Source: Diplonema papillatum (lineage: Eukaryota; Euglenozoa; Diplonemea; Diplonemida; Diplonemidae). Taken from it: DNA of 64,000 nt. This document shows, piece by piece, positions 1 to 64,000 of the stretch. Location: the NCBI GenBank assembly GCA_030068145.1, contig JAPJBO010000486.1:1-64000 (forward strand), read 5' to 3'. The number at the start of each line of letters is the position of its first letter. The stretch's first letter is position 1. A program made the position numbers and the translations under genes. Under the pieces are notes generated by a model, which saw only the letters and a list, made by a program, of their open reading frames with translations, searched no databases and was not told the DNA's origin.

Positions 1-1640
1 GCTGCTGCTGCTTGCTGCTGCTGCTGCCTTGCTGCTGCTGCTGCCTTGCTGCTGCTGCTGCCTTGCTGCTGCTGCTGCCTTGCTGCTGCTGCTGCCTGTT
101 GCTGCTGCTGCTGCCTTGTTGCTGCCCCTGCCTAGCTGCAGCTGCTGCTGCTGCTGCCTTGTTGCTGCTGCCTTGGCGCTGCTGTGTTGCTGCTCCTGCT
201 TCCCTGCCGCTGCTGCCTTGCTGCTGCTGCTGCCTTGTTGCTGCTGCTGCTGCTGCTGCTGCCTTGTTGCTGCTGCCTTGCCGCTGCTGTGTTGCTGCTC
301 CTGCTTCCCTGCCGCTGCTGCTGCTGTCTTGCTGCTGCTGCATTGCTGTTGCTGCATTGCCGCGGCGGCCTTGCTGCTGCTGCTGCTGCCTTGCTGCTGC
401 TGCCTTACGGCGGCTGCCTTGCTGATACCTTGCTGCTGGTGTCTTGCCGCTGCTGTCTTGCTTCTGCTGCTGCCTTGCCGCGGCTGCCTTGCTGCTACTG
501 CTGCCTTGCCGCTGCTGCCTTGCTGATGCTGCCTTGCTGCTGCTGTCCTGCTGCTGCTGCTGCCTTGCCGCTGCAGTCTTGCTTCTGCTGCTGCCTTGCT
601 GCTCCTGCTGCCTTGCTGCTGCTGCCTTGCCGCTGCCTTGCTGCTGCTGCTGCCTTGCTGCTGCTGCCTTACCGCGGCTGCCTTGCTGATGCCGCCTTGC
701 CGCTGCTATCGAACTGCTGCCGCCTTGCCGCTGTTGCCTTGCCGATGCTGTCTTGCTGCCGGTGTCTTGCCGCTGCTGTCTTGCTTCTGCTGCTGCCTTG
801 CCGCCGCTGCCTTGTTGCTGCTGTCTTGCTTCTGCTCCTGCCTTGCTGGTGCTGCCTTGCCACGGCTGCCTTGCTGCTGCTGCTGCTTGCCGTTGCTGCT
901 GCTGCTTTGCTGCTTGCTGCTGCTGCCTTGCTGCTCCTGCTGCCTTGCTGCTGATGCCTTACCGCGCTGCCTTGTTGCTGCCTTGCGGATGCCGCTTGCC
1001 GCTGCTATCGTGCTGCTGGCTGCCTTGCGCTGCTGCCTTGTTGCTGGTGGCTTGCTTCTGCTGCTGCTTGCTGGTGCTGCCTTGCCGCGGCTGCCTTGCT
1101 GCTGCTGCTACTTGCTGATGCTGCCTTGCTGATGCCGCCTTGCCGCTGCCATCGCGATGCTGCCGCCCTTGCCGCTGCTATGCTGCTGCTGCCGCTGCTG
1201 CCTTGTTGCTGGTGGCTTGCTTCTGCTGCTGCCTTGCTGGTGCTGCCTTGCCGCGGCTGCCTTGCTGCTGCTGCTGCCTTGCTGCTGCTGCCTTGCTGAT
1301 GCCGCCTTGCCGCTGCCATCGCGATGCTGCCGCCTTGCCGCTGTGCCGCTGCTGCCTTGCTGCTGCTGCCTTGCCTGCTGCTGCCTTGCTGCGGCTGCCT
1401 TACTACGGCTGCCTTGCTGTGGCTGCCTTGCTGCGGCTGCTGCCTTGCTGCTGCTGCCTTGCCGCGGCTGCCTTCCGGATGCCGCCTTGCCGCTGCTGTC
1501 GTGCTGCTGCTGCCTTGCCGCTGTTGCCTTGCCGCAGCTGCCTTGCTGCTCGTGTCTTCCCGCAGCTGTCTTGCTTCTGCTGCTGCTGCCTTGCCGGGCA
1601 GCCTTGCTGCTGCTGCTGCTTTCTTGCCGACCTTTTTTAC
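1..1640. repeat. CTG/CCTTG-rich degenerate tandem repeat
   Basis: About 1.6 kb built almost only from GCTGCTGCT runs broken by CTTGC or GCCTTG, with slowly diverging variants (CCGCGG, GATGCC, CTTCTG). Because the CTG core has a 3-nt period, long frames stay open on both strands and give Leu/Cys/Ala-rich (plus) or Ala/Gln/Ser/Lys-rich (minus) peptides. One minus frame runs out of the repeat to about 1,994 (329 codons) but shows no recognisable domain. I read this as a compound micro/minisatellite, not a gene. The block starts at the window edge, so its left end is unknown. Confidence 0.9.
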
Positions 1641-4600
1641 GCCTGGGAAGGGTAGCTGCGCAGCTCGGAGGCCAGATACGAAGTTAGGGGCTTTCACCCA
1701 CAGCAAAGGAACTGCTTGCCTTGGCCGCGTTTCGAAAAACACGTTTCCAGGGGACACCGCGAGGAGGTGGCAAGTCAGATTTTGTCCCCCAACCCCAAGA
1801 CCACCCAGGGGCCTTTGATGGCCAGCTTCTTGGACTTCACGACCTCTCAGGACCACTTTGCTGAAGGAACACCGAAAACGTGATAGGCAACTGTTGCATG
1901 TCGAAATGGGGAGGGCACATTCTCCCGAAGTTGCGACCGAAAGAACGTCGTTCGTAGGAGCTTCGGATTCCTGTGACGGTTTCGTTGGATGCATCGGTCA
2001 AAATATCAACAAAATATGCACCCATAGCTCTGACAGAACTCGGAACTTCACATACCTTGACTGCTTGCACACGAACTCTCGAACACCAGATTTTTCAAGC
2101 ACAACTCCGACCCGAACCATCTTGTGAATTTCTTTTCTTCTTCTAGTTCCTGTTTGCGTTGTGTGTGCTGAATCCTGTTTTCTTTCGAGTCGGCCTCTTC
2201 ACACAAGAGGCCGAACCTGGACAAGAAGGCCCACATCAAAGCGCTGAGAATCCATCAAATGCACGAGGGGGCCCGCAGGGCCACCGAGTGCGGGTTTGCG
2301 CGAAACCTCAAAGACCAGCTTTTCGATCACCAAATTCGTCCGACATCGTCGCCATTCATTGTGAACTTGTTCTTTGGTGCTAATTATTCCTGTTTTTGTT
2401 GCGTTTTTCGCTCTCTTTCGAGTCGGCCTCTTCACAAAGAGGCCGTATCTAGAAGGAAGGCTAAAAACACTGAGATGATTCCGATGAGACAATCCAATCC
2501 ACGAGGGGGCCCGCAGGGCAACCGAGTGCGGGTTTGCGGGGCCAAGAGGCGCGAAGGCGGGGGGTGGAGACGGCGGTGGCGACGCGCAGAGGGCTGCGGA
2601 CCGAAGTCCGCCCCGCCGTCCTGCTGCAGCTTGGCGACGAGCTGGTCGGGACGCTGCTCCGGAGGACTTGCGCACCCCTGCCGCCTGCGGACGAACACAG
2701 GGTATCCGTGGTAGTCGCACGCCGGTACACGACGGCGGAGGCGTGGACGGGCTGCGGGGCCGCGGCGGCTCAGCAGAGTCGCCGCGTTGCCCGGGGCCAC
2801 CGTCGCCGCGTTGCCCGGGGCCACCGCGTGGAGGTGCAGGCATGATGTTTTGTGCAGTTTCTTTTATTTGATATTTCGTCCAGCCCCGTAGTAGTGGTAG
2901 TAGTATGTGTCGTCTGCCGAAGCAGCCGGAGACAGCAGGCGCGGGGGGCAGGTCTTGCTTTACTCTACTCTTCTTCATGGAGACCCGCCGCCGGCATCCC
3001 GACTGTGAAAGGTTTGCGCCTATTGTGATGAGGTGGTTGACCAGGCCCCCACGAAGCCTTATAAACAACACGGCTACAACACGAGGATGCAGCCCTGCTT
3101 AGGTGTGCACTCAGCCATCAGGCCATTGGCTGCTAAGCATCCCCCGACCGGTCGATTTGCCACTTTTGTGGCCCTCTATTCGCCGGGCGGTGCTGTCAGC
3201 ACTTGTTCCGCGTCGCATCAAGTACATGATGCTGGCGGTTGGGGGATCGGCGACTGCGACTCAATTAAGGTGCGGTCAACAGTATCGCCACGTGAAGGCT
3301 CCCGCATGACACCCGTGCGGCTTGTGAAAAAAAACACACTAAAATGAAACGAAGCGGTCAACAAGGGTGGAAGAAGTGGGGCCAGGAGTATGGGTGGCAA
3401 TTCCATTTAACTTTTGCTGTTTTGCCATCAGCTGCAAACTCTAAGAAACAATTTCGGCAAGCAGGCAGCTGGAAAGGATGCTGACTACGACTAAAGACGA
3501 AAACCTGCACCGCGAGATCCTGATGACTGGTATGCAAATTGAAACCCTTTTGCATCACTCATTCGAAAGAGTGTGATTGTTGTGAAGAGTTGATGTTCAC
3601 ACACGACTCTTTTCCGATTTTTCCCATCATGGTCGTATGGTCAGTTCAAAGATTCAGAGGACAGATGCATTGATCACAGATCTTTCCGAATATGTAATCG
3701 GATGCAAATTTGACCCCCCAGGCCGGTTTCCAAAAAAGTTGGGGTTTTATTTTTTTCTCTCTCAGCATTCTGCTCTCCACAGGGCAAACCAAAGATTTTG
3801 AATCCTAAGAGTTTGCCTCCATCATGCATGCCTGCATGTGTTCGCAAAATATTTCGAGAGAAAGAATGGCCCTCAAAGACTCGGTCAGGAAGATGCACTG
3901 ACCACTGCTATTCATCCAAATGGATTCCAGGCACATTTTCCCTTCTTTTGGCACTAGCCAACCCAATGGTCGCGGTGCGATGCCTTGCTTGTGTTTTGGA
4001 GGCCTGCACCTCTGAGTGATATTTCTTGTAGGAAAAATAGTGGATTACGAAGAAGTGCGTAGTTTAGAAGGATTGTAGCCCCTTCATGACATGCAAGTAT
4101 GCCTGTTTGGTGGCTAAATAGTGTTCAATTTGCAGTTTTCTTCCAGCTTTTTCAGGACCACCAACTGGATACGACTCAGCTGTGGTTTATAGTTGGCAGG
4201 GGTGAGCATAAGAACTGGGAACAGCACGCAAACAAAGAAAGAGTGGATAAATGCAACAACAGAACACAACAACAAATACTAAGAAATACATAAAGGGAAA
4301 GAAATGCAAGAGAAACCAATTTTGTTGAGATTGCAATCTCGCCTTTCTTCACTTCAGCAATTTTTGCCAAGCTGCAGACAAGGCACTCATACGAGTCACC
4401 AAGGCAACCACTGAGCATAACCCTGTTGAGACCGAGAAAGAAACACAAGAAATGGTGTTCCGCTAGGCGTATTGCAACCTGCTTCACAACAGAGGTATAA
4501 GACAGAACTCTGCGCACTTGGGGCGGGGGCGTCAGGGGAGAAATGTTGTTCTCTTGTGCCTTGCAAGGCAGCAAGGTGAGTCAAGGCTACAACTAACTAG

Positions 4601-5330
4601 ACAAAGCGCTTCGAGGCAACTGCACTATCCATGTCGTATGTTTTGAAATACGGGTGGAAAAGAATAGGTGCTAGCTAGGGGCGGCTTGTCTTTTTGTTGC
4701 ACAATCACTGTAAGTGTCAACAGAGTGGATGCTTGCAGAGTGTGTTTGATAATTTTGTGGAATCTTGACTACAACACTCGAAGATTCCACGGTTGGCCAG
4801 TAGGGAACAAGGGTGTCTGCTTCAAAGACTTGGGTACTTGGATGGAAAAGAATCCTCACTGCTTTCTCATGATTTGTTCAGGTGGTACCCCCTCCGAGTG
4901 TGACCCATCGTACCATCTAATGTTATATGTGCCATCAGGTGCCTGTATGAATTGAGGGTTAAGGATGGAACGAGCCCCAAAGTGACTTCAATGAATATGT
5001 TTTGCATCCCGCGCACTTGAGCCCCTGGCTGGAATTGGTACTGAATAACTCACACCGGGAATGTCTCAGTTAGACTTTGGCGGACACTTGCCGGCATTGC
5101 GGAGAACCCCCAGGCATACAGTGCATACGAGTAGTATTCTCGCGTACGAGTCGTATTCTCGTATCAGATTCTTGTCTAAACTCGTCATAGTTTAGACGAG
5201 AATTTTTTGAAGGTGGTGGTTTTACTGGGGGTATTTTGGCCACAAGGTCTTTTTTGGGACATATTCTTTGGCGCAGAAATGTTGTGTCCAGAGGAAGACC
5301 TCCTGGGCTGGTTCTGGTCCATAAAAGATG
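1641..5330. other. Region with no recognised gene; contains one direct-repeat pair
   Basis: No frame here resembles a known protein. The only clear structure is a diverged direct repeat: about 2,189-2,290 and 2,414-2,545 share CTTTCGAGTCGGCCTCTTCA, an AAGAGGCCG block, and a GAGGGGGCCCGCAGGGC block followed by CGAGTGCGGGTTTGCG. A GC-rich tract (2,530-2,850) keeps a 290-codon minus frame open (3,071-2,199), but its Pro/Arg/Gly-rich content looks like an effect of base composition. From 3,100 to 5,330 I see only short, unrelated frames. Confidence 0.5.
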
Positions 5331-7610
5331 CATTATAGACCATACTTCAAACTTTTGACCCATTATAGACCATTCCAAACTTTTGACCCATTATAGACCA
5401 AACCGCCAAACTTTTGACCCGTTATAGACCATACTTCGAACTTTCGACCCATTATAACCAGCATTGACACTTGACATTGAATCACCCACTGCGATCAAGT
5501 TATGGCTCATAATATGGGCTACAGTAGTGCAGAGCCAGAGCAAAAGGACTTGTCGTGGAGACACGGAATCGCACGCTCACTGTGTGGGAGCTGGCCCCGC
5601 TCAGCCCGGAAAGCCCAGCTTCTGCACCTGGCAGCCGGCGGGGCCGAGGCTGGGATCCCCAGAGGACACTCCCTACGGGCCTACCCCCAGAGCCTCACAG
5701 AGTCACACGAAGCTGAGGGCAGCAACGGAAGTCCATGCACTTTTTAGCTCAGCGTGCGACGTTGCAGAGTGGACAGCGATGCGTTGAGGTCATTGGGTAC
5801 TCGTGCCAAAGGGTGGTGCGAAACCAAAAGGCTTGACCATAGTTGTCGTCACCAAGATGAAGGAGCTACTACGTACGCGTAGTGGTGCAGAGACAACCAG
5901 TAGTGACAGCTAACTCTCGGCCACTACGCCCTCCACGGGTCGCACGACGATCGCGTCCTCCCGCCGGGTCTTCCCGGCCACTCGCATCCTCCGCATCTCG
6001 GCGTGCCTGTCGGCGCAAACGGGAAAGCAAAGATTCCGGTTCCTTTCCGTGGCTGAGTGGGTCAGCAGCCCACAACAGTTGCAACCGACAAGTTGCACCA
6101 CGGCTAAAATCTGGCAAAGTGCGGGACTCATTTGCATGCAATGACTCTCCACTAGCAACAAGAACAAGACGAATGCGAGGCACAGCCGTGTCTTAAAGGT
6201 GAGAGAGGCATGGCTCGCGTCAAAGGACAATAACACAACGCAACAAGACGACGGACATAGGGCCGGGTGACAGGCGGAACTGCGCAAGCGAGCCGTCCAC
6301 AACAAGACAGCCTTCGGGCCTTTGACCGGGAAGACGCTCATCACCAACCACCGAAACTGGCTCGGACGCCATCACTGGCCGTGTCTGGCGAGACAACTGA
6401 CTGAGTTACCGGACCACTGACTCCGCCGTCTCAGGTCAGTCGGTCAGTGAGTGCCAGCCTGGCAGCCCCTCTATTATTAGGCTCTCATGAGGGAGGCTCA
6501 GGATTTGACGGCAAGTCACGGCCTCAGGTCAAGAGGCCAACTGACAAAAACCCAGGGATTTTCCTACACAGGGGAAAAAAAATTTTTTCCCCCAAAAAAA
6601 AAAAAACAAAAAGTGGCCCGGGGAAAAAAAAAATTTCCCCAGCAAAAGTCGTTTTTTCCCTGTGGGTTGGCTAGTCCACTGCACGAACGACACAGGGACA
6701 AACGGCCGGGGAAGGGTGGTCGGCTCAAATTTTCTACACAAAACGACGATGTCTCTTGCCAAATTTGGTTTCTCTGCGACGCCGCGCAATACCCCTCGCG
6801 ATGACTAGCTCCAGTTCGACTATGCGAACTGGCAGGGGCCCAAAGCTGAAAAGCAAGCGGCCTTGAGAGGTATCTGCTGACAGCTGAAGAGGTTATAGAC
6901 GCGTTCACGACAGGCTTCGCCGCGGATACGCTGCGGCAATCGTGGTTTTCTGGCGAGTCTGTGGCAGAAGCAGGAACTGCGAAGAGGCGCAAGATTGACC
7001 TGACCCTTCCTCAGGCATGACGGCAACCCACTTACTTCTGGCTGAACAAACTGGTGCGTATGCTCTTCGATGTTCTTGCCCGTCGGTGCGCTAAACCGTG
7101 TTGCTTAGCAGTTTTCTCCCGTTTCGGATGCTGCTGCTGTACTTGTGCTGCTAAAGGGCGGAAACTGGAGGCTGGAAAGGCGGGTGCAGCGTCGCCACAG
7201 CACCCAAAAACCGAAAGAACATTTCCGGAGTTGGGGCTTGCACTGATAAACGAAGCAACGGACGATCAGCATCAACTGACCAAAGGTGATGAAAATGATA
7301 AGGCAAAAGTTTCGTACAGATGTTCTACTAAAAAAAAATTTGCAGCATCATTTTACTTTTTCCCCGGCAAAAATCCATATTCTCGGGGGCCAGGAAAACC
7401 CCTGCAAAAACCACAAAAACAAAAACGCTAAAAAGTTTGTGCATTGCTGGACATTGTCTTGTTGTCTTGTACGCATAGAATGGGACATAAGTTTGGCTTA
7501 TAGTCTATAATGGGTCAAAGGTTTGAATCGTGGTCTATAATGGGTCAAAAGTTCCAAGGACAGTCTATAATGGGTCATAAGTTTGAAGTATGGTCTATAA
7601 TGGTAATTGG
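5331..7610. mobile_element. Putative element bounded by inverted arrays of a ~30-bp repeat
   Basis: The left end (5,331-5,463) has several copies of a unit containing CATTATAGACCATACTTC and AAACTTTTGACC. The right end (7,491-7,610) has several copies of the same unit in the opposite orientation (GGTCTATAATGGGTCAAAAG). The two arrays therefore act as long, internally repetitive inverted termini around about 2.0 kb. The interior has no recognisable transposase, only short frames and a homopolymer-rich patch (6,575-6,665). It would be a non-autonomous element of unknown superfamily. The edges are approximate and no target duplication was identified. Confidence 0.5.
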
Positions 7611-9125
7611 CCCACCACCAGAGACGAGACGCTTCCCAAGATCTGTGAGGCCGTTAGACGTCACGGCTGTGACGCCGATCGATCTCCGCGAACTCCGAGA
7701 TCTCGCCAGCTGCGGGGCCAGCTTGCACGGTCTGCTCTATCTCCTGACGGACGGGGACTCCTTCCGACGGGAAGTTCTTGGGCACGCCTCGCATGCCGGG
7801 TCGGAAGAGCGACGCGCGCCATGCGGTGACTCTGGAAGGGGTCGGGTTTGTGGAGCATGTTTCCCATTCGAGTCGCTGAAATGCGTTGCCGGCGTTCGTC
7901 GTTGAGAAGGCCGAGCCCCTCGTGCGCCATCGATGACGGCTGCCCGCTGAACGAGCTGATGGAGCCCCACCGAAGCCTCTTGACAAGGTCATCGCTAGGT
8001 GATGTCAAAGTCGCATGCTGTTATCGTCGACCTGAAGTCCTACTTCTTCCAGCAAAACTCGTGATATCACAATAAAGCACATGATAGCCCATGATAATTT
8101 GTGATTCTCCTCGTCGAATTGCATCGACGACCAGAGAGTTTTTCCTTTGGTAATCGTTCAGGGCCAAAAACCCTGGAAACGGAAACTCCTTACTAAGGCT
8201 GCCCAGACGGCCTTCCTGTTTTCCTCGCCAAGGTGAAGTATTAGGGTGTTGGCCTGACATGAAAGTCTACTAAAGATGAGGAAACGCTTCCTTGGATAAC
8301 TTCGTTTGAGTCACTTCGGACAACACTCGTTGGGTCGGTTGGGTCGGGGAAAGCGGAAGCCGTCTCGCTACTTGCTTTGGAACTGCTATGAGACGTAGAA
8401 CGCATGCAGGATGCGTCTGCATGCATGGTTTTCAATGGGCGACGGAGGGTGGTCGGAACGTGGCGGCAGACAGCACCGCAAGATTTGCGACCAAACTGGT
8501 CCTCGGTTGCAGAAGTTTGGCATCAGACAGGATTTCAGGTTTAGCGTTCAATTGATCAACAAAATAGACACGCAGCCTGTGCTGATCTATCGACGCATCT
8601 GGTTGTGCGATGACCTCATCTTTCTATTCCCATCCTGAGTGTACCCCCGCCTACAGATAGATTCCGCAAAAAAATGAAGCCTTCCACTTTGGACTGTGGA
8701 CCCACCATGGACTATGGAACCATGAACCACTGTGGGACCCACTGTGGGACCCACTGTGGACTGTGGACCCACCGTCTGAGCCTCAAACAGTCTCTGCCCT
8801 AGCAGAATAGGATGGAACCTTGAAATTTAACATGTACCAGGAACCTTGGGCCCATAGTATGCGCAAGGGGGCAAGGGAGCACACTGCTATACACTCGTGC
8901 TCCATTCCCAGTCACACCAAGTCGAAGAAGATGGCAAATCAGCCACGGGACGACCTGTAGTCCGGTATTAAGGTCTAGAGGGCAAGGTTTACAGCAAAAG
9001 TGCGGGGGAAGACCACCATAGGAGTTCGGGACTCCCAGAAAAAATATGAACGGGTAACGGGTAACGGGTAACACCGCCTCAAAAGTCCAATTCTTGTTTT
9101 TATGTATGGGAGTTCTCCGCGATGC
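7611..9125. other. No recognised gene
   Basis: A GC-rich block (about 7,620-8,010) holds minus-strand frames of up to 115 codons with a protein-like composition but no motif I recognise. The rest is ordinary non-coding sequence, including a short degenerate CCCACTGTGG repeat (8,690-8,775). Confidence 0.4.
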
Positions 9126-9126
9126 C

Positions 9127-9265
9127 GGCAAGTGTCTGCCAAAGTCTAACCGACACGTCCCCGATAGGAAATATTTTGGATAAAATGGCCATATCCCGTG
9201 TCTGCCAAAGTCTAACCGACACGTCTCCGATAGGAAATATTTTGGATAAAATGGCCATATCCCAG
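9127..9265. repeat. Tandem duplication of a 68-bp unit
   Basis: Two nearly identical consecutive copies run from GTGTCTGCCAAAGTCTAACC to AAAATGGCCATATCCC and differ at about one base. A T-rich then A-rich low-complexity tract follows (9,299-9,382), with a GCGCGCGCGTAAATTT motif that recurs inverted near 13,160-13,185. Confidence 0.85.
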
Positions 9266-9389
9266 AAAAACTTGGATATTTTTCCTAAGGGTAGGCGGGT
9301 TTTTTTTTTTTTTGGCCCATGTCCGCGCGCGCGTAAATTTTTGGAAACCCCCGGGGAAAAAAATTTGCCAAAAAAAAAAACTTTTGGGA

Positions 9390-10840
9390 TCTGTGCATTG
9401 GAACCGGTCGTGAGAGCGACTGCAGGCGTAGTCACGAGCGTGTCCGGCTCGGGAAAAGTCGAAAACCTGTTCATCACACCGATACTTCACGGCGATGCAA
9501 ATCGCGTAGACGTTGTTTACCTCAGTGTGTATTGACTTTGAAGCCGACTATCACCGTGCTGGGTTGGTGCGCTGGGCAAGAAATATCGTGCTACTTCGAC
9601 GTTGGTGTCAATCTAAACAGCAAGATTTGCGTAGCTTTAGCCAGCTGCTGGACGCAGTCGAAGCAGCTGGCTCGAAAGTGTGCGCGGGTTTACCGGCAAG
9701 GCATGTCGGGAGGTTTTGCCGCTGTGGTGCGATTATCACGCAGAACCAGTCCGGGGCAGTGCACGCGTCTATGCCTTCCGACGCCTGAAGCACCTACTAG
9801 TAGAGACGTATCTGAGACTCGACTGAGGAGGCATTAAATGGACGCGGGGCAAGCGATGCGTTCACGGTGCTTGCGACATAGCAATGCCTTGTGCCGCGGT
9901 ATATTTGCGAAGAAAACGGCACTCGTCGCCTGACAGTCTAGACCGCACATCCCTGAGCATAACTGCCTTCGTTGCACACGGCGTCTAACCAATTGCCGTG
10001 CTAGAAGCACCTGCCCTCCGTGCGGATGTCGAGGCATCACTGGTCTCTTTCGATGTGGGTGAGGTACATCTTGTGAGTCCGACGCCGTCTGTTACGCATG
10101 AGAAGGTGGCCACTGGCTAAAGCTTGCTGACAGGAGGGTCGGCAGAGTACCGACAAACTCCGTTTACACCAAGCAGGGCATCTTTGTGTACTCGGGTAAT
10201 ATTGACAAAGCCACTACACCCGAAGTGATGGTGTCGACATCCGCCTTTGGGGGTATCAACAGCAGACCGCCGCAGAAGCCGCGAGAGCAACCATCCTTGC
10301 ACAAGGTGGAGGAAAGCAGAAGTTGAAGTTCACCATACTATCTGCGGGTAGCTGGCGCTTATTCTCGCCGATGGAAATGCCACCGACCAGCCGTCAGTAG
10401 GCTCTCGCACGGTGGTTCGGTAGGACCGTGACATCGCAATGGGGCATGTCAGAAGAGAGATACAAGATTGACGGACACCCGCACAATCGACAGTCCTCTG
10501 GGACACTGCTTTATCGTTCGCGGCATACCCAGCGAACCGCGATCTCGAGTTCAAATCCGAGTGTTTTTTCTCCATGGCATCGTCTATCAGTTTTGTCGAA
10601 ACGCACCCCGCGCGACGTTCAGGACTGACTGCCACCGCAACCCCTCGGACACATCAAGTTCATCATCACACTCATCTTTGAGCTCATCGTCCAGGAATTC
10701 CACCAACAACGGGCACAAAAGTGCCAACAGCGGACCCGCCAGTAGTATAGCCGGCACATATGGTGTGACATCCAGTCGCAGAAAGTCTTGTGGCAAAAGT
10801 TTTTATTGCATTGCGGTCTCAATTTCTTCACTCCAAAAGT
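9390..10840. other. No recognised gene
   Basis: Short frames occur on both strands, the longest about 100-150 codons. None shows a conserved motif or a transposon terminus that I can recognise. Confidence 0.4.
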
Positions 10841-10842
10841 TC

Positions 10843-10912
10843 ACTCCGGACCTACTTTTCGTCACTCCGGACCTACTTTTCGTCACTCCGGACCTACTTT
10901 TCGTCACGCCAT
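10843..10912. repeat. 21-bp tandem repeat
   Basis: Three full copies and flanking partial copies of a 21-bp unit containing CACTCCGGACCTACTTTTCG. A diverged relative of the same unit is seen near 13,010-13,060. Confidence 0.85.
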
Positions 10913-10998
10913 AATTTTTTTTTCACCCGGTGAAAAAAAACAGGTCCAGAGTGCGTGGAATAGCGGCGAAGACAACGGGAACGGTGCAGAAACATAGC

Positions 10999-11203
10999 AT
11001 GCAGGGTCAAAACCTTGTGTCTTTTTGGAAAACGCTGCCGCGGGGCCGACGGCCCCCAAGAAAAAAAGTTAAAATTACCGCAGTATTTGTTCCAAATTTT
11101 TTTTCAAACCCCCATTTTTTTTTCCGGAAAAACATGGGTGGCCATTTTTTTTGGGTCTAAATCCCCTTTACCAAAAAGACACAAGGTTTTTGACCCTGCA
11201 TGA
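10999..11203. mobile_element. MITE with ~30-bp terminal inverted repeats, copy 1
   Basis: The left end begins CATGCAGGGTCAAAACC and continues CTTGTGTCTTTTTGG; the right end is its inverse complement with a one-base difference. The element is about 205 bp with no coding capacity and an A/T-homopolymer-rich interior. ATAG lies immediately outside both ends, so a 4-bp target duplication is likely. A second copy with a different interior lies at 62,771-62,980, flanked by TTAC on both sides. The superfamily is not determined. Confidence 0.8.
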
Positions 11204-11214
11204 TAGTTTAATGG

Positions 11215-11475
11215 TAAATTTCCCTTATATCCCGCCCCTAACAAATATGTGCCCTTATATCCCGGTTCAAAACAAATTTGGTGCCCCTATATCCCGGTTT
11301 AAAACAAATAAGTGCCCTTATATCCCGAACCGGGATATAAGGGCACCAAATTTGTTTTGAACCCAAGATACTGGGGGCAAAAAATTCGAAAAAAAATCGA
11401 AAAAAGTTCGAAAAAAGTTCGAAAAAAAGTTCGAAAAAAGTTCGAAAAAAGTTCGAAAAAAGTTCGAAAAATTCG
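11215..11475. repeat. CTTATATCCC hairpin cluster plus 11-bp AGTTCGAAAAA array
   Basis: Four forward copies of a unit containing TATATCCCG are followed by the inverse GGGATATAAGGGCAC; the last two form a 16-bp stem with a 3-nt loop. Copies are separated by AACAAATTTG-like linkers. Directly after comes an array of AGTTCGAAAAA (about eight units, 11,390-11,470). The same hairpin then array order recurs at 44,077-44,282, so this is a dispersed repeat family. Confidence 0.8.
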
Positions 11476-11543
11476 TCAAATTGCAGGATAAAGATCAGTG
11501 GGTTAATCAATTGAAAATGTCATAAGCTTCGACAATCGCGGCT

Positions 11544-12010
11544 TTGGGTAGCCAATTGGCGAGCATTGCTTCACAGAAAGAGCTGTGTGCCATCGTTGCT
11601 TATGCAGCGGTTACAGACGTGGGACACATCGTTGGCGCGCAGTTGTCTCCGGCAATTCTCTACGGGGCCCTCCTCGATCTTCACGCGCGGCATAGCGCCC
11701 CCGCCCCCACTCCTGTAACGATCCACAACTACCCACCAACCTGGACCAGCCCTGCCGTGCCTCCCGCTGCCACTGAACCCGCCGTTCCTTCTCCCTAGTC
11801 CGGTCCGCCTCAGGCAGATATTGAGGTTGAGTCTGTTGATTCACACACAGTTGAGGCGAGTCCTGTTGGAGGTGTCGTCATGAAAGCGCAGTTTGCAAGT
11901 GCTGCTGACTTCACCGACGCTGTAGTCGCGGAAGCCCTCTCCACTGGTCGGTGCATGGTGCGGAGGAGGAAGGAAAAGGGGCCTAGGTGTGGTCTTAGAT
12001 GTGGTACTGG
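11544..12010 (+). pseudogene. Interrupted open frame of unknown identity
   Basis: One plus frame from 11,544 reads through about 150 codons of protein-like sequence (an Ala/Val-rich start, a Pro-rich middle, then Glu/Val-rich) with one in-frame interruption near 11,797. It ends near the start of a dispersed repeat. No domain or family is recognised. It could be a remnant of transposon coding sequence. Confidence 0.3.
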
Positions 12011-12032
12011 CTCTAGTTATAGAGAGAGCCCC

Positions 12033-12750
12033 GCAAATACACGCAACAGATCAAAGACAGGGGGGAAAGGTGGAAAATGGAGATCAAACGGGAGTAGAAT
12101 GTGCGCACGCTTATCCGTCTCTTGACTTACTATGCCGTGTTCTGAAAGCTGTCGAGGGGCCCCTCCATAGGTTCTCGCATGATTCGTTCGCCTTTGTAAC
12201 ACTATCCGTTTGTAGTACGCTTCGCAATTGTGTTCTTGCAATCTAGCCGAATGGCGGGTGGCGGATTTCCGCGCTCGGTCGCAAGACACAACTATGCTGC
12301 TTTTGCAGTGCAAGCCGAACCCGGTTCGCGACTTCGGTCGCGGTAAAGTGTTACAAAGTCGTCGGCTTTCAGATCCGGATACGCCTTATGCAACATGATA
12401 GTTAGAGGTCACTTGAAGGATACCCGTGTGCAGCGTTCGAAAGAGTTTGCGTATCTGGAGTCTTATTTTGGGGGGAAGGCCCTTTTAACCCTGTATTTTT
12501 TGAGAAGATTTTTGGACCCAAATTTTGGACCCAAATTTTGGACCCAAATTTTGGACCCAAATTTTGGACCCAAATTTTGGACCCAAATTTTGGACCCAAA
12601 TTTTGGACCCAAATTTTGGACCCAAATTTTGGACCCAATTTGCACCTGCCCTAAAAACCCGGTTCAAAACAAATTTGGTGCCCTTATCCCGAACCGGGAT
12701 ATAAGGGCACAAATTTGTTTTGACCGGGATATAAGGGCAGTACACCTAGT
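12033..12750. mobile_element. Composite repeat: ~450-bp body, 13-bp satellite, hairpin tail (copy 1)
   Basis: The body (12,033-12,505) is nearly identical to sequence at 44,505-44,990 and 50,834-51,262. It is followed by about ten copies of the 13-bp unit GGACCCAAATTTT (12,515-12,637), then by a tail with ATTTGCACCTGCCCTAAAAA and a TATATCCCG hairpin family member. The same body, satellite and tail order is found at 44,505-46,182. A minus frame in the body is conserved between copies but matches nothing I know. It is probably a non-autonomous transposon with a variable satellite core. Confidence 0.7.
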
Positions 12751-13230
12751 TTAATTTATGTGCAAGCAGGCAGCTACGAAAGAAGAATGATGTTCAAAGG
12801 AAAATGGAAGGGGATGCACCAGATCCTTCCTTCCCTGCGACAACGAAGAAGAATCATCTGAGTCCTCTGAAGGAGTTGGTGTCCTCTTTCTCATTTGCGC
12901 TGGCATTTTTGGTCGTTCTTCACCCTTTGTTACCCTCCTGGCGCTGTTTGTGTAAGTTTTTTTCGGGTTGGAAGTGTGTTTTTAAGCTATGCCATTTCTT
13001 CACTCCCTGAAAACACATTTTCACTCCACTTTTCGTCACTCCGGCCATTTTCGGACCCTTTTGGAGGACTCCGGGTCTCGATCCAAAAAATTGGATTCTC
13101 GAGTGAATTTTTTCGCCATTATTAACAGCTAATGAACAGCTATTTTTTTCTGAAAAGTTTTTTTTTGCGCGCGTGCGCGTAAATTTCTGTGGGCCGACGG
13201 ACATGGGCCAAAAAAAAAAAGTGTAATTCC
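12751..13230. other. No recognised gene; diverged repeats
   Basis: Contains a relative of the CACTCCGG 21-bp unit and a GCGCGCGTGCGCGTAAATTT tract followed by ATGGGCCAAAAAA, which is an inverted relative of the tract at 9,299-9,382. Nothing coding is recognised. Confidence 0.4.
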
Positions 13231-13235
13231 CTAAT

Positions 13236-13393
13236 ATCCCAACACTTGAAATTTTGTTCCCTTATATCCCAATGGGATTGCCTTGGGCAAGGCAATCCCA
13301 TTGGGATACAAGGGAACAAAATTTGTTGGTTGGGATATAAGGGAACAAAATTTGTTGTCCCATTGGGATATAAGGGAACAAAATTTGTTGACC
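13236..13393. repeat. Palindromic TTGTTCCCTTATATCCC elements
   Basis: A forward TGTTCCCTTATATCCCAATG is followed by the dyad GGGATTGCCTTGGGCAAGGC and inverse copies GGGATATAAGGGAACAAAAT (three in all). A nearly identical arrangement is found at 15,427-15,590. Both share the core CTTATATCCC with other hairpin families in the window but carry different flanks. Confidence 0.8.
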
Positions 13394-13397
13394 ACAG

Positions 13398-13760
13398 AAC
13401 CTGACCAGACCAGTCAGTCCGATCAGCCAGACTGACCAGACAGCCTGGACAGCCTGGACAGCCTGACCAGACCGGTCAGTCCGACCAGCCCGGAATGACC
13501 AGACAGCCTGGACAACCTGGACAGCCTGGACAACCTGGACAGCCTGGACAACCTGGACAACCTGGACAGCCTGGACAGCCTGACCAGACAGCCTGAACAG
13601 ACCAGACAGTTCAACCAGCCTGGACAGCCTGACCAGACCAGACAGTTGACCAGCCCGGACTGCCTGCAGCGGGGGCAGGCTGGAGGCTGGACAGCCTGAC
13701 CAGTCTAGTCCGGCTGACCAGAGTCCGACCAGCCTGGACTGCCTGACCAGGTCCTGGCAG
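13398..13760. repeat. 9-bp minisatellite (ACAGCCTGG)n
   Basis: A tract of the 9-bp unit ACAGCCTGG and variants (ACAACCTGG, CCAGACCAG). The period is a multiple of 3, so a long minus frame (13,903-13,262) stays open with an Arg-Leu-Ser repeat. This is a repeat effect. Confidence 0.85.
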
Positions 13761-13845
13761 TTGGTGCTGCAAGATCGAAGGGTGGGTCTTCTGGATCCTT
13801 GGTTTCTTTCAATGGGAAAAACGGGAACAAAATTAGTTACCCAAT

Positions 13846-14420
13846 GAACAGATGCAGAATCTGTCCTGCAGTAGGAAGGTACAAGGTTGTTAAAAGTCCA
13901 CACGAATCACAGGAGGTAGAACATGATTCATGAATTAAGTTTGAAAAGTACGAATCACAGGACGTGGAACATGATTCGTAGGACCGCTGAGCACAAAGTT
14001 ACCTAGTTTTCAAAACACCGCAACGGAGCAGGCGCCCGGCAGGCATTAGGCTCGGTCAGGACTGATCCCTCACACCGAAGTGATCACGGGTTGCCTTGTG
14101 AGCGTAGATGCGCGGGGCTGAACTCAGGCTGCATGAGTGGGTTTTGTCAGGTAACGATGGCCCTCCACACCGGATCTCAAGAGTAAGCTTCGTTTCCAAA
14201 AGTCGTGATCAAGTCTGTATACCCACAGAAGGCGCGAACTTAACGCAAGGACCCTTCAGACGTGGAACGCATTGGTCAGAAAAGCAAACACCGCAACGGA
14301 GCAGGCGCCCGGCAGGCAATAGGCTCGGTCAGGACTGATCCCTCACACCGAAGTGATCATGGGTTGCCTTGTGAGCGTAGATGCGCGGGGCTGAACACAG
14401 GCTTCATAGTGGGTTTGCGG
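13846..14420. repeat. Dispersed repeat family, with an internal duplication
   Basis: Two blocks of about 120 bp (from 14,018 and from 14,288) both begin with ACCGCAACGGAGCAGGCGCC and contain CTCACACCGAAGTGATCA. The upstream part (AAAGTCCACACGAATCACAG) and the GTGATCACGG part recur at 47,815-48,025 inside an intron of the host gene. A short inverted piece is found near 45,240-45,275. Confidence 0.75.
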
Positions 14421-15420
14421 AACTGCCGTAGCATCGATCAGCGAGTAAACGTATCCATCCCTGGCCGTGGCGCTCGATGGCTTCGGTAAATCGCATCGCG
14501 TATACAGACGAGACTTGACTCCGTACTTAGAGAGCGAATTCCGTCGATCATGGTGCAGATGACTTTACGCAGGATGATGCAATATTACCCCTCCCTTCCC
14601 TCTTTGCCCTCCCGAAAAAAAAAAAGGATACGGGTGCACGAGCACACGGGACTCATGCAGATGGAAGATGAAAACATCGGCCGATGTCATGGTGCTTTTG
14701 ACCTTTCTCTTCTGTGAACCTGGAGAACGGGTTTTCTACCTGCCAGAATAGTTGCCGAGACAAACAACCGTAGTTCAAAACTAAGCAAACTGCTGGAAGG
14801 AAGGAGATGGACAACCTCAAGACAAGACGATTGGAGCAGTACGAACTCAGACATTCGGGGCAGCCTCAGAATTGGCCCCCTCAGGTCACAAAGGGTCGAA
14901 GCAGCAGTGAAATTGGAGAAATTGAAACCTCGTTTCGGAGGTAATCGCCGAACTTTGCTTCGCCAGAACTTAACTTCGCCCGAACTTTTGCTTCGCCGGG
15001 GGGCGGCGGGGGGGGCGCCCACCCGTGTACCAGCGCCAAACTTTTCCCGCACTCGGTGGGTCGGGGGGGGTCCGGGGGGGGTGTCCCCCCGGGTACGAGC
15101 ACCGACCTTGGCTTCACCCGGACTTTACACCCTGGCCGAACTTCGCTTCGTGCCCGAACTGTTTTTTAGTACCAGCGCAGCCTGAGCGCTTAGCAACGCC
15201 CGAACTAAGCATCACTCGAACTTAGCTTCACCAGCATTGCCCGAACTTAGCTTCGCCCGAACTTTACTGTTCTCCGAACTTTAACTGCTGCCTCCAGTCT
15301 CGCCACGCGCCGGCCTTAGCCGAGCGCACGTACTTTGTTTTAACGGCACCAAACGTCCCCAAATAGTCACTTTGACCCCCCCGGAAAAATTTATAGAGGG
15401 GTCACCGAAAATCGTCATGA
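14421..15420. repeat. Degenerate CGAACTT(A/T)GCTTC repeat region
   Basis: From about 14,920 to 15,290 the sequence is a degenerate array of a 15-20-bp motif, GCCCGAACTTAGCTTCACC and variants, around a very G-rich patch (15,000-15,095). Related GTTAAAGTTCGGG motifs occur inverted at 46,930-46,980 and 47,140-47,185. No gene is recognised. Confidence 0.55.
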
Positions 15421-15426
15421 CCACAA

Positions 15427-15590
15427 ATTTTGTTCCCTTATATCCCAACGGGACAACAAATTTTGTTCCCTTATATCCCAATGGGATTGCCTTGCCCAAG
15501 GGAATCCCATTGGGATATAAGGGAACAAAATTTGTTGTCCGATATAAGGGAACAAAATTTGAAGTGGTGGGATATAAGGGAAATTCACCA
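15427..15590. repeat. Palindromic TTGTTCCCTTATATCCC cluster, second copy
   Basis: Same architecture as at 13,236-13,393: two forward units, a GGGATTGCC-type dyad centre, then three inverse GGGATATAAGGGAA units. An A-run and ACCGCCTACCCTAACC follow, inverse to GGGTAGGCGGG at 9,288-9,299. Confidence 0.8.
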
Positions 15591-15599
15591 AAAAAAAAA

Positions 15600-16800
15600 A
15601 CCGCCTACCCTAACCAATATTTTTCCGAAGACGGGAAGGGAAAACGTTTTCAACCCTAGGGAGGGAAGGTATTGGAGCTATCACACGATTCAAATCTATT
15701 GAGAGCTTCACCTCGAGAAAACCGCATACCCTGGACCAAACAGTGCCTTCGTAGTATTCGCCATCGATGTACTGAGCCATAATAACTTCATCCGGTGTAA
15801 ACTGCTGCGAGATTTATTTTGCTTCCCGAAGGCACAAAAACTAGAACAACAGATAGTATGCGACTTGCACGATCGGAAGGGTAACACCCCCGCAGAAAGA
15901 CGTTTCTTGATTCATGGTTCTGCGGAGGTGAGCACAACGAAGAGAGTGAGAATGGTTAAAGATAGAACAGTGATGTCACCTGAGGGAAGTAATCTCAGGG
16001 CCGTGCACGTGATAAAGCCGTTAAGCACTGGAGTACATAGACCACATGGATCAGCATACACTTAGCAGCGGCTGCCGGCGCATCCCGTGACACCTTTTAT
16101 GAGGTGGTAAGCGGAACTGCGGCAGAAGGGAAAAGGGCGTCTTCGTGACCTTAGAGCACGTAGAACGTACACGTCGACGCTCTGTCGAATCGCTCGCTGG
16201 ACGAAGGTCAGAGACGGGCGACGGCGGATTATCGCGACTCGGTGACCGCGAAATCACACGCGATGAAGAGCGCGATGCGACGCCTGGCAAAGATTGTACG
16301 GAAGCCAGTGCATCCGGCACTCGAGATGCACGTCAGCATCCTGACGTCTCTTGGAGGCGGAAACAAGGCCGGCCTCAATAAGCAGGCGTTCGGAGTCGTG
16401 ATGCGCGCGTATGAGGCAGCTGCACGAGAGCAGACGGCGAAGAAGGCAGGCGACAAGGTGCGCCGTATCGCAAGCAGGACTCCGCAAAGCTGCGACGCTG
16501 AACGGCAGCTTTCGTCCCCAGATGCAGTACCCGTCGGATGGGAACACAAGCAGGCCCACGGAAGCATGAAGTCAAGCAGGAGCAAGAGCAGATTAGGACG
16601 TTGGACCGTGCCAAGCCGAAGAAGGAGTCCAAAAGCGAAGCAGGCAACGGACGGTCACCACACCACAAGCTTACCGATGGGGGTGCGAGCGCAGGTTCAG
16701 GGACTGGGAGAGCTTTCCGTCTTTGTTTCTTCTGTCACAGAGCTAAACCATACTTAAACCCATCCTTTCCTCAGCCAGTTGTATGCAAGAGTGGAGTAAT
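15600..16800. other. No recognised gene; one basic open frame
   Basis: A plus frame of 171 codons (16,242-16,757) encodes a Lys/Arg/Ser-rich peptide with no recognised domain; overlapping frames on both strands are of similar length. It may be low-complexity non-coding sequence. I assign no function. Confidence 0.3.
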
Positions 16801-16810
16801 TCCTTCACAG

Positions 16811-16852
16811 GACTTGTCATAATATGACAAGTACACGTACTTGTCATAATAT
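16811..16852. repeat. Palindrome of ACTTGTCATAATATGACAAGT
   Basis: A 21-bp imperfect palindrome is followed by a second half-copy (GTACTTGTCATAATA). It lies just downstream of the LINE reading frame and may be a 3' structure or a separate insertion. Confidence 0.6.
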
Positions 16853-16934
16853 AGAGAGAGCGAGAGAGACGAGTTAGAGTGCAGGGACCATCTCTCCGAG
16901 GAGTATCCGGTCGCCCCACTACTATCCCGTACTA

Positions 16935-19900
16935 CTACGGCGGGCGCAAGTCGTTGCGCCGTGGGCGCGGAGCGAGCCGTGGCCCTGTCAAAGATGATTG
17001 TTGCACCGATGGTGGCGCAGCCGGGGGCGTTCTGACTGGCGGACGAGACCGCCTGGCAGGCGTGTGTTGACACGTTGTTTCGCGGGCTCTCCTCCTTTTG
17101 GCAATAGCCCGCCCTATGGCGGCGGCTAGCATCTTGACAGAGAATCTCAACTCCCACTGAACATAGGGTACGTCGTGCGGATATTCAGGCACGGCATCGT
17201 TCCAGCTGTTACGGGCGCAAATTGTTTCCAGCTTGCCCAACATCCACTCGGTCTTCCGTCCAGCCGCAAAGCGTGGGCGGTGGGTACAACCCGGCATAGC
17301 CGGCGCACCAAAACAGCGGAGGGAACAGACCCCCTGCCGCCACTTCCCAGGGAAGGAGGCGACTCCTGAGTCGGCGCAGCACAGGTCGTTGATAGCTCGC
17401 ATAAGGTACCCAATTTGCAGCCCCTTCTCGGCGAAGGTTCTCCCTGGGAGCTTCGAACGCGTAAATGCCTCAAAATCGCGGCAGAAGCGCGGCAGAAGCG
17501 CGAGTTCCACGCCTGTCGTCGGGAGAGGGTTGGAGCTGACCCACGATAGACTCCGCAGCCAGAAGACCAACGTCGCTGCGAAGCGGGTTCCGATGTTGGT
17601 CGTTAGCAACTTACGACTGTCCGTTGCTAAGTGTACGTCGTATTTCGTCGACGCACCTGAGGCGAGTTCCCAAGGGCGTGTTGCCGCAAGGCTCCGCTGC
17701 GCCTGCGCCATCTCGATTGAGATCGTACCGATCAGCCTCTGGATCTTCTCCAGGAGGTCAGGAGGGGTCCCGTAGGGGGGTATCCCTCTAATGCACAAGC
17801 ACTGGGGCATGTCCCGGACCATCGCCTCAGCAATGCAAAACCGGGATCGCAGCTCGTTCCATCTACAACCTGGGCCCGGACATTGCCAGTAGTAATGCCA
17901 CAGGGTCCCCGTCGCACCGCTGTCGCAGAACTCGCAGTCGCCGCTCCCCGAACCCCACTTCCTGCGGCACCATTCCCGTGAGTACACCGCTCCCCCAATA
18001 CATCGACTGATCGCGGAACTCAATTTGTGGTCCGTCGCGCGGTTCAGCCAAAGCCGATTCATGGCACGTACGTCCACCCCTCCTTCGATTCCGTCAAATC
18101 CTTGTCTCTGTGTGGTCAAGTAACGCCACGCGCGCAGACGCAGGCCCTCACGAAAGAGGTGTGGGGCTTCTTTACCGAGTAGCGACACGGGAGTCCCGTC
18201 GAAAGACAGGGACTGGAAGCTGTGCTGCGTGGCCCGTAGGAATCTTATCTCCCGCAGAAGATTAGCCATAAGACCTACGGGACCCTTGATAGACGAGTCG
18301 GCTCCCACGCGAAGGAGAGCGTCCATCCTCACCCGAAACCTCTCTTTCCCGTATTGTTTCACGAACGTGCGGAATAAGCTGAAACCTGAGGCGCATGCCG
18401 GATCACACAGGTGTGCTTTTGCAACCAGGGAGAGAACCGCAAGAGGGCTCTTCGCCCGGTTAGATCGAGGGATCACGCAAGCGGAGAGTGCCGTTCGGAG
18501 CGTTGAGCTGTTGACGAAGCCACCTGTTGTATTCGTGCAGTAGGCCGCCCCGTAATACGCGGAGGCTGCGATCGTCTGCATTATGCGGAACTTCGTGCGA
18601 TGCATGAGCGGCGCCGCCTCAAGTCTGGCCGCGGCCTCGACCGTGGCGTTGGCCCTGCGGTTGTCAACGGGTCCCTCTGTGCCCAGGGGGACACCCAAAA
18701 CCTTCACTATTTTGCTCGATCGAATTATTTTGCGACCGATCACGAGGCGAGGAGGCTCTGGGGACGTCGAGAAGGAGACCGACTTGTCCTCGTTGAGGGC
18801 AAAGCCTGTCAGGCTGTCGAACACCTCTGTGGTTCGAATTCCCTCTTGGAGTAGCCTCGCAAGTTGCGACAGCAGGTACAGATCGTCGGCGAACGACTTC
18901 GGACTCACCCGAGCTCGGCTGACCAAGGCCTTCGAGAGAACAGAGAGGAGCGCGTTGATCAGGACCACTGATATCGGGCAGCCCTGGAGAATTCCGTTGG
19001 TGACAGTGAACATCTCGCCGACTCCCAAGGGGTACCGGAAGCGACGCCTCAGGTGCTTGTATATGTGGCGTAAGGGTGCCAGCACACGCTCGTGAAGCCC
19101 AAGCGCCTCCATCAAGTCGAGCACCAGGGCCTGAGGGACGCGGTCAAAGCACTTGGCAAAGTCGAGTGCGACCCCGCACAGGGGTGTACCGTTTGTCAGT
19201 GATTCCTCTATCGATAGGGCGATATCCATGACCACGTCGTCGCAGGAGTGGCCGTGCCGGAAACCATGTTGCGACCCGTGAATCCATAGCTCTTGCCAGA
19301 GCATGACATCCTGTAGGCGCACGCTAGCCCAGAGTCGGTATACCACGCTCGAGACAGTAATCGGACGCAGCTTCAGTGGATCACTCCCTTCTCCTTTAGG
19401 AATTAAGGTGACCATTGCGTCCAGGACTCCGTCGGGCCAGAAGCCGGTTTCCTCTACCTCGTTGAGCACCACGACAAAGCTTTCCAGGATTGCATTCGGC
19501 AGAACGGCGATTTCACGCATGCGCCAGCCGTCTACACCGCAAGACGTCTGTACGCTCTTCTTTTTCGCCACCTGACGAAGCCGCTCGGCCGTGATCGGAT
19601 TTAGATTGCATGGGTGTTGCGTGATAAAGTCTTTGTACTCCTGGAAGAAAGGGGCAAACTCGGGTTCCCTCTTCTCGGCGTACATGCGGAGCACTGGATC
19701 CCAACTCCTCCTCACCAACGCGTCAACTTCTGCCAAGTTCGCAGTGAGCCGCCCATCGGCCCCAGTTACAAACGATAACCCCGATGGCGCGTCTTTCTTC
19801 ACCCAAGCGAACGATTCCTTCCCCAGGGGGTCGCGAAGCTCCCGCTGACTCCTCGCGCTCTTCAGGTATCTCGAAGTTAGCGTGCTATGCGCCAGGTCAC

Positions 19901-20315
19901 GACACAGTCCTGAGACGGTAAACGCGAGGCCTCTTCCGATTTTCGCTGACGGCGGCTCGGGTGGCAGAGCACACTTCCCATCCGTGCGCAGCAACACGAA
20001 ACTTCGAAAGGAGCGTATTTTCGTCCACTGTCCCTCAAGCTGGAAGGGCAAAGGGCCAGGGGAGACGATTGTGCTTTCCCATTTGGCTCTGGCGGCTGCG
20101 TACTCCCGTATGCGCCCAAGGAGACACCTGGCTCTCTTCAAAGAAGCTGTATCGGCTCCCGCACCTTCAGGGGACGGCCTCGCCGATACTCGCTGAGAGT
20201 TCAATTCCCGACGTACGCCACGGCCACAGTACCCGGTTAGGTTGCCTTCGATTCCGGATTTGAGGATGAGGTACTCTTCCGCAGCTCGCGAAGTCCGTTG
20301 CCAGAGGAAGTTCAC
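16935..20315 (-). CDS. R2-like LINE reverse transcriptase
   Basis: A single open frame of 1,126 codons for the polyprotein of a non-LTR retrotransposon, which would copy the element RNA at a nick in nuclear DNA. Reverse transcriptase motifs appear in order: GVDGWR (about 260), PKGEGSDPLKLRPI (about 306), SQHGFRHGHS (about 348), LDFAKCFDRV with the first catalytic Asp (about 385), GILQGCPIS (about 441) and the FADD box (about 475). A CCHC-like cluster, C-x2-C-x8-H-x5-C, follows far downstream. No apurinic-type endonuclease and no clear restriction-like endonuclease motif are seen, so the element may be 5'-truncated or use an unrecognised nuclease. The start codon is uncertain because the frame may have continued upstream. 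The element lies on the same strand as the host gene, within 300 bp of the donor after exon 8, so it probably sits in an intron. The frame is intact, which suggests a recent insertion. Confidence 0.9.
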   Translation of the reverse strand: MNFLWQRTSRAAEEYLILKSGIEGNLTGYCGRGVRRELNSQRVSARPSPEGAGADTASLKRARCLLGRIREYAAARAKWESTIVSPGPLPFQLEGQWTKIRSFRSFVLLRTDGKCALPPEPPSAKIGRGLAFTVSGLCRDLAHSTLTSRYLKSARSQRELRDPLGKESFAWVKKDAPSGLSFVTGADGRLTANLAEVDALVRRSWDPVLRMYAEKREPEFAPFFQEYKDFITQHPCNLNPITAERLRQVAKKKSVQTSCGVDGWRMREIAVLPNAILESFVVVLNEVEETGFWPDGVLDAMVTLIPKGEGSDPLKLRPITVSSVVYRLWASVRLQDVMLWQELWIHGSQHGFRHGHSCDDVVMDIALSIEESLTNGTPLCGVALDFAKCFDRVPQALVLDLMEALGLHERVLAPLRHIYKHLRRRFRYPLGVGEMFTVTNGILQGCPISVVLINALLSVLSKALVSRARVSPKSFADDLYLLSQLARLLQEGIRTTEVFDSLTGFALNEDKSVSFSTSPEPPRLVIGRKIIRSSKIVKVLGVPLGTEGPVDNRRANATVEAAARLEAAPLMHRTKFRIMQTIAASAYYGAAYCTNTTGGFVNSSTLRTALSACVIPRSNRAKSPLAVLSLVAKAHLCDPACASGFSLFRTFVKQYGKERFRVRMDALLRVGADSSIKGPVGLMANLLREIRFLRATQHSFQSLSFDGTPVSLLGKEAPHLFREGLRLRAWRYLTTQRQGFDGIEGGVDVRAMNRLWLNRATDHKLSSAISRCIGGAVYSREWCRRKWGSGSGDCEFCDSGATGTLWHYYWQCPGPGCRWNELRSRFCIAEAMVRDMPQCLCIRGIPPYGTPPDLLEKIQRLIGTISIEMAQAQRSLAATRPWELASGASTKYDVHLATDSRKLLTTNIGTRFAATLVFWLRSLSWVSSNPLPTTGVELALLPRFCRDFEAFTRSKLPGRTFAEKGLQIGYLMRAINDLCCADSGVASFPGKWRQGVCSLRCFGAPAMPGCTHRPRFAAGRKTEWMLGKLETICARNSWNDAVPEYPHDVPYVQWELRFSVKMLAAAIGRAIAKRRRARETTCQHTPARRSRPPVRTPPAAPPSVQQSSLTGPRLAPRPRRNDLRPP

Positions 20316-20610
20316 CCGGGGGCTACCTTCGAGTCCGGGGGGGCAAGGGTCCCCGAGGCGGTACTTCTCAGAGACGTTCCGGAGGGCATTCGGGTCGTCC
20401 AGGCCGCTCAGCCCGGTGCTTGGAATTGCCCGGGGGTACCGGAGTACCGGGTTCAGTTGTTGGATATAGATTGTAGTTTTATAGCTTCCGAGCCAGGGTA
20501 TTTCTTAATTTATTCTCACCGGTTCGTACTAACACGTTTCATATTAATAGACGGAGCTTCTTAGATGAGATCATGAGCCTTGACATGTGAAGGGCCGAGT
20601 AGAAACATAC

Positions 20611-22640
20611 CAGAACTTCACCAGCATTTGGATCATAGCTGGTGTAGTAGTCCTCTGAGGCTGCTGATTGCCCACCTTTGCTGGTGTATTGGTAATCATC
20701 GTCGTATTCATCCTTCTGTGGATCCGCGTAGCTGTTTTCTTTCATCTCTCTTTCTCGCTCCTTCTCCCATCTCTCGCGTTCCCTCTGGTCCTTCTCGTAT
20801 TGCTTCTGTGCATCATTGTTGTTGTCCTTCTTGCGGCAACATAAATACAGAAGCAGCAAGAGGCAACAAAGTGCTGCGGCAGCAATAATCACCCACAGCC
20901 ACCAAGGAAAGCTGTCATCGTCATCATCATCAAAGTCTTCGACGGGATCTACTAACTGGACGGGTTGTGTTGGTACTGGTCCGAGACCCGCAAGCGCGCA
21001 GGACTGACCACAGGTTTGAATTTGAGTTGTGAGAGAAGCAGCAGCAGCTAGTCGTTCAGCCTCCTTTGCAGCTGTGCCATCGGCATTGTCAGTTTCTAAG
21101 TCGAAGTCTACTACAAGATTTTCTGCAGCCATAACAGCAAACGAACGCTTGTCGAACTCAGACCCAACTCTGCAGAGCGTATCCAGCCTCTCATCGTGTG
21201 TACATCTATCTTGGATACATGCACCGATAGGACAAACATAGAACACAGTAATATCTCGGACGACGCGATTCATACTGACAAGAACATTCTTAACAATTTC
21301 CCTAAAGTCACTTACTTTGAATGTATCCATGTCAGCAACTATATGCATCCTCAACCACTTGTTGGTGATAGCCGCCACAATGTTTATCGCAAACACAAAC
21401 GGGGTCGAGGCGGGGCTCGAGAAGTCATCCCGTGCTGTGCATTGCACAGGAATAGCGGAAAATAACTGAGCTCCCGGGGTGAAGGTCAGCCGTCCTGACG
21501 AGTCGATTGCAGGATCCTGCGTGAACGCTGAACCATATATCTGTTTATCGTACGAACACAACACCGTGACAGTTTGTGATGAATCACCAGAACCAGGGTG
21601 AAGATTCGAGACCAGTGGTGTCGAAAAGGGCACACCCGCAGTTGCAGTAACCGTTGATGCAGAGAGGATGCACTGATTATCGCACGGGGCATTATTCTGA
21701 CAAGACCCTGAACAAAAACAGCAGCATTCGCGCTGCACAGTCGGATTCCCGCACTGATTATTCTGACTGTTAAATACTGCACAGTCCGTTCTAATGTCTG
21801 CACACTGGGTACATGTGTGTGTCCACCCAGTAGTCGGATTGAATTGTGGGTTCCCCAAAAATCCAGCATTACAGGCGCAGCCAGCTCCCGATGCATTATC
21901 AGGGCACCTTGCTGATTGGCAGTTGTGAGACCACGACGAGGCTCCCGAGTTCCAAACTGGAGCACCAAGGAAACCAACGTTGCACACGCATGAACCGGGA
22001 GGGCCTGAATCTGGGGGGCACCCAACAGCTGTGCACCTGTGTGTCCATATAGTACCTGACCAAGCTGGGGTACCGCTGTACCCGTTACTGCATACACACT
22101 GATCACCACTGGAAAAGGCTGGGCAGTCAATTTTTACACAGCCGGATGCTGTAAAAGGACCCGCCGCAGCTGTATTCTTGCAATCAAGCACAGGGGCCCC
22201 TGTGAACCCTCTGGTGCAGCTGACTGCTCCACAAGTCTGAACTGTTTGGCAACCGGCATTCGCCACTGTGTACCCGAGAATATTTTGAAAAGGTGTACAA
22301 AGTCCTTCTACACAGGTGTGAGACCAGGTGCCGGTTCCAGCATTCCAAAAGGGGTCACCAGCAAAGCCGTTGTTGCATGTGCAGACACCAATCGTGTTGG
22401 CGTTGCCTGGACACTGGACACCGTTGCACGCACCTATCCAAGTATTCCCGTTCCAGGACACGCTTCCAGTGTAGCCTTGACCGCAGGCACAGTTAGGCTC
22501 CCCAGCTGCGCCAGGCGGACACTGTGCAACAGTGCACGTGTGCGTCCAGCTAGTTGTCTGTGGATCCCAAACCGGCAATCCAGTTGATCCTGAAACGCAA
22601 TTGCACCCTACTCCTGCGGCATGCGCCGGGCATGAAGCGA
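20611..22640 (-). CDS. Exon 8 of cysteine-rich type I membrane protein (end of ectodomain, TM, tail)
   Basis: Codes for the membrane-proximal part of the host protein. In order: six cysteine modules of the form C-P-x4-G-x-C-x-C followed by G-[YF]-x-G-x-P-x-W and a closing W-[TS]-H-x-C; one module of a second type with CGAVSCTRGFTG; a cysteine-free, beta-rich stretch (TATAGVPFSTPL onward) that could be Ig- or cadherin-like; a globular juxtamembrane segment; a membrane helix (WWLWVIIAAAALCCLLLLLY); and a tail with an acidic/basic helix and many tyrosines (DEYDDDYQY, EDYYTSY). The acceptor at 22,642-22,641 reads AACACAG and keeps phase 1 with exon 7. An acceptor at 22,688-22,687 after a C-run is an alternative but is out of phase. 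A GTATGT donor at 20,610-20,609 suggests a further small exon that I could not find; without it the frame runs 24 more codons to a stop at about 20,539. Confidence 0.85.
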
Positions 22641-22723
22641 CTGTGTTATTCGTTGTTGAACTTGATTGGCGCTTACAGAAGCGCACCTCATCGGAAGTAA
22701 AAGGGGGGGTCGAATAATAACAC

Positions 22724-22800
22724 TGTGTTATTATTCGATTTGTCGAATAATAATAAAATTATTGGGGAGGCATGATGTGTCGAATAATAACAGGGTCAAA
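22724..22800. repeat. TCGAATAATAACAC palindrome and relatives
   Basis: Inverted arms TCGAATAATAACAC and GTGTTATTATTCGA meet with a 1-nt centre (22,731-22,759); further copies of the TCGAATAATAA half follow to about 22,790. This lies between exon 8 and the DIRS-like element. Confidence 0.75.
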
Positions 22801-23049
22801 TAATAAAAAAAGGAAGAGTCAATCCCAATGACACCGCGTGACAGGGATTGGCATGTTTTGTTAGCGTCTAGTCAACCTCTACGACCGCCTCGGAACCTTC
22901 TTCCAAAGAAGAAGCGTACGTAAGTACAAAGGTTTTCGATGGTTGTTGAGGCTATTCGCCATTTGCGAGGAAGAGACTTGCGGGGCAACCTTCGGTCATT
23001 GCACAGCTTTTCGAAGCCATTTCGCAGGACAGACAGCTTATCGAGTAGC

Positions 23050-23640
23050 CAACACACAGCCTTTCGGGGCCACTTCGCAGCCTTTCGGGGCAGCTACGCA
23101 GCCTTTCGGGGCCGCTTCGCAGCCTTTCGGGGCAGCTACGCAGCCTTTCGGGGCCGCTTCGCAGCCTTTCGGGGCCGCTTCGCAGCCTTTCGGGGCAGCC
23201 ATGCAGCCTTTAGGGGCCGCTTCGCAGCCTTTCGGGGCAGCCATGCAGCCTTTCGGGGCCGCTTCGCAGCCTTTCGGGGCAGCTACGCAGCCTTTCGGGG
23301 CCGCTTCGCAGCCTTTCGGGGCAGCTTCGCAGCCTTTCGGGGCAGCCATGCAGCCTTTCGGGGCCGCTTCGCAGCCTTTCGGGGCAGCTACGCAGCCTTT
23401 CGGGGCCGCTCGCAGCCTTTTGGGGCAGCCATGCAGCCTTTCGAGGCCGCTTCGCAGCCCTTCGGGGCAGCTTCGCAGCCTTTCGGGGCAGCCATACAGC
23501 CTTTCGGGGCCGCTTCGCAGCCTTTCGGGGCCGATTCGCAGACAGCTACGCAGCCTTTCGAGGCCGCCTTACAGCCTTTCGGGGCCGCTTCGCAGCCTTT
23601 CGGCGCAGCTACGCAGCGTTTCGCGGATGCCATGCAGACA
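23050..23640. repeat. 21-bp minisatellite inside the DIRS-like leader
   Basis: About 28 units based on CAGCCTTTCGGGGC with a CGCTTCG, AGCTACG or AGCCATG linker. The 21-bp period keeps several frames open and gives heptapeptide repeats (QPFGAAS or AFRGSYA on plus, APKGCEA on minus). It lies between repeat A1 and the putative Gag frame. Confidence 0.9.
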
Positions 23641-23771
23641 GGGACGTCTTGCAGCTTCAAGGGAAGCTTTGTAAATTAACAGTATGCAGTCTTTCGGGAC
23701 GCATCTAAACAGGCGAATCGCCTAGGGGAGCTTCTGTGCGGACATAGGTAGCATCACAGGCAGACACACCC

Positions 23772-24683
23772 ATGCAGTCTCTCGGGACGCATCCGTGTAA
23801 TTTGGAATATTCAGTCCTCACGCGGAGTCCGGGGAGAGAGACCTATCCTTTGGGGATTACGTCACATGTTAACCCGGTACCGGCAGGTAACCCCCGGAAA
23901 TATCTCCACCTTCACAACATGGACCCCGTGAACTTCGTAGTGTCATGCAAGGCTGCGATCAGGGCGGCAGCCATCGCGAAACAACAGCTGCCTGCGGAAG
24001 TTACGGCGGGAGTGACAGATGAGGCATCCGGCCTGTACGACACATTCGTACGAACGCCAGAGGCCGACAGAGACGACAGGACAAGGGCTTCCCAAGCGAT
24101 AATTTGCCTGGAGTTGTCGGCGGTCCGAGAGAACAACGCTGCCCCCACCGCTGAACACGTCAAAGCGACACACGCAGAGCTATCCAAATGGAGCGCTGCG
24201 GACGTCGAGGCGATGGCGCGGATGGACGTTCCCGTTGGAAACCTGCTGGAAGGCGGCATGGACCGCACCATCGTCGGCGACATCAGGATGTTCGCCATCA
24301 GTCTGAAGGCACAGCGCACGACGAATAAGAAAGATGGGCCACACCGCACTGTCAACATAGAGAGCCGCATCCAGGCCCTAAACTTGACAGACCTACCGGC
24401 GGTCTTGAGACCGGACACCGCCCTCGTCCGTGCTATCCTCTTGCAGATGGAGGATGGAATACGCCTCCCACTGGAACTCTCGCCGCAGAAGTCTCCGTTG
24501 TTTCCTTCGGCAGAAGCCCATGCGATCGCACACTCGCCCGCTAGAACGAAGGTGTCGGACGAGGTCCTGGAGGTGGCGAAGGGTCATCTCGGCGAGGCTG
24601 CGGACACGGACATATTGCTCCAGGTGTCGGCGCGACTGGACTCTGAGCAGCTCCCCGCAACGCTGCATCGACCAGAAGCGTGA
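23772..24683 (+). CDS. Putative Gag-like protein of the DIRS-like element
   Basis: A 303-codon frame in the position where DIRS-like elements carry their first protein, upstream of the reverse transcriptase. The sequence is Ala/Thr/Arg-rich and helix-prone and has no motif I can name, so the assignment rests on position only. An internal Met near residue 50 (MDPVNFVVS) may be the true start. Confidence 0.5.
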   Translation: MQSLGTHPCNLEYSVLTRSPGRETYPLGITSHVNPVPAGNPRKYLHLHNMDPVNFVVSCKAAIRAAAIAKQQLPAEVTAGVTDEASGLYDTFVRTPEADRDDRTRASQAIICLELSAVRENNAAPTAEHVKATHAELSKWSAADVEAMARMDVPVGNLLEGGMDRTIVGDIRMFAISLKAQRTTNKKDGPHRTVNIESRIQALNLTDLPAVLRPDTALVRAILLQMEDGIRLPLELSPQKSPLFPSAEAHAIAHSPARTKVSDEVLEVAKGHLGEAADTDILLQVSARLDSEQLPATLHRPEA

Positions 24684-25058
24684 GATTGTGGCGAAGGAGA
24701 AGGAGCGGGCGAAAATCACGAAAGCCGCTTTGCCGGGCTCATCGCGGTCGGACAACCGCTTCACGCCGTACCAAGGGAACAAGCTGCACCCCCATAAGGA
24801 CATACGTGGCGTGAAAGGTGCGAAGCCTCACCCGGTGAGTAAAGGAAGTGGACAACCACGCTGACTACCTGACCCCGTTCCATCGACAATTTCAACATCG
24901 ACAGGAGTCCCCGAGACTCCCATCTTATACCATCCCGCACTATGGACCTCCTCCGAACCACCTAACACAACGAACAACCACAACGATTTAAGGGTATAAA
25001 CGACCATCAACCCTTCCGGAAGCAACGCGGACTCTTTTATTCGTATCGCGCGACATCG

Positions 25059-26717
25059 ATGGAAGAGCACGTCCTGCTAACATCGCAGATCAGGACGACG
25101 CAATACAGCGAAAGGGACATGGAACCGGACCTCCTGAAGTGTGTGCAGACGTACGCGGGAAAACCTACGGCGCAGAACAGTGCTTTTCGCCAATGTCGCC
25201 TCATGTACTGGGCAGACAGGGCCAAAACACTGAAGAACGACGACTCGTTCGGAGAGTACTACGACGAACATCATCTCGCCTGTGCCATCGCAGAAAGAAT
25301 CAACGTTCCTGTGGTCGAAGAGATTCTGCACGCCATGGGCGCCGCAACAAACGGCGTCAAGAACGAGTTCGTGCACCGTCTCGGCTTTGGGTTCCCGGTT
25401 GTTGATGATCTGCGGGAGGAAGGAGTATTCGACGTCCGTCCGCTCGACCGCAGCGCGAAGAAGGAGTTCATCGAGACGAAAGCCGCCTTGATTCATAAGC
25501 ACCACCCTCTCCTCCGGTCCCTACGCCGCCAGTGCGTCCGCGACGGAAATTGGAAGGAGATAGCAGATCAGCTGCAAAGTGAAGTGGAAAAAGGGTGGCT
25601 ACAGGGACCCTATACCGTCCACGATCTCCCGGTGGACCATTTTATCCCAATCCGGAGATTCATCGTCGTCCAAGGAGAGAAACATCGAGGCTGCGACAAC
25701 GGTCGGGCGACCAACAAAGTCACCCGCGTCCACACACCGATCTCCCTGCTCGGCATCGACAACGCAATAGCCACAGCCGCGTCGATGATAGAACACGGGG
25801 TGGAACACCTTTCGCAGGCGGTCCTTGATCAATCGGACGCGTACAAGTCCTTGATCGCAGACTCGACCCAACAACGGTACGCAGTTGTAGTAGCGCTCAA
25901 CGCTACCACCCAAGAACTCGAGTGTTACCTGAGCAACGTTCTGTGCTTCGGCACTGAGTCGGCTGTGCTAGACTACAACTGTTTGTCTAGATTCGTCACA
26001 GCGGCCGCGCGCCGGATCATGGGCATCCCAGCCGCCGGCTACTTAGACGACTTCCACATGCTAGCGCGTGCGGATGACATCGAAGGGATGACCGAGGACT
26101 TCCAGTTCTTCTTCTCGAATATCATCGGCCTGATATTCAAAGACGCGAAAAAGCGTACGGGACAGGTTCTTCCATACCTAGGCGTACTCGTTGACGTTTC
26201 GAGCTCCGTTTTCTCCCGATCAATAACAGAGGAGAGAGCAAGTAAGTTGCGGGGTGCCATCGACGCTATTCTCGATGAGGATAGTCTCTCCTCATCGCAG
26301 GCCGCGAAACTGGTAGGACAACTCGGTTCTGCCCAACAGAGTATGAGCGGTTCGATCGGCCGGGCATTCGTTCACCCTATTCGATCACGACAGCATTCGA
26401 AGGTAAACGTCGCGAAGCTGGGTGCACGTCTGCGGGACGCGCTGAGGTGGTGGAAGGAAGCGCTGTACCATTCCCGCTTCCATCGTCAGATAGACGCAAG
26501 GCTACTGAAACACCAAGGACTCCGATCATCATATACACTGATGCATCGATGGGTCAGCTCGGCGTATGCTTCTGCTATAAATCGCATCGATATTACGCGA
26601 GCACGCGCTTGGCGGGAAACGTCGCAAACCGCGACCGGTTCCCAGTTGGCAACAAGGATGAGGAAAATATCCAGTTGTACGAAACGGAAACCGTCATTTC
26701 GGCGCAACAATTTCTGA
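25059..26717 (+). CDS. Reverse transcriptase part of the DIRS-like element
   Basis: A 552-codon frame with the reverse transcriptase core: a segment with LDYNCLSRFVTAAARRIMG, then the YLDD-type active site in GIPAAGYLDDFHMLA, then the thumb-like region with TGQVLPYLGVLVD. DIRS RTs resemble those of LTR elements and use a recombined circular intermediate. The neighbouring RNase H segment lies in a second, partly overlapping frame. Confidence 0.85.
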   Translation: MEEHVLLTSQIRTTQYSERDMEPDLLKCVQTYAGKPTAQNSAFRQCRLMYWADRAKTLKNDDSFGEYYDEHHLACAIAERINVPVVEEILHAMGAATNGVKNEFVHRLGFGFPVVDDLREEGVFDVRPLDRSAKKEFIETKAALIHKHHPLLRSLRRQCVRDGNWKEIADQLQSEVEKGWLQGPYTVHDLPVDHFIPIRRFIVVQGEKHRGCDNGRATNKVTRVHTPISLLGIDNAIATAASMIEHGVEHLSQAVLDQSDAYKSLIADSTQQRYAVVVALNATTQELECYLSNVLCFGTESAVLDYNCLSRFVTAAARRIMGIPAAGYLDDFHMLARADDIEGMTEDFQFFFSNIIGLIFKDAKKRTGQVLPYLGVLVDVSSSVFSRSITEERASKLRGAIDAILDEDSLSSSQAAKLVGQLGSAQQSMSGSIGRAFVHPIRSRQHSKVNVAKLGARLRDALRWWKEALYHSRFHRQIDARLLKHQGLRSSYTLMHRWVSSAYASAINRIDITRARAWRETSQTATGSQLATRMRKISSCTKRKPSFRRNNF

Positions 26718-27049
26718 ACGCTCGTCACGAACACCTGTTCCCCGAGGAAATACTGGATGACTTGTTTTCTAACATTCCCCAGTATTATTTCATCGACAAC
26801 GTTTGCACACAAGCGACGTTGGTAAAGGGCCATTCAGAGAACCGACTTTTTAACGACATGACTAAGAGTTTCTGGTTCGAAGCAGTTGCGGCCAAGACCG
26901 CGGACGTGTGGCTGGAGAGAGTGGAATCGGCACACAACATAGCCGATCTTCCGTCTCGACAGCTGGGCCGCTTACAAGAGCTCGAGAGGATGGGATTTGT
27001 ATATATCCCAGGGTTTACGAGTCCATTACCACACATGCACGAGGTGTAA
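26447..27049 (+). CDS. RNase H part of the DIRS-like element
   Basis: A 200-codon frame with RNase H features of DIRS/Ty3-type elements: IIIYTDASMGQLGVCF (first acidic residue), a central acidic residue region, FIDNVCTQATLVKG, and the C-terminal VESAHNIADLPSR motif typical of this group. It would remove the RNA strand during cDNA synthesis. Confidence 0.8.
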   Translation: MVEGSAVPFPLPSSDRRKATETPRTPIIIYTDASMGQLGVCFCYKSHRYYASTRLAGNVANRDRFPVGNKDEENIQLYETETVISAQQFLNARHEHLFPEEILDDLFSNIPQYYFIDNVCTQATLVKGHSENRLFNDMTKSFWFEAVAAKTADVWLERVESAHNIADLPSRQLGRLQELERMGFVYIPGFTSPLPHMHEV

Positions 27050-27642
27050 TTACAGCGTCTCCTTCCTTGTGAATAGCGTCCCGTCCAATGCTTCCTCCCT
27101 CCGTTCCATGAACCTCCCAACATTCCTCTTGCTACACCTTGGCTGAACAAGCCAAGTCCATGGCTTCCTTAATGCTCTCGATCTCGAGTCATCACACACA
27201 AAAGACGATACGCGCTAAGTTGGAAACGACGTGATGTTTGATGACGCTCTACTTCGACGAGCCGGCTTCCGGAGGAACGCACAAACCGCGACTCCTCAGC
27301 TCGGGACTGCGATGGGACCGGGTAATCTGAGTGTCTGCGTAGGGAACAGAAAGACCCGAACGACTACCTGGACTACTCAACATCGGATTGCCGGTATCGA
27401 TTTCCATCAGATCCGACGACCGAGTTACCCATCGCAGATGAGCGGTCCACGTAAGCTCATCCTTCCGTTCTAGAGAGTTGACCCCGATAACAAAGGAAGA
27501 GTCAATCCCAATGACACTGCGTGACAGGGATTGGCATGTTTTGTTAGCGTCTAGTCAACCTCTACGACCGCCTCGGAGCCTTCTTCCAAAGAAGAAGCGT
27601 ACGTAAGTACAAAGGTTTTCCCGCCCACCCACCCTTTAGAAG

Positions 27643-28764
27643 ATGTCCGCATTGGCGTACCCGACCGGATCGGAAGTCATCCAGATGTTGACTGACGCTA
27701 TGGAACGCGCGAAGGACGGGTCGGACAAAGGCATAAGAAGCATCCACATGCCGATGAAGAGGAAGCTGGAAGCACTCGAAGCGGCATCGCCTATGGTCGC
27801 ACGCGAGATGGTTCGAGATGCAGTCAAGCATCTGAAGGTTTCGTCCGTGAAGGGCGAAACCTGGTACCAGTACTTCCGCGCTGTTCGATCTTGGAGCCGG
27901 TACGCGAACGCGATGTGCATCGCGCACTTCCCGATCGACACCACAGAGCTCGAAGGCTACGTGTCGCTGCACACAAACGCTGACACGGCAGAATGCTCCC
28001 TGTCAGCACTAGAGAAGGTGCAAAGATACCTCCGCATCGACTCTCGACTGCGCACGAAAGGGGTTCAGGAGGCGATCAAAGGCATCCGTCGAGAGCAGAA
28101 GGCAACGCACAAGATGGACCCGATAACGTCCCAGCTCTTGGACAAAATACTGGCCGACACGAAGTTTTCGACACCGTCCAAGAGCTTGCTACGCGAGTTT
28201 AACGCACTCGCGGTGCTGTCGTACGTCTTCCTTCTCCGGACGAACAACGAAGCACTTCCTCTCTGTCGAGGGCTCGAGACCGACGCCCCTCACTCAGCTC
28301 TCCACGACGTTAAGACATCGAAGCGACACAGCTCCGTCTTCCGATTCCAACAGGAGTTGCACATTGTCCTCGCCTCCCGGAAAAGCAAACAAAGCGGAGA
28401 GGTTTTAACGAGGGGTTGCACATGCAAGGCCACGACCGTTACAGTAGGATGGCGTTCCATGTGCCCAGTCCACTACTTGTGGCCGTTCATCCAGAACACG
28501 ACCGAGCCTGGCCGCCGGGTTTTCCAACTCACTTATCCAATCGTGCTGGAGAATGTGAAGTTGAAGGCAGACCGCCACCAGAAGCCCGTCATTGGGTGGG
28601 GAACGCACAGCTTCCGTAGGGGAGCTGCGCACGACATAAACGACGAAAACCCGGACTTAGGAGTCCTACTGAGAGCGGGAAGCTGGACCTCTGGTACCTT
28701 TAAAGAGGGGCCGAAGGTCCGGCAGAAAGGCATGACCCAGGTCAGTGCAGTCACGGACGAATGA
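27643..28764 (+). CDS. Tyrosine recombinase of the DIRS-like element
   Basis: A 373-codon frame between the central B1A2 repeat and B2. The N-terminal half is a helical core-binding-like domain. The C-terminal half has the recombinase signatures: LSYVFLLRTNNEALPL with the first Arg, and HSFRRGAAHD with the HxxR box, followed by LLRAGSWTSGTF. In DIRS elements this enzyme integrates a circular DNA copy without target duplication, which fits the lack of a duplication here. Confidence 0.85.
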   Translation: MSALAYPTGSEVIQMLTDAMERAKDGSDKGIRSIHMPMKRKLEALEAASPMVAREMVRDAVKHLKVSSVKGETWYQYFRAVRSWSRYANAMCIAHFPIDTTELEGYVSLHTNADTAECSLSALEKVQRYLRIDSRLRTKGVQEAIKGIRREQKATHKMDPITSQLLDKILADTKFSTPSKSLLREFNALAVLSYVFLLRTNNEALPLCRGLETDAPHSALHDVKTSKRHSSVFRFQQELHIVLASRKSKQSGEVLTRGCTCKATTVTVGWRSMCPVHYLWPFIQNTTEPGRRVFQLTYPIVLENVKLKADRHQKPVIGWGTHSFRRGAAHDINDENPDLGVLLRAGSWTSGTFKEGPKVRQKGMTQVSAVTDE

Positions 28765-28949
28765 GAGTCGATGCAGGGAACAGAAAGACCCGAACGACTA
28801 CCTGGACTACTCAACATCGGATTGCCGGTATCGATTTCCATCAGATCCGACGACCGAGTTACCCATCGCAGATGAGCGGTCCACGTAAGCTCATCCTTCC
28901 GTTCTAGAGAGTTGACCCCGATAACAAAAGAGACAAAACCATATCGGAA

Positions 28950-29065
28950 GCACTTAAGTGGGGAAAATATTTATCGGAACGTTTCCGATAAATATTTTTT
29001 TTGTTTCCGATAAATATTTTTTGTTTCCGATAAATATTTTTTTGTTTCCGATAAATATTTTTATT
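28950..29065. repeat. Tandem TTTCCGATAAATATTTT repeat with hairpin
   Basis: Begins with the hairpin TTATCGGAACGTTTCCGATAA and continues as four copies of GTTTCCGATAAATATTTTT. A diverged copy in the opposite orientation (TTATCGGTAACA units and the same hairpin) lies at 46,198-46,315. Confidence 0.8.
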
Positions 29066-29231
29066 CTGGGAAGCCACAATTAACCATACATGTACTATAT
29101 ATTTGTTATAGGCGCATATAGGCAACAAAATAATAGCATATAGGCGCATATAGGCGAAATAAATTCAGAAATAATATAAAATAATGCAGAAATATTCGAG
29201 AAATAATCAAAAATAATATTTTATTACCGTG

Positions 29232-29338
29232 TTCGGAAAAATGTTGGACCGGAAAAAAGTCCAAATATTTTTCAGACCCCCGAAAAGTCCAATTTTTTTC
29301 CGGTCCAAACATTTTTCCGGTCCAAATATTTTTCCGGC
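29232..29338. repeat. GGACCGGAAAAA palindromic block, left copy
   Basis: Contains GTTGGACCGGAAAAAAGTCC, GAAAAGTCCAATTTTTTTCC and CCGGTCCAAACATTTTTCCG. A close copy in the same orientation lies at 31,858-31,948, so the transposase gene is bracketed by direct repeats. A related palindromic block is found at 62,664-62,768. Confidence 0.75.
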
Positions 29339-29485
29339 AAAACAAGTTTCGCTGGATGCCTTGTGAAATAAAAGGGCAGTCGTTGCAGATGATGATTTTT
29401 GAGACTGAACAGTGACCATACCCTATGAAAGGCAGGCATACATCTAATCAGTGAGCACAGGGACGCGGAGTGAAGGTCCCAAGAA

Positions 29486-29860
29486 CTAATCTTCGTTTGC
29501 CAACTTGTCAGCAACGCAAGCACCGCATAAATTTACGTCGCAATGTGCACAACGACGAGTACCGACCGTGTTCCGGATTGCTGTGTCGCAGCCGCTGCAG
29601 TGCAGTCCCTGCTTGGGCTTAACAACGCGACGCATAGCCCGTTTGCATCCTTCTTCGGTGCATTCCAGCTTTGCGGTGACAGAAGAGGTAACACGAACAT
29701 TGTCGTCGCTGTTTGCATCAGTGGTGCTCTCGTCCTCCGTCTCCTCTTCGTACGCCATCTGATCGCTACTGTCGCTATCGCCCTCACCTTCGATCTGCAG
29801 AACGCGGAATGCCCGGATAATTTCTGCGACGTCATGGTCACTAACCTTCTGCAGATCGAT
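29486..29860 (-). CDS. Cysteine-rich zinc-binding-like reading frame next to the transposase
   Basis: An open frame just downstream of, and shifted from, the transposase frame. It begins as a helix-prone region (KVSDHDVAEIIRAFRVLQI), then an acidic stretch, then eight cysteines ending in C-x2-C, C-x2-C and C-x2-C pairs (LHCSGCDTAI, RRCAHCDVNLCGAC). It probably encodes the C-terminal zinc-binding tail of the transposase, separated by a frame change or a short intron (a GTTAGT donor is present at the shift). The acidic stretch resembles the end of the neighbouring transposase in composition. Confidence 0.5.
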   Translation of the reverse strand: MDLQKVSDHDVAEIIRAFRVLQIEGEGDSDSSDQMAYEEETEDESTTDANSDDNVRVTSSVTAKLECTEEGCKRAMRRVVKPKQGLHCSGCDTAIRNTVGTRRCAHCDVNLCGACVADKLANED

Positions 29861-31481
29861 CAGCTTGCTGGTTATCCATGTCAGGGTCGACGCCTACATC
29901 AGAGTGTGCACTGACTATTTCCGCTGTGTCCGGATCAAATGGTGGTGCGGGGCCACTTTCCATCGTTTCGACAGCAGCCAGAGGTGCATCGTGCTCTACG
30001 ATCTCCACATCGGCACTTAAAACCGGATCGGCGTTGTCAACTACGATGACCTCAACAACAGCAGCGGGTGCATCGTCGACAACAATGACCTCAACAACAG
30101 AAGGAGGCGCGTCATTTTCAACAGTGTGAACTGGGTGACCCTCAAACTGAGAAGCAGCCACAAGGCAAGCAATGGCAACGCAGGCGGACACTGCTCCGTT
30201 GCGTGTCGAAACGAAAAGCTGCGGGAAAAGAAAGCGGAAGCCATTCTTAATCGTCTGCGGTGTGATCAAATCATAGGCCTCCAGCAGCCATTTGAGAATA
30301 AGCGGCCGTAGTGTCACCGTCCGTGTATCGACAGATCCCAAGGCCCCGTGTGCAATGTCAACTTCCGCTACAGCTTGAGGATTTCCTTGTCGCTGCAAAA
30401 CACGTTGGCGACGGCGGCGTTCCCTACGGAGTGCCAAGGAAAGTTGCCCTGAGTACCACTCAGTGAACTTCTCGCGCAGTCTGGCTTTCAGTGGCCCGTG
30501 GACTGTCAAGTCCATGGGCTGCAGGACAGACGTCCAGCCACCGGGAATATAGTACGTCTTGAAGTGGGCTTCTTCCAAGAGCTGCTGGACTTCTTCACCC
30601 GTCTGTCCCGTGAACCGGTCCAGGAGCAACAAGAACTTCTGCGACTGCGGCAATTTCAGCTCAGAGATCCGACGAAGGCGGAACGGCTTCAGAACGTTGT
30701 CGATGTAGGCACGCGTGGTATCGACATTGGCCCATTTGTTCGGCGTTTGAGTTAGATGGAATCCTTTGGTGTCCTCTACATCGGGTAGCACGCGACTTGT
30801 TTTCCCAGCGAAAATCACCTGGTACGGGATACGTGTACCGTCGGCTGCTCCTCCAGTGACAGCTGTGATGCAGCGCTTGTCTCCCATGTATCCAATTCGC
30901 ACGTCATGCGAGCCTTTTGGAGCGAGAGTCGTGTTCGGGCTTGGCATGAACAGCACTGCTGTGTGGTCACAGTTCAGCACACACTCTTGCCGTATGTCGT
31001 ATTCGTCCATGATTCTGTACACGTCCGAACGCATCTGCTCCTTCTTGTTTTCTGTCTGTGTATTGTCCAGAATCCTGCTGGTAGTGGGTCGCCGACGCAC
31101 GTAGTTGTGCTGTTGACACCACTTCCGAGCCCACTCAGTGCCAAGCTCCTCTTCAGTCACCCGAAGCTCGGTGGTTCGAGCTACTGTCTTTGCGAGGAGG
31201 CTGACCAAAGAGTATGTTACGGCCACACCTTGCAAGCGCCTGCGTTCGACCAACTCCAATAGAATGGCCCTTTCTTTCTTCCCCAAGCAAGGCGGGCGCC
31301 CTCTCTTTGGCTTTTCTTCGTCTACCTCGATTGGAGACTCTGGCGTAGCTCCAAGAGCGCCCAGGATGCTGTTCTTTTCGGCGTACAACCGACGCGCCCG
31401 TCCAGCTGTCGCATTTCCCGCCTTTTTCTTCCCACGGCCGTTCCACTTCTGCAGTGCATTCGCGGGTCCAAGCGTCACCAC
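29841..31481 (-). CDS. Pogo-like DDE transposase
   Basis: A 546-codon frame for the enzyme that cuts and pastes the element. An AT-hook-like KPKRGRPP (about 57-64) and helix-turn-helix-like segments (about 66-140, LGTEWARKWCQQHNYVRRR) precede the catalytic domain. Catalytic acidic residues fit the DDE_1/pogo pattern: Asp172 in LNCDHTAVL, Asp288 in FLLLLDRFTG and Asp324 in GGWTSVLQPMDLTVHGPLK, 36 residues after the second Asp. The C-terminal part is acidic and contains repeated VVEVIVVDDAP blocks, an internal duplication. The frame is intact, but its Met is chosen only as the first available one. Confidence 0.9.
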   Translation of the reverse strand: MVTLGPANALQKWNGRGKKKAGNATAGRARRLYAEKNSILGALGATPESPIEVDEEKPKRGRPPCLGKKERAILLELVERRRLQGVAVTYSLVSLLAKTVARTTELRVTEEELGTEWARKWCQQHNYVRRRPTTSRILDNTQTENKKEQMRSDVYRIMDEYDIRQECVLNCDHTAVLFMPSPNTTLAPKGSHDVRIGYMGDKRCITAVTGGAADGTRIPYQVIFAGKTSRVLPDVEDTKGFHLTQTPNKWANVDTTRAYIDNVLKPFRLRRISELKLPQSQKFLLLLDRFTGQTGEEVQQLLEEAHFKTYYIPGGWTSVLQPMDLTVHGPLKARLREKFTEWYSGQLSLALRRERRRRQRVLQRQGNPQAVAEVDIAHGALGSVDTRTVTLRPLILKWLLEAYDLITPQTIKNGFRFLFPQLFVSTRNGAVSACVAIACLVAASQFEGHPVHTVENDAPPSVVEVIVVDDAPAAVVEVIVVDNADPVLSADVEIVEHDAPLAAVETMESGPAPPFDPDTAEIVSAHSDVGVDPDMDNQQADRSAEG

Positions 31482-31857
31482 AAGCCAAGCTCCAGGAGTT
31501 CTTTTTCACTCCATGTAGCGTACTTCCCGCGCTTCCTGTTGGGCTCATCTTTCGGTGCCTGCGCGTCTGCCATTTCAATCAGCCTTTTGAGTGACATGAT
31601 TAAATGTATCAACCTCCCACCCAGCTGGTATGAGCAAACATGTGTCGTCAAAGTCGTTTCCCCCCCGAAACAACATGTTACAACAGACAGTACGGGTGCC
31701 CTCGTTGTATGTTCGGAAGTGCGGCCGCAATACTTGGATACTCATCAAATTCGAGGAAGACCGGTGCATCTTGACGAAGAAACGAGTGGCAAAGGTTGCC
31801 TGGGTCAGACTTCAAAATACCACCAAAAAAAAAAAAGAAGCCCCCAAACTTGGTCTG

Positions 31858-31948
31858 AGCGGAAAAAAGTCCAAATTTTTCAGAACCTCCGAAAAGTCCA
31901 AATTTTTTCCGGTCCAAACATTTTTCCGGTCCAATATTTTTCCGATAT
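31858..31948. repeat. GGACCGGAAAAA palindromic block, right copy
   Basis: Direct repeat of the block at 29,232-29,338 with GGAAAAAAGTCCAAATTTTT and CCGGTCCAAACATTTTTCCG in the same order and orientation. Confidence 0.75.
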
Positions 31949-32183
31949 CACGGTAATATTTTCCTGTTGACTTCCCTGGCTGTTTTCTCGTGCAGAAACG
32001 CGGCTCTGTGCTGTCAGAAGCTGAGAAAGGCTGCTGGAGCATGTTCTCGCAAAAAAACAGTGACCCAAGGTCACGTAGTTAGGCTCGACTTTGACTACGT
32101 ACTTTTGCTTGTGTGCATGATGAAGGCTGTCACAGATTGGAGAATGTAAGCATAGCTGGGTCCGCCTTGGTGCACAACAAAGT

Positions 32184-32555
32184 GTGTCATGCCGTCGAAA
32201 CAGCAATTGTCCGCGTTTAGAGCACGTTCACCAAGAACAGGACATCTTCGCATCGAGTGTGGTCGACAAGAGGTTGGTCGAGAGTGTGAAAACACGACTG
32301 CAACACTTATCCACGTTGGGTTTCTTCTTATTCTTCCAGAACGGGAAAAAAATGGTCAAGAGAAAGCTGGTCGTTTCTGACGCCTCGTCTGGGTCGTCTG
32401 ACTCGGTCGCAACAACGACCGAGTCTGACAACGAAGAGCCCGAAGCCAAGAGCGAAGACAGAAAGTCGTCCGAAAAGAAGCCAGCGCCAAAGCGCAAACG
32501 AGGTCGCCCTAAAAGGGCAGCAAACACAAGCCGAGAGGCAATGCTTTCGCGCTGA
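32184..32555 (+). CDS. Small AT-hook protein frame in the pogo-like element
   Basis: A 123-codon plus-strand frame, opposite to the transposase. After a hydrophobic patch it becomes Ser/Glu-rich and highly charged (SGSSDSVATTTESDNEE) and ends with a clear AT-hook core, KRKRGRPKRA, which in known proteins binds the minor groove of AT-rich DNA. A second frame of 96 codons follows (32,662-32,952; Gln- and Pro-rich, no motif). It may be an accessory DNA-binding protein of the transposon, or a carried host fragment. A Met at about 32,352 (MVKRKLVVSD) is an alternative start. Confidence 0.4.
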   Translation: MSCRRNSNCPRLEHVHQEQDIFASSVVDKRLVESVKTRLQHLSTLGFFLFFQNGKKMVKRKLVVSDASSGSSDSVATTTESDNEEPEAKSEDRKSSEKKPAPKRKRGRPKRAANTSREAMLSR

Positions 32556-33325
32556 CCTTGCCTGCAGCGCAGCCCGGCGTAGACGCAAACCCGACAAACG
32601 ACAAGCCGACGACGACAGTCAAAAACGCCGCCAGGTAAGAAGCACGACTCACGCGGCTGACATGCCATCAAGCACGTTGGAGTGGCCGCTGCTGCATCGG
32701 TCTACCTGGCAAGTGCAGCAGTTGCCCTCGCCCGATTTGAGAAACGGTGTGAGAAACGGGGCTGACTGCCAAGCGATACGGTGGTTTACGACGAGTGGTG
32801 CGCCTCCTTTACCACCCAGAGCCGACTTCAGCGGATTACAACAGCAGCAGCGTGCGAAGACGAAAGGACACAAAAAGCCAGCGGAGACACCCACGGCCGA
32901 AGTGAATGACTTCTTCTCCGCAAAGAGCGAAGTGTGCGACTTGCGGCTGTAGCGGCCTACGGCAACTCCACAGACGGAGCAAGTTTATGGTTTGCCCGGT
33001 TTATCCGCCGGGTCTACGACCCAATTTCTCCGGTCAGCCAACCCTAACATGTCGTTATTGGCACTTTCAGCTCGTTGGCTACCGGATCATCGGGTTTGCG
33101 TACGAATTCCGCACAAAACAGCGCGTTTCTGCACGACTCTCAGTCCAGATGGTGACCAGTAATATTTTCGAATAAAATATTGCACAAAAATAATGCGCAA
33201 TTTATTTCGCCTATATGCCTATATTTAGCCTATATTTCGCCTATATGAGCCTATATTTCGCCTATATCTTTATTATTTTTTGGGAAAAACACGAAAATAA
33301 TCGATTATAGGCTAAATATATGGTA

Positions 33326-34932
33326 CGATGCCAAAAGGGGGGGGGGGGGGTTTGGGCGGAAAAATCCCCGCATAGTTCACCAGGGTCTGACGGGTACTGA
33401 GGCCCCATACCCTTCCTAAAACATCATTCTGCGTTCAAATACGCCCTCAGAAGCCTCCGGAGAGCCTTCTATGATGTCCCAAATGCGATTTTGTGGGTTT
33501 TTAGGGGGTCCCCCCGTCTGCTGGCCGTAAACCGCCATAGTAGAAACATATGCAACCTGAAGCTGGGTCGCTTCTCTGTGCAAGATCCCAGCCCAAACAC
33601 ACGTTTTCGGCGTTCTCTAGCACTCTCCAGGCGCATTCGACCCTCGGGCTTCGTGGTTTCTTTCACTCACAGGTGTTCCGGGACGTGCAAAGATAAGGAG
33701 AATGGCCCCCTGCATTGGGGACAGACCGAACTACGCCCTGCCTGTCTATACAGGCTTTGGGGTCAAATTGCACCGGCTTTGGCGCCACATCCACCGTTTC
33801 GGGCTTCGGTTGTGCTGCTTTGGGGTCCATTAAGAACTCTGGTCTGATTTGCGGGACGCTTTCCTCGGTTTTGGCGCCCACTTTCACTGTTCTAAGGCCT
33901 GTTTAGGCTTCTACCTGCATCATGTTATGCTACTCTGGTGATTCTGCAAGGCTTGGTGAACGAAGTAGGACAAGCGTTAAGTAACAGGCGATCATCAGCC
34001 GTTCTCAAACGTCGTCGAAGCGGTTGACTACGACGCGTTCACTTCATGATTTTGAAGCAGGCTTCACCGCTTTCAGGGCAGGCTTTCAGAGCTTTCCTGG
34101 CAATGTCTTCCCTTCTGGCACCTTTCTCACCCATGGCTGCAAAGTGCTTCTCGCTGGATGACTTTGCAGAGGCGGCACATGACCCGAGGGATGTGTGGCA
34201 AGCTCCTGTGCAGTGAGCTTGGTCAGACAAACTGTGTGGCGCACACACCCGCCATGGTCGGCAGTATCACCTGGGACAGTTTGAGTTCTGTTCCGAGACC
34301 CGCTCACGGTGAAGTGGCGCCTACTGGGTCGCTTCCTCTCCTGCTTCGGCGCAAAGTCTTCACCACTGGATGCACTTTGAACGGTGAAAGTGGGCACCAA
34401 AACCGAGCAAAGCGTCCCGCAAATCAGACCAGAGTTCTTAGTGGATCCCAAAGCAGCACGAACGAGACCAAAACGGTGCACATGGCGCCAAGGCGGCGCA
34501 ATTTGACCCCAAAGCCTGTATAGACAGGCAGGGCGTGGTACGGTCTGTAGGGTCCATTCGCCTTGTTTTTGCACACCCCGGAACACCTGTAAGCGAGATA
34601 ATTTATGAAGTCCGAGGGTCGAATGCACCTGGAGAATGATAGAGAACGCCGAAAACGTGTGTTTAGGCCGAGATTTTGCTCCGAGGAGCGACCCAGCATC
34701 AGGTTGCATATGTGTCTTCTATGGCGGTTTACGGCCAGCAGACGGGGGGACCCCCTAAAAACCCACAAAATCGCATTTGGGACATCATAGAAGGCTCTCC
34801 GGAGGCTTCTGAGGGCGTATTTGAACGCAGAATGATGTTTTAGGAAGGGTATGGGGCCTCAGTACCCGTCAGACCCTGGTGAACTATGCGGGGATTTTTC
34901 CGCCCAAACCCCCCCCCCCCCTTTTGGCATCG
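33326..34932. mobile_element. Element with ~560-bp terminal inverted repeats
   Basis: The left arm (33,326 to about 33,888) and right arm (about 34,383-34,932) are diverged inverse complements, sharing CGATGCCAAAAG, a G/C homopolymer, GGGGTCCCCCCGTCTGCTGG and GGTCTGATTTGCGGGACGCT. The 0.5-kb centre has no recognised gene. The left flank is the TATAGGC-rich end of the pogo-like element and similar sequence (CTCATATATAGGCG) resumes on the right, so the element seems to have inserted into that terminus. Superfamily unknown; non-autonomous foldback type. Confidence 0.75.
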
Positions 34933-35660
34933 ACTCATATATAGGCGTACATTAACATTTTGGTGGACATTTTCCACCAAATTTCCGAAAATAGGGGGGG
35001 GGTCAGCCGGCTGACGGATGGATGGATGGTTCTTAACAAGATGCCTGGGGGGTCGTTGTTGTTGGTGATGGTTTTGTGGGATGAAGTAGGGGAAAGAAAA
35101 TTTCTTTTTGCGGTGGTCTCCGCTGGCCTGGTAGTCCGTGCTACCTCCTTTCTTTTACACTCGTTCTCTTCTCTACTCACTACTGTACGTACTCTTTCGC
35201 TCTTTTTCTCTCTTTGGCTAGCCAAAACAAAAGACTTCTGCGACCGACACCACGAACACATTCGCAATGAATGTGGCCCTGGGCCCCCCACGTGCATACA
35301 TGTTGAGCAGGGGTTGCCATGTAGCCCGTATCGGTCTAAGTCAACACTGTTACTTTCATGGGATGTTCACCGGGGAAGGGTCCGACCTAACCGTTAGTCA
35401 ACAGCAACGTCGAAAAGGGGGAGGGGGAAAGAAGATAGAAAATCGGTGGGGTTGACAAGCTCGTAAGTGGTTGTTTGTAGATCAGTACAACCTTAAACTA
35501 CGCCTAGCACACGGCCAGGCGGTCTTTAACGAACCTCCAGTACATTAAACGCAAGTCGGCAGGTCGTCATCAGACGCGGCACGAAAAGCAAACGTCGCCG
35601 ACGCAGCACTTCAGCAATGCGTCCTCTTATTTACAGTGGGCACCGTACCTGAACTCAGCC
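34933..35660. other. No recognised gene
   Basis: Begins with TACATTAACATTTTGGTGGA, a diverged relative of the sequence at 42,208-42,250 in inverse orientation. The remainder has short frames only. Confidence 0.4.
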
Positions 35661-35699
35661 CCGCTAGGCCGAGATTCCGGCTGTTCCGCAGGGCATACA

Positions 35700-38438
35700 T
35701 CACTCCCCGAAGTTGACGTACGTGCAGAGACGTTCGTGCACATGCAGGCCTCTGAGGCCCCGGAACAATCGACCGTCCTTGGTGCGGTCGGTGAAGCAGC
35801 GCTTGCAGCGCAGTTCCGGGGGGTCCTTGGGCTGTTCAGGTGGCTGGTCGTGTGCTGCCAAAGCGGCGTCGGAGGGCATGGGTTGGCAAGATTCCAGATT
35901 CGCGTCGGTACAGGGCGGACTAGAAGGTATCAGCGGGACCTGCGGTGGGACTGTTGTTGCCATCATAGTAGGTGATGGCAAGCGTTCGACCACCTCGTGG
36001 GACGCATTGGGGATTCGTACGTATGCGGCGAGGTATATGTCAGTCCAAGGAACGTTGTCGACGTGCAAGACTCGTTCGTCATCGAAAAGCGTCCATTGCA
36101 TCCCTTGCAAGACGTATGTGACAAAATGGCCGCTTGTCGTATTTTGTCCCGTGTGTACAACCACCGCGGAAAGGCGTAGTGTGCCGTCCGGCAGTCGCAG
36201 GAGGAGCGGTAGGGAAGCGTCATTCCGTAGTCTCGCACCATCGCTTGCGTAAATGCCGAACTGCAACAGCAGGCACTCGGACGCCACATGCACGTTCATG
36301 GTCTCCACAACGGATCCAGCAGCTCCGCAGTCACACCTCCTCTCCGGATTCATAATTCCACGAACACAGAATGCGTCCTCCACCGGCCTTCCACGAGGGA
36401 CTTGAAGACACCGTACCAGTTGATGACGGGTGGATGTGGCGCCACAGGCGATACATCGTGTTGTTGTCGTCATCGTGTTTTCCAGGCACGTCTGGAAAAG
36501 CCGCCAATCCGGACAAGCCTCCGTCGTCTCGTCCGGCCCTAGGGAGCTGTCTGTCCTATCCAGAATTGCAACCAAAGCCTCGTGCGCGTCGTGCTGTCGC
36601 GCATCGCAGAACATTGGGAGCATGGCGAGGATTGTTTCAGCCCCTATCCTTCGGCTGTCTTGGCTGAGCTGGCTCCTCCCCGAGCGCGAGCTTACCAGTA
36701 GGACGAAGTACGTCAAGAACTCCTTCAGGAACCCCCGGAAATTCAGAGGATTCTGCGCAAGACTGTAATACATGTTCTCGATCGGTTCCACACGCAACAA
36801 GAGCTGCAGTACCGCATTGAGAAAACAAGTATTCCCAAGGTTCGGGAGGCCGGCAGGTTCAAACGGTGACGGGTCGAACATGCGGGAGGGCCGTTGGATA
36901 CAAATGACAGCTTGGCGGCCGACAGCGGGTGATGATTCCAGCATGTCAGGCACTGCATGGGACACGTCGCAGCGCCGTTTCGGTCCAGGCTGAGCAGCCT
37001 CATCGTCTCTGCGCTTGCGCTTTCCTTTAGTCGTCCCATCCTGGGGCACAAGATCACGACGCTGCTTCGGAGCCGCAGTGGAAGGCCGATCGGGCGTATC
37101 TCGTTCCGTTCGTGTGCCAGGTCGAGGACGGTCCCTGTATCTCACGAAGGCCTTCTCAGCGAGCAGCCTCTCGACCGCTTGGTCGATGGACTCCAAGTCG
37201 GGCATCTGCAGAATGCGTTCCACTTCATGTACGAGCCACACGAAGTGCGCACGGATCTTCTCGCAGTGATCACCGAACTTCGCTTCTGGGTACGTGTCTA
37301 GTAACCATTTACGAAACCCACTTTTTAAGACACTCTTGCGGTACCCCCGTCTCATGAGCTTCAGCACCGTGTTGTTCATCTCGGTCTTAAAGTCATGGAG
37401 GTTGTTCGCAATCCTGCCGTTACGCACAAGCGCTCCGATGAGGATACTCGACCCAAAGTTCGATGGAGCCGTGGAGAGCACGGATGTGTACGCCAAGGGC
37501 TGGTATCGGTATGCCTTCGCTTTGTCGAGGACTGACAGGCGCATGTATCTCCTCCCGGACATCTCGGAGACTTCATGTCGAATCCGAATACCAAGGAAAG
37601 TGGCGTCCCCAACCTTGGCGTTTGTCTGTTTGTACCTCATGTTGTACACAGATTCCGGTGGGGGTTTTGTGCCGAAACACAACAGATCGTCAATGAAGCG
37701 GCGTGTCAGGCTAAGCAATGCCGCACGTTGCGTGTCCCCGTCTTCCAAGAGTCGCATCATGTATTTTCGCTCTTTCGCATAGCAAAAGAGGTTGGCGATG
37801 TCCGGGGAAGCGTTCGCACCCATTGGGATGCCTAGCGTCTGCCTCATGAGAACCCTATTGACCAGAACATAGGTATTCACCAGGCAGAAAGACAAGAGGG
37901 TCTTGAGCTCCTGCGCCGAATACGCTGCTTCATGTGACCGTACCTCCGTGTTTACCTTAAAGGCGAAACAGCGCTTCTTACGAGTCGGCCCGTGTTGGCT
38001 CTTCGGACGTACTAATACGAGTCTTCCCGCGTCCACGTTCAAACGTGCAGCCTCCGCCGCGAAGGCCTCATTAATCGTGTCCGCAACCGCATTAAGAAGC
38101 TCCTCAAGCTCCAGCTGGTCATACATCGTTGTAAAGTCAAATGTACCAGCGTCCAGCTGCGCGAGTTCGTCCGCGTGTGTCTTCAGGAAGAAGGCCGTGT
38201 CGTCGCTCGACTCCGTGATCCAGAAGTACCGGTACCCAGTCGCGTTGAACCGAATGTCGTCTTCCCGCCGGAGGATGCTCATGATCGCCTTCAGCAAGCC
38301 GGTCAGGTCCAGTTGCGCGTCCGTCGTAGACGAGAACGTGGTCTTAGGGCGGGCGTCCCGTCCAGCATCGGCCGCCTCGGAGTCGGAGTCGACACAGTTC
38401 TTCCGCGAAACCCCAGCGATGTACCGCATGGACGTCAC
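35700..38438 (-). CDS. Penelope-like RT fused to a ubiquitin-specific protease domain
   Basis: A 912-codon frame. The N-terminal half is a Penelope-like reverse transcriptase: FDFTTMYDQL (about 100, first catalytic Asp), LGIPMGANASPDIANLF (about 202) and RRFIDDLLCFG (about 246, catalytic Asp pair). A basic linker (about 440-490, KGKRKRRDD) leads to a USP-type deubiquitinase: Cys box GLPNLGNTCFLNAVLQLL (530-547, Cys538), QHDAHEAL (615-622), zinc knuckle CIAC (662) with CDC (702), His box SGHFVTYV (769-776, His771) and WTLFDDERV (782-790). The domain would cut ubiquitin or a ubiquitin-like modifier from proteins. The C-terminus has a C-x2-C...H-x-H-x3-C cluster (878-905). The RT begins upstream of the first Met, within the 95-nt overlap with the GIY-YIG frame: LYGTLKLHK is readable there. 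All USP catalytic boxes are present. Confidence 0.9.
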   Translation of the reverse strand: MTSMRYIAGVSRKNCVDSDSEAADAGRDARPKTTFSSTTDAQLDLTGLLKAIMSILRREDDIRFNATGYRYFWITESSDDTAFFLKTHADELAQLDAGTFDFTTMYDQLELEELLNAVADTINEAFAAEAARLNVDAGRLVLVRPKSQHGPTRKKRCFAFKVNTEVRSHEAAYSAQELKTLLSFCLVNTYVLVNRVLMRQTLGIPMGANASPDIANLFCYAKERKYMMRLLEDGDTQRAALLSLTRRFIDDLLCFGTKPPPESVYNMRYKQTNAKVGDATFLGIRIRHEVSEMSGRRYMRLSVLDKAKAYRYQPLAYTSVLSTAPSNFGSSILIGALVRNGRIANNLHDFKTEMNNTVLKLMRRGYRKSVLKSGFRKWLLDTYPEAKFGDHCEKIRAHFVWLVHEVERILQMPDLESIDQAVERLLAEKAFVRYRDRPRPGTRTERDTPDRPSTAAPKQRRDLVPQDGTTKGKRKRRDDEAAQPGPKRRCDVSHAVPDMLESSPAVGRQAVICIQRPSRMFDPSPFEPAGLPNLGNTCFLNAVLQLLLRVEPIENMYYSLAQNPLNFRGFLKEFLTYFVLLVSSRSGRSQLSQDSRRIGAETILAMLPMFCDARQHDAHEALVAILDRTDSSLGPDETTEACPDWRLFQTCLENTMTTTTRCIACGATSTRHQLVRCLQVPRGRPVEDAFCVRGIMNPERRCDCGAAGSVVETMNVHVASECLLLQFGIYASDGARLRNDASLPLLLRLPDGTLRLSAVVVHTGQNTTSGHFVTYVLQGMQWTLFDDERVLHVDNVPWTDIYLAAYVRIPNASHEVVERLPSPTMMATTVPPQVPLIPSSPPCTDANLESCQPMPSDAALAAHDQPPEQPKDPPELRCKRCFTDRTKDGRLFRGLRGLHVHERLCTYVNFGE

Positions 38439-40053
38439 TTCCTTGTGCAGCTTCAGGGTGCCATATAGGTATGGGAGGACGTTCGATGAGTGTAATCCTT
38501 CCCGTCCGAGGTAGGCCTTGTGCCTCGCAATGACTTGTTGAGGCGTCTCTTCGCTCGGGGAGTAGCAACTCCAACAGTTTTTTACGCGCTCCAGCCGTCA
38601 GCTCCGGATCGGCTCCCACCCGGGAGAGGTCAACCGTGGCTAGTATCTTCCTCCGTAGCATCCTTGCGAAGTGCGGAGGGGCGTCCTTGAATTGCTCCTC
38701 AACGATCTGGGTCACAGCTTTGTCGACCTCCCTGCAAACGGCTTCTTCCCCACCGTCCGGTCGGAACTTGCGACCCTTGTCAAAAAGCGAAATTAGCTCG
38801 CTCGACGTTTTGAGGAGGTGTGCCTGCCCGCACGCATGCCCTTGGATGTGGTATCCGTCTAGAAGGTAGCGTTGGCAAGGGCATTCACCAGGGGGAGGGG
38901 CCGGGGCAGCAGTTGTTTGTCGCGAAACATCCGTAAAGTTTGACAGAAGGACCCCGAGGGGAGGATTAAGCGACGTGGAAACCCTCGTGTTCACGAAGTC
39001 CGTTGAGTCCGCGAGCATTTCACGGAGTTCGGTATCGTGACGGAAAACGGCGGCTAGCTTCCTTTCATCCATCATCTTGCTCACCTGCCGTATGCAGAAC
39101 CAAGGCGTTCGTGCTGCACTCTTTTTCTTCTTCGCAAGATGGTTGATCTCACTAAGCCTCGCCGTGAGCAGCTCGTCCAGGATTGCTACCTTCGGGTGCT
39201 GCAGGTGCTCAACCATGAACATTCGCACCCAGGTACGAACTCTGTAGACGCGGCTCTTCATCCACGGGTTCACGTCGTATGCCCGTAGGGTGTCCTCATC
39301 GAGTCCGAACATGTAATGCAGCTGCTTCCGGATGCCGAAGTATCGGCCTCGACTTTGGTCCACGTGGATCTGCCCATCCTTCACATGCACCCAGGCGTCT
39401 CCGCGCTCTCGAGGATTTTCCGGGGTAGACTGCCCGCTGTCCGGTTTGCCCTTGAACGACGGAGCAGATCGCGGCTTCTTACCTCGCTTGTTAAAGCCGC
39501 TTGCAGTACTAACCATATTGAACTGCGGCTTTAGCCTCGCGATGAAAGCCATTTCTATCGGCTCGGCAACTTTGTCGAAGTTACCCCCAGCCGCATAGAA
39601 CGCTTCTGGGACGTCGTAGAGGATGAACGCGTAAGGCGGCGAGGGGAGGTTCTGCAAGTGTCGCTTGAACCTGTCCTGCTTGGTGTTCCGGCCAGACCAA
39701 TGCTTTGTAACCCGCTCCTGCATCGTCTTGCTCGTCTTGCCGATGTACAGCAGGTTGGCGTGGGCATCAACTAGTCCGTAGATGAGACCCGTAGCGCGGT
39801 AGTTGCTCGCGTCTGTCGGGCGCTGGAGTCTCATCGTCGCGTACGTGTGGTCTAGGAGCCTGCGATACCTCTTCTGGAACCGGGCCGTAAACAGCTCGCC
39901 CTGCTCTTTCCACTTCGGCCAATCTATCTGTGTCGTCTTCTCCGTTTTGCCACGTACACAGTCAGTTTGGAAGAATGGTGCGAGAAAGGGCTTTGCGAAC
40001 TCCGGGCGTCGACGCATGTCCGCGTCAGCTGGTGGCAAACGTACCATGTTCAC
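38344..40053 (-). CDS. GIY-YIG endonuclease reading frame of the Penelope-like element
   Basis: A 569-codon frame upstream of the RT frame and overlapping it. It contains a GIY-YIG nuclease: GLIYGLVDAHANLLYIGKT (89-107), the catalytic Arg region MQERVTKHW (about 111-119) and the metal-binding Glu region EPIEMAFIARLKPQFN (about 164-179). Further on is a Cys/His cluster, CPCQRYLLDGYHIQGHACG, and a helical region that would lead into the RT. The nuclease would nick target DNA for priming. Its position before the RT is the permuted order described for Naiad/Chlamys-type Penelope-like elements, opposite to canonical Penelope. The element is on the same strand as the host gene, within its intron 7. 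Confidence 0.85.
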   Translation of the reverse strand: MNMVRLPPADADMRRRPEFAKPFLAPFFQTDCVRGKTEKTTQIDWPKWKEQGELFTARFQKRYRRLLDHTYATMRLQRPTDASNYRATGLIYGLVDAHANLLYIGKTSKTMQERVTKHWSGRNTKQDRFKRHLQNLPSPPYAFILYDVPEAFYAAGGNFDKVAEPIEMAFIARLKPQFNMVSTASGFNKRGKKPRSAPSFKGKPDSGQSTPENPRERGDAWVHVKDGQIHVDQSRGRYFGIRKQLHYMFGLDEDTLRAYDVNPWMKSRVYRVRTWVRMFMVEHLQHPKVAILDELLTARLSEINHLAKKKKSAARTPWFCIRQVSKMMDERKLAAVFRHDTELREMLADSTDFVNTRVSTSLNPPLGVLLSNFTDVSRQTTAAPAPPPGECPCQRYLLDGYHIQGHACGQAHLLKTSSELISLFDKGRKFRPDGGEEAVCREVDKAVTQIVEEQFKDAPPHFARMLRRKILATVDLSRVGADPELTAGARKKLLELLLPERRDASTSHCEAQGLPRTGRITLIERPPIPIWHPEAAQGSDVHAVHRWGFAEELCRLRLRGGRCWTGRPP

Positions 40054-41168
40054 CGCGAAGCTCTTGCGAGGATTGTGGGGCCGGGTCCGTATCGTAAAGG
40101 GTGGTGCTCTGTACAGGGATCGGGGTTGCCGGGGGTACGACGTTCAACACCGTGCCCGACGAACGACGTGCAATACTCATGTTTGACGCTACGACGCCGG
40201 AGCCGTAAGTCCCCCCTGGAGGCCATCGGTACGCCCTGCTGACGCAACTCGCATGGTTAGTTCGCTGACGTAGTCATGACGTTTGTGACTACGTGTGTAC
40301 GACACTGGGCTAGTCAGCTGCCGCGACAAAAAGACGCTTGACTGCAAGACCGCCCCGCCTGGTCGCTCGCGCGACGTGCGAGAACGCTGACTGGTAACAA
40401 CCTCCGCACTCCCTTGTACATAGTTTTAGATGTAAATGCCGACGAAGACAATAGACGCAAAGCAGCAGTTCTGGATGATGGCGAGTACCTTTTGAGTGTG
40501 GTTTCGCTCAAGAATGAAAGGTGACTCCAATCCCGAGATGTCCGTGGTCAATGCTTCATGCTAGGACGGAATGAGGGGGCGGAGTCTAGGTGGATTGGCG
40601 GCCGTACCCACCCAGTCCCCTCAAACGCCGCGGGGGGACCTCTCGCAAAAACAACCCGCCCACGATCTGAGGCCTCTGACACAGTGTACAGAGGTCGAAA
40701 ACCAACTGCCCATGGCACAACCGACGAAGAAACGCAGCCGGTACAGGTAGGGAGACGGTTAAATCGTATTAACTTCGCCCCGCTGTACCACAAGACATCG
40801 GCAACGAGACCGGGCAGAGTCTAGGCTTGGTGCCATCCTGCCCCCGTGCGGCCTCGCTACTACAAACCGGGAAAACCCCCAACCAAGACCACAAAACGCA
40901 CCCTCCGAACAAAGCGCGCTAAGACTTGAGCTTAGCAACAAACCGACACCCCTAACAACAACACCGTGTACGTCGCGTGAAGAGTACCGCCAATAATCCA
41001 GAACAACCCGCTCACCACCCAATCCTGCTACCACCCCTTTGTACAGTGCACAGCCTCCCTCAAGCAATTCAAATCAGTTCCGTTACGTTCCGTCAACGCC
41101 TCAGCCGACGCATTCTACTGGAAAACCGAAATGGTGCCGTGCAGTGGTCGTAGCAGTAGCATCATGTA
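40054..41168. other. No recognised gene; probable 5' flank of the Penelope-like element
   Basis: Includes the likely leader of the Penelope-like element. I searched by eye for hammerhead ribozyme cores (CTGATGA...GAAA), which such elements often carry, and found no convincing one. Short frames only. Confidence 0.4.
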
Positions 41169-41640
41169 GGGTTTACTGTCCACCGCCAGTGTGAGTCGCC
41201 TGAAGTGCGGGTGGCTGGTGTTTAAGTCCAGCGTTTTGCATCGGCCTACTCTACACGGCAGGGGTAGGTCAGGGGCAGCGCCGTCTGTTGGGTGCGGATG
41301 TCGGACAAGCGCAGGTCCGGCGTTTTGCATCGGTCTACTCCGCACGGCACGGGTAAGTCAGGACGGACAGCGACGTTTGATGAGTGGATGTTGGTCACGC
41401 GGCAACGTACGGCGTAGGGACCGTGTGTAACATATCGTCGGGAGAAGGGAGAGGAAGGGATGGGGCAGGTAGCGTCAAGTAGGTTCTCTGACTACCGCCT
41501 GTGTGAGCCGCTTGGAGTGCGGGTGGCCGGTGTGCAACTCCAGCGCCTTGCATCGGTCTACTCTACACGGCAAGGGTAAGTCAGGACGGACAGCGACGTA
41601 TGATGAGTGGATGTTGGATACGCGGCAAGATGCCTGGGGG
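41169..41640. repeat. Degenerate tandem repeat with TTGCATCGG(T/C)CTACTC
   Basis: Three imperfect copies share GCGTTTTGCATCGGTCTACT, an ACACGGCA(A/G)GGGTA(A/G)GTCAGG block and, in two copies, ACGGACAGCGACGT followed by TGATGAGTGGATGTTGG. No coding function is evident. Confidence 0.7.
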
Positions 41641-41679
41641 GGGTAAAAATGTCACCTGTGGGAATCGACCCAAAAAAAA

Positions 41680-41775
41680 GTCCTTCGTGGGGTTCGAACC
41701 GCGGACCCTTGTGTCGACCCCTGTTTTTCCACCTGAAAAATCACGTTTGGATTTCGTTCCAACGACAACAAACGA
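41680..41775 (-). repeat. tRNA-like (SINE head?) sequence 1
   Basis: The minus strand contains GCGGTTCGAACCCC, an internal Pol III B box, followed about 10 nt later by AAGGAC and a run of T. A full cloverleaf cannot be folded. The same B box, GGAC and T-run arrangement recurs at 46,990-47,080 and 47,285-47,360, so it is probably a tRNA-derived retroposon. Confidence 0.4.
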
Positions 41776-41987
41776 CACCCTGATGTTTAGGCTGCACACA
41801 ACCTGATGATCTCCCACAAGGCTGGTATGTGCTCAGTAACGTGCCGGACACCATTTCATAGTCCACATGGCACAAGAACGTCCAGGGGTGTGCGAGAATC
41901 ACGCTCACGAAGTATGAAACCGTGTAATCTTCGAAAATCCGTCTGAAGACCATGCAGTGATGCATTTTTTTTTTCCTGCCGACAGTA

Positions 41988-42060
41988 GCAGTGTGGCTGA
42001 GTCGCAAGGTTGGCGACTCCGGAGCCACTGATCCGGGTCCAAACCGGATTTCTTTTCATT
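41988..42060 (+). repeat. tRNA-like sequence 2
   Basis: TGGCTGAGTCG (A-box-like) and a perfect 6-bp T arm, ATCCGG-GTCCAAA-CCGGAT, followed by TTTCTTTT. The anticodon arm is weak and the acceptor ends do not pair, so a functional tRNA is unlikely. It looks like a tRNA pseudogene or SINE head. Confidence 0.4.
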
Positions 42061-42194
42061 TTTCGTCGTCAGCAGCGGCCAGACGGAATTTTGTTCACCC
42101 AATCTGGTGCCCGGGCAGGTGGACGTTTTTCAATTTTAGTCAGGTGGATGCACACGCGTGTTCTTGCCGAGAACACACGTGCACCGTTGTAGGG

Positions 42195-42450
42195 GGGGGG
42201 GGGGGGGGGGGGTCGGTTTTCGTGGAAAATGTCTACCAAAATGTTAATTGTGGCTTCCCTGAAGGTAAATTTCCCTTATATCCCGCCCCTAACAAATATG
42301 TGCCCTTATATCCCGGTTCAAAACAAATAGGTGTAATTACCTTATATCCCTAGGGTTGAAAAAGCTTTCCCTTATATCCCTAAATAGGGATATAAGGGAA
42401 TGGCATTAGGGATATAAGAGAAACTCTTTAGGGATATAAGAGAAAAGAAG
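42195..42450. repeat. CTTATATCCC hairpin cluster, mixed types
   Basis: After a G-run come TTTCCCTTATATCCCGCCCC and CCTTATATCCCGGTTC (also seen at 11,215-11,260), then a different type with CTTTCCCTTATATCCCTAAA and its inverse TAGGGATATAAGGGAA, then inverse copies of the TAGGGATATAAGAGAAA type. Two sub-families of the same core are thus adjacent. Confidence 0.75.
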
Positions 42451-42679
42451 TCCTGAGTAAAATTGAGTACAATGGGCTGGAATTTGGGTCGGAAATTTGG
42501 GTCAAAAGCTCTACACCACAGGGATACTCTGCTGTTCTACGTCCACTGTCATATACGTTAGGTGTGTTCCATCAACAGACACGAGAGGGACGCAGCATGC
42601 ACCAGAGCTGCGAATGACACAAGCAACCATACGCCATCAGTTTCCTTCACACCAACAACACTGCCTTCGTCATGCTCTA

Positions 42680-43321
42680 CTGGGGGGGCCCAAATACAAT
42701 AGGTATAATATTGTATTTGGAGGGGAAGGATAGAGAAAACCGGGTTTTCAAACAGTCTGGATGCTTATAGTCAGGGTGCAGGCACCTGCAGGTCAAAATT
42801 GGAGGAAATTTGGCAAATATTTTGTGGGATGGAAAGAGCTGCCTCCCGCTCCCGGCATGTATGAAACCTTTTCTGCACTCGATGTGGCCAAAAATCTGGC
42901 ACCCAGATAGCACTTCAGACTTTAGAAAAACCACTCCGCCGAGGAATCGAACCAGCACCCTCAGCATCACATGTGGGTGTGGTGACCGCTGGACCACGGG
43001 CTAAAAAAAAGCGGGCCAATTATTTTTGTTTTGGAGTAGGCCTGAAAAATATGCGCCCCCAAACCTGAGGAAAATGCCACAGACAGCGAAATCAAGTAGC
43101 AGGATTGAACTTTCGGCTTTGGGAGTGTTCCACATTGAACTTCTCTCGAAAAAGAAGCTGCTCTCGTGACGGGAAGCCCGTGGAACCCCCTGCAAAACCC
43201 CACTGGGGACAAATAATATTGTATTCCGAAAAAATGCTCAACGAAACCCCCATTTCAGCGTACCTATTGTATTCCGAAATAATATTGTATTTGAGTACCT
43301 ATTGTATTTGGGCCCCCCCAG
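42680..43321. mobile_element. 642-bp element with TA-flanked inverted repeats
   Basis: Terminal inverted repeats CTGGGGGGGCCCAAATACAA plus TAGGTA match on both ends, with TA immediately outside each. TA target sites fit Tc1/mariner-type elements. Internal copies of ATTCCGAAATAATATTGTAT and AATATTGTATTTGG extend the inverted ends. There is no transposase. A tRNA-like stretch lies inside on the minus strand (about 42,935-43,003), with TGGTCCAGCGG as A box and GGTTCGATTCC as B box. Confidence 0.7.
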
Positions 43322-43329
43322 TAGCACAT

Positions 43330-43900
43330 GGGCTGGAGCTTTGAATCCGCCGTGTCAAACGTGTGGGTGTCGTGCCCGGAACAGGCTTTGGGGCTGGGGC
43401 TGGAGCATTTGCCTGCGGTGGTAACAGGACGAATTCGGCGGAGAGACGTGCGAAGAGATAACAGCGCCGTCGGCGATGCAGATTATCGCCACAGATTCTT
43501 TGCATTCTAACCCAAACAAATTCGGCGGGCTTGCTTCTTTCGGCAGACAGTGGATGCAAATATGTTGCACAGTGTCGCCAGTAGCACTCCTGGTACTTCC
43601 TTTAGTGCAGAAACGACGTTGGACACTCCTGTCACTGCCGCATGTGCCAACAAGGTTCCCAGGGCTTTGTCAGAATCAACTAGGGTCAGGTGGCTGATTG
43701 CAACTAGTATATCCAGTGCAGACATGTTTTCTTCGTTTGTATTCTTCCGAAACCCATTGCCGCCATGCCATTCCTGCATAGCTGAAACTCCGGCTACTTG
43801 ACGATGCCAGGGGGTGCGGTATGGCTTCTTCCCATTCGCAGCCGCCTTCCTCAGTTTCAAAATAATGGGCAAAAAAAAAAACACGAAGGACACGTGGGCA
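43330..43900 (-). other. Unassigned minus-strand open frames
   Basis: A 128-codon frame (43,893-43,507) has a helix-prone, protein-like stretch (ALDILVAISHLTLVDSDKAL, then LLAHAAVTGV) followed by cysteines. It has no relative I recognise and no splice or start evidence. It may be a remnant of transposon coding sequence. Confidence 0.25.
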
Positions 43901-43914
43901 GAAAATAATAATGT

Positions 43915-44285
43915 TTTCTCTTATATCTCTAATAGGTTCTCTTACATCCCTAGTTGTTTTCTCTTATATCCCTAGCTATTTTCTCTATATCCCTAGTTAG
44001 GGATAAAAGGGAAAATAGCTAGGGATATAAGAGAAAGTCGAAAATACCTTCGGGCTAAAGAAGAAATCTGCCAAACAAATATGTGCCCTTATATCCCGAA
44101 CCGGGATATTAGGGCACCAAATTTGTTTTGAACCGGGATATAAGGGCACCAAATTTGTTTTGGACCCAAGATACTGGGGCCAAAAAGTTCGAAAAAACTC
44201 GAAAAAAGTTCGAAAAAAGTTCGAAAAAAGTTCGAAAAAAATCGAAAAAAGTTCGAAAAAAGTTCGAAAAAAGTTCGAAAAAATT
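43915..44285. repeat. TTCTCTTATATCCCTAG hairpins, GTGCCCTTATATCCCG hairpin, AGTTCGAAAAA array
   Basis: First come four variants of TTTTCTCTTATATCCCTAG, with the inverse GGGATATAAGAGAAA near 44,020. Then comes the TATATCCCGAACCGGGATAT hairpin with AAATTTGTTTTG linkers (44,086-44,165). Then about nine units of AGTTCGAAAAA or near variants (44,185-44,282). The last two parts are collinear with 11,290-11,475. Confidence 0.8.
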
Positions 44286-44504
44286 TGGTCCAAGATTTAG
44301 GTTCAAAATTTGGGTCGAGTTTTTGAAAAGTCTTGGGCGGTCCACCGAACCCACACAGAAGTATGTCGAAAGCCAACACTGATGCAGCCGAACTTAAGCC
44401 GGGATACCTCCAGATGACATCAAACCTGCCCCCAGAGCAAACTGGAACTGGTCTTAGTTTGTACTTTCTAGCTTTCATTCGATACGTTTTGCAGTAGTCC
44501 CGCA

Positions 44505-46182
44505 AATACACCCAGCAGATCAAAGAAAGGGGGGAAAAGGTGGAAAATGCAAATCAAACGGGAGTAGAATGTGCACACGCTTATCCGTCTCTTGACTTAC
44601 TATGCCGTGTTCTGAAAGCTGTCGAGGGGCCCCTCCATAGGTTCTCGCATGATTCGTTCGCCTTTGTAGCACTATCCGTTTGTAGTATGCTTCGCAATTG
44701 TGTTCTTGCAATATCTAACCGAATGGTGGGTGGCGGATTTCCGCGCTCGTGCGCAAGACACAATTATGCTGCTTTTGCAGTGCAAGCTGAACCCGGTTCG
44801 CGACTTCGGTCGCGGTAAAGTGTTACAAAGTCTTCGGCTTTCAGATCCGGATACGCCTTATGCAACATGATAGTTATGAGGTCACTTGAAGGATACCCGT
44901 GTGCAGCGTTCGAAAGAGTTTGCGTATCTGGAGTCTTATTTTTTTGGGGGGAAGGCCCTTTCGACCCTGTATTTTTTGAGAAGATTTTTGAAACAGCCCA
45001 AAGATATTCGTCGATTCCTGATATTCGTCCAGCGTAATTGTTGTCCAGATTACTGACTGTGAGAAAGGGTTCCAAGTACAAGCTGTCAATTCTGTCTAAG
45101 TGCGCGACACAGTTTACCGATAGCCACCGCGTGCCTTCTGTGCCAGGGGTCGGATACGTTTACTTGCTGACCGGTGCTAACGTTGTAGAAGGCCCACCTA
45201 TCAGCCTGAGTTCAGCACCACAAGGTTCGTTTCGTTAAGGCAACTTATGATCACTTCGGTGTGAGGGATTAGTCCTGCTAGAAACTACGTGTGCCCGCCT
45301 GCTCCGTTGCGTGGTCTTCTCTCCGTACAGTGTTCCACGTCTGGAAGGTCCTTGCGTTCGCGCTTCCCGTGGGCACAAAGACAGTTGATGGCTTCAGGAA
45401 GGAATCAGCCATTCTTGCGTGATGTACTGAGGATAGCTGCCACCTTGTTGTTAGCCTACCGTCCTCCCCGGTTCTGGGTTCGGTTCCGAGTTTGGAAGGT
45501 TCGGTTTTGGGTTCGGTTTCGGGTTCGGTTTCAAAACCGACCCCAAAACCGAACCCTTCCAGAATGAGGACCCAAATTCTGGACTCAAATTTGGGACCCA
45601 CATTCTGACCCAAATTTTGAGCCAAATTTTGGACTCAAATTTTGGACCCAAACTTTGGACCCAAATTTTGGACCGAATTTTTGGACCCAAATTTTGGACC
45701 CAAATTTTGGACCCAAATTTTGGACCCAAATTTTGGACCCAAATTTTGGACCGAAATTTTGGACCCAAAATTTTGGACCCAAATTTTGGACCCAAATTTT
45801 GGACCCAAATTTTGGACCCAAATTTTGGACCCAAATTTTGGACCCAAATTTTGGACCCAAATTTTGGACCCAAATTTTGGACCCAAATTTTGGACCCAAA
45901 TTTTGGACCCAAATTTTGGACCCAAATTTTGGACCCAAATTTTGGACCCAAATTTTGGACCCAAATTTTGGACCCAAATTTTGGACCCAAATTTTGGACC
46001 CAAATTTTGGACCCAAATTTTGGACCCAAATTTTGGACCCAAATTTTGGACCCAAATTTTGGACCCAATTTGCACCTGCCCTAAAAACCCGGTTCAAAAC
46101 AAATTTGGTGCCCTTATATCCCGAACCGGGATATAAGGGCACAAATTTGTTTTGACCGGGATATAAGGGCATTACACCTACA
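44505..46182. mobile_element. Composite repeat with body, long 13-bp satellite and hairpin tail (copy 2)
   Basis: The body (44,505-44,990) matches 12,033-12,505. It is followed by about 570 bp absent from copy 1, which includes an inverted TTCGGTTTTGGGTTCGG / CCAAAACCGAACCC pair at 45,480-45,560. Then come about 38 units of GGACCCAAATTTT (45,565-46,068) and a tail identical to copy 1 (ATTTGCACCTGCCC, hairpin). The 13-bp unit leaves frames open on both strands, giving 13-residue peptide repeats with no biological meaning implied. Confidence 0.75.
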
Positions 46183-46197
46183 ATAAACGATTCGTAT

Positions 46198-46315
46198 CAC
46201 AACCGTGGATTATTTATCGGTAACAAAAATTGTTTATCGGTAACAGGAAATTGTTTATCGGTAACAAAAAAATACTTATCGGTAACGTTCCGATAAGTAA
46301 TTTCCCGACTTAAAA
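46198..46315. repeat. Tandem TTTATCGGTAACA repeat with hairpin
   Basis: Four units of TTATCGGTAACA end in a TTATCGGTAACGTTCCGATAA hairpin. It is inverse to, and diverged from, the repeat at 28,950-29,065. Confidence 0.8.
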
Positions 46316-46319
46316 AAAT

Positions 46320-46925
46320 GACAGCCAGGCGTGTGTCAAATAAAATAATAAGCATTTATTCGGCAAGATAATTTCCGTTTATTTTGTCGAGGTGTCGGTT
46401 TTAGTCCCGAGGGAGGCCCGAGGGGGGGTTTGCAACCCCGAGCTACGTGCCGCCAGCCATTTTCAGGTGAAAAAAATAAACGAAATTTATCGTCACGCTC
46501 CGCAAGCCATTTCCACCAGAGGGAATTTATTTTTCCCAATAAATGTTATTATTCGGCCCCCCTTTAGTCTATTCGAGCCTATAATAACGCTAAAAGTGTA
46601 TACGGGAGCCAAGCTTCACGTGTTCGGCGGTACTGCAGAGCCACGGGCCTACGGGTCAAGTGGCTACCGATTTCCCAAACTAAAGCATCAAGGCGTGGCG
46701 CACCTTGGGGCACTTGAACACAAGTTCGTCGAGACAGTCAGCCGCAGGGCAGAGCGGACGGGGTTGTGGCACTGTGCTGCCTCCGACTCAAGCTTTGGAA
46801 GCTGTGGTTGACCGTCACGTTCCTGGACCAGGTGCGACCTTTTTCTTTTTTCTTCTTTCTTCTTCTTCTTCCCCCGTGCTTCCATTGGGCCTGCTTGCGC
46901 TGGCATCTCGACGGGGAGTTCTTGT
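46320..46925. other. No recognised gene
   Basis: Short frames on both strands and a CTTCTTCTT tract; nothing identifiable. Confidence 0.4.
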
Positions 46926-47400
46926 GAGGCAGGAGTTAAAGTTCGGGAAACAGTAAAGTTCGGGCGAAGTTAAGTTCGGGCCCCGAAAATCATTTTCGAC
47001 CGGAAAAGTGTCCTTGCCTGGGTTCGAACCCGGGACCTCCAGCCCTGAAGGCTTGCGCTGTTCACTCTGCTATCACGGTGTCATTTCCAGGGGGGAATTC
47101 ATCGTGCGCCGGTAAGACCGGCACCCAGAGAGAGACGGCAGTTAAAGTTCGAGTAACAATAAAGTTCGGGCGATGCTAAGTTCTGGTAGACTGACTCAAG
47201 TTACTCAAAAACCGCGAGATATTGGGAAACTCTGCAAAAAACGCAAATTTCGGGCGCAATTTATCCGAACCAACAAACCCCGAAACCGACCGGGAAAAGG
47301 TCCTCGGCCGGGTTCAAACCCGGGCCTCTAGGCATGCAAAATACCCGATGCCAAATCACGGGTCGAGAAAAACCCGGAGCGAGGGAATCGACTACTTTCC
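46926..47400 (-). repeat. AAAGTTCGGG repeats with two tRNA-like sequences
   Basis: GTTAAAGTTCGGG motifs (46,936-46,980 and 47,140-47,185) surround two minus-strand tRNA-like stretches. One (46,990-47,080) has TAGCAGAGTG, an anticodon-like loop and GGGTTCGAACCC. The other (47,285-47,365) has GGGTTTGAACCC. Each is followed by AGGAC and TTTT. The acceptor ends do not pair, so these are more likely SINE heads than tRNA genes. Confidence 0.45.
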
Positions 47401-47517
47401 AACAATTTCCAACAAAAAAGTGCTGCCGGACTTCGCCTGTGGACCCCCTAAAAATTGGCTCGACAACTCCGTTAGCATACCTCTAGTCTCGGAACACTAA
47501 TAGAGTGATGTGCATAC

Positions 47518-47685
47518 CTGTACATCCGGAAAGAGAAAAGACACCACCAGCTGTAATACAGGTAAGGACTGGGCTGCCGGTGTAGCCTTGGGCACATGTA
47601 ACAGTCCCGCAAGTTGGAGCTGTAGTACAGCCTGCAACGGGAATACTGTAACCGACGCGCTGACCAAGGGGATTGCACGTATTAG
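47518..47685 (-). CDS. Exon 7 of cysteine-rich membrane protein
   Basis: A 168-nt exon, phase 1 on both sides, so it adds exactly 56 codons. It encodes one sushi-like module: NTCNPLGQRVGYSIPVAGC, then CGTVTCAQGYTGSPVLTC, then FSLSGCT. The acceptor AACACAG and donor GTATGC match the other exons. Joined to exon 6 it restores the recurring C-x-P-x2-C boundary; joined to exon 8 it yields GCTVASCPAHA, the regular start of the next module. The intron after it is about 24.9 kb. Confidence 0.85.
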
Positions 47686-48050
47686 CTGTGTTTTTTTTAG
47701 TGAAAGTTCGCTTGAAACTCCGGGGTTTTAAAGTCTCCGGTGACCTTCGTCGTTTTTGGTGGTGGTGGGTGGTGGGCTTGAAGTGCAGCCACAATGATTA
47801 CCCTGAGCTTGCAATATGAACAGATACAGGACCTGTCCTGCTGTAGGAAGGCACAACGTTGTTAAAAGTCCACACGAATCACAGGTTGGAAATTAATCCA
47901 TGGACGTGGAAGATGATTCGTAGACCCCACAAAGTTACCTAGTTTAGGCAGGTCGACGCGACGGTCAGGAGTGATCGCTCACACCGAGAAGTGATCACGG
48001 GTTGCCTTGCGAGCGCTAGATGCGGTAGCACGACAAAAGTTCTTGCATAC
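47686..48050 (-). other. Intron 6, largely occupied by a dispersed repeat
   Basis: A 365-nt intron. Most of it (47,815-48,025) is a copy of the repeat family at 13,846-14,140, sharing AAAGTCCACACGAATCACAG and AAGTGATCACGGGTTGCCTT. The repeat nearly reaches the donor end. Confidence 0.7.
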
Positions 48051-48587
48051 GTTGGCAGCCGGAACCTGTGAAGGCTCTTCCTCCTACAGGACAAGCCACA
48101 TTGACGGGACCAGTTGGTAACCATCCCCGAGCACATGTAACACTTCCACACGCTGCTGGTGTTGTGCAGCCTGGATTAGCAACAGCGTATCCAGGAACAG
48201 GAGATGCTGCCGGTTGAAGACAGTCATTTAGTATGCAGCCGGTGCCATCTACTACACCAGTAGCTGCAAAACAAATAGCTGCAGCAGTCGAGGTTGGCGC
48301 ATAGTATCCAGGAGCGCAAGCTACGGCTCCGCAGGTGTTGACTCCACTGCAAGGCAGAGTGCCGAAGATGTATCCCTGTGGGCTAACTTGTGTGCTGGAG
48401 CACACGAACGGGCTGCAACCAGAAAGCGCAAACGTTCCGCCTGTAGCGGGACAGACCAGAGCCGGCGTAGGATCCGCAAAATAGCCAGCTGCGCATGACA
48501 CTGCTCCACATGCTGTTGTTGTCGAGCAGCCGGCACCGCCAACCGTCACATATCCAGCTCGATTGCCCAAAGCGCTGCACACGAGTT
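48051..48587 (-). CDS. Exon 6 of cysteine-rich membrane protein
   Basis: A 537-nt, phase 1-1 exon (179 codons) encoding three consecutive sushi-like modules, each with a GY or GYA start, a GC and CG pair, a V-[ST]-C-A-x-G-[YW] core and a closing GC: LGNRAGYVTVGGAGC, then CGAVSCAAGYFADP; GYIFGTLPC, then CGAVACAPGYYAP; GYAVANPGC, then CGSVTCARGWLPTG. The acceptor is CGACAG and the donor GTATGC. The modules resemble complement-control-like folds in cysteine spacing, but the family is not firmly identified. Confidence 0.85.
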
Positions 48588-48764
48588 CTGTCGGGGTTTA
48601 AGGTTTAGTTCATCAGAAACTAGGCGCGTGTCGGATCAGTCGTGCTTGCGACTGGAACCTCAAGTGAGTACTCCAGATTTTAGGCACAACACACACAAAA
48701 AATATAGGCCCAAACTGCTTTGGGGTTTTCGAGAGGAGCGCTGCGTTTCAAAAGAACGAGATAC

Positions 48765-49112
48765 CTGCACAGCAAACATTCTGGGTGCAGATGCCGTTGC
48801 ATATTGGAACCGGTGATATTCGAGCAGTTCCAGCCGCACACGGATAATTTGTGCAGACGGTAGTATCGCAGCAGGTCGCGGTTGTACACGATGCTGCCGT
48901 GTTTGCGGGGCAATGTGCAATGGCGAAATCGGACTTCTGCTGAAAGCCAGCTGCAGCGCAGCCGCCGAAGGGTGCAAGAGAACAAAGAGCGTCACAGCAT
49001 AGAGCAGCTGAGCATGAAGCAGGATTCGAGTTGGCGCATCTAATAGTCGACTGGTCGACTTTGTAGGCCATGCCCGTCGTAGTGCATGCAGGAACCCCGC
49101 TGAGACACGTAG
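48765..49112 (-). CDS. Exon 5 of cysteine-rich membrane protein
   Basis: A 348-nt, phase 1-1 exon (116 codons). Its two or three modules use a different cysteine pattern with paired CC residues (SCSAALCCDALC, SCTTATCCDTTVC, CTQNVCC), spaced about 45 residues apart. The acceptor is AACACAG. The donor GTATCT is the only one in the gene that departs from GTATGY. Confidence 0.85.
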
Positions 49113-49706
49113 CTGTGTTAATTGGCAATATGGTCAAGAAGTGAAAATAGAAACAGCTGGCTTTCGACGTGTGCGTTCGGTAAGCCAAGGTGCTGCCGAG
49201 GCCGAGCAAGCGAAGAAAGGGGCGTCACGAGCACAAGACCGATGCCCTGTTCCAGGAAGCTGTCGAACAGGTAGTGGACTGGGCTTGGACGTCTACGAGA
49301 CCCAGCGCAACCGGACGGTCGGCGGCTTCGGACCATCCCCACAGGTAAGGGTTGACTCGAAATTCTTTTCACAACCCTATGTGTAGATTGATGGCGCGTA
49401 ACAAACGTAGAAAGGTCATGCAGAGATTCTCGTGTGCATGCCACGAACTTCTTCGTGACGCCTCAGGACACTGAAAAATGGGCAAGGGTGGGTGGGCAAG
49501 CGAGGGGTAAAAATACGGTGTTTCTCTCGGGAGCGACGGGGTAATAACCTTTGTACAAGTGTTAGTTCTCGTCGGAATAGTATTAATCTTCTAAGATCTT
49601 CGATCGTATACGACAAAAAAAAACGATCAGTATAATTCGTTGTCATTTACCCCCCCCCCCCCCCCTACACGACGCACTTGTTAGCTGTTTTTTTTTTGGG
49701 ACATAA

Positions 49707-50194
49707 AGGGGGAGCCCTCTGCGGAGGGAGCGCGACGTCATTTCCCGCACGGGGAAGCCTGCCCTCTGCTGAGGGGAGAACGCTGCACGATGCCCCCTGC
49801 TGGGGAGCCCTCTGCGGAGGGAGCGCGACGTCATTTCCCGCACGGGGAAGCCAGCCCTCTGCCGAGGGGAAACGCTGCACGATGCCATCGGGGGACCCTC
49901 GCGGAGGGAAGAAGTTCATGGCGCGATACCCTCATCGCACTGGGAGGGAGGGAGGGAACTTTTTTAAGCCCGGCGGAGGTCAACTGACCGGAGCTACCGG
50001 GGAGAGTGTGCTTACGTTGTGTGGTAACCTGATACGTTCGTGTGGTATGCGTCGATTGTCTAATGAGCTTGAAGCCCCGCATGGGCGCTTAGTTCCGTGC
50101 TGTGGGCGCCGCCCGATGCACGCGGTGATTCGTTTGCGACAATAAAACCTGAGGGAAAAAGACTGCGTGTTTATCCCTCTCAAAAAAAAAGCGC
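49707..50194 (+). mobile_element. A-tailed retroposon with ~75-bp flanking duplication
   Basis: A direct repeat of about 72-79 bp (49,628-49,706 and 50,195-50,266; ACGACGCACTTGTTAGCTG inside) flanks a 488-bp insert. The insert starts with two copies of a 93-bp unit (GGAGCCCTCTGCGGAGGGAG) and ends with ACAATAAAACCTGAGGG, TTATCCCTCTC and a run of A. Its last 213 bp recur almost exactly at 63,316-63,528, also followed by an A-rich run. This fits a SINE-like or 5'-variable LINE-mobilised element with a long target duplication. Confidence 0.65.
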
Positions 50195-50375
50195 TCAGTA
50201 TAATTCGTTGTCATTTACCCCCCCCCCTACACGACGCACTTGTTAGCTGTTTTTTTTGGGACATAACTAGTTATATTTCTAACAAGTGATGTAACAAGTG
50301 GTCACTTGTTATATAACAAGTGGCAAATTTTCCAGATTTCACCATTTGTGTGTGATTCTTACAATTTTTGTGTAA

Positions 50376-50820
50376 GGTACGCATACCCGAACCCCCCCGC
50401 ATACCCGAACCCGCAAACCCGCATACCCAAACCCGCGAACCCGAACCCGCAACCCGCGTACCCTACCCCGCAAACCCCGCATACCCTAACCCGCAAACCC
50501 CGCAAACCCTAACCCGCACACCCTAACCCGCAAACCCGCATACCCAAACCTCGCAAACCCGCATACCCGAACCCGCAAACCCGCGTACCCTAACCCCGCA
50601 AACCCGAACCCGCAAACCCGCGTACCCTAACCCCGCAAACCCCGCAAACCCTAACCGCAAACCCGCATACCCAAACCCGCATACCCTAACCCGCAAACCC
50701 GCATACCCTAACCTCGCAAACCCGCATACCCGAACCCGCAAACCCGCATACCCGAACCCGCAAACCCGCGTACCCTAACCCGCAAACCCCGCATACCCTA
50801 ACCCGCAAACCCCGCTTACC
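50376..50820. repeat. CCCTAACCCGCAAACCCGCATA minisatellite
   Basis: About 445 bp of a degenerate array of ACCCGCAAACCC, GCATACCC and CCCTAACC blocks. CCCTAA-like pieces recall a telomere-type repeat, but they never run as a clean tandem CCCTAA array. Confidence 0.85.
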
Positions 50821-50833
50821 CGCATGCGATAAC

Positions 50834-51262
50834 GAATACACACAGCAGATCAAAGAAAGGGGGGAAAGGTGGAAAATGCAGATCAAACGGGAGTAGAATG
50901 TGCACACGCTTATCCGACTCTTGACTTACTATGCCGTGTTCTGAAAGCTGTCGAGGGGCCCCTCCATAGGTTCTCGCATGATTCGTTCGCCTTTGTAACA
51001 CTATCCGTTTGTAGTACGCTTCGCAATTGTGTTCTTGCACTCTAGCCGAATGGCGGGTGGCGGATTTCCGCGCTCGGGCGCAAGACACAATTATGCTGCT
51101 TTTGCAGTGCAAGCCGAACCCGGTTCGCGACTTCGGTTGCGGTAAAGTGTTGCAAAGTCTTCGGCTTTCAGATCCGGATACGCGTATGCAACAGATAGTT
51201 AGAGGTCACTTGAAGGATACCCGTGTGCAGCGTTCGAAAGAGTTTGCGTATCTGGAGTCTTT
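50834..51262. repeat. Third copy of the 450-bp body repeat
   Basis: Over 90% similar by eye to 12,033-12,505 and 44,505-44,940 (GTGCACACGCTTATCCG, TCGAGGGGCCCCTCCATAGG). It is followed not by the 13-bp satellite but by CCCAGTCCTCCCCAGTTCTG, which resembles the segment at 45,460-45,480 in copy 2. Confidence 0.75.
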
Positions 51263-52915
51263 TTTTTTTCGGGGGGGTGCCCTTTTGTCAGCCCAGTCCT
51301 CCCCAGTTCTGGGATCGGTCCGGGTCCCGTGAAATTAGGTGAAATTTGTTCCGAAACTGAAAATTTGTTCCGGGAAGTGAAAACTTGTTGTTGTTGTTCG
51401 TCTGCTGGCGAGCTCTCTGACTCTTCAGAACCCTTCCTGGGACATTCTTCGACTTGGCTCGGCCCCTTCTTGTGTGTCGTAGCGGTCTCGTTTGCGCAGA
51501 GCAGGTCGCTGAAGCTCACCGCTTTCTTTCGTCGGCGATCTGACACGAGCAATTAGGTAACCACAAGCTAGTGATGCTGAATGTTGTCACATGTGGATGC
51601 TGAGGGTTTCTGATACCAGATTCCGCTCTTCTGTGCCTACCACATCGTCTTTCTTCTGCTGCTTCCAACCCACGTTCTCATGTTTACTTGTATGGCCGTG
51701 CCGGTGGGGTCGTTGGGGTTGTCGGTGGGGTTCTTCCTGCCGTCGCTGTCTATGCTCCGACAGCACCGCCCGATGGTGCCCCTTCCGGTGACGGTTGCCA
51801 CCCGTCGTCGTATACAAGGTGCACTGTGGCAAGCGATGCTTAACGCGCACCTTACTGCGTGGCCATCGCTTTTCTGGCTGGGTTCAACATTGCCCCGGCG
51901 TACATGTGCTTCTCACCTCCTGCTGATCGCACTCCCTCTTTGTCTTACGCCGCCGAAAACCCCCGGTCTTGTAGCCTGTGGCGCGGCGGTGCTCCCACCG
52001 TCCTGACCGATCGTATCTGGATAGCCCATTATTGGAAGCGGATGTGCTTTCCCGATTGTCTTCAGCACGTTGGCCAACGGCCTCGCATAACGGAGCATCG
52101 TCGCCACAACGCCCATTGGTATAAAGAGCTTGGTGCAGACCTCAAGTCATCACAAGCGGATGCGTGTGGTTGCGTCGGCTCCATGCAGTCGCAACTCTTA
52201 TGCTTCTTTCTTCCCTCTTTTCCGAGCCTCTTTCTTCTCGAACGTGTTCGGTGCCCTCCCGTCTGTCAAGACACCTCAACAGAGTATGTTGTCGACAACA
52301 ACTCTGCTTGCTCCATGGTATTACTGGAGGTCAAAAAAACTCTTCACAACAAGTGCTCCGTCCGCCACGGCTCTTGTGCTTTGTTTTTACGATTTCCTCT
52401 GCCACAGCTCGTTTCGTGAAGCTGGCGGCTAACATCCAGTTGACTTAGGAGGTTTGGATATTGGCTGCATTATTACGTTGCAGGCATTCCGACTACGGTG
52501 AGTTATCACATTCTCGCATATTCTCGCCCGTGCGAGCATATTGCGAGAATCGGGGCCGCGCTTACGCGAATATGCGAGAATACGAGTCGGATCGGATGTA
52601 TGCAGCCGACGAGTCGGATCGGATGTATCGGGCCACCCCGGGTGTAGTAGTTAGGAAGGTGCAAACATGGCGACTGCTACAGTAGTCCTGCACGAGACTT
52701 GGGCACGTGCCTCGCGTCAGGTCCGTTCACACGTGGTTCGGTAGTTAAAGCACTTGGGATCTTCGGTTTTTTGTCTGGCAGCTTTTGTCGAGCATTACCA
52801 TCCAAGCTGGCGCTTAATTTGTGAAGGTTTCTGCAACGAAAGGTTGCATCAACCCAATCCACCGTGGACCACGTACATTTTTTGAGTCCATATATTTGCA
52901 CATGAAACTACATAC

Positions 52916-54546
52916 CATCACAGCACTCAGCAGGAGTGCAGTCGACGTTGACGTTTCCAGAGTTTCCAGCGCAAATAATGTTCGCTGCATTGATCTTTCG
53001 AAGTAGTCCTCCGGAACATCCTGTAAAAAAAGCATTAACGCAAGTTGGGGTGCACGTATGGGTCCACGAGTTTCCATTCCATGCAGGCCCACCTCCGCCT
53101 ACGACTGCGTACCCGTCATTACACAGACAAGTTCCAAAGCCGCTTGCATTGGGGGGGCAGTCGACTGGGTTGCAGCCATTTAGCGCGAAAGGGCCATTAC
53201 TTACGGGACACGCGATACTCGCAGTACCCGTGTATCCGACTTGACAAGACACTGGTGAGCACGAAGCAACTGTTGTGCAGGCCGCTCCCCCGGTGAAGGA
53301 ATATCCAATGTTTGTAGCTGGCGCAAGACATGAAATTTCTTCACAGCAGATTGCCTGTGTGCAAGCCGGGCAGGTGGCTGCTGAACAGCCTCCTGCACCA
53401 TTGCAGGGAACTGTTGTCGGATTGGCTCGCGGAACGAATCCCGTCGTGCACCCCGAAAATCGAATGTTTCCGCAGTGTGGCACACAGGTATGTGACCATG
53501 TTGACGACAGGGCGTTCCAGTTAGCAGCTCCGCTAAACCCGGCGTTGCATGTACAGATGCCACGGGGGCTTGCATTGTCAGGGCAGTCTACCTCTACACA
53601 GCACTCTGCATCGCTGCAAATTGCGTTTGTGCACAGGATTTGGCCCGGAGTTTGTGAGGGTCTGTAGCCTGTGCCGCATGTATGAGACGAACAGGTCAGA
53701 TCGCAAATGATACCCCCTGTTGGAGGCGCACCAGTGGCTGCATTTGCTGCACAACGAAGTGTGCCAGGAGCCCCGGCATAATTAGGACCACATTGTAGGT
53801 CGCACGCAGGATTGGTGTTGGTCGTAAGTTGAATGCCATTGGTGCACGAACCAGCAGTACCAGCACCAGATCCGACAACGCCAGCCGGGAAAGTGTATGC
53901 CGCACAAACATTCTCTATGCAGATGATGTCTCCCGGGGAGGACACTGGTGCAGCACCGTTTCCACCATTCGCAGGACAACTGAGAGTAGCGCCTACCCCA
54001 GTGAAACCGGGACTGCACACGACCGTGCATGAAACAGGGGCACTGATGGGCCTGAGTGTAATCGGATTAGTGCAAGGGCTGCCGCTCCCACCTGTCACAC
54101 CAGCAGCGAAATTATAAGCTGCGCACGCCTTCTCCACACACGTCATCGTCAGGCCATTTGTGACACCTTGCAGACTACAAGTAACTGTCTGAGACTGCTG
54201 AATGTATCCAGGACCGCAACTAACAGTGCAGGACGGTCTGCTGATTGAAGTCAAGACCAAGCCGTTGGTACATCCTCCACTTTGAGACCCAGGAATGTGT
54301 CCAGCTTGAAATGTAATTGCAGTGCACTGACGCTCCGTGCATGTATGTTCCCACGCTGGCGGATTCCAAACTGGCGTTCCCTGGTATCCAGCATCGCAAG
54401 TGCATGTGCCAGGAGGGAGTGCATTCGGAGGGCAAGCAGCAAAAGTTGGACAGCATGCAGCATCGTTGCCTGTGTCTCCTGCTGTGCATTGAGCAACCCC
54501 ATTTACAACGGATTCGCAAAGTACGCCCGACTGGACACGCAGGCGC
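52916..54546 (-). CDS. Exon 4 of cysteine-rich membrane protein (largest ectodomain exon)
   Basis: A 1,631-nt exon, entering in phase 2 and leaving in phase 1. It encodes about 543 residues of extracellular modules: three of the C-P-x4-G-x-C-x-C / W-x5-W-[TS]-H-[TS]-C type (CPPNALPPGTCTC, CPDNASPRGICTC, CPPNASGFGTCLC); three or four of an AY-F-x-A-G type (ENVCAAYTFPAGVVGSG, then CTNGIQL, CGPNYAGAPGTLRC); and sushi-like and CC-type modules (GYRPSQTPGQ, SDAECC). The reading frame is open throughout. The acceptor is CAACAG and the donor GTATGT. Confidence 0.88.
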
Positions 54547-54798
54547 CTGTTGTTGATGGTGCGTACTTTCGTATTGGTAAGATGAGCTGAGGCCGGGCTC
54601 AACAAATTGTATGCTCGGTCGAGTAAGCAAAAAGAGGCTCTTGTGGGTAGAATGCTGTAGCACAAGCTCAAACAATTCAGTAGCGTCGGCGCCAAATGGT
54701 CGCGCAGCCAGAAAATACGTTTTAGCAGTCACTACAACCAGCGGCGGATCTTTTCAACTACAAAGCCTAGGTCGAGTCCATTCTCAGCAAATACATAC

Positions 54799-55510
54799 TC
54801 TTCCGCTCCAAAAAGAAAGACACACCCTTGTGGGCACACGTAAGGACCGGTCAGGCAAGTGACCGGACCTAAGCACCGATTATTGACTCTAAAGCTGCCA
54901 GTGTTCCCGTTCTGCACACACTCAAGGGTCGGGGCACCAGTGCCGGATGCCGTGAAGCCAGTCGTGAGACAAGTGAGACCACACGGGGCATTGCCAACTT
55001 CATCACAGGCATCGACCTGGGCTCTTGTCAGGACGTTGAGCCCAGTAAAGTCGATAGTATTATAATCGCACGATATTCTTACACAAGTCAAGCTAGATAC
55101 TGCGGGACCGGCTGTCGCAGGATCCGACGTTGCAGCGGCGAACGAGCACGTGACAGTACCTTGATTAGCCACAAACCCGTTGTTACTATCGCACTGGACT
55201 GTGCACGAAGATTGAATGGCAGGCGACAAGACTGTACCCCCACCTACAGCAGCGCAAGGAGTCGGTTGAGGACCTGGAATGTAACCGGGACGGGCGGCGA
55301 GGTTAAATGCTAGACAAGAATTGATTGGACAGGTCATTGTATGGGTAATTAGATTTCCATTAACGCACGTGCTCGCCTGTGAGACTGGGGTGCATGTGAA
55401 CCCAGGCCTTGCTACCCAGTCGCATCCATTGCCGTGGGCGATTGGACCAAGACATTCGATCCCGTTGTTTTGGAAGATTGCGTTCTGTGATACTTGGACT
55501 TGGCAGTCGC
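54799..55510 (-). CDS. Exon 3 of cysteine-rich membrane protein
   Basis: A 712-nt exon, phase 1 in and phase 2 out (237 codons plus split codons). It begins GDCQVQVSQNAIFQNNG and includes modules of the CLAFNLAARPGYIPGPQP type, with CNNGFVANQGTVTC-like returns. The acceptor AAACACAG and donor GTATGT agree with the gene's consensus. The 252-nt intron after it restores GAEERLRVQSGVLCES across the junction. Confidence 0.82.
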
Positions 55511-55793
55511 CTGTGTTTGTGGAGGTGAGAAAGATACTGAGATGAGCTTGGCTGCTTTTGTTGGTTGGACGTTGGGCAGACAATTCACAAAGGCGTAGTA
55601 GTCTAACCATTTCCTCCCTAACTCGCTTCCGCTCCCCCCTTTGCCTCCTTCCCACCACTTTGACCCTCCCATCTCCTGCCTCTTCTTCTCCCGCCTCCAT
55701 TTTACTCTTCCTGGCCAATCTCGTGTCAATCGGGTTTTATTCTTGACAACTGCATTTGAAGAGAAAGATGCGGTGCAATTAAGTATTGCATAC

Positions 55794-56146
55794 CATTGCA
55801 GACAACAGCGGAAAAGGTTGAAGGGTTCCCGGCCAAGCACTCAGCTTCACACGGATTGGAATTACAGGTGAAGCCAGCGTTACAATTGACAACAATTGTG
55901 TCACCAGTTCTCCCTGTTAGTGAACCAGTAACTGCCATATCTGAATTAGGTACCTCAGATGCAGTGCAATCGGTTCCCTGCATAACAACAGATGGATTCG
56001 TGGGCCAATTGTTACCTGTGCACAACACCTGTGTGGTGACAAAACCAACAAGCGACATGGTGCAACTTGCTCCAGCTGCAACCGTACCGCCCGGTTCGCA
56101 AACACCTGCTGTCGGAGTTGATAGCACGCCGCGAGTCGCGATATTG
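55794..56146 (-). CDS. Exon 2 of cysteine-rich membrane protein
   Basis: A 353-nt exon in the signal-peptide model, phase 2 in and phase 1 out. It contains the first cysteine modules: CEPGGTVAAGASC, CTGNNWPTNPS, CTASEVPNS and GFTCNSNPCEAEC. The donor is GTATGC. The acceptor ACACACAG at 56,148-56,147 matches the consensus. The same frame is, however, open upstream to a TAG near 56,389 and reads a plausible Cys-bearing peptide, so the exon could be longer and exon 1 non-existent. Confidence 0.7.
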
Positions 56147-56244
56147 CTGTGTGTGGGTACAATGGGTTCTACCGGAAATACGCATGGCGACAGGGTTTTG
56201 CACCCTCGCGCTTCGAAAACTTGAATTGGAAAGAAATGGCACAC

Positions 56245-56354
56245 CTTCCTGCGAACTGGCTTCCAGCAATGGTCACTGTAAGCAAATCCCATAAACATTG
56301 GGCCTCCGTTTGGCAAACGACAATCAGCAACACGGCAACCGTTGTTGCCCTCAT
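56245..56354 (-). CDS. Exon 1 with signal peptide (proposed gene start)
   Basis: The ATG at 56,354 opens a frame with a basic residue, a hydrophobic core (TTVAVLLIVVCQTEA) and a small-residue cleavage region, a typical secretory signal. A donor AAG|GTGTGC at 56,244 and the acceptor at 56,147 define a 98-nt intron that keeps frame (phase 2). Summed with the other seven exons this gives exactly 1,963 codons. The donor is weaker than the gene's GTATGY consensus, and an overlapping frame could be coding instead. Confidence 0.5.
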
Positions 56355-56533
56355 AGTTGCACGCCGACGAGACACACCGCTAGAATGCGCTTCGTTTCTT
56401 TATCTTGTTTGTGGCCCTACCCGATTGCTGGGTCTGTGTAGGTAGGAGGTTCAAGTCTTGGTGTCAGAAGACTAGCATCGCAAAACCTGGGTGAGGAGCA
56501 GATGAACAGCTGAAAAGTACCTCCCTGTCAAAG

Positions 56534-57239
56534 TTGAAAAACGGCATATATTGGGCCGCGCTACGACCAGCGCGCAGAGGAGACAGAAACCATGTATGTC
56601 AACCGATCAACTCCGGAGGCAGTTGGAAGGTTGGGCGTAAATATTTCTGCTTTAGCCATTTGAGGCACAACAAATACGACGGGGGTTGTTCTCAGGCGCT
56701 CCCCGAAAAAATAGTGAACCCAGTGAAAATCAAAGGCACGACCGAATTTGTGTGGTATCAATATGAAGGAATGCCTCAATTTTGTGCGGAGGTCGAGGTT
56801 TCTTCATCGTTCATGCGTCTCAGACCCGTGAATAGAAAAAGGATGCCATCGACTCCGGTGGCACCTCGCTTGCCAGAAGCTGGCGACATACACAACGACA
56901 TTTCCCCCATACTCGGTTACAACCTGCGAGGCCGAGTCGCGCGCTTGGGCTGCTGAAAACAGCACCCAGTGCAAAGACTTGAACGCTCTTGTCCCAGAAC
57001 CCGCCGAACGCGACCAGTCAAAAGAAGTGACGTTCTTCCAATTCGAGTATGCCATCGAGGGAAACATTAAGCTGCTGCGGCCTGCTGCAAAAACTCTCCC
57101 GCAACAAGACTTCGCTTCCAACTTCAATAAGGAGGTGTACCTTCCTGAAGCACCAGTACGAGTACTCGGGCATAGCGCCTTGAAATTAGTACCCGTCTTC
57201 CTGACAACGGGTGAGTGCTGTGGACAAGTTCGAGTTTAG
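56534..57239 (+). other. Unassigned plus-strand frames upstream of the host gene
   Basis: A 140-codon frame (56,534-56,956) is followed in another frame by one ending at 57,239 with TFFQFEYAIEGNIKLL and a few cysteines. The composition is protein-like, but no family is recognised. It could be a divergently transcribed gene piece or an old transposon remnant. Confidence 0.3.
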
Positions 57240-57765
57240 TTGTCCTGGGCATATGTGGATCACTGTGTCAGTCTTTTTGACCGTCCTTTGCTTCTTGGGA
57301 AAGCGATGTGTCCAATCCTTCTGTTTAAGCCATTTTAGAACTTTTTCCTGACTCCCTCTTCCGTTTTCTGCAGAATGTAAAATGGGATTTTCTCAGATCT
57401 GGCGACTGAGGGCAAGGGGTGCATCCTCAGATACAAAGAACGGCGGAAATGGAAAGATTGAGCTCGAAACAGCCCTTTGCTTCACGGTGCTTGTGCGATT
57501 GTGTCGGGGAATCGACACATTTCTGACACAATGTTGTGGTTTTGTGTCAATTTTCGAAGAGAATACATCAACAAGGGCCTTTACAAAAAGTATGTCGTCC
57601 ATAAAATGGGGTGGCCGGCTACATTGGACTCCTTGTTGCTAGTGTGACAGAGTTAGCCGATGCTCTCATCTCACCTGGATTTACAAAGATCTTTGCATTT
57701 TTCCACATGTTTTTCAAAATTTGACACACAGACTCACAGTGTCACAGAGTTTGCAAAAAATGCGC
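57240..57765. other. No recognised gene
   Basis: Short frames only. Confidence 0.4.
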
Positions 57766-57769
57766 TTTA

Positions 57770-58015
57770 GAAGGTGAGATAGCTCAGGAAATTGCAAAAA
57801 TCGTCATCTAGAGGGTGGAATAGCTCGGGAAATTGCAAAAAACGCGTTGTAGAGGGTGAGATAGCTCAGGAAATTGTAAAAGGCGCGTTGTAGAGGGTGG
57901 GATAGCTCAGGAAATCGCAAAAAACGCATTGTAGAGGGTGGGATAGCTCAGGAAGTTGGAAAAAGCGCGTTGTAGAGGGTGGGATAGCTCGGGAAATCGC
58001 AAAAAGCGCGTTGTT
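57770..58015. repeat. 41-bp tandem repeat, six units
   Basis: The unit contains AGAGGGTGGGATAGCTCAGG, then AAATCGCAAAAAGCGCGTTG. The AGCTC positions 57,781, 57,822, 57,863, 57,904, 57,945 and 57,986 are exactly 41 bp apart. GGATAGCTCAGG resembles a tRNA A box. Confidence 0.92.
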
Positions 58016-58121
58016 GTTTTTTGGGGGTTTTGCATGAAGCATCTCCCTCGAATGCGCGATTAGATCTACTTTCCTGTGAAATTCCCCTTTTTCACTCGTA
58101 ATTGCCCTCCGAGGGCTGAAC

Positions 58122-58435
58122 CAGGGCTTACGCTCCGTTTTCGGTCTCAGAGAAAATACGTGTGGTCCACATGTGGGCGCTTAAGGTTCGAGGGGGAAAA
58201 ACCCTTTCCCCTTATGTGCGACTGCAAAAAAGAAATAGTGTCGCTTGGTAGCTACTGGACTTGGCGACACCTGGCTGTGCGGCCTTGACCACTAGTGGGC
58301 CTAGACTCCCCTGCATGTGGACCAATAAATCAAAATTCACATGTGGTACCTGTGGATCCACACGTGGGGGAACTAAATCCGAAAAGAATTAATGTGTGGA
58401 AATCCACACGTTCCACACGTGGAGCGTAAGCCCTG
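58122..58435. mobile_element. hAT-type MITE with 8-bp target duplication
   Basis: Terminal inverted repeats CAGGGCTTACGCTCC and GGAGCGTAAGCCCTG, flanked on both sides by GGCTGAAC (58,114-58,121 and 58,436-58,443). CAGGG ends and an 8-bp duplication are the signature of hAT transposons. The 314-bp element has no coding capacity and contains several CACATGTGG-like palindromes. Confidence 0.85.
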
Positions 58436-58439
58436 GGCT

Positions 58440-59400
58440 GAACCACCTTCCTACCACCCTAGCTACTCCACAGTAGTGTTTTTTGGGGGGTTTGCACGAG
58501 TTTTCCAGCTGAAACGCGGTAGCTAGAATGATGTGGTAGCAGATAAAACCCGGTTTCCCGAGTCAACCTGGCCGAGCCTGCATGTGTCAAGGTCCTGCAG
58601 ACGTGTGCCTCCACTGCTGGAGATGTGCAGAAACTGCCAGAGGCAGCCAGAATGAGGCTGAAAATGGACCCCTCTACGTCTTGAGGGGCAAGCGGGCCCT
58701 AGAACGGGCCAATATGCACGGAATGGATGCTAAAACGCAAACGGCAAGTTTCTGAAAGACCCGCAACGCTGCCGAGGAGGCCCCAAGCCCCCACAACTGC
58801 AGTTTAGAGAACCAAACAGCTGGGAGTAAGACTAACAAGCGACAATAGGCAAGAAAACCTCACGCAATCACGCAATAGCATCATCCAGGCCCCTCCCCGA
58901 CCACTTTCCACCCTCAGACCATCCAGAAAATGAGAGTGCTGGCCACCTTGTTGGACGAGCTCCGGGAGCAAAAGCCGTTTGGCTCGCGAGGCACACAGAA
59001 CGGTTCCGTCAGGCTGGTGACGAAGGAACTGCGGAGAGTTCAAGATGTGTTGAGCGGGGGTGACGCATCTGAGATGCTGAGGGCTGCAGGCACACCCCTT
59101 CTCGGACTCTGGTGGCCTCCCCACAGGGGCAGCACTCACCCTCACCTCGTTGTTGTGGCTATCCCACTGCCATCGAGTTACCCCAAACCCTAGATCCTTC
59201 CGAATCCATCCACCCCTCCCTGGAGGGTGGAAGGACCCTCAAAATGTCAGAAATGGGCTGCCGGGGTGTCTCCGAGGAGACCCCAGGGCCCTACTGTCGT
59301 GGATACGAACCCTCAAAACAGTTTCTGGGGTGCCTTGGCCACGTTCTGCCCCCAGTCTGGACCAGCTGGTCATATTCTGAAAAAAGCCTAAATTATCAGG
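58440..59400. other. No recognised gene
   Basis: A minus frame of 113 codons and short plus frames, none identifiable. GTTTTTTGGGG(G)TTTTGCA occurs at both 58,015 and 58,477, a small direct repeat around the hAT MITE region. Confidence 0.35.
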
Positions 59401-59739
59401 TAATAAAAAGACGCTCACATATATATATCAGTCATTCTCCTGGCGACCGTTCAAAAATGACCATCCTATTGCAGCGCATACAGTCACCAAAGGTGTCACT
59501 AAATCGACCAATCTTTGATGCTATGAGCGCAGGTGTCCCTGGTCTCTCTGTTCCCGGGGGTTTAGAAAAAATGACGACCCCCCTTGGACAAGTTCGGCCC
59601 GATATAATTATACTTATTAAATTGCCTCCTTGGAGAGAGTCACTCGGAGCCGTTGTTCCTTCTCCATCCGCCAATTTAACATCCGTTTAATTCATGTCAT
59701 ACCTACCAAAGGATCATTCACGGTTAGCTCTCCAGGCGC

Positions 59740-60235
59740 TTCACGCCGTCTACGGGCATCGAGGATCTCAACCACAGGGAGCGTACACGTCGGTGATCAG
59801 GGTAGACGGATCTCAACCAGGCGAGCTTCACGCCGTGCACGCGGCACGGCGGATCTCAACCAAAGCGAGCCTACACGTCGGTGATCAGGGTAGACGGATC
59901 TCAACCAGGCGAGCTTCACGCCGTGCACGCGGCACGGCGGATCTCAACCACAGGGAGCCTACACGTCAGTGACCAGGCCGGACGGATCTCAACCAGGCGA
60001 GCTTCACGCCGTGCACGCTGCACGGCGGATCTCAACCAAAGCGAGCCTACACGTCGGTGATCAGGGTAGACGGATCTCAACCAGGCGAGCTTCACGCCGT
60101 GCACGCTGCACGGCGGATCTCAACCAAAGCGAGCCTACACGTCGGTGATCAGGGTAGACGGATCTCAACCAGGCGAGCTTCACGCCATGCACGCGGCACG
60201 GCGGATCTCAACCGAAGCGAGCCTGGCCGTCTTCG
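59740..60235. repeat. 88-bp tandem repeat, about 5.5 units
   Basis: GTGATCAGGGTAGACGGATC (or GTGACC variant) recurs at 59,793, 59,881, 59,969, 60,057 and 60,145, exactly 88 bp apart. Each unit contains two GGATCTCAACCA half-repeats. Confidence 0.93.
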
Positions 60236-60539
60236 GCCTGGCGCTCGTCAGGCGCCAGACAGATCTCCGCATGGCACTTCGAGGACTAGGCGGGATGAAT
60301 CTCAGCTGGATCCAGCCGATCGACCGTCTCTCGGCGCGCGACGGCCCCCCTCAGGTGGACCGCGGCTCGTACCTCAGGCCTCAGCCTGGCATGCCCCCAC
60401 GCATGCTCTGCTACTCGGTATTCAGTCCCGGCGAGCAGTGGCAGGGCGCTCTCCAGCCAAACAGTAGACCAGAAACAAATGACTGATCCGGTTTGGTGGA
60501 GATCCGCGCTCCTGCCGGGGCTTTGCTGGGGATTAGCTG

Positions 60540-60890
60540 AATTAAACACCTAGATTATACCGGGGGCGCGTGTGATACTGTGATACGTGCCTGTTGCTCC
60601 CGAGAAGACACGGAATGGAAAGATCGGTCACGAAATCGTCAGAATACCACCTCGGATCACACAAAAGGTTGACCCCCATGGCCCACCTGTTGCACCCCAC
60701 TTCACCAGGCAAATTACCATCACCCTATGAACGCACTTCAGAACTGGGATGGCGGGTACTGAGCCCACAGGGTGCTAGGCCCTCGTGGTGCCCCTTGTGG
60801 TATAGTACGGTGACACAGGGGAAAGCTGTTGCATCCCATACACCCACCATCCCCGCCTCTAATTTTATCAATCAAAGATGGTTTTAATCC
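60540..60890. other. No recognised gene
   Basis: Short frames only, within the inverted-end element. Confidence 0.35.
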
Positions 60891-61143
60891 GGAGCATGCC
60901 TGGGAACTCTGTTCCCGGGGTGCTACAGAAAAACTGGCGACCCCCTCGATGGGAAAACACGAGAATGCGTTTCGCAAAACCCAATTTTGGGCTAAAGCCC
61001 GTCAATATCGAGCTTCGGAGCCCACCGAGGGTCGGCATTTCAAAAACGCCCTCGGACCAAAGAAAATGACGAGGGGTTGACCTCCAGATGGGTTCTTCCA
61101 CATTTGAACGGTCGCCAGGAGAATGACTGATATATATATGAGA

Positions 61144-61330
61144 CGATGCCAAACCCCCCCCCCCCCCCCCCCCCTAGGGCTACACGGTGCAGTTGTAAAC
61201 TTGTAAAATGACCCTTTTACTAGTAAATTTACTAGTAAAAAATTTTACTAGTAAAATTTACACTTTTACTAGTAAAATTTACAAGTGCACTAGTAAATTT
61301 TACTAGTGCACTTGTAAATTTCCACAAGTG
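61144..61330. repeat. C-run and TTTACTAGTAAA palindrome array
   Basis: A 21-nt C-run is followed by about six overlapping copies of the palindrome TTTTACTAGTAAAA and GTGCACTAGTAAATTT variants ending in CACTTGTAAATTT. The whole stretch can form many alternative hairpins. Confidence 0.85.
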
Positions 61331-61374
61331 AATTCAGGTGTTTTTCAATCCAAAACAATGATTTATAGGGGGTT

Positions 61375-62159
61375 TTGCGTGAAAAATTGCGAGATCGAAA
61401 ACTGGGGAGGTGTGGTCGATGTGCACTACCCCTCGGACTGAGTTGGGCAGGGTTGTTGGGAGCCTTGATGGGAATCATCTCCCCTGAGACAGCCGCGCCG
61501 TTGAAAAAGGATGAGAGGAGCAGCGCGCACCCAACTGGAACTGTACGCACTGTCCAGCCCCTTTCCCCTGAGACTTTTGTTGAGGAAAAGCGTCTACAAA
61601 ATGAGAAGAAACGGAGGCAAGAGAGACGCTCTGTGAGTGGTGTCGTGCCAAATTCACAACAGTGGAACACACTCTACAATGGCGACGTGAGCGGGGAGCG
61701 GGGAACCCTGGGCAGAAGCGGCCACCTGACTGTTGCTACTACTTCCAGTCGGTCCGAGCTTGCCTGCCACTTCCCAACACGCTTCGGCACGGAGGCTTTG
61801 CCCAAGCAGGGATCTTGACATTGTTGTTGCCGCAGTAAGGAGTTCCACACAGCCCATCAATGAAACACTCGGGCTCGACCATAATAGTCAGTGTGAGGTT
61901 TCGTAAACATGAAAAAGCGGACGAGGCAGCAGGAAGAGTGCTGAACGGACGAAGCGTCTTTGACGTGGATCGGTCTACCATGATGCAGGCCTCCAATATG
62001 TATGCGCCCAAGATGCCGCCGGTGGAAGAGATCGGCAGGTTTGCACGGGGGACCCTCGAGCATCAGAGGAACCGCAGACTCCAAGAGCGACTAAACGCGC
62101 CCCAGAGCAGCATCAAGACGCTGCACCAACTCCGGAGGTCCAGCGGAGCAATGCGCTAG
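61375..62159 (+). other. Two unassigned plus-strand frames
   Basis: A frame of 147 codons (61,375-61,818) and one of 99 codons (61,860-62,159; basic, helix-prone, NRRLQERLNAP). No domain, intron or start evidence was found. They could be exons of an unknown gene or chance frames. Confidence 0.25.
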
Positions 62160-62660
62160 TGAGGCAATCGATTCTACAAAACGGCACAACGGAGATGTGG
62201 TTTAGGAGGGTGCAACGAAAAGGCCACCTCTCAACACATTCTGACAGCGGGCGACACAGCGCACCTTGGATGGTTTCAGCCGGAGGCGGACCAAAGGCCG
62301 GTGTTCGGGCATCCACCCGAATGCAGGCCCTGGACGCCTATGCGAAGGGAACCACGCGGTAATCCGGAGTGGGGCTCTACGCGTGCCAGCTGCCCGGGAG
62401 ACAAGTGCGCTGAAAGGGCAACATGGGCCCTACAAGCATAGGAAGAAGGTGAGAACGCAAGCACGGCAGCGGCAGCAACACCCCAAGAATCAACGACAAT
62501 AAAATGAAGCAGAAGGCACACTGCGTTCGTTCCCAACACCCCGACCCGACCAAGCAACCACCAAACCCCAAGAAGTACTAATCTCACAGCAACAGCCCAA
62601 ACAACTTCCCCTAGCACCCTCGTGTGACAAGAATTCTCCAGTCCTCGAAACCCCCCGTGG
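62160..62660. other. No recognised gene
   Basis: Nothing identifiable on either strand. Confidence 0.35.
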
Positions 62661-62663
62661 AGG

Positions 62664-62768
62664 AAAGGAAATATGTTGGACCGAAAATATGTTGGACCGG
62701 ACAAAAGTTGGACCGCGGACGACCAAGGCAACTGGACCATTTTGTCCGGTCCAACATATTTCCGTTTA
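62664..62768. mobile_element. ~105-bp GGAAATATGTTGGACCG palindromic element
   Basis: The left arm GGAAATATGTTGGACCG (with a partial second copy) and the right arm CGGTCCAACATATTTCC are inverse complements around GACAAAAGTTGGACCG... ...CCATTTTGTC. It is related to the blocks at 29,232-29,338 and 31,858-31,948. The MITE starting at 62,771 abuts it. Confidence 0.7.
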
Positions 62769-62770
62769 CC

Positions 62771-62980
62771 ATGCAGGGTCAAAACCTTGTGTCTTTTTGG
62801 AAATGGCCAAAAAAAAATTTCCGGAAAAAAATTGGGTTTTCTTGAATTTAAAAATTTTGGAACAAAAACTGCGGCAATTTTTGAGGAAGTTGAGCAATTT
62901 TTTTTTTTCCAGAATTTTTTTTGGGGGCCACGGCTCCGCGGGAGCGTTTTAAAAAGACACAAGGTTTTGACCCTGCATGT
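62771..62980. mobile_element. MITE with ~30-bp terminal inverted repeats, copy 2
   Basis: Ends CATGCAGGGTCAAAACC and its complement, flanked on both sides by TTAC. The interior resembles copy 1 (10,999-11,203) in inverse orientation (GGGGGCC near a GC-rich loop, long A/T runs), but is diverged. Confidence 0.85.
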
Positions 62981-62989
62981 TACGGTATT

Positions 62990-63310
62990 TGCCTTTCAGA
63001 GTTGACCGCCAGGCGCGTATCCACTTAGGCGGGGTTGGGTCGATGGGCATGAGGTTTTATTTCCCTTCTCTGGGGAAGAGCTGCCGCGCCAAACCTCGCT
63101 TCTTTGTACCACATGCGGAGAAAAGAGAAAGAGAGACATAAATAGAGACAGAGAGGGTTTGGAGGAGGACGCTGGCGTGCGTCGGGGCCAGTGAGAAGCA
63201 CCGGCCACCTTGCTAGATACATCCTGCCGCGGAAAAGGAGCCCTTTCATTCGCTGGGGTCAGCACCCCTGCGGAGGCCCTCTTCCGTGTGCCTTCACGCG
63301 GAAGGAAACA
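62990..63310. other. No recognised gene
   Basis: Short frames only; this is sequence 5' of the retroposon copy. Confidence 0.35.
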
Positions 63311-63315
63311 CGCGC

Positions 63316-63534
63316 CCGGCGGAGGTCAACTGACCGGAGCTACCGGGGAGAGTGTGCTTACGTTGTGTGGTAACCTGATACGTTCGTGTGGTATGCGTCG
63401 ATTGTCTAATGAGCTTGAAGCCCCGCATGGGCGCTTTGTTCCGTGCTGTGGGCGCCGCCCGATGCACGCGGTGATTCGTTTGCGACAATAAAACCTGAGG
63501 GAAAAAGACTGCGTGTTTATCCCTCTCAATAAAA
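63316..63534 (+). repeat. Second copy of the A-tailed retroposon 3' end
   Basis: Nearly identical to 49,971-50,183 (GGTCAACTGACCGGAGCTAC at the 5' side, ACAATAAAACCTGAGGG at the 3' side) and followed by an A-rich run. The 5' flank differs from that of the other copy, as expected for a truncated or chimeric retroposon. Confidence 0.7.
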
Positions 63535-64000
63535 AAATGTCCCTTGACAAATGGGTAGTCAGGCGCGAGAGATGCGTTGGGTTTCTTCTTGAGCGTACCA
63601 AGATCGTCGTTTATTGGCGGCTCATACTTTTTCCTTCAACCTCGAGCCACTTCGTTTGCACTCTGCATTTTTGCGTTTGCACTCTACCAAAGCAATGGGA
63701 CAGACGGTGGACGCATCTTGGTCCACCTTCGGCACTGACCAACCGCAACCGGTCGCGATCAAACATCCTTCCACGCAAGGAAGATCTTGTGATTCCACCA
63801 CAGGGCTATGGCGACCAATGGCTGGACCATGGCCAGGGTGCTTCGTTGCGAGTTGCTGGAGGGAACTCAGCGGGTTACGCAGCGCCGCGCACTGTTCGGG
63901 AACTCCTGGCGGCGGACCCATGCGCGACTACGGAGTGGAGCGAGTGCTGGTCAGCCGCAAAACTGCACGAAGTACACAGAACCCCCCGAAAAAAGTTGGC
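63535..64000. other. No recognised gene
   Basis: One 99-codon minus frame with no motif; nothing else seen to the window end. Confidence 0.35.

Follow-up and report, generated by a model that had tools for sequence, protein, structure and literature searches.

Does a Penelope-like retroelement (PLE) of the marine protist Diplonema papillatum carry a ubiquitin-specific protease (USP) of its own, and what might such an enzyme do for the element? PLEs form a telomerase-related class. The question arises from the window, a stretch of 64,000 nucleotides in which a preliminary description had seen one open frame over 35700-40053 that led from a Penelope-type reverse transcriptase (RT) into a USP. 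The analysis argues strongly, from sequence comparison, that the locus holds a recently mobile PLE with an N-terminal endonuclease, whose polyprotein bears a selected and predicted-active C-terminal deubiquitinase; the substrate of the enzyme stands outside this estimate.

The element exceeds the extent first given to it. When positions 32500-44000 were compared by blastn with the other copies, it ended at 35047, a 3' end common to the compared copies (a few bases off in L022), and matched them up to an upper limit of 41628 (Table 1). The single frame also had to be given up: the window copy has two overlapping minus-strand frames because it lacks 110 bp at 38565, which are present in the other compared copies spanning the site. 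What stands is the minus-strand stretch 35700-38597, open for 965 codons and running from the RT motifs into the USP, but not its continuation to 40053. The deletion removes approximately 37 residues of the RT fingers and shifts the frame. An intron at this position was considered and rejected, as the gap exists at the DNA level and, reasoning from the edge codons, has no GT...AG. The 5' end of the window copy is incomplete or rearranged, since in full-length copies the pseudo-LTR and the ATG lie about 2.9 kb apart. The counterpart of its inverted leader segment is whole in L009-L014, L017, L021, and L024 and partial in L015, L018-L020, L022, and L023, and leader subrepeat units are more numerous in other copies.

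Table 1. Features of the PLE copy, in window coordinates
Feature	Position	Strand	Basis
PLE copy, shared part	35047..41628	-	blastn of window 32500-44000 against other copies
5' copy of the target duplication at 35037..35052	41626..41641	.	repeat search
5' leader with tandem subrepeats, spacing ~223 bp	41170..41628	.	repeat search
Inverted leader segment, 983 bp, relative to other copies holding it	40137..41119	.	blastn
ORF 5' part, ATG at 40047 to frameshift	38565..40047	-	start codon as in P0003
GIY-YIG endonuclease domain (predicted)	39508..39810	-	Pfam PF01541, E 3.5e-5
CxC...GH linker motif (GECPCQ...QGHACG)	38827..38886	-	alignment with Naiad-type and Chlamys-like PLEs
110-bp deletion site, breaks frame	38564..38566	-	comparison with other copies
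Reverse transcriptase, fingers incomplete in window copy	37158..38564	-	
RT motifs	DFTTMY 38138-38121, GIPMG 37832-37818, FIDD 37697-37686	-	
RT-USP linker, fast-evolving, K/R-rich	36873..37157	-	dN/dS
USP domain	36018..36872	-	PF00443, E 1.9e-23; PDB matches USP12/36/46
USP catalytic codons	Cys 36827-36825, His 36128-36126, Asp 36083-36081	-	carried over from P0003
C-terminal CxxC...HxxxxC zinc-finger-like motif	35703..35807	-	conserved in P0003, P0004
3' UTR	35047..35699	-	comparison of copies
Poly-C target tract and 3' copy of target duplication (CCCCCCAGGCATCTTG on minus strand)	35037..35052	.	

The upstream frame adds a GIY-YIG endonuclease and a CxC motif, and the element is therefore not the plain Penelope-type RT element described at first. 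Judged by its domains, the window carries a PLE with a predicted N-terminal GIY-YIG endonuclease, followed by the CxC linker, the RT, the USP, and a small zinc finger. The PF01541 matches of the window frame and of P0003 (E 9.8e-5) both lie just above the curated cut-off, and the GIY, YIG, R, and E positions are seen in the alignment. Searched against PDB sequences, a profile of ten PLE proteins found I-TevI (1mk0, E 5.3e-4) as its sole match, and neither an RT nor TERT. In the Pfam search of the window frame RVT_1 did not reach E 0.1; the RT aligns with P0013-P0017 (E 5e-33 to 3e-8) and with P0018. Pfam UCH covers residues 583-848 of the 965-codon frame, and the features noticed at the outset are all there, namely the boxes GNTCF, QHDAHE, SGHF, and FDD, the zinc pairs CIAC and CDC, and the terminal zinc finger. 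The catalytic boxes are present in the intact relative P0003 and in P0004, i.e., in both intact subfamilies. The solved structures that come nearest are those of USP12, USP36, and USP46, with weak matches of 37-47 bits.

A junction private to this locus had been named among the findings that would refute an element-borne USP. The join between RT and USP is present at 47 places spread over many contigs, which rules out readthrough into a host gene as well as an assembly junction, and it is found in other PLE lineages. The RT-USP subfamily occupies some 47 places in the assembly, the window included, a lower bound in which at least one insertion is counted twice. Of 48 matching rows, 47 are 99-100% identical and one is 95% identical with a stop; the USP extends to a second subfamily and to older lineages. 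An intact ORF of 1485 codons is found in 14 copies at 13 sites (all the copies with an open frame of at least 1562 codons), and these copies differ by 0-9 nt over 4458 nt (median 4, 91 pairs). Among the compared copies, to which the check for one insertion on two contigs applied, L010 and L014 represent a single site, with 835 identical flanking bases. Identical ORFs occur at different sites, and 5' truncation is varied, with at least nine truncated copies. These comparisons show that the element has multiplied recently.

The insertion sites share a target. Of 20 copies, 18 have a run of at least six C directly after the 3' end, which corresponds to 17 of 19 distinct sites, and L013 has ten C in its 3' flank. 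Target duplications reach well past the C-run in L016, L019, and the window copy; in seven other copies examined, the shared string consists of the C-run and at most a few bases. Eight of nine full-length copies examined (L010 and L014 being one site) have a pseudo-LTR, that is, the element 3' end, upstream; none was found in L024 within the stretch examined. The junction was read in seven copies and separately in L013, and the pseudo-LTR comprises between 209 and at least 532 nt from the end of the 3' UTR (105 nt in L014, where the contig ends). A hammerhead ribozyme was looked for in L009, L047, and L058, with no Rfam match at E values of 1 or below; this motif is a feature of canonical PLEs and is not known from N-terminal EN+ PLEs.

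One rival reading makes the USP a passenger without function, a piece of host sequence that was captured and carried along by recent amplification. In its favour, the young copies resemble each other too closely for a selection test, and transduction of host sequence by retroelements is described (PMC6431247). More diverged pairs point the other way. Between L009 and L053 or L056, dN/dS is 0.175 and 0.174 for the USP (dS ~0.70), 0.157 and 0.219 for the RT, the latter over 56 codons, 0.44-0.47 for the linker, and 0.39-0.69 for the tail, some of the pairs including decayed-looking copies (no SGH[FY] match in L053, L055, and L056). The RT-USP linker gives 0.29-0.50 in seven of eight pairs and 0.22 in L009-L055. 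In the comparison of subfamily 1 with subfamily 2, where dS is saturated, dN/dS is 0.12 for the USP and 0.05 for the RT, which indicates a weaker constraint on the USP. A USP value of approximately 0.17, near that of the RT and below those of the linkers, shows the USP to be under purifying selection, as had been suspected from the intact motifs. A mere passenger is thus very improbable, given a USP dN/dS of 0.12-0.18 in diverged pairs against 0.29-0.69 for linker or tail there, the retention of the catalytic boxes by the two intact subfamilies, and an identical architecture in a second PLE clade.

How such an enzyme might serve the element can be outlined. After translation, the polyprotein would bind its own RNA, the GIY-YIG endonuclease would nick poly-C/G tracts, and the RT would copy the RNA into the nick by target-primed reverse transcription. 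The USP might remove ubiquitin from the element protein or its RNP, which would then escape delivery to the proteasome; alternatively, it might take ubiquitin off modified proteins encountered where the element inserts. Protection of the RT and a counter to ubiquitin-based silencing, the roles suggested at the outset, are likewise hypothetical. Self-protection of the RNP is, tentatively, the single most likely role, and we rank it above the removal of ubiquitin from chromatin or from repair proteins at the target. In the latter case, the USP would act on the host, on H2A/H2B or on repair factors at the nicked target, and would open the site or block a repair or silencing response signalled by ubiquitin. 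Fusion to a protein that nicks and copies DNA would deliver the enzyme to the target, the zinc-knuckle USP is intact, and some USPs act on histones. Against this rather unlikely role stands the absence of a subfamily-level match to a histone-directed USP, the nearest being USP12, 36, and 46 at 37-47 bits; the label USP16 was assigned automatically and is at most putative. By score class, about 112 of the 149 USP-domain places scored look PLE-borne, so that an automatic label of host USP16 misleads. The location of the USP in a long multidomain protein, reminiscent of viral proteases, could also suggest that it processes the polyprotein and frees the endonuclease and RT. USPs cleave after the C-terminal Gly-Gly of ubiquitin. 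Neither LRGG nor RGG occurs in P0003, P0004, P0018, P0023, P0025, or P0026, no Pfam ubiquitin match was found in the proteins scanned, and a processing function is extremely doubtful.

An endonuclease upstream of the RT with a CxC motif in between is the layout of N-terminal EN+ PLEs. Chlamys-type and Naiad PLEs are defined as separate groups, the endonuclease lacking CCHH in Chlamys and bearing it in Naiad; both groups are reportedly treated in work by Craig and colleagues from 2021. In the alignment, CCHH is absent from P0003, P0004, and P0005 and present in P0023, P0025, and P0026. An N-terminal endonuclease without CCHH points to an element of the Chlamys/Naiad kind that appears nearer to Chlamys than to Naiad. 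Its RT groups with P0013-P0015 (SH-aLRT 100), in a tree that holds no named Chlamys sequence. Chlamys-group PLEs have been reported in Ectocarpus (PMC12477816).

A profile of the RT-USP protein retrieves 557 proteins, and the majority among the 120 listed are without a USP. Naiad-type PLEs with GIY-YIG, RT, and UCH domains are represented by P0023, P0025, and P0026, and P0018, P0028, P0030, and P0035 are RT-UCH proteins without an endonuclease. The oxyanion Asn is lost in two of the seven Naiad-type USPs (P0030, P0035), and the third catalytic position is Ser or Ile in four (P0025, P0028, P0030, P0035), the following Asp being kept; USP activity may therefore not persist in every lineage. A single USP-bearing clade is rejected in the RT tree (AU p 5e-6), and the USP tree is compatible with one or two captures. 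One ancient acquisition in a common ancestor of the Chlamys-like and Naiad PLEs, with many subsequent losses, is possible but less likely than not. The USPs of Diplonema and Naiad-type PLEs join with a support of 82/78 after ten long-branch, odd, or near-duplicate rows were dropped, the larger tree does not reject a clade that unites them (AU p 0.13), and the best match of the Diplonema USP outside Diplonema is, narrowly, the PLE USP of P0018 (51 vs. 47 bits). On the other hand, the branches joining the two sets are long, five host USPs of Diplonema (71-90 bits) match a Naiad-type USP profile better than do its six PLE USPs (64-69 bits), and the rejection in the RT tree speaks against a single origin, although losses could still account for it. 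No match to P0018 or P0003 was found in viral contigs by single-protein queries, which reach close relatives only.

The closest USP found outside a PLE, 57% identical, belongs to the MBL-USP gene (contig C9, L057:3302-5410), which has a metallo-beta-lactamase domain instead of the endonuclease and RT. It also carries a stretch that resembles the PLE 3' UTR (78.9% over 209 nt), and transfer may thus have run in either direction. A bolder reading, somewhat less likely than not, has PLEs with an N-terminal endonuclease gaining a USP at least twice, in a protist and in a Naiad lineage, as a standing counter to ubiquitin-dependent control of retrotransposons, with element-host transfer of a USP in Diplonema too; the MBL-USP gene would be either product or source of that transfer.

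No publication linking PLEs and USPs was found in the literature searched, whose scope did not take in Craig et al. 2021. Intact, recently active copies, selection on the USP, and its presence in two distant PLE clades show that PLEs can carry their own USP, and restriction of PLEs by ubiquitin-dependent turnover or signalling becomes testable.

The Diplonema element resembles Chlamys PLEs in its N-terminal GIY-YIG endonuclease without CCHH, CxC linker, PLE RT, and pseudo-LTRs, and differs from them in its C-terminal USP and finger, its diplonemid host, and its poly-C targets. With Naiad PLEs it shares the order of endonuclease, CxC motif, and RT, and some Naiad-type PLEs found here bear a USP as well; unlike them, it is without CCHH and has its RT in another clade. 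Naiad PLEs also have an insertion bias toward microsatellites, shared with the Diplonema element. USP12/USP46 and USP36 (PDB 5k16, 5l8h, and 8bs3) have the same catalytic boxes, but these are free-standing host enzymes of weak similarity. Among other mobile elements, Ginger and LTR elements are said to carry OTU and Ulp1 proteases. Helentrons with an OTU-like protease are described (PMC6431247). Like all of these, the Diplonema element joins a mobile element to a cysteine protease for ubiquitin or SUMO, whereas both the class of element and the protease family are different.

The window copy of the Penelope-like retroelement (PLE) had been read in the preliminary description as one open frame over 35700-40053, from a Penelope-type RT into a USP. 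Two overlapping frames lie in this region. The upstream one contains a GIY-YIG endonuclease (PF01541, E 3.5e-5 in Pfam), and the downstream one harbors the UCH/USP domain that had been proposed (PF00443, E 1.9e-23), with RT motifs N-terminal to it. The top matches in protein searches were two gene models of Diplonema papillatum, P0003 (1485 aa, 99% identity) and P0004 (1499 aa, 62%), both annotated as putative ubiquitin carboxyl-terminal hydrolase 16. P0003 is an unbroken protein that comprises the endonuclease, a CxC linker, the RT, a linker, the USP and a C-terminal finger. In the window copy, a 110-bp deletion removes approximately 37 residues of the RT fingers and shifts the frame, so that the single frame holds only downstream of that point. 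Five other gene models of D. papillatum (P0006, P0008, P0009, P0010 and P0012) join PLE pieces to other proteins, such as a Mg/proton exchanger or RRP12; these fusions are probably annotation artefacts or exonised insertions.

Features of the window and the MBL-USP gene
Feature	Position	Strand	Remarks
CT-rich tandem array	1-1619		GCTGCTGCC-like; strong AT skew
Probably another, LINE-like retroelement	16935-22686	minus	1126-codon frame with RVT_1 (E 4.5e-19), preceded by 715-codon frame
Predicted pogo/Tc5-like transposase	29841-31481	minus	546-codon frame; DDE_1 (E 4.4e-14), weak Tc5-type HTH
Palindromic element, ~1.6 kb	33316-34942		Inverted arms of 376 nt (92%) and more; G/C-run ends; adjoins PLE 3' end
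31-nt inverted pair	34951-34981, 42218-42248		94%; around PLE and neighbouring repeats
Common 3' end of PLE copies	35047	minus	blastn of copies against window neighbourhood
Downstream open frame	35700-38597	minus	Overlaps upstream frame
Upstream open frame	38344-40143	minus	Overlaps downstream frame
Inverted segment	40137-41119		Inverted relative to other copies (blastn)
Frames of 595, 328 and 196 codons	52908-56316	minus	No Pfam match at thresholds used
MBL-USP gene	L057:3302-5410, contig C9		702-codon frame; nearest USP found outside the PLE

Further copies of the RT-USP combination were sought in the assembly that holds the window (271 Mb in 2910 contigs) by a six-frame search, whose counts are lower bounds. 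It returned 48 matching rows, 47 of them 99-100% identical and the remaining one 95% identical and interrupted by a stop; cover of the 965-residue query was near-complete in 31. As two rows on contig C214 represent one copy, the subfamily occupies at least 47 places, window included. Twenty places were fetched, picked to include every one of the 14 whose open frame reaches 1562 codons. L010 and L014 (contigs C1849 and C993), both among these 14, have 835 flanking bases in common without a difference and represent a single insertion that appears on two contigs; some loci are present twice in the assembly, as haplotigs or duplicates, and separate insertions therefore number fewer than 47. The 19 readable fetched flanks and that of the window gave 19 distinct sites, L028 having run off its contig. 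The ATG-to-stop frame has 1485 codons in all 14 long-frame copies, which differ by 0-9 nt (median 4; 4458 nt, 91 pairs), and identical ORFs occur at different insertion sites, which indicates from sequence comparison that the PLE multiplied recently. Alignment of the copies with the window neighbourhood by blastn also showed that at least nine of them are truncated to varying extents at the 5' end and that the leader contains tandem subrepeats.

A run of at least six C follows the 3' end directly in 18 of the 20 copies, the window copy among them, and at 17 of 19 sites, the exceptions being CTCCCC and CGCCCCCCC; the chance of such a run, from those counted in the window, is ~0.0004 per site. 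C-rich runs are also found in the 5' flanks of nine truncated copies. Target duplications of 38 bp in L019 and 37 bp in L016, each consisting of two exact copies, extend far past the C-run, as does, well beyond it, the 16-bp duplication of the window copy (C-run included); in seven other copies examined, the shared string amounts to the C-run with, at the most, a few bases besides. Eight of nine full-length copies examined (L010 and L014 represent a single site) have a repeat of the 3' UTR ahead of the leader, and these upstream repeats are pseudo-LTRs. Their start differs among L010, L012, L017 and L021, where visible, and the junction of CGACCCCCC with ATTCCAGAAGGG was read directly in seven full-length copies and separately in L013. 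No upstream repeat was found within the stretch fetched for L024.

Searching the assembly with PF00443 yielded 149 scored places, which were classed by bit score and hand-counted from the table. Subfamily 1, that of the window copy, accounts for 54 (85.3-85.9 bits); subfamily 2, also USP-bearing, for 41 (76.5 bits), in many of which the frame runs to 1585 codons; and other PLE lineages for 17 (76.7-81.1 bits). Exon pieces of host USPs and the MBL-USP gene are among the remaining 37. PLEs account for 112 of the 149, assigned by score class save for the six-frame-search copies and ten fetched loci (L047-L056), among which GIPMG lies in the same open frame as the USP in L047-L051 and L053 and is missing from it in L052 and L054-L056.

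Selection for USP activity had been suggested from the intact motifs, and dN/dS ratios (Nei-Gojobori, eight pairs) are consistent with it, the USP standing at 0.16-0.175 in three diverged pairs and the linker at 0.43-0.47. The values were RT 0.157, USP 0.175, linker 0.435 and tail 0.69 for L009-L053; RT 0.219 (56 codons), USP 0.174, linker 0.47 and tail 0.39 for L009-L056; and USP 0.16, linker 0.43 and tail 0.69 for L053-L055. Close pairs (L047 with L048, L049 and L052; L009 with L055) gave 0.19-0.31 for the USP, on few changes. Several observations go against constraint on the USP, however. Between subfamilies 1 and 2, where dS is saturated, it is less constrained than the RT (RT 0.05, USP 0.12, linker 0.29, tail 0.31); the tail shows no amino-acid change and two to three silent ones in the L047 pairs with L048, L049 and L052; the finger reaches 0.97, on four changes, in L047-L048 and L047-L049; the linker of L009-L055, at 0.22, is not above the USP at 0.31; and no SGH[FY] match occurs in L053, L055 and L056, which look decayed. 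Taken together, the diverged pairs show the USP to be about as constrained as the RT or somewhat less so, and more than linker and tail.

Outside this subfamily, a search with the USP segment of the window copy's frame matched P0018, an RT-USP protein. An RT-USP profile search gave 557 matches, proteins over ~1470 residues falling outside the length range; among the 120 listed, seven carry a precomputed PF00443. Three of these (P0023, P0025, P0026) have an N-terminal GIY-YIG domain confirmed by hmmscan, with the CC...H...H residues of Naiad, which in the alignment are absent from the Diplonema and P0015 endonucleases. The CxC motif is found in every aligned row reaching that far. An RT tree was built from 57 rows, with the other RTs limited to the first 45 and with P0028 and P0035 dropped as too short; in it the eight USP-labelled rows form two clades, Diplonema beside P0013-P0015 and the other among Naiad-type RTs (SH-aLRT 97). 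P0005 is labelled USP-bearing on a gene model that keeps only the domain start (21.0 bits, under cut-off). A single clade of all eight was rejected (AU p 5e-6). In the USP tree (35 rows) the two PLE groups lie apart, but a joint clade is not rejected (AU p 0.13); with ten rows removed (seven long or odd, three near-duplicates) they join (82/78). Among the seven Naiad-type USPs, the oxyanion Asn is lost in P0030 and P0035, and the third catalytic position is Ser or Ile in P0025, P0028, P0030 and P0035.

The MBL-USP gene has a metallo-beta-lactamase domain ahead of its USP (PF00753, E 3.2e-8). This USP shares 57% identity with the P0003 domain, and the tree places it outside the group of all six Diplonema PLE USPs (99/95). 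The 9 kb fetched yielded no significant match to an RT or an endonuclease; part of the PLE 3' UTR lies downstream of the gene (78.9% over 209 nt), with a local score of 191 where 100 shuffles reached no more than 30. A host gene may have received its USP from a truncated PLE, or the PLE may have picked up both USP and 3' UTR from a gene of this kind; the MBL-USP gene would be an exaptation of the PLE in the first case and a donor to it in the second.

At the level of sequence, architecture, recent past activity, target preference and selection are established for the PLE. The GIY-YIG endonuclease and RT would perform target-primed reverse transcription at poly-C/G tracts, and the attached USP would deubiquitinate. 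Its substrate may tentatively be sought first, at less than even odds, in the element's own RNP, which it would protect; action at the target site, on chromatin or on repair proteins, ranks second and is somewhat less likely. Polyprotein processing by the USP is unlikely, because none of six PLE proteins checked contains an LRGG or RGG site.

Craig et al. reportedly described, in 2021, PLEs with permuted domains (Chlamys, Naiad). That work on permuted-domain PLEs is cited in passages of PMC12477816 and PMC11167929. A term search of the main text of the D. papillatum genome paper (PMC10161547) found neither "Penelope" nor "ubiquitin", and limited literature searches, which did not include Craig et al. 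2021, found no publication that describes a USP within a PLE. Proteases of other types, OTU or Ulp1, are carried by other mobile elements (PMC6431247, PMC2836005).
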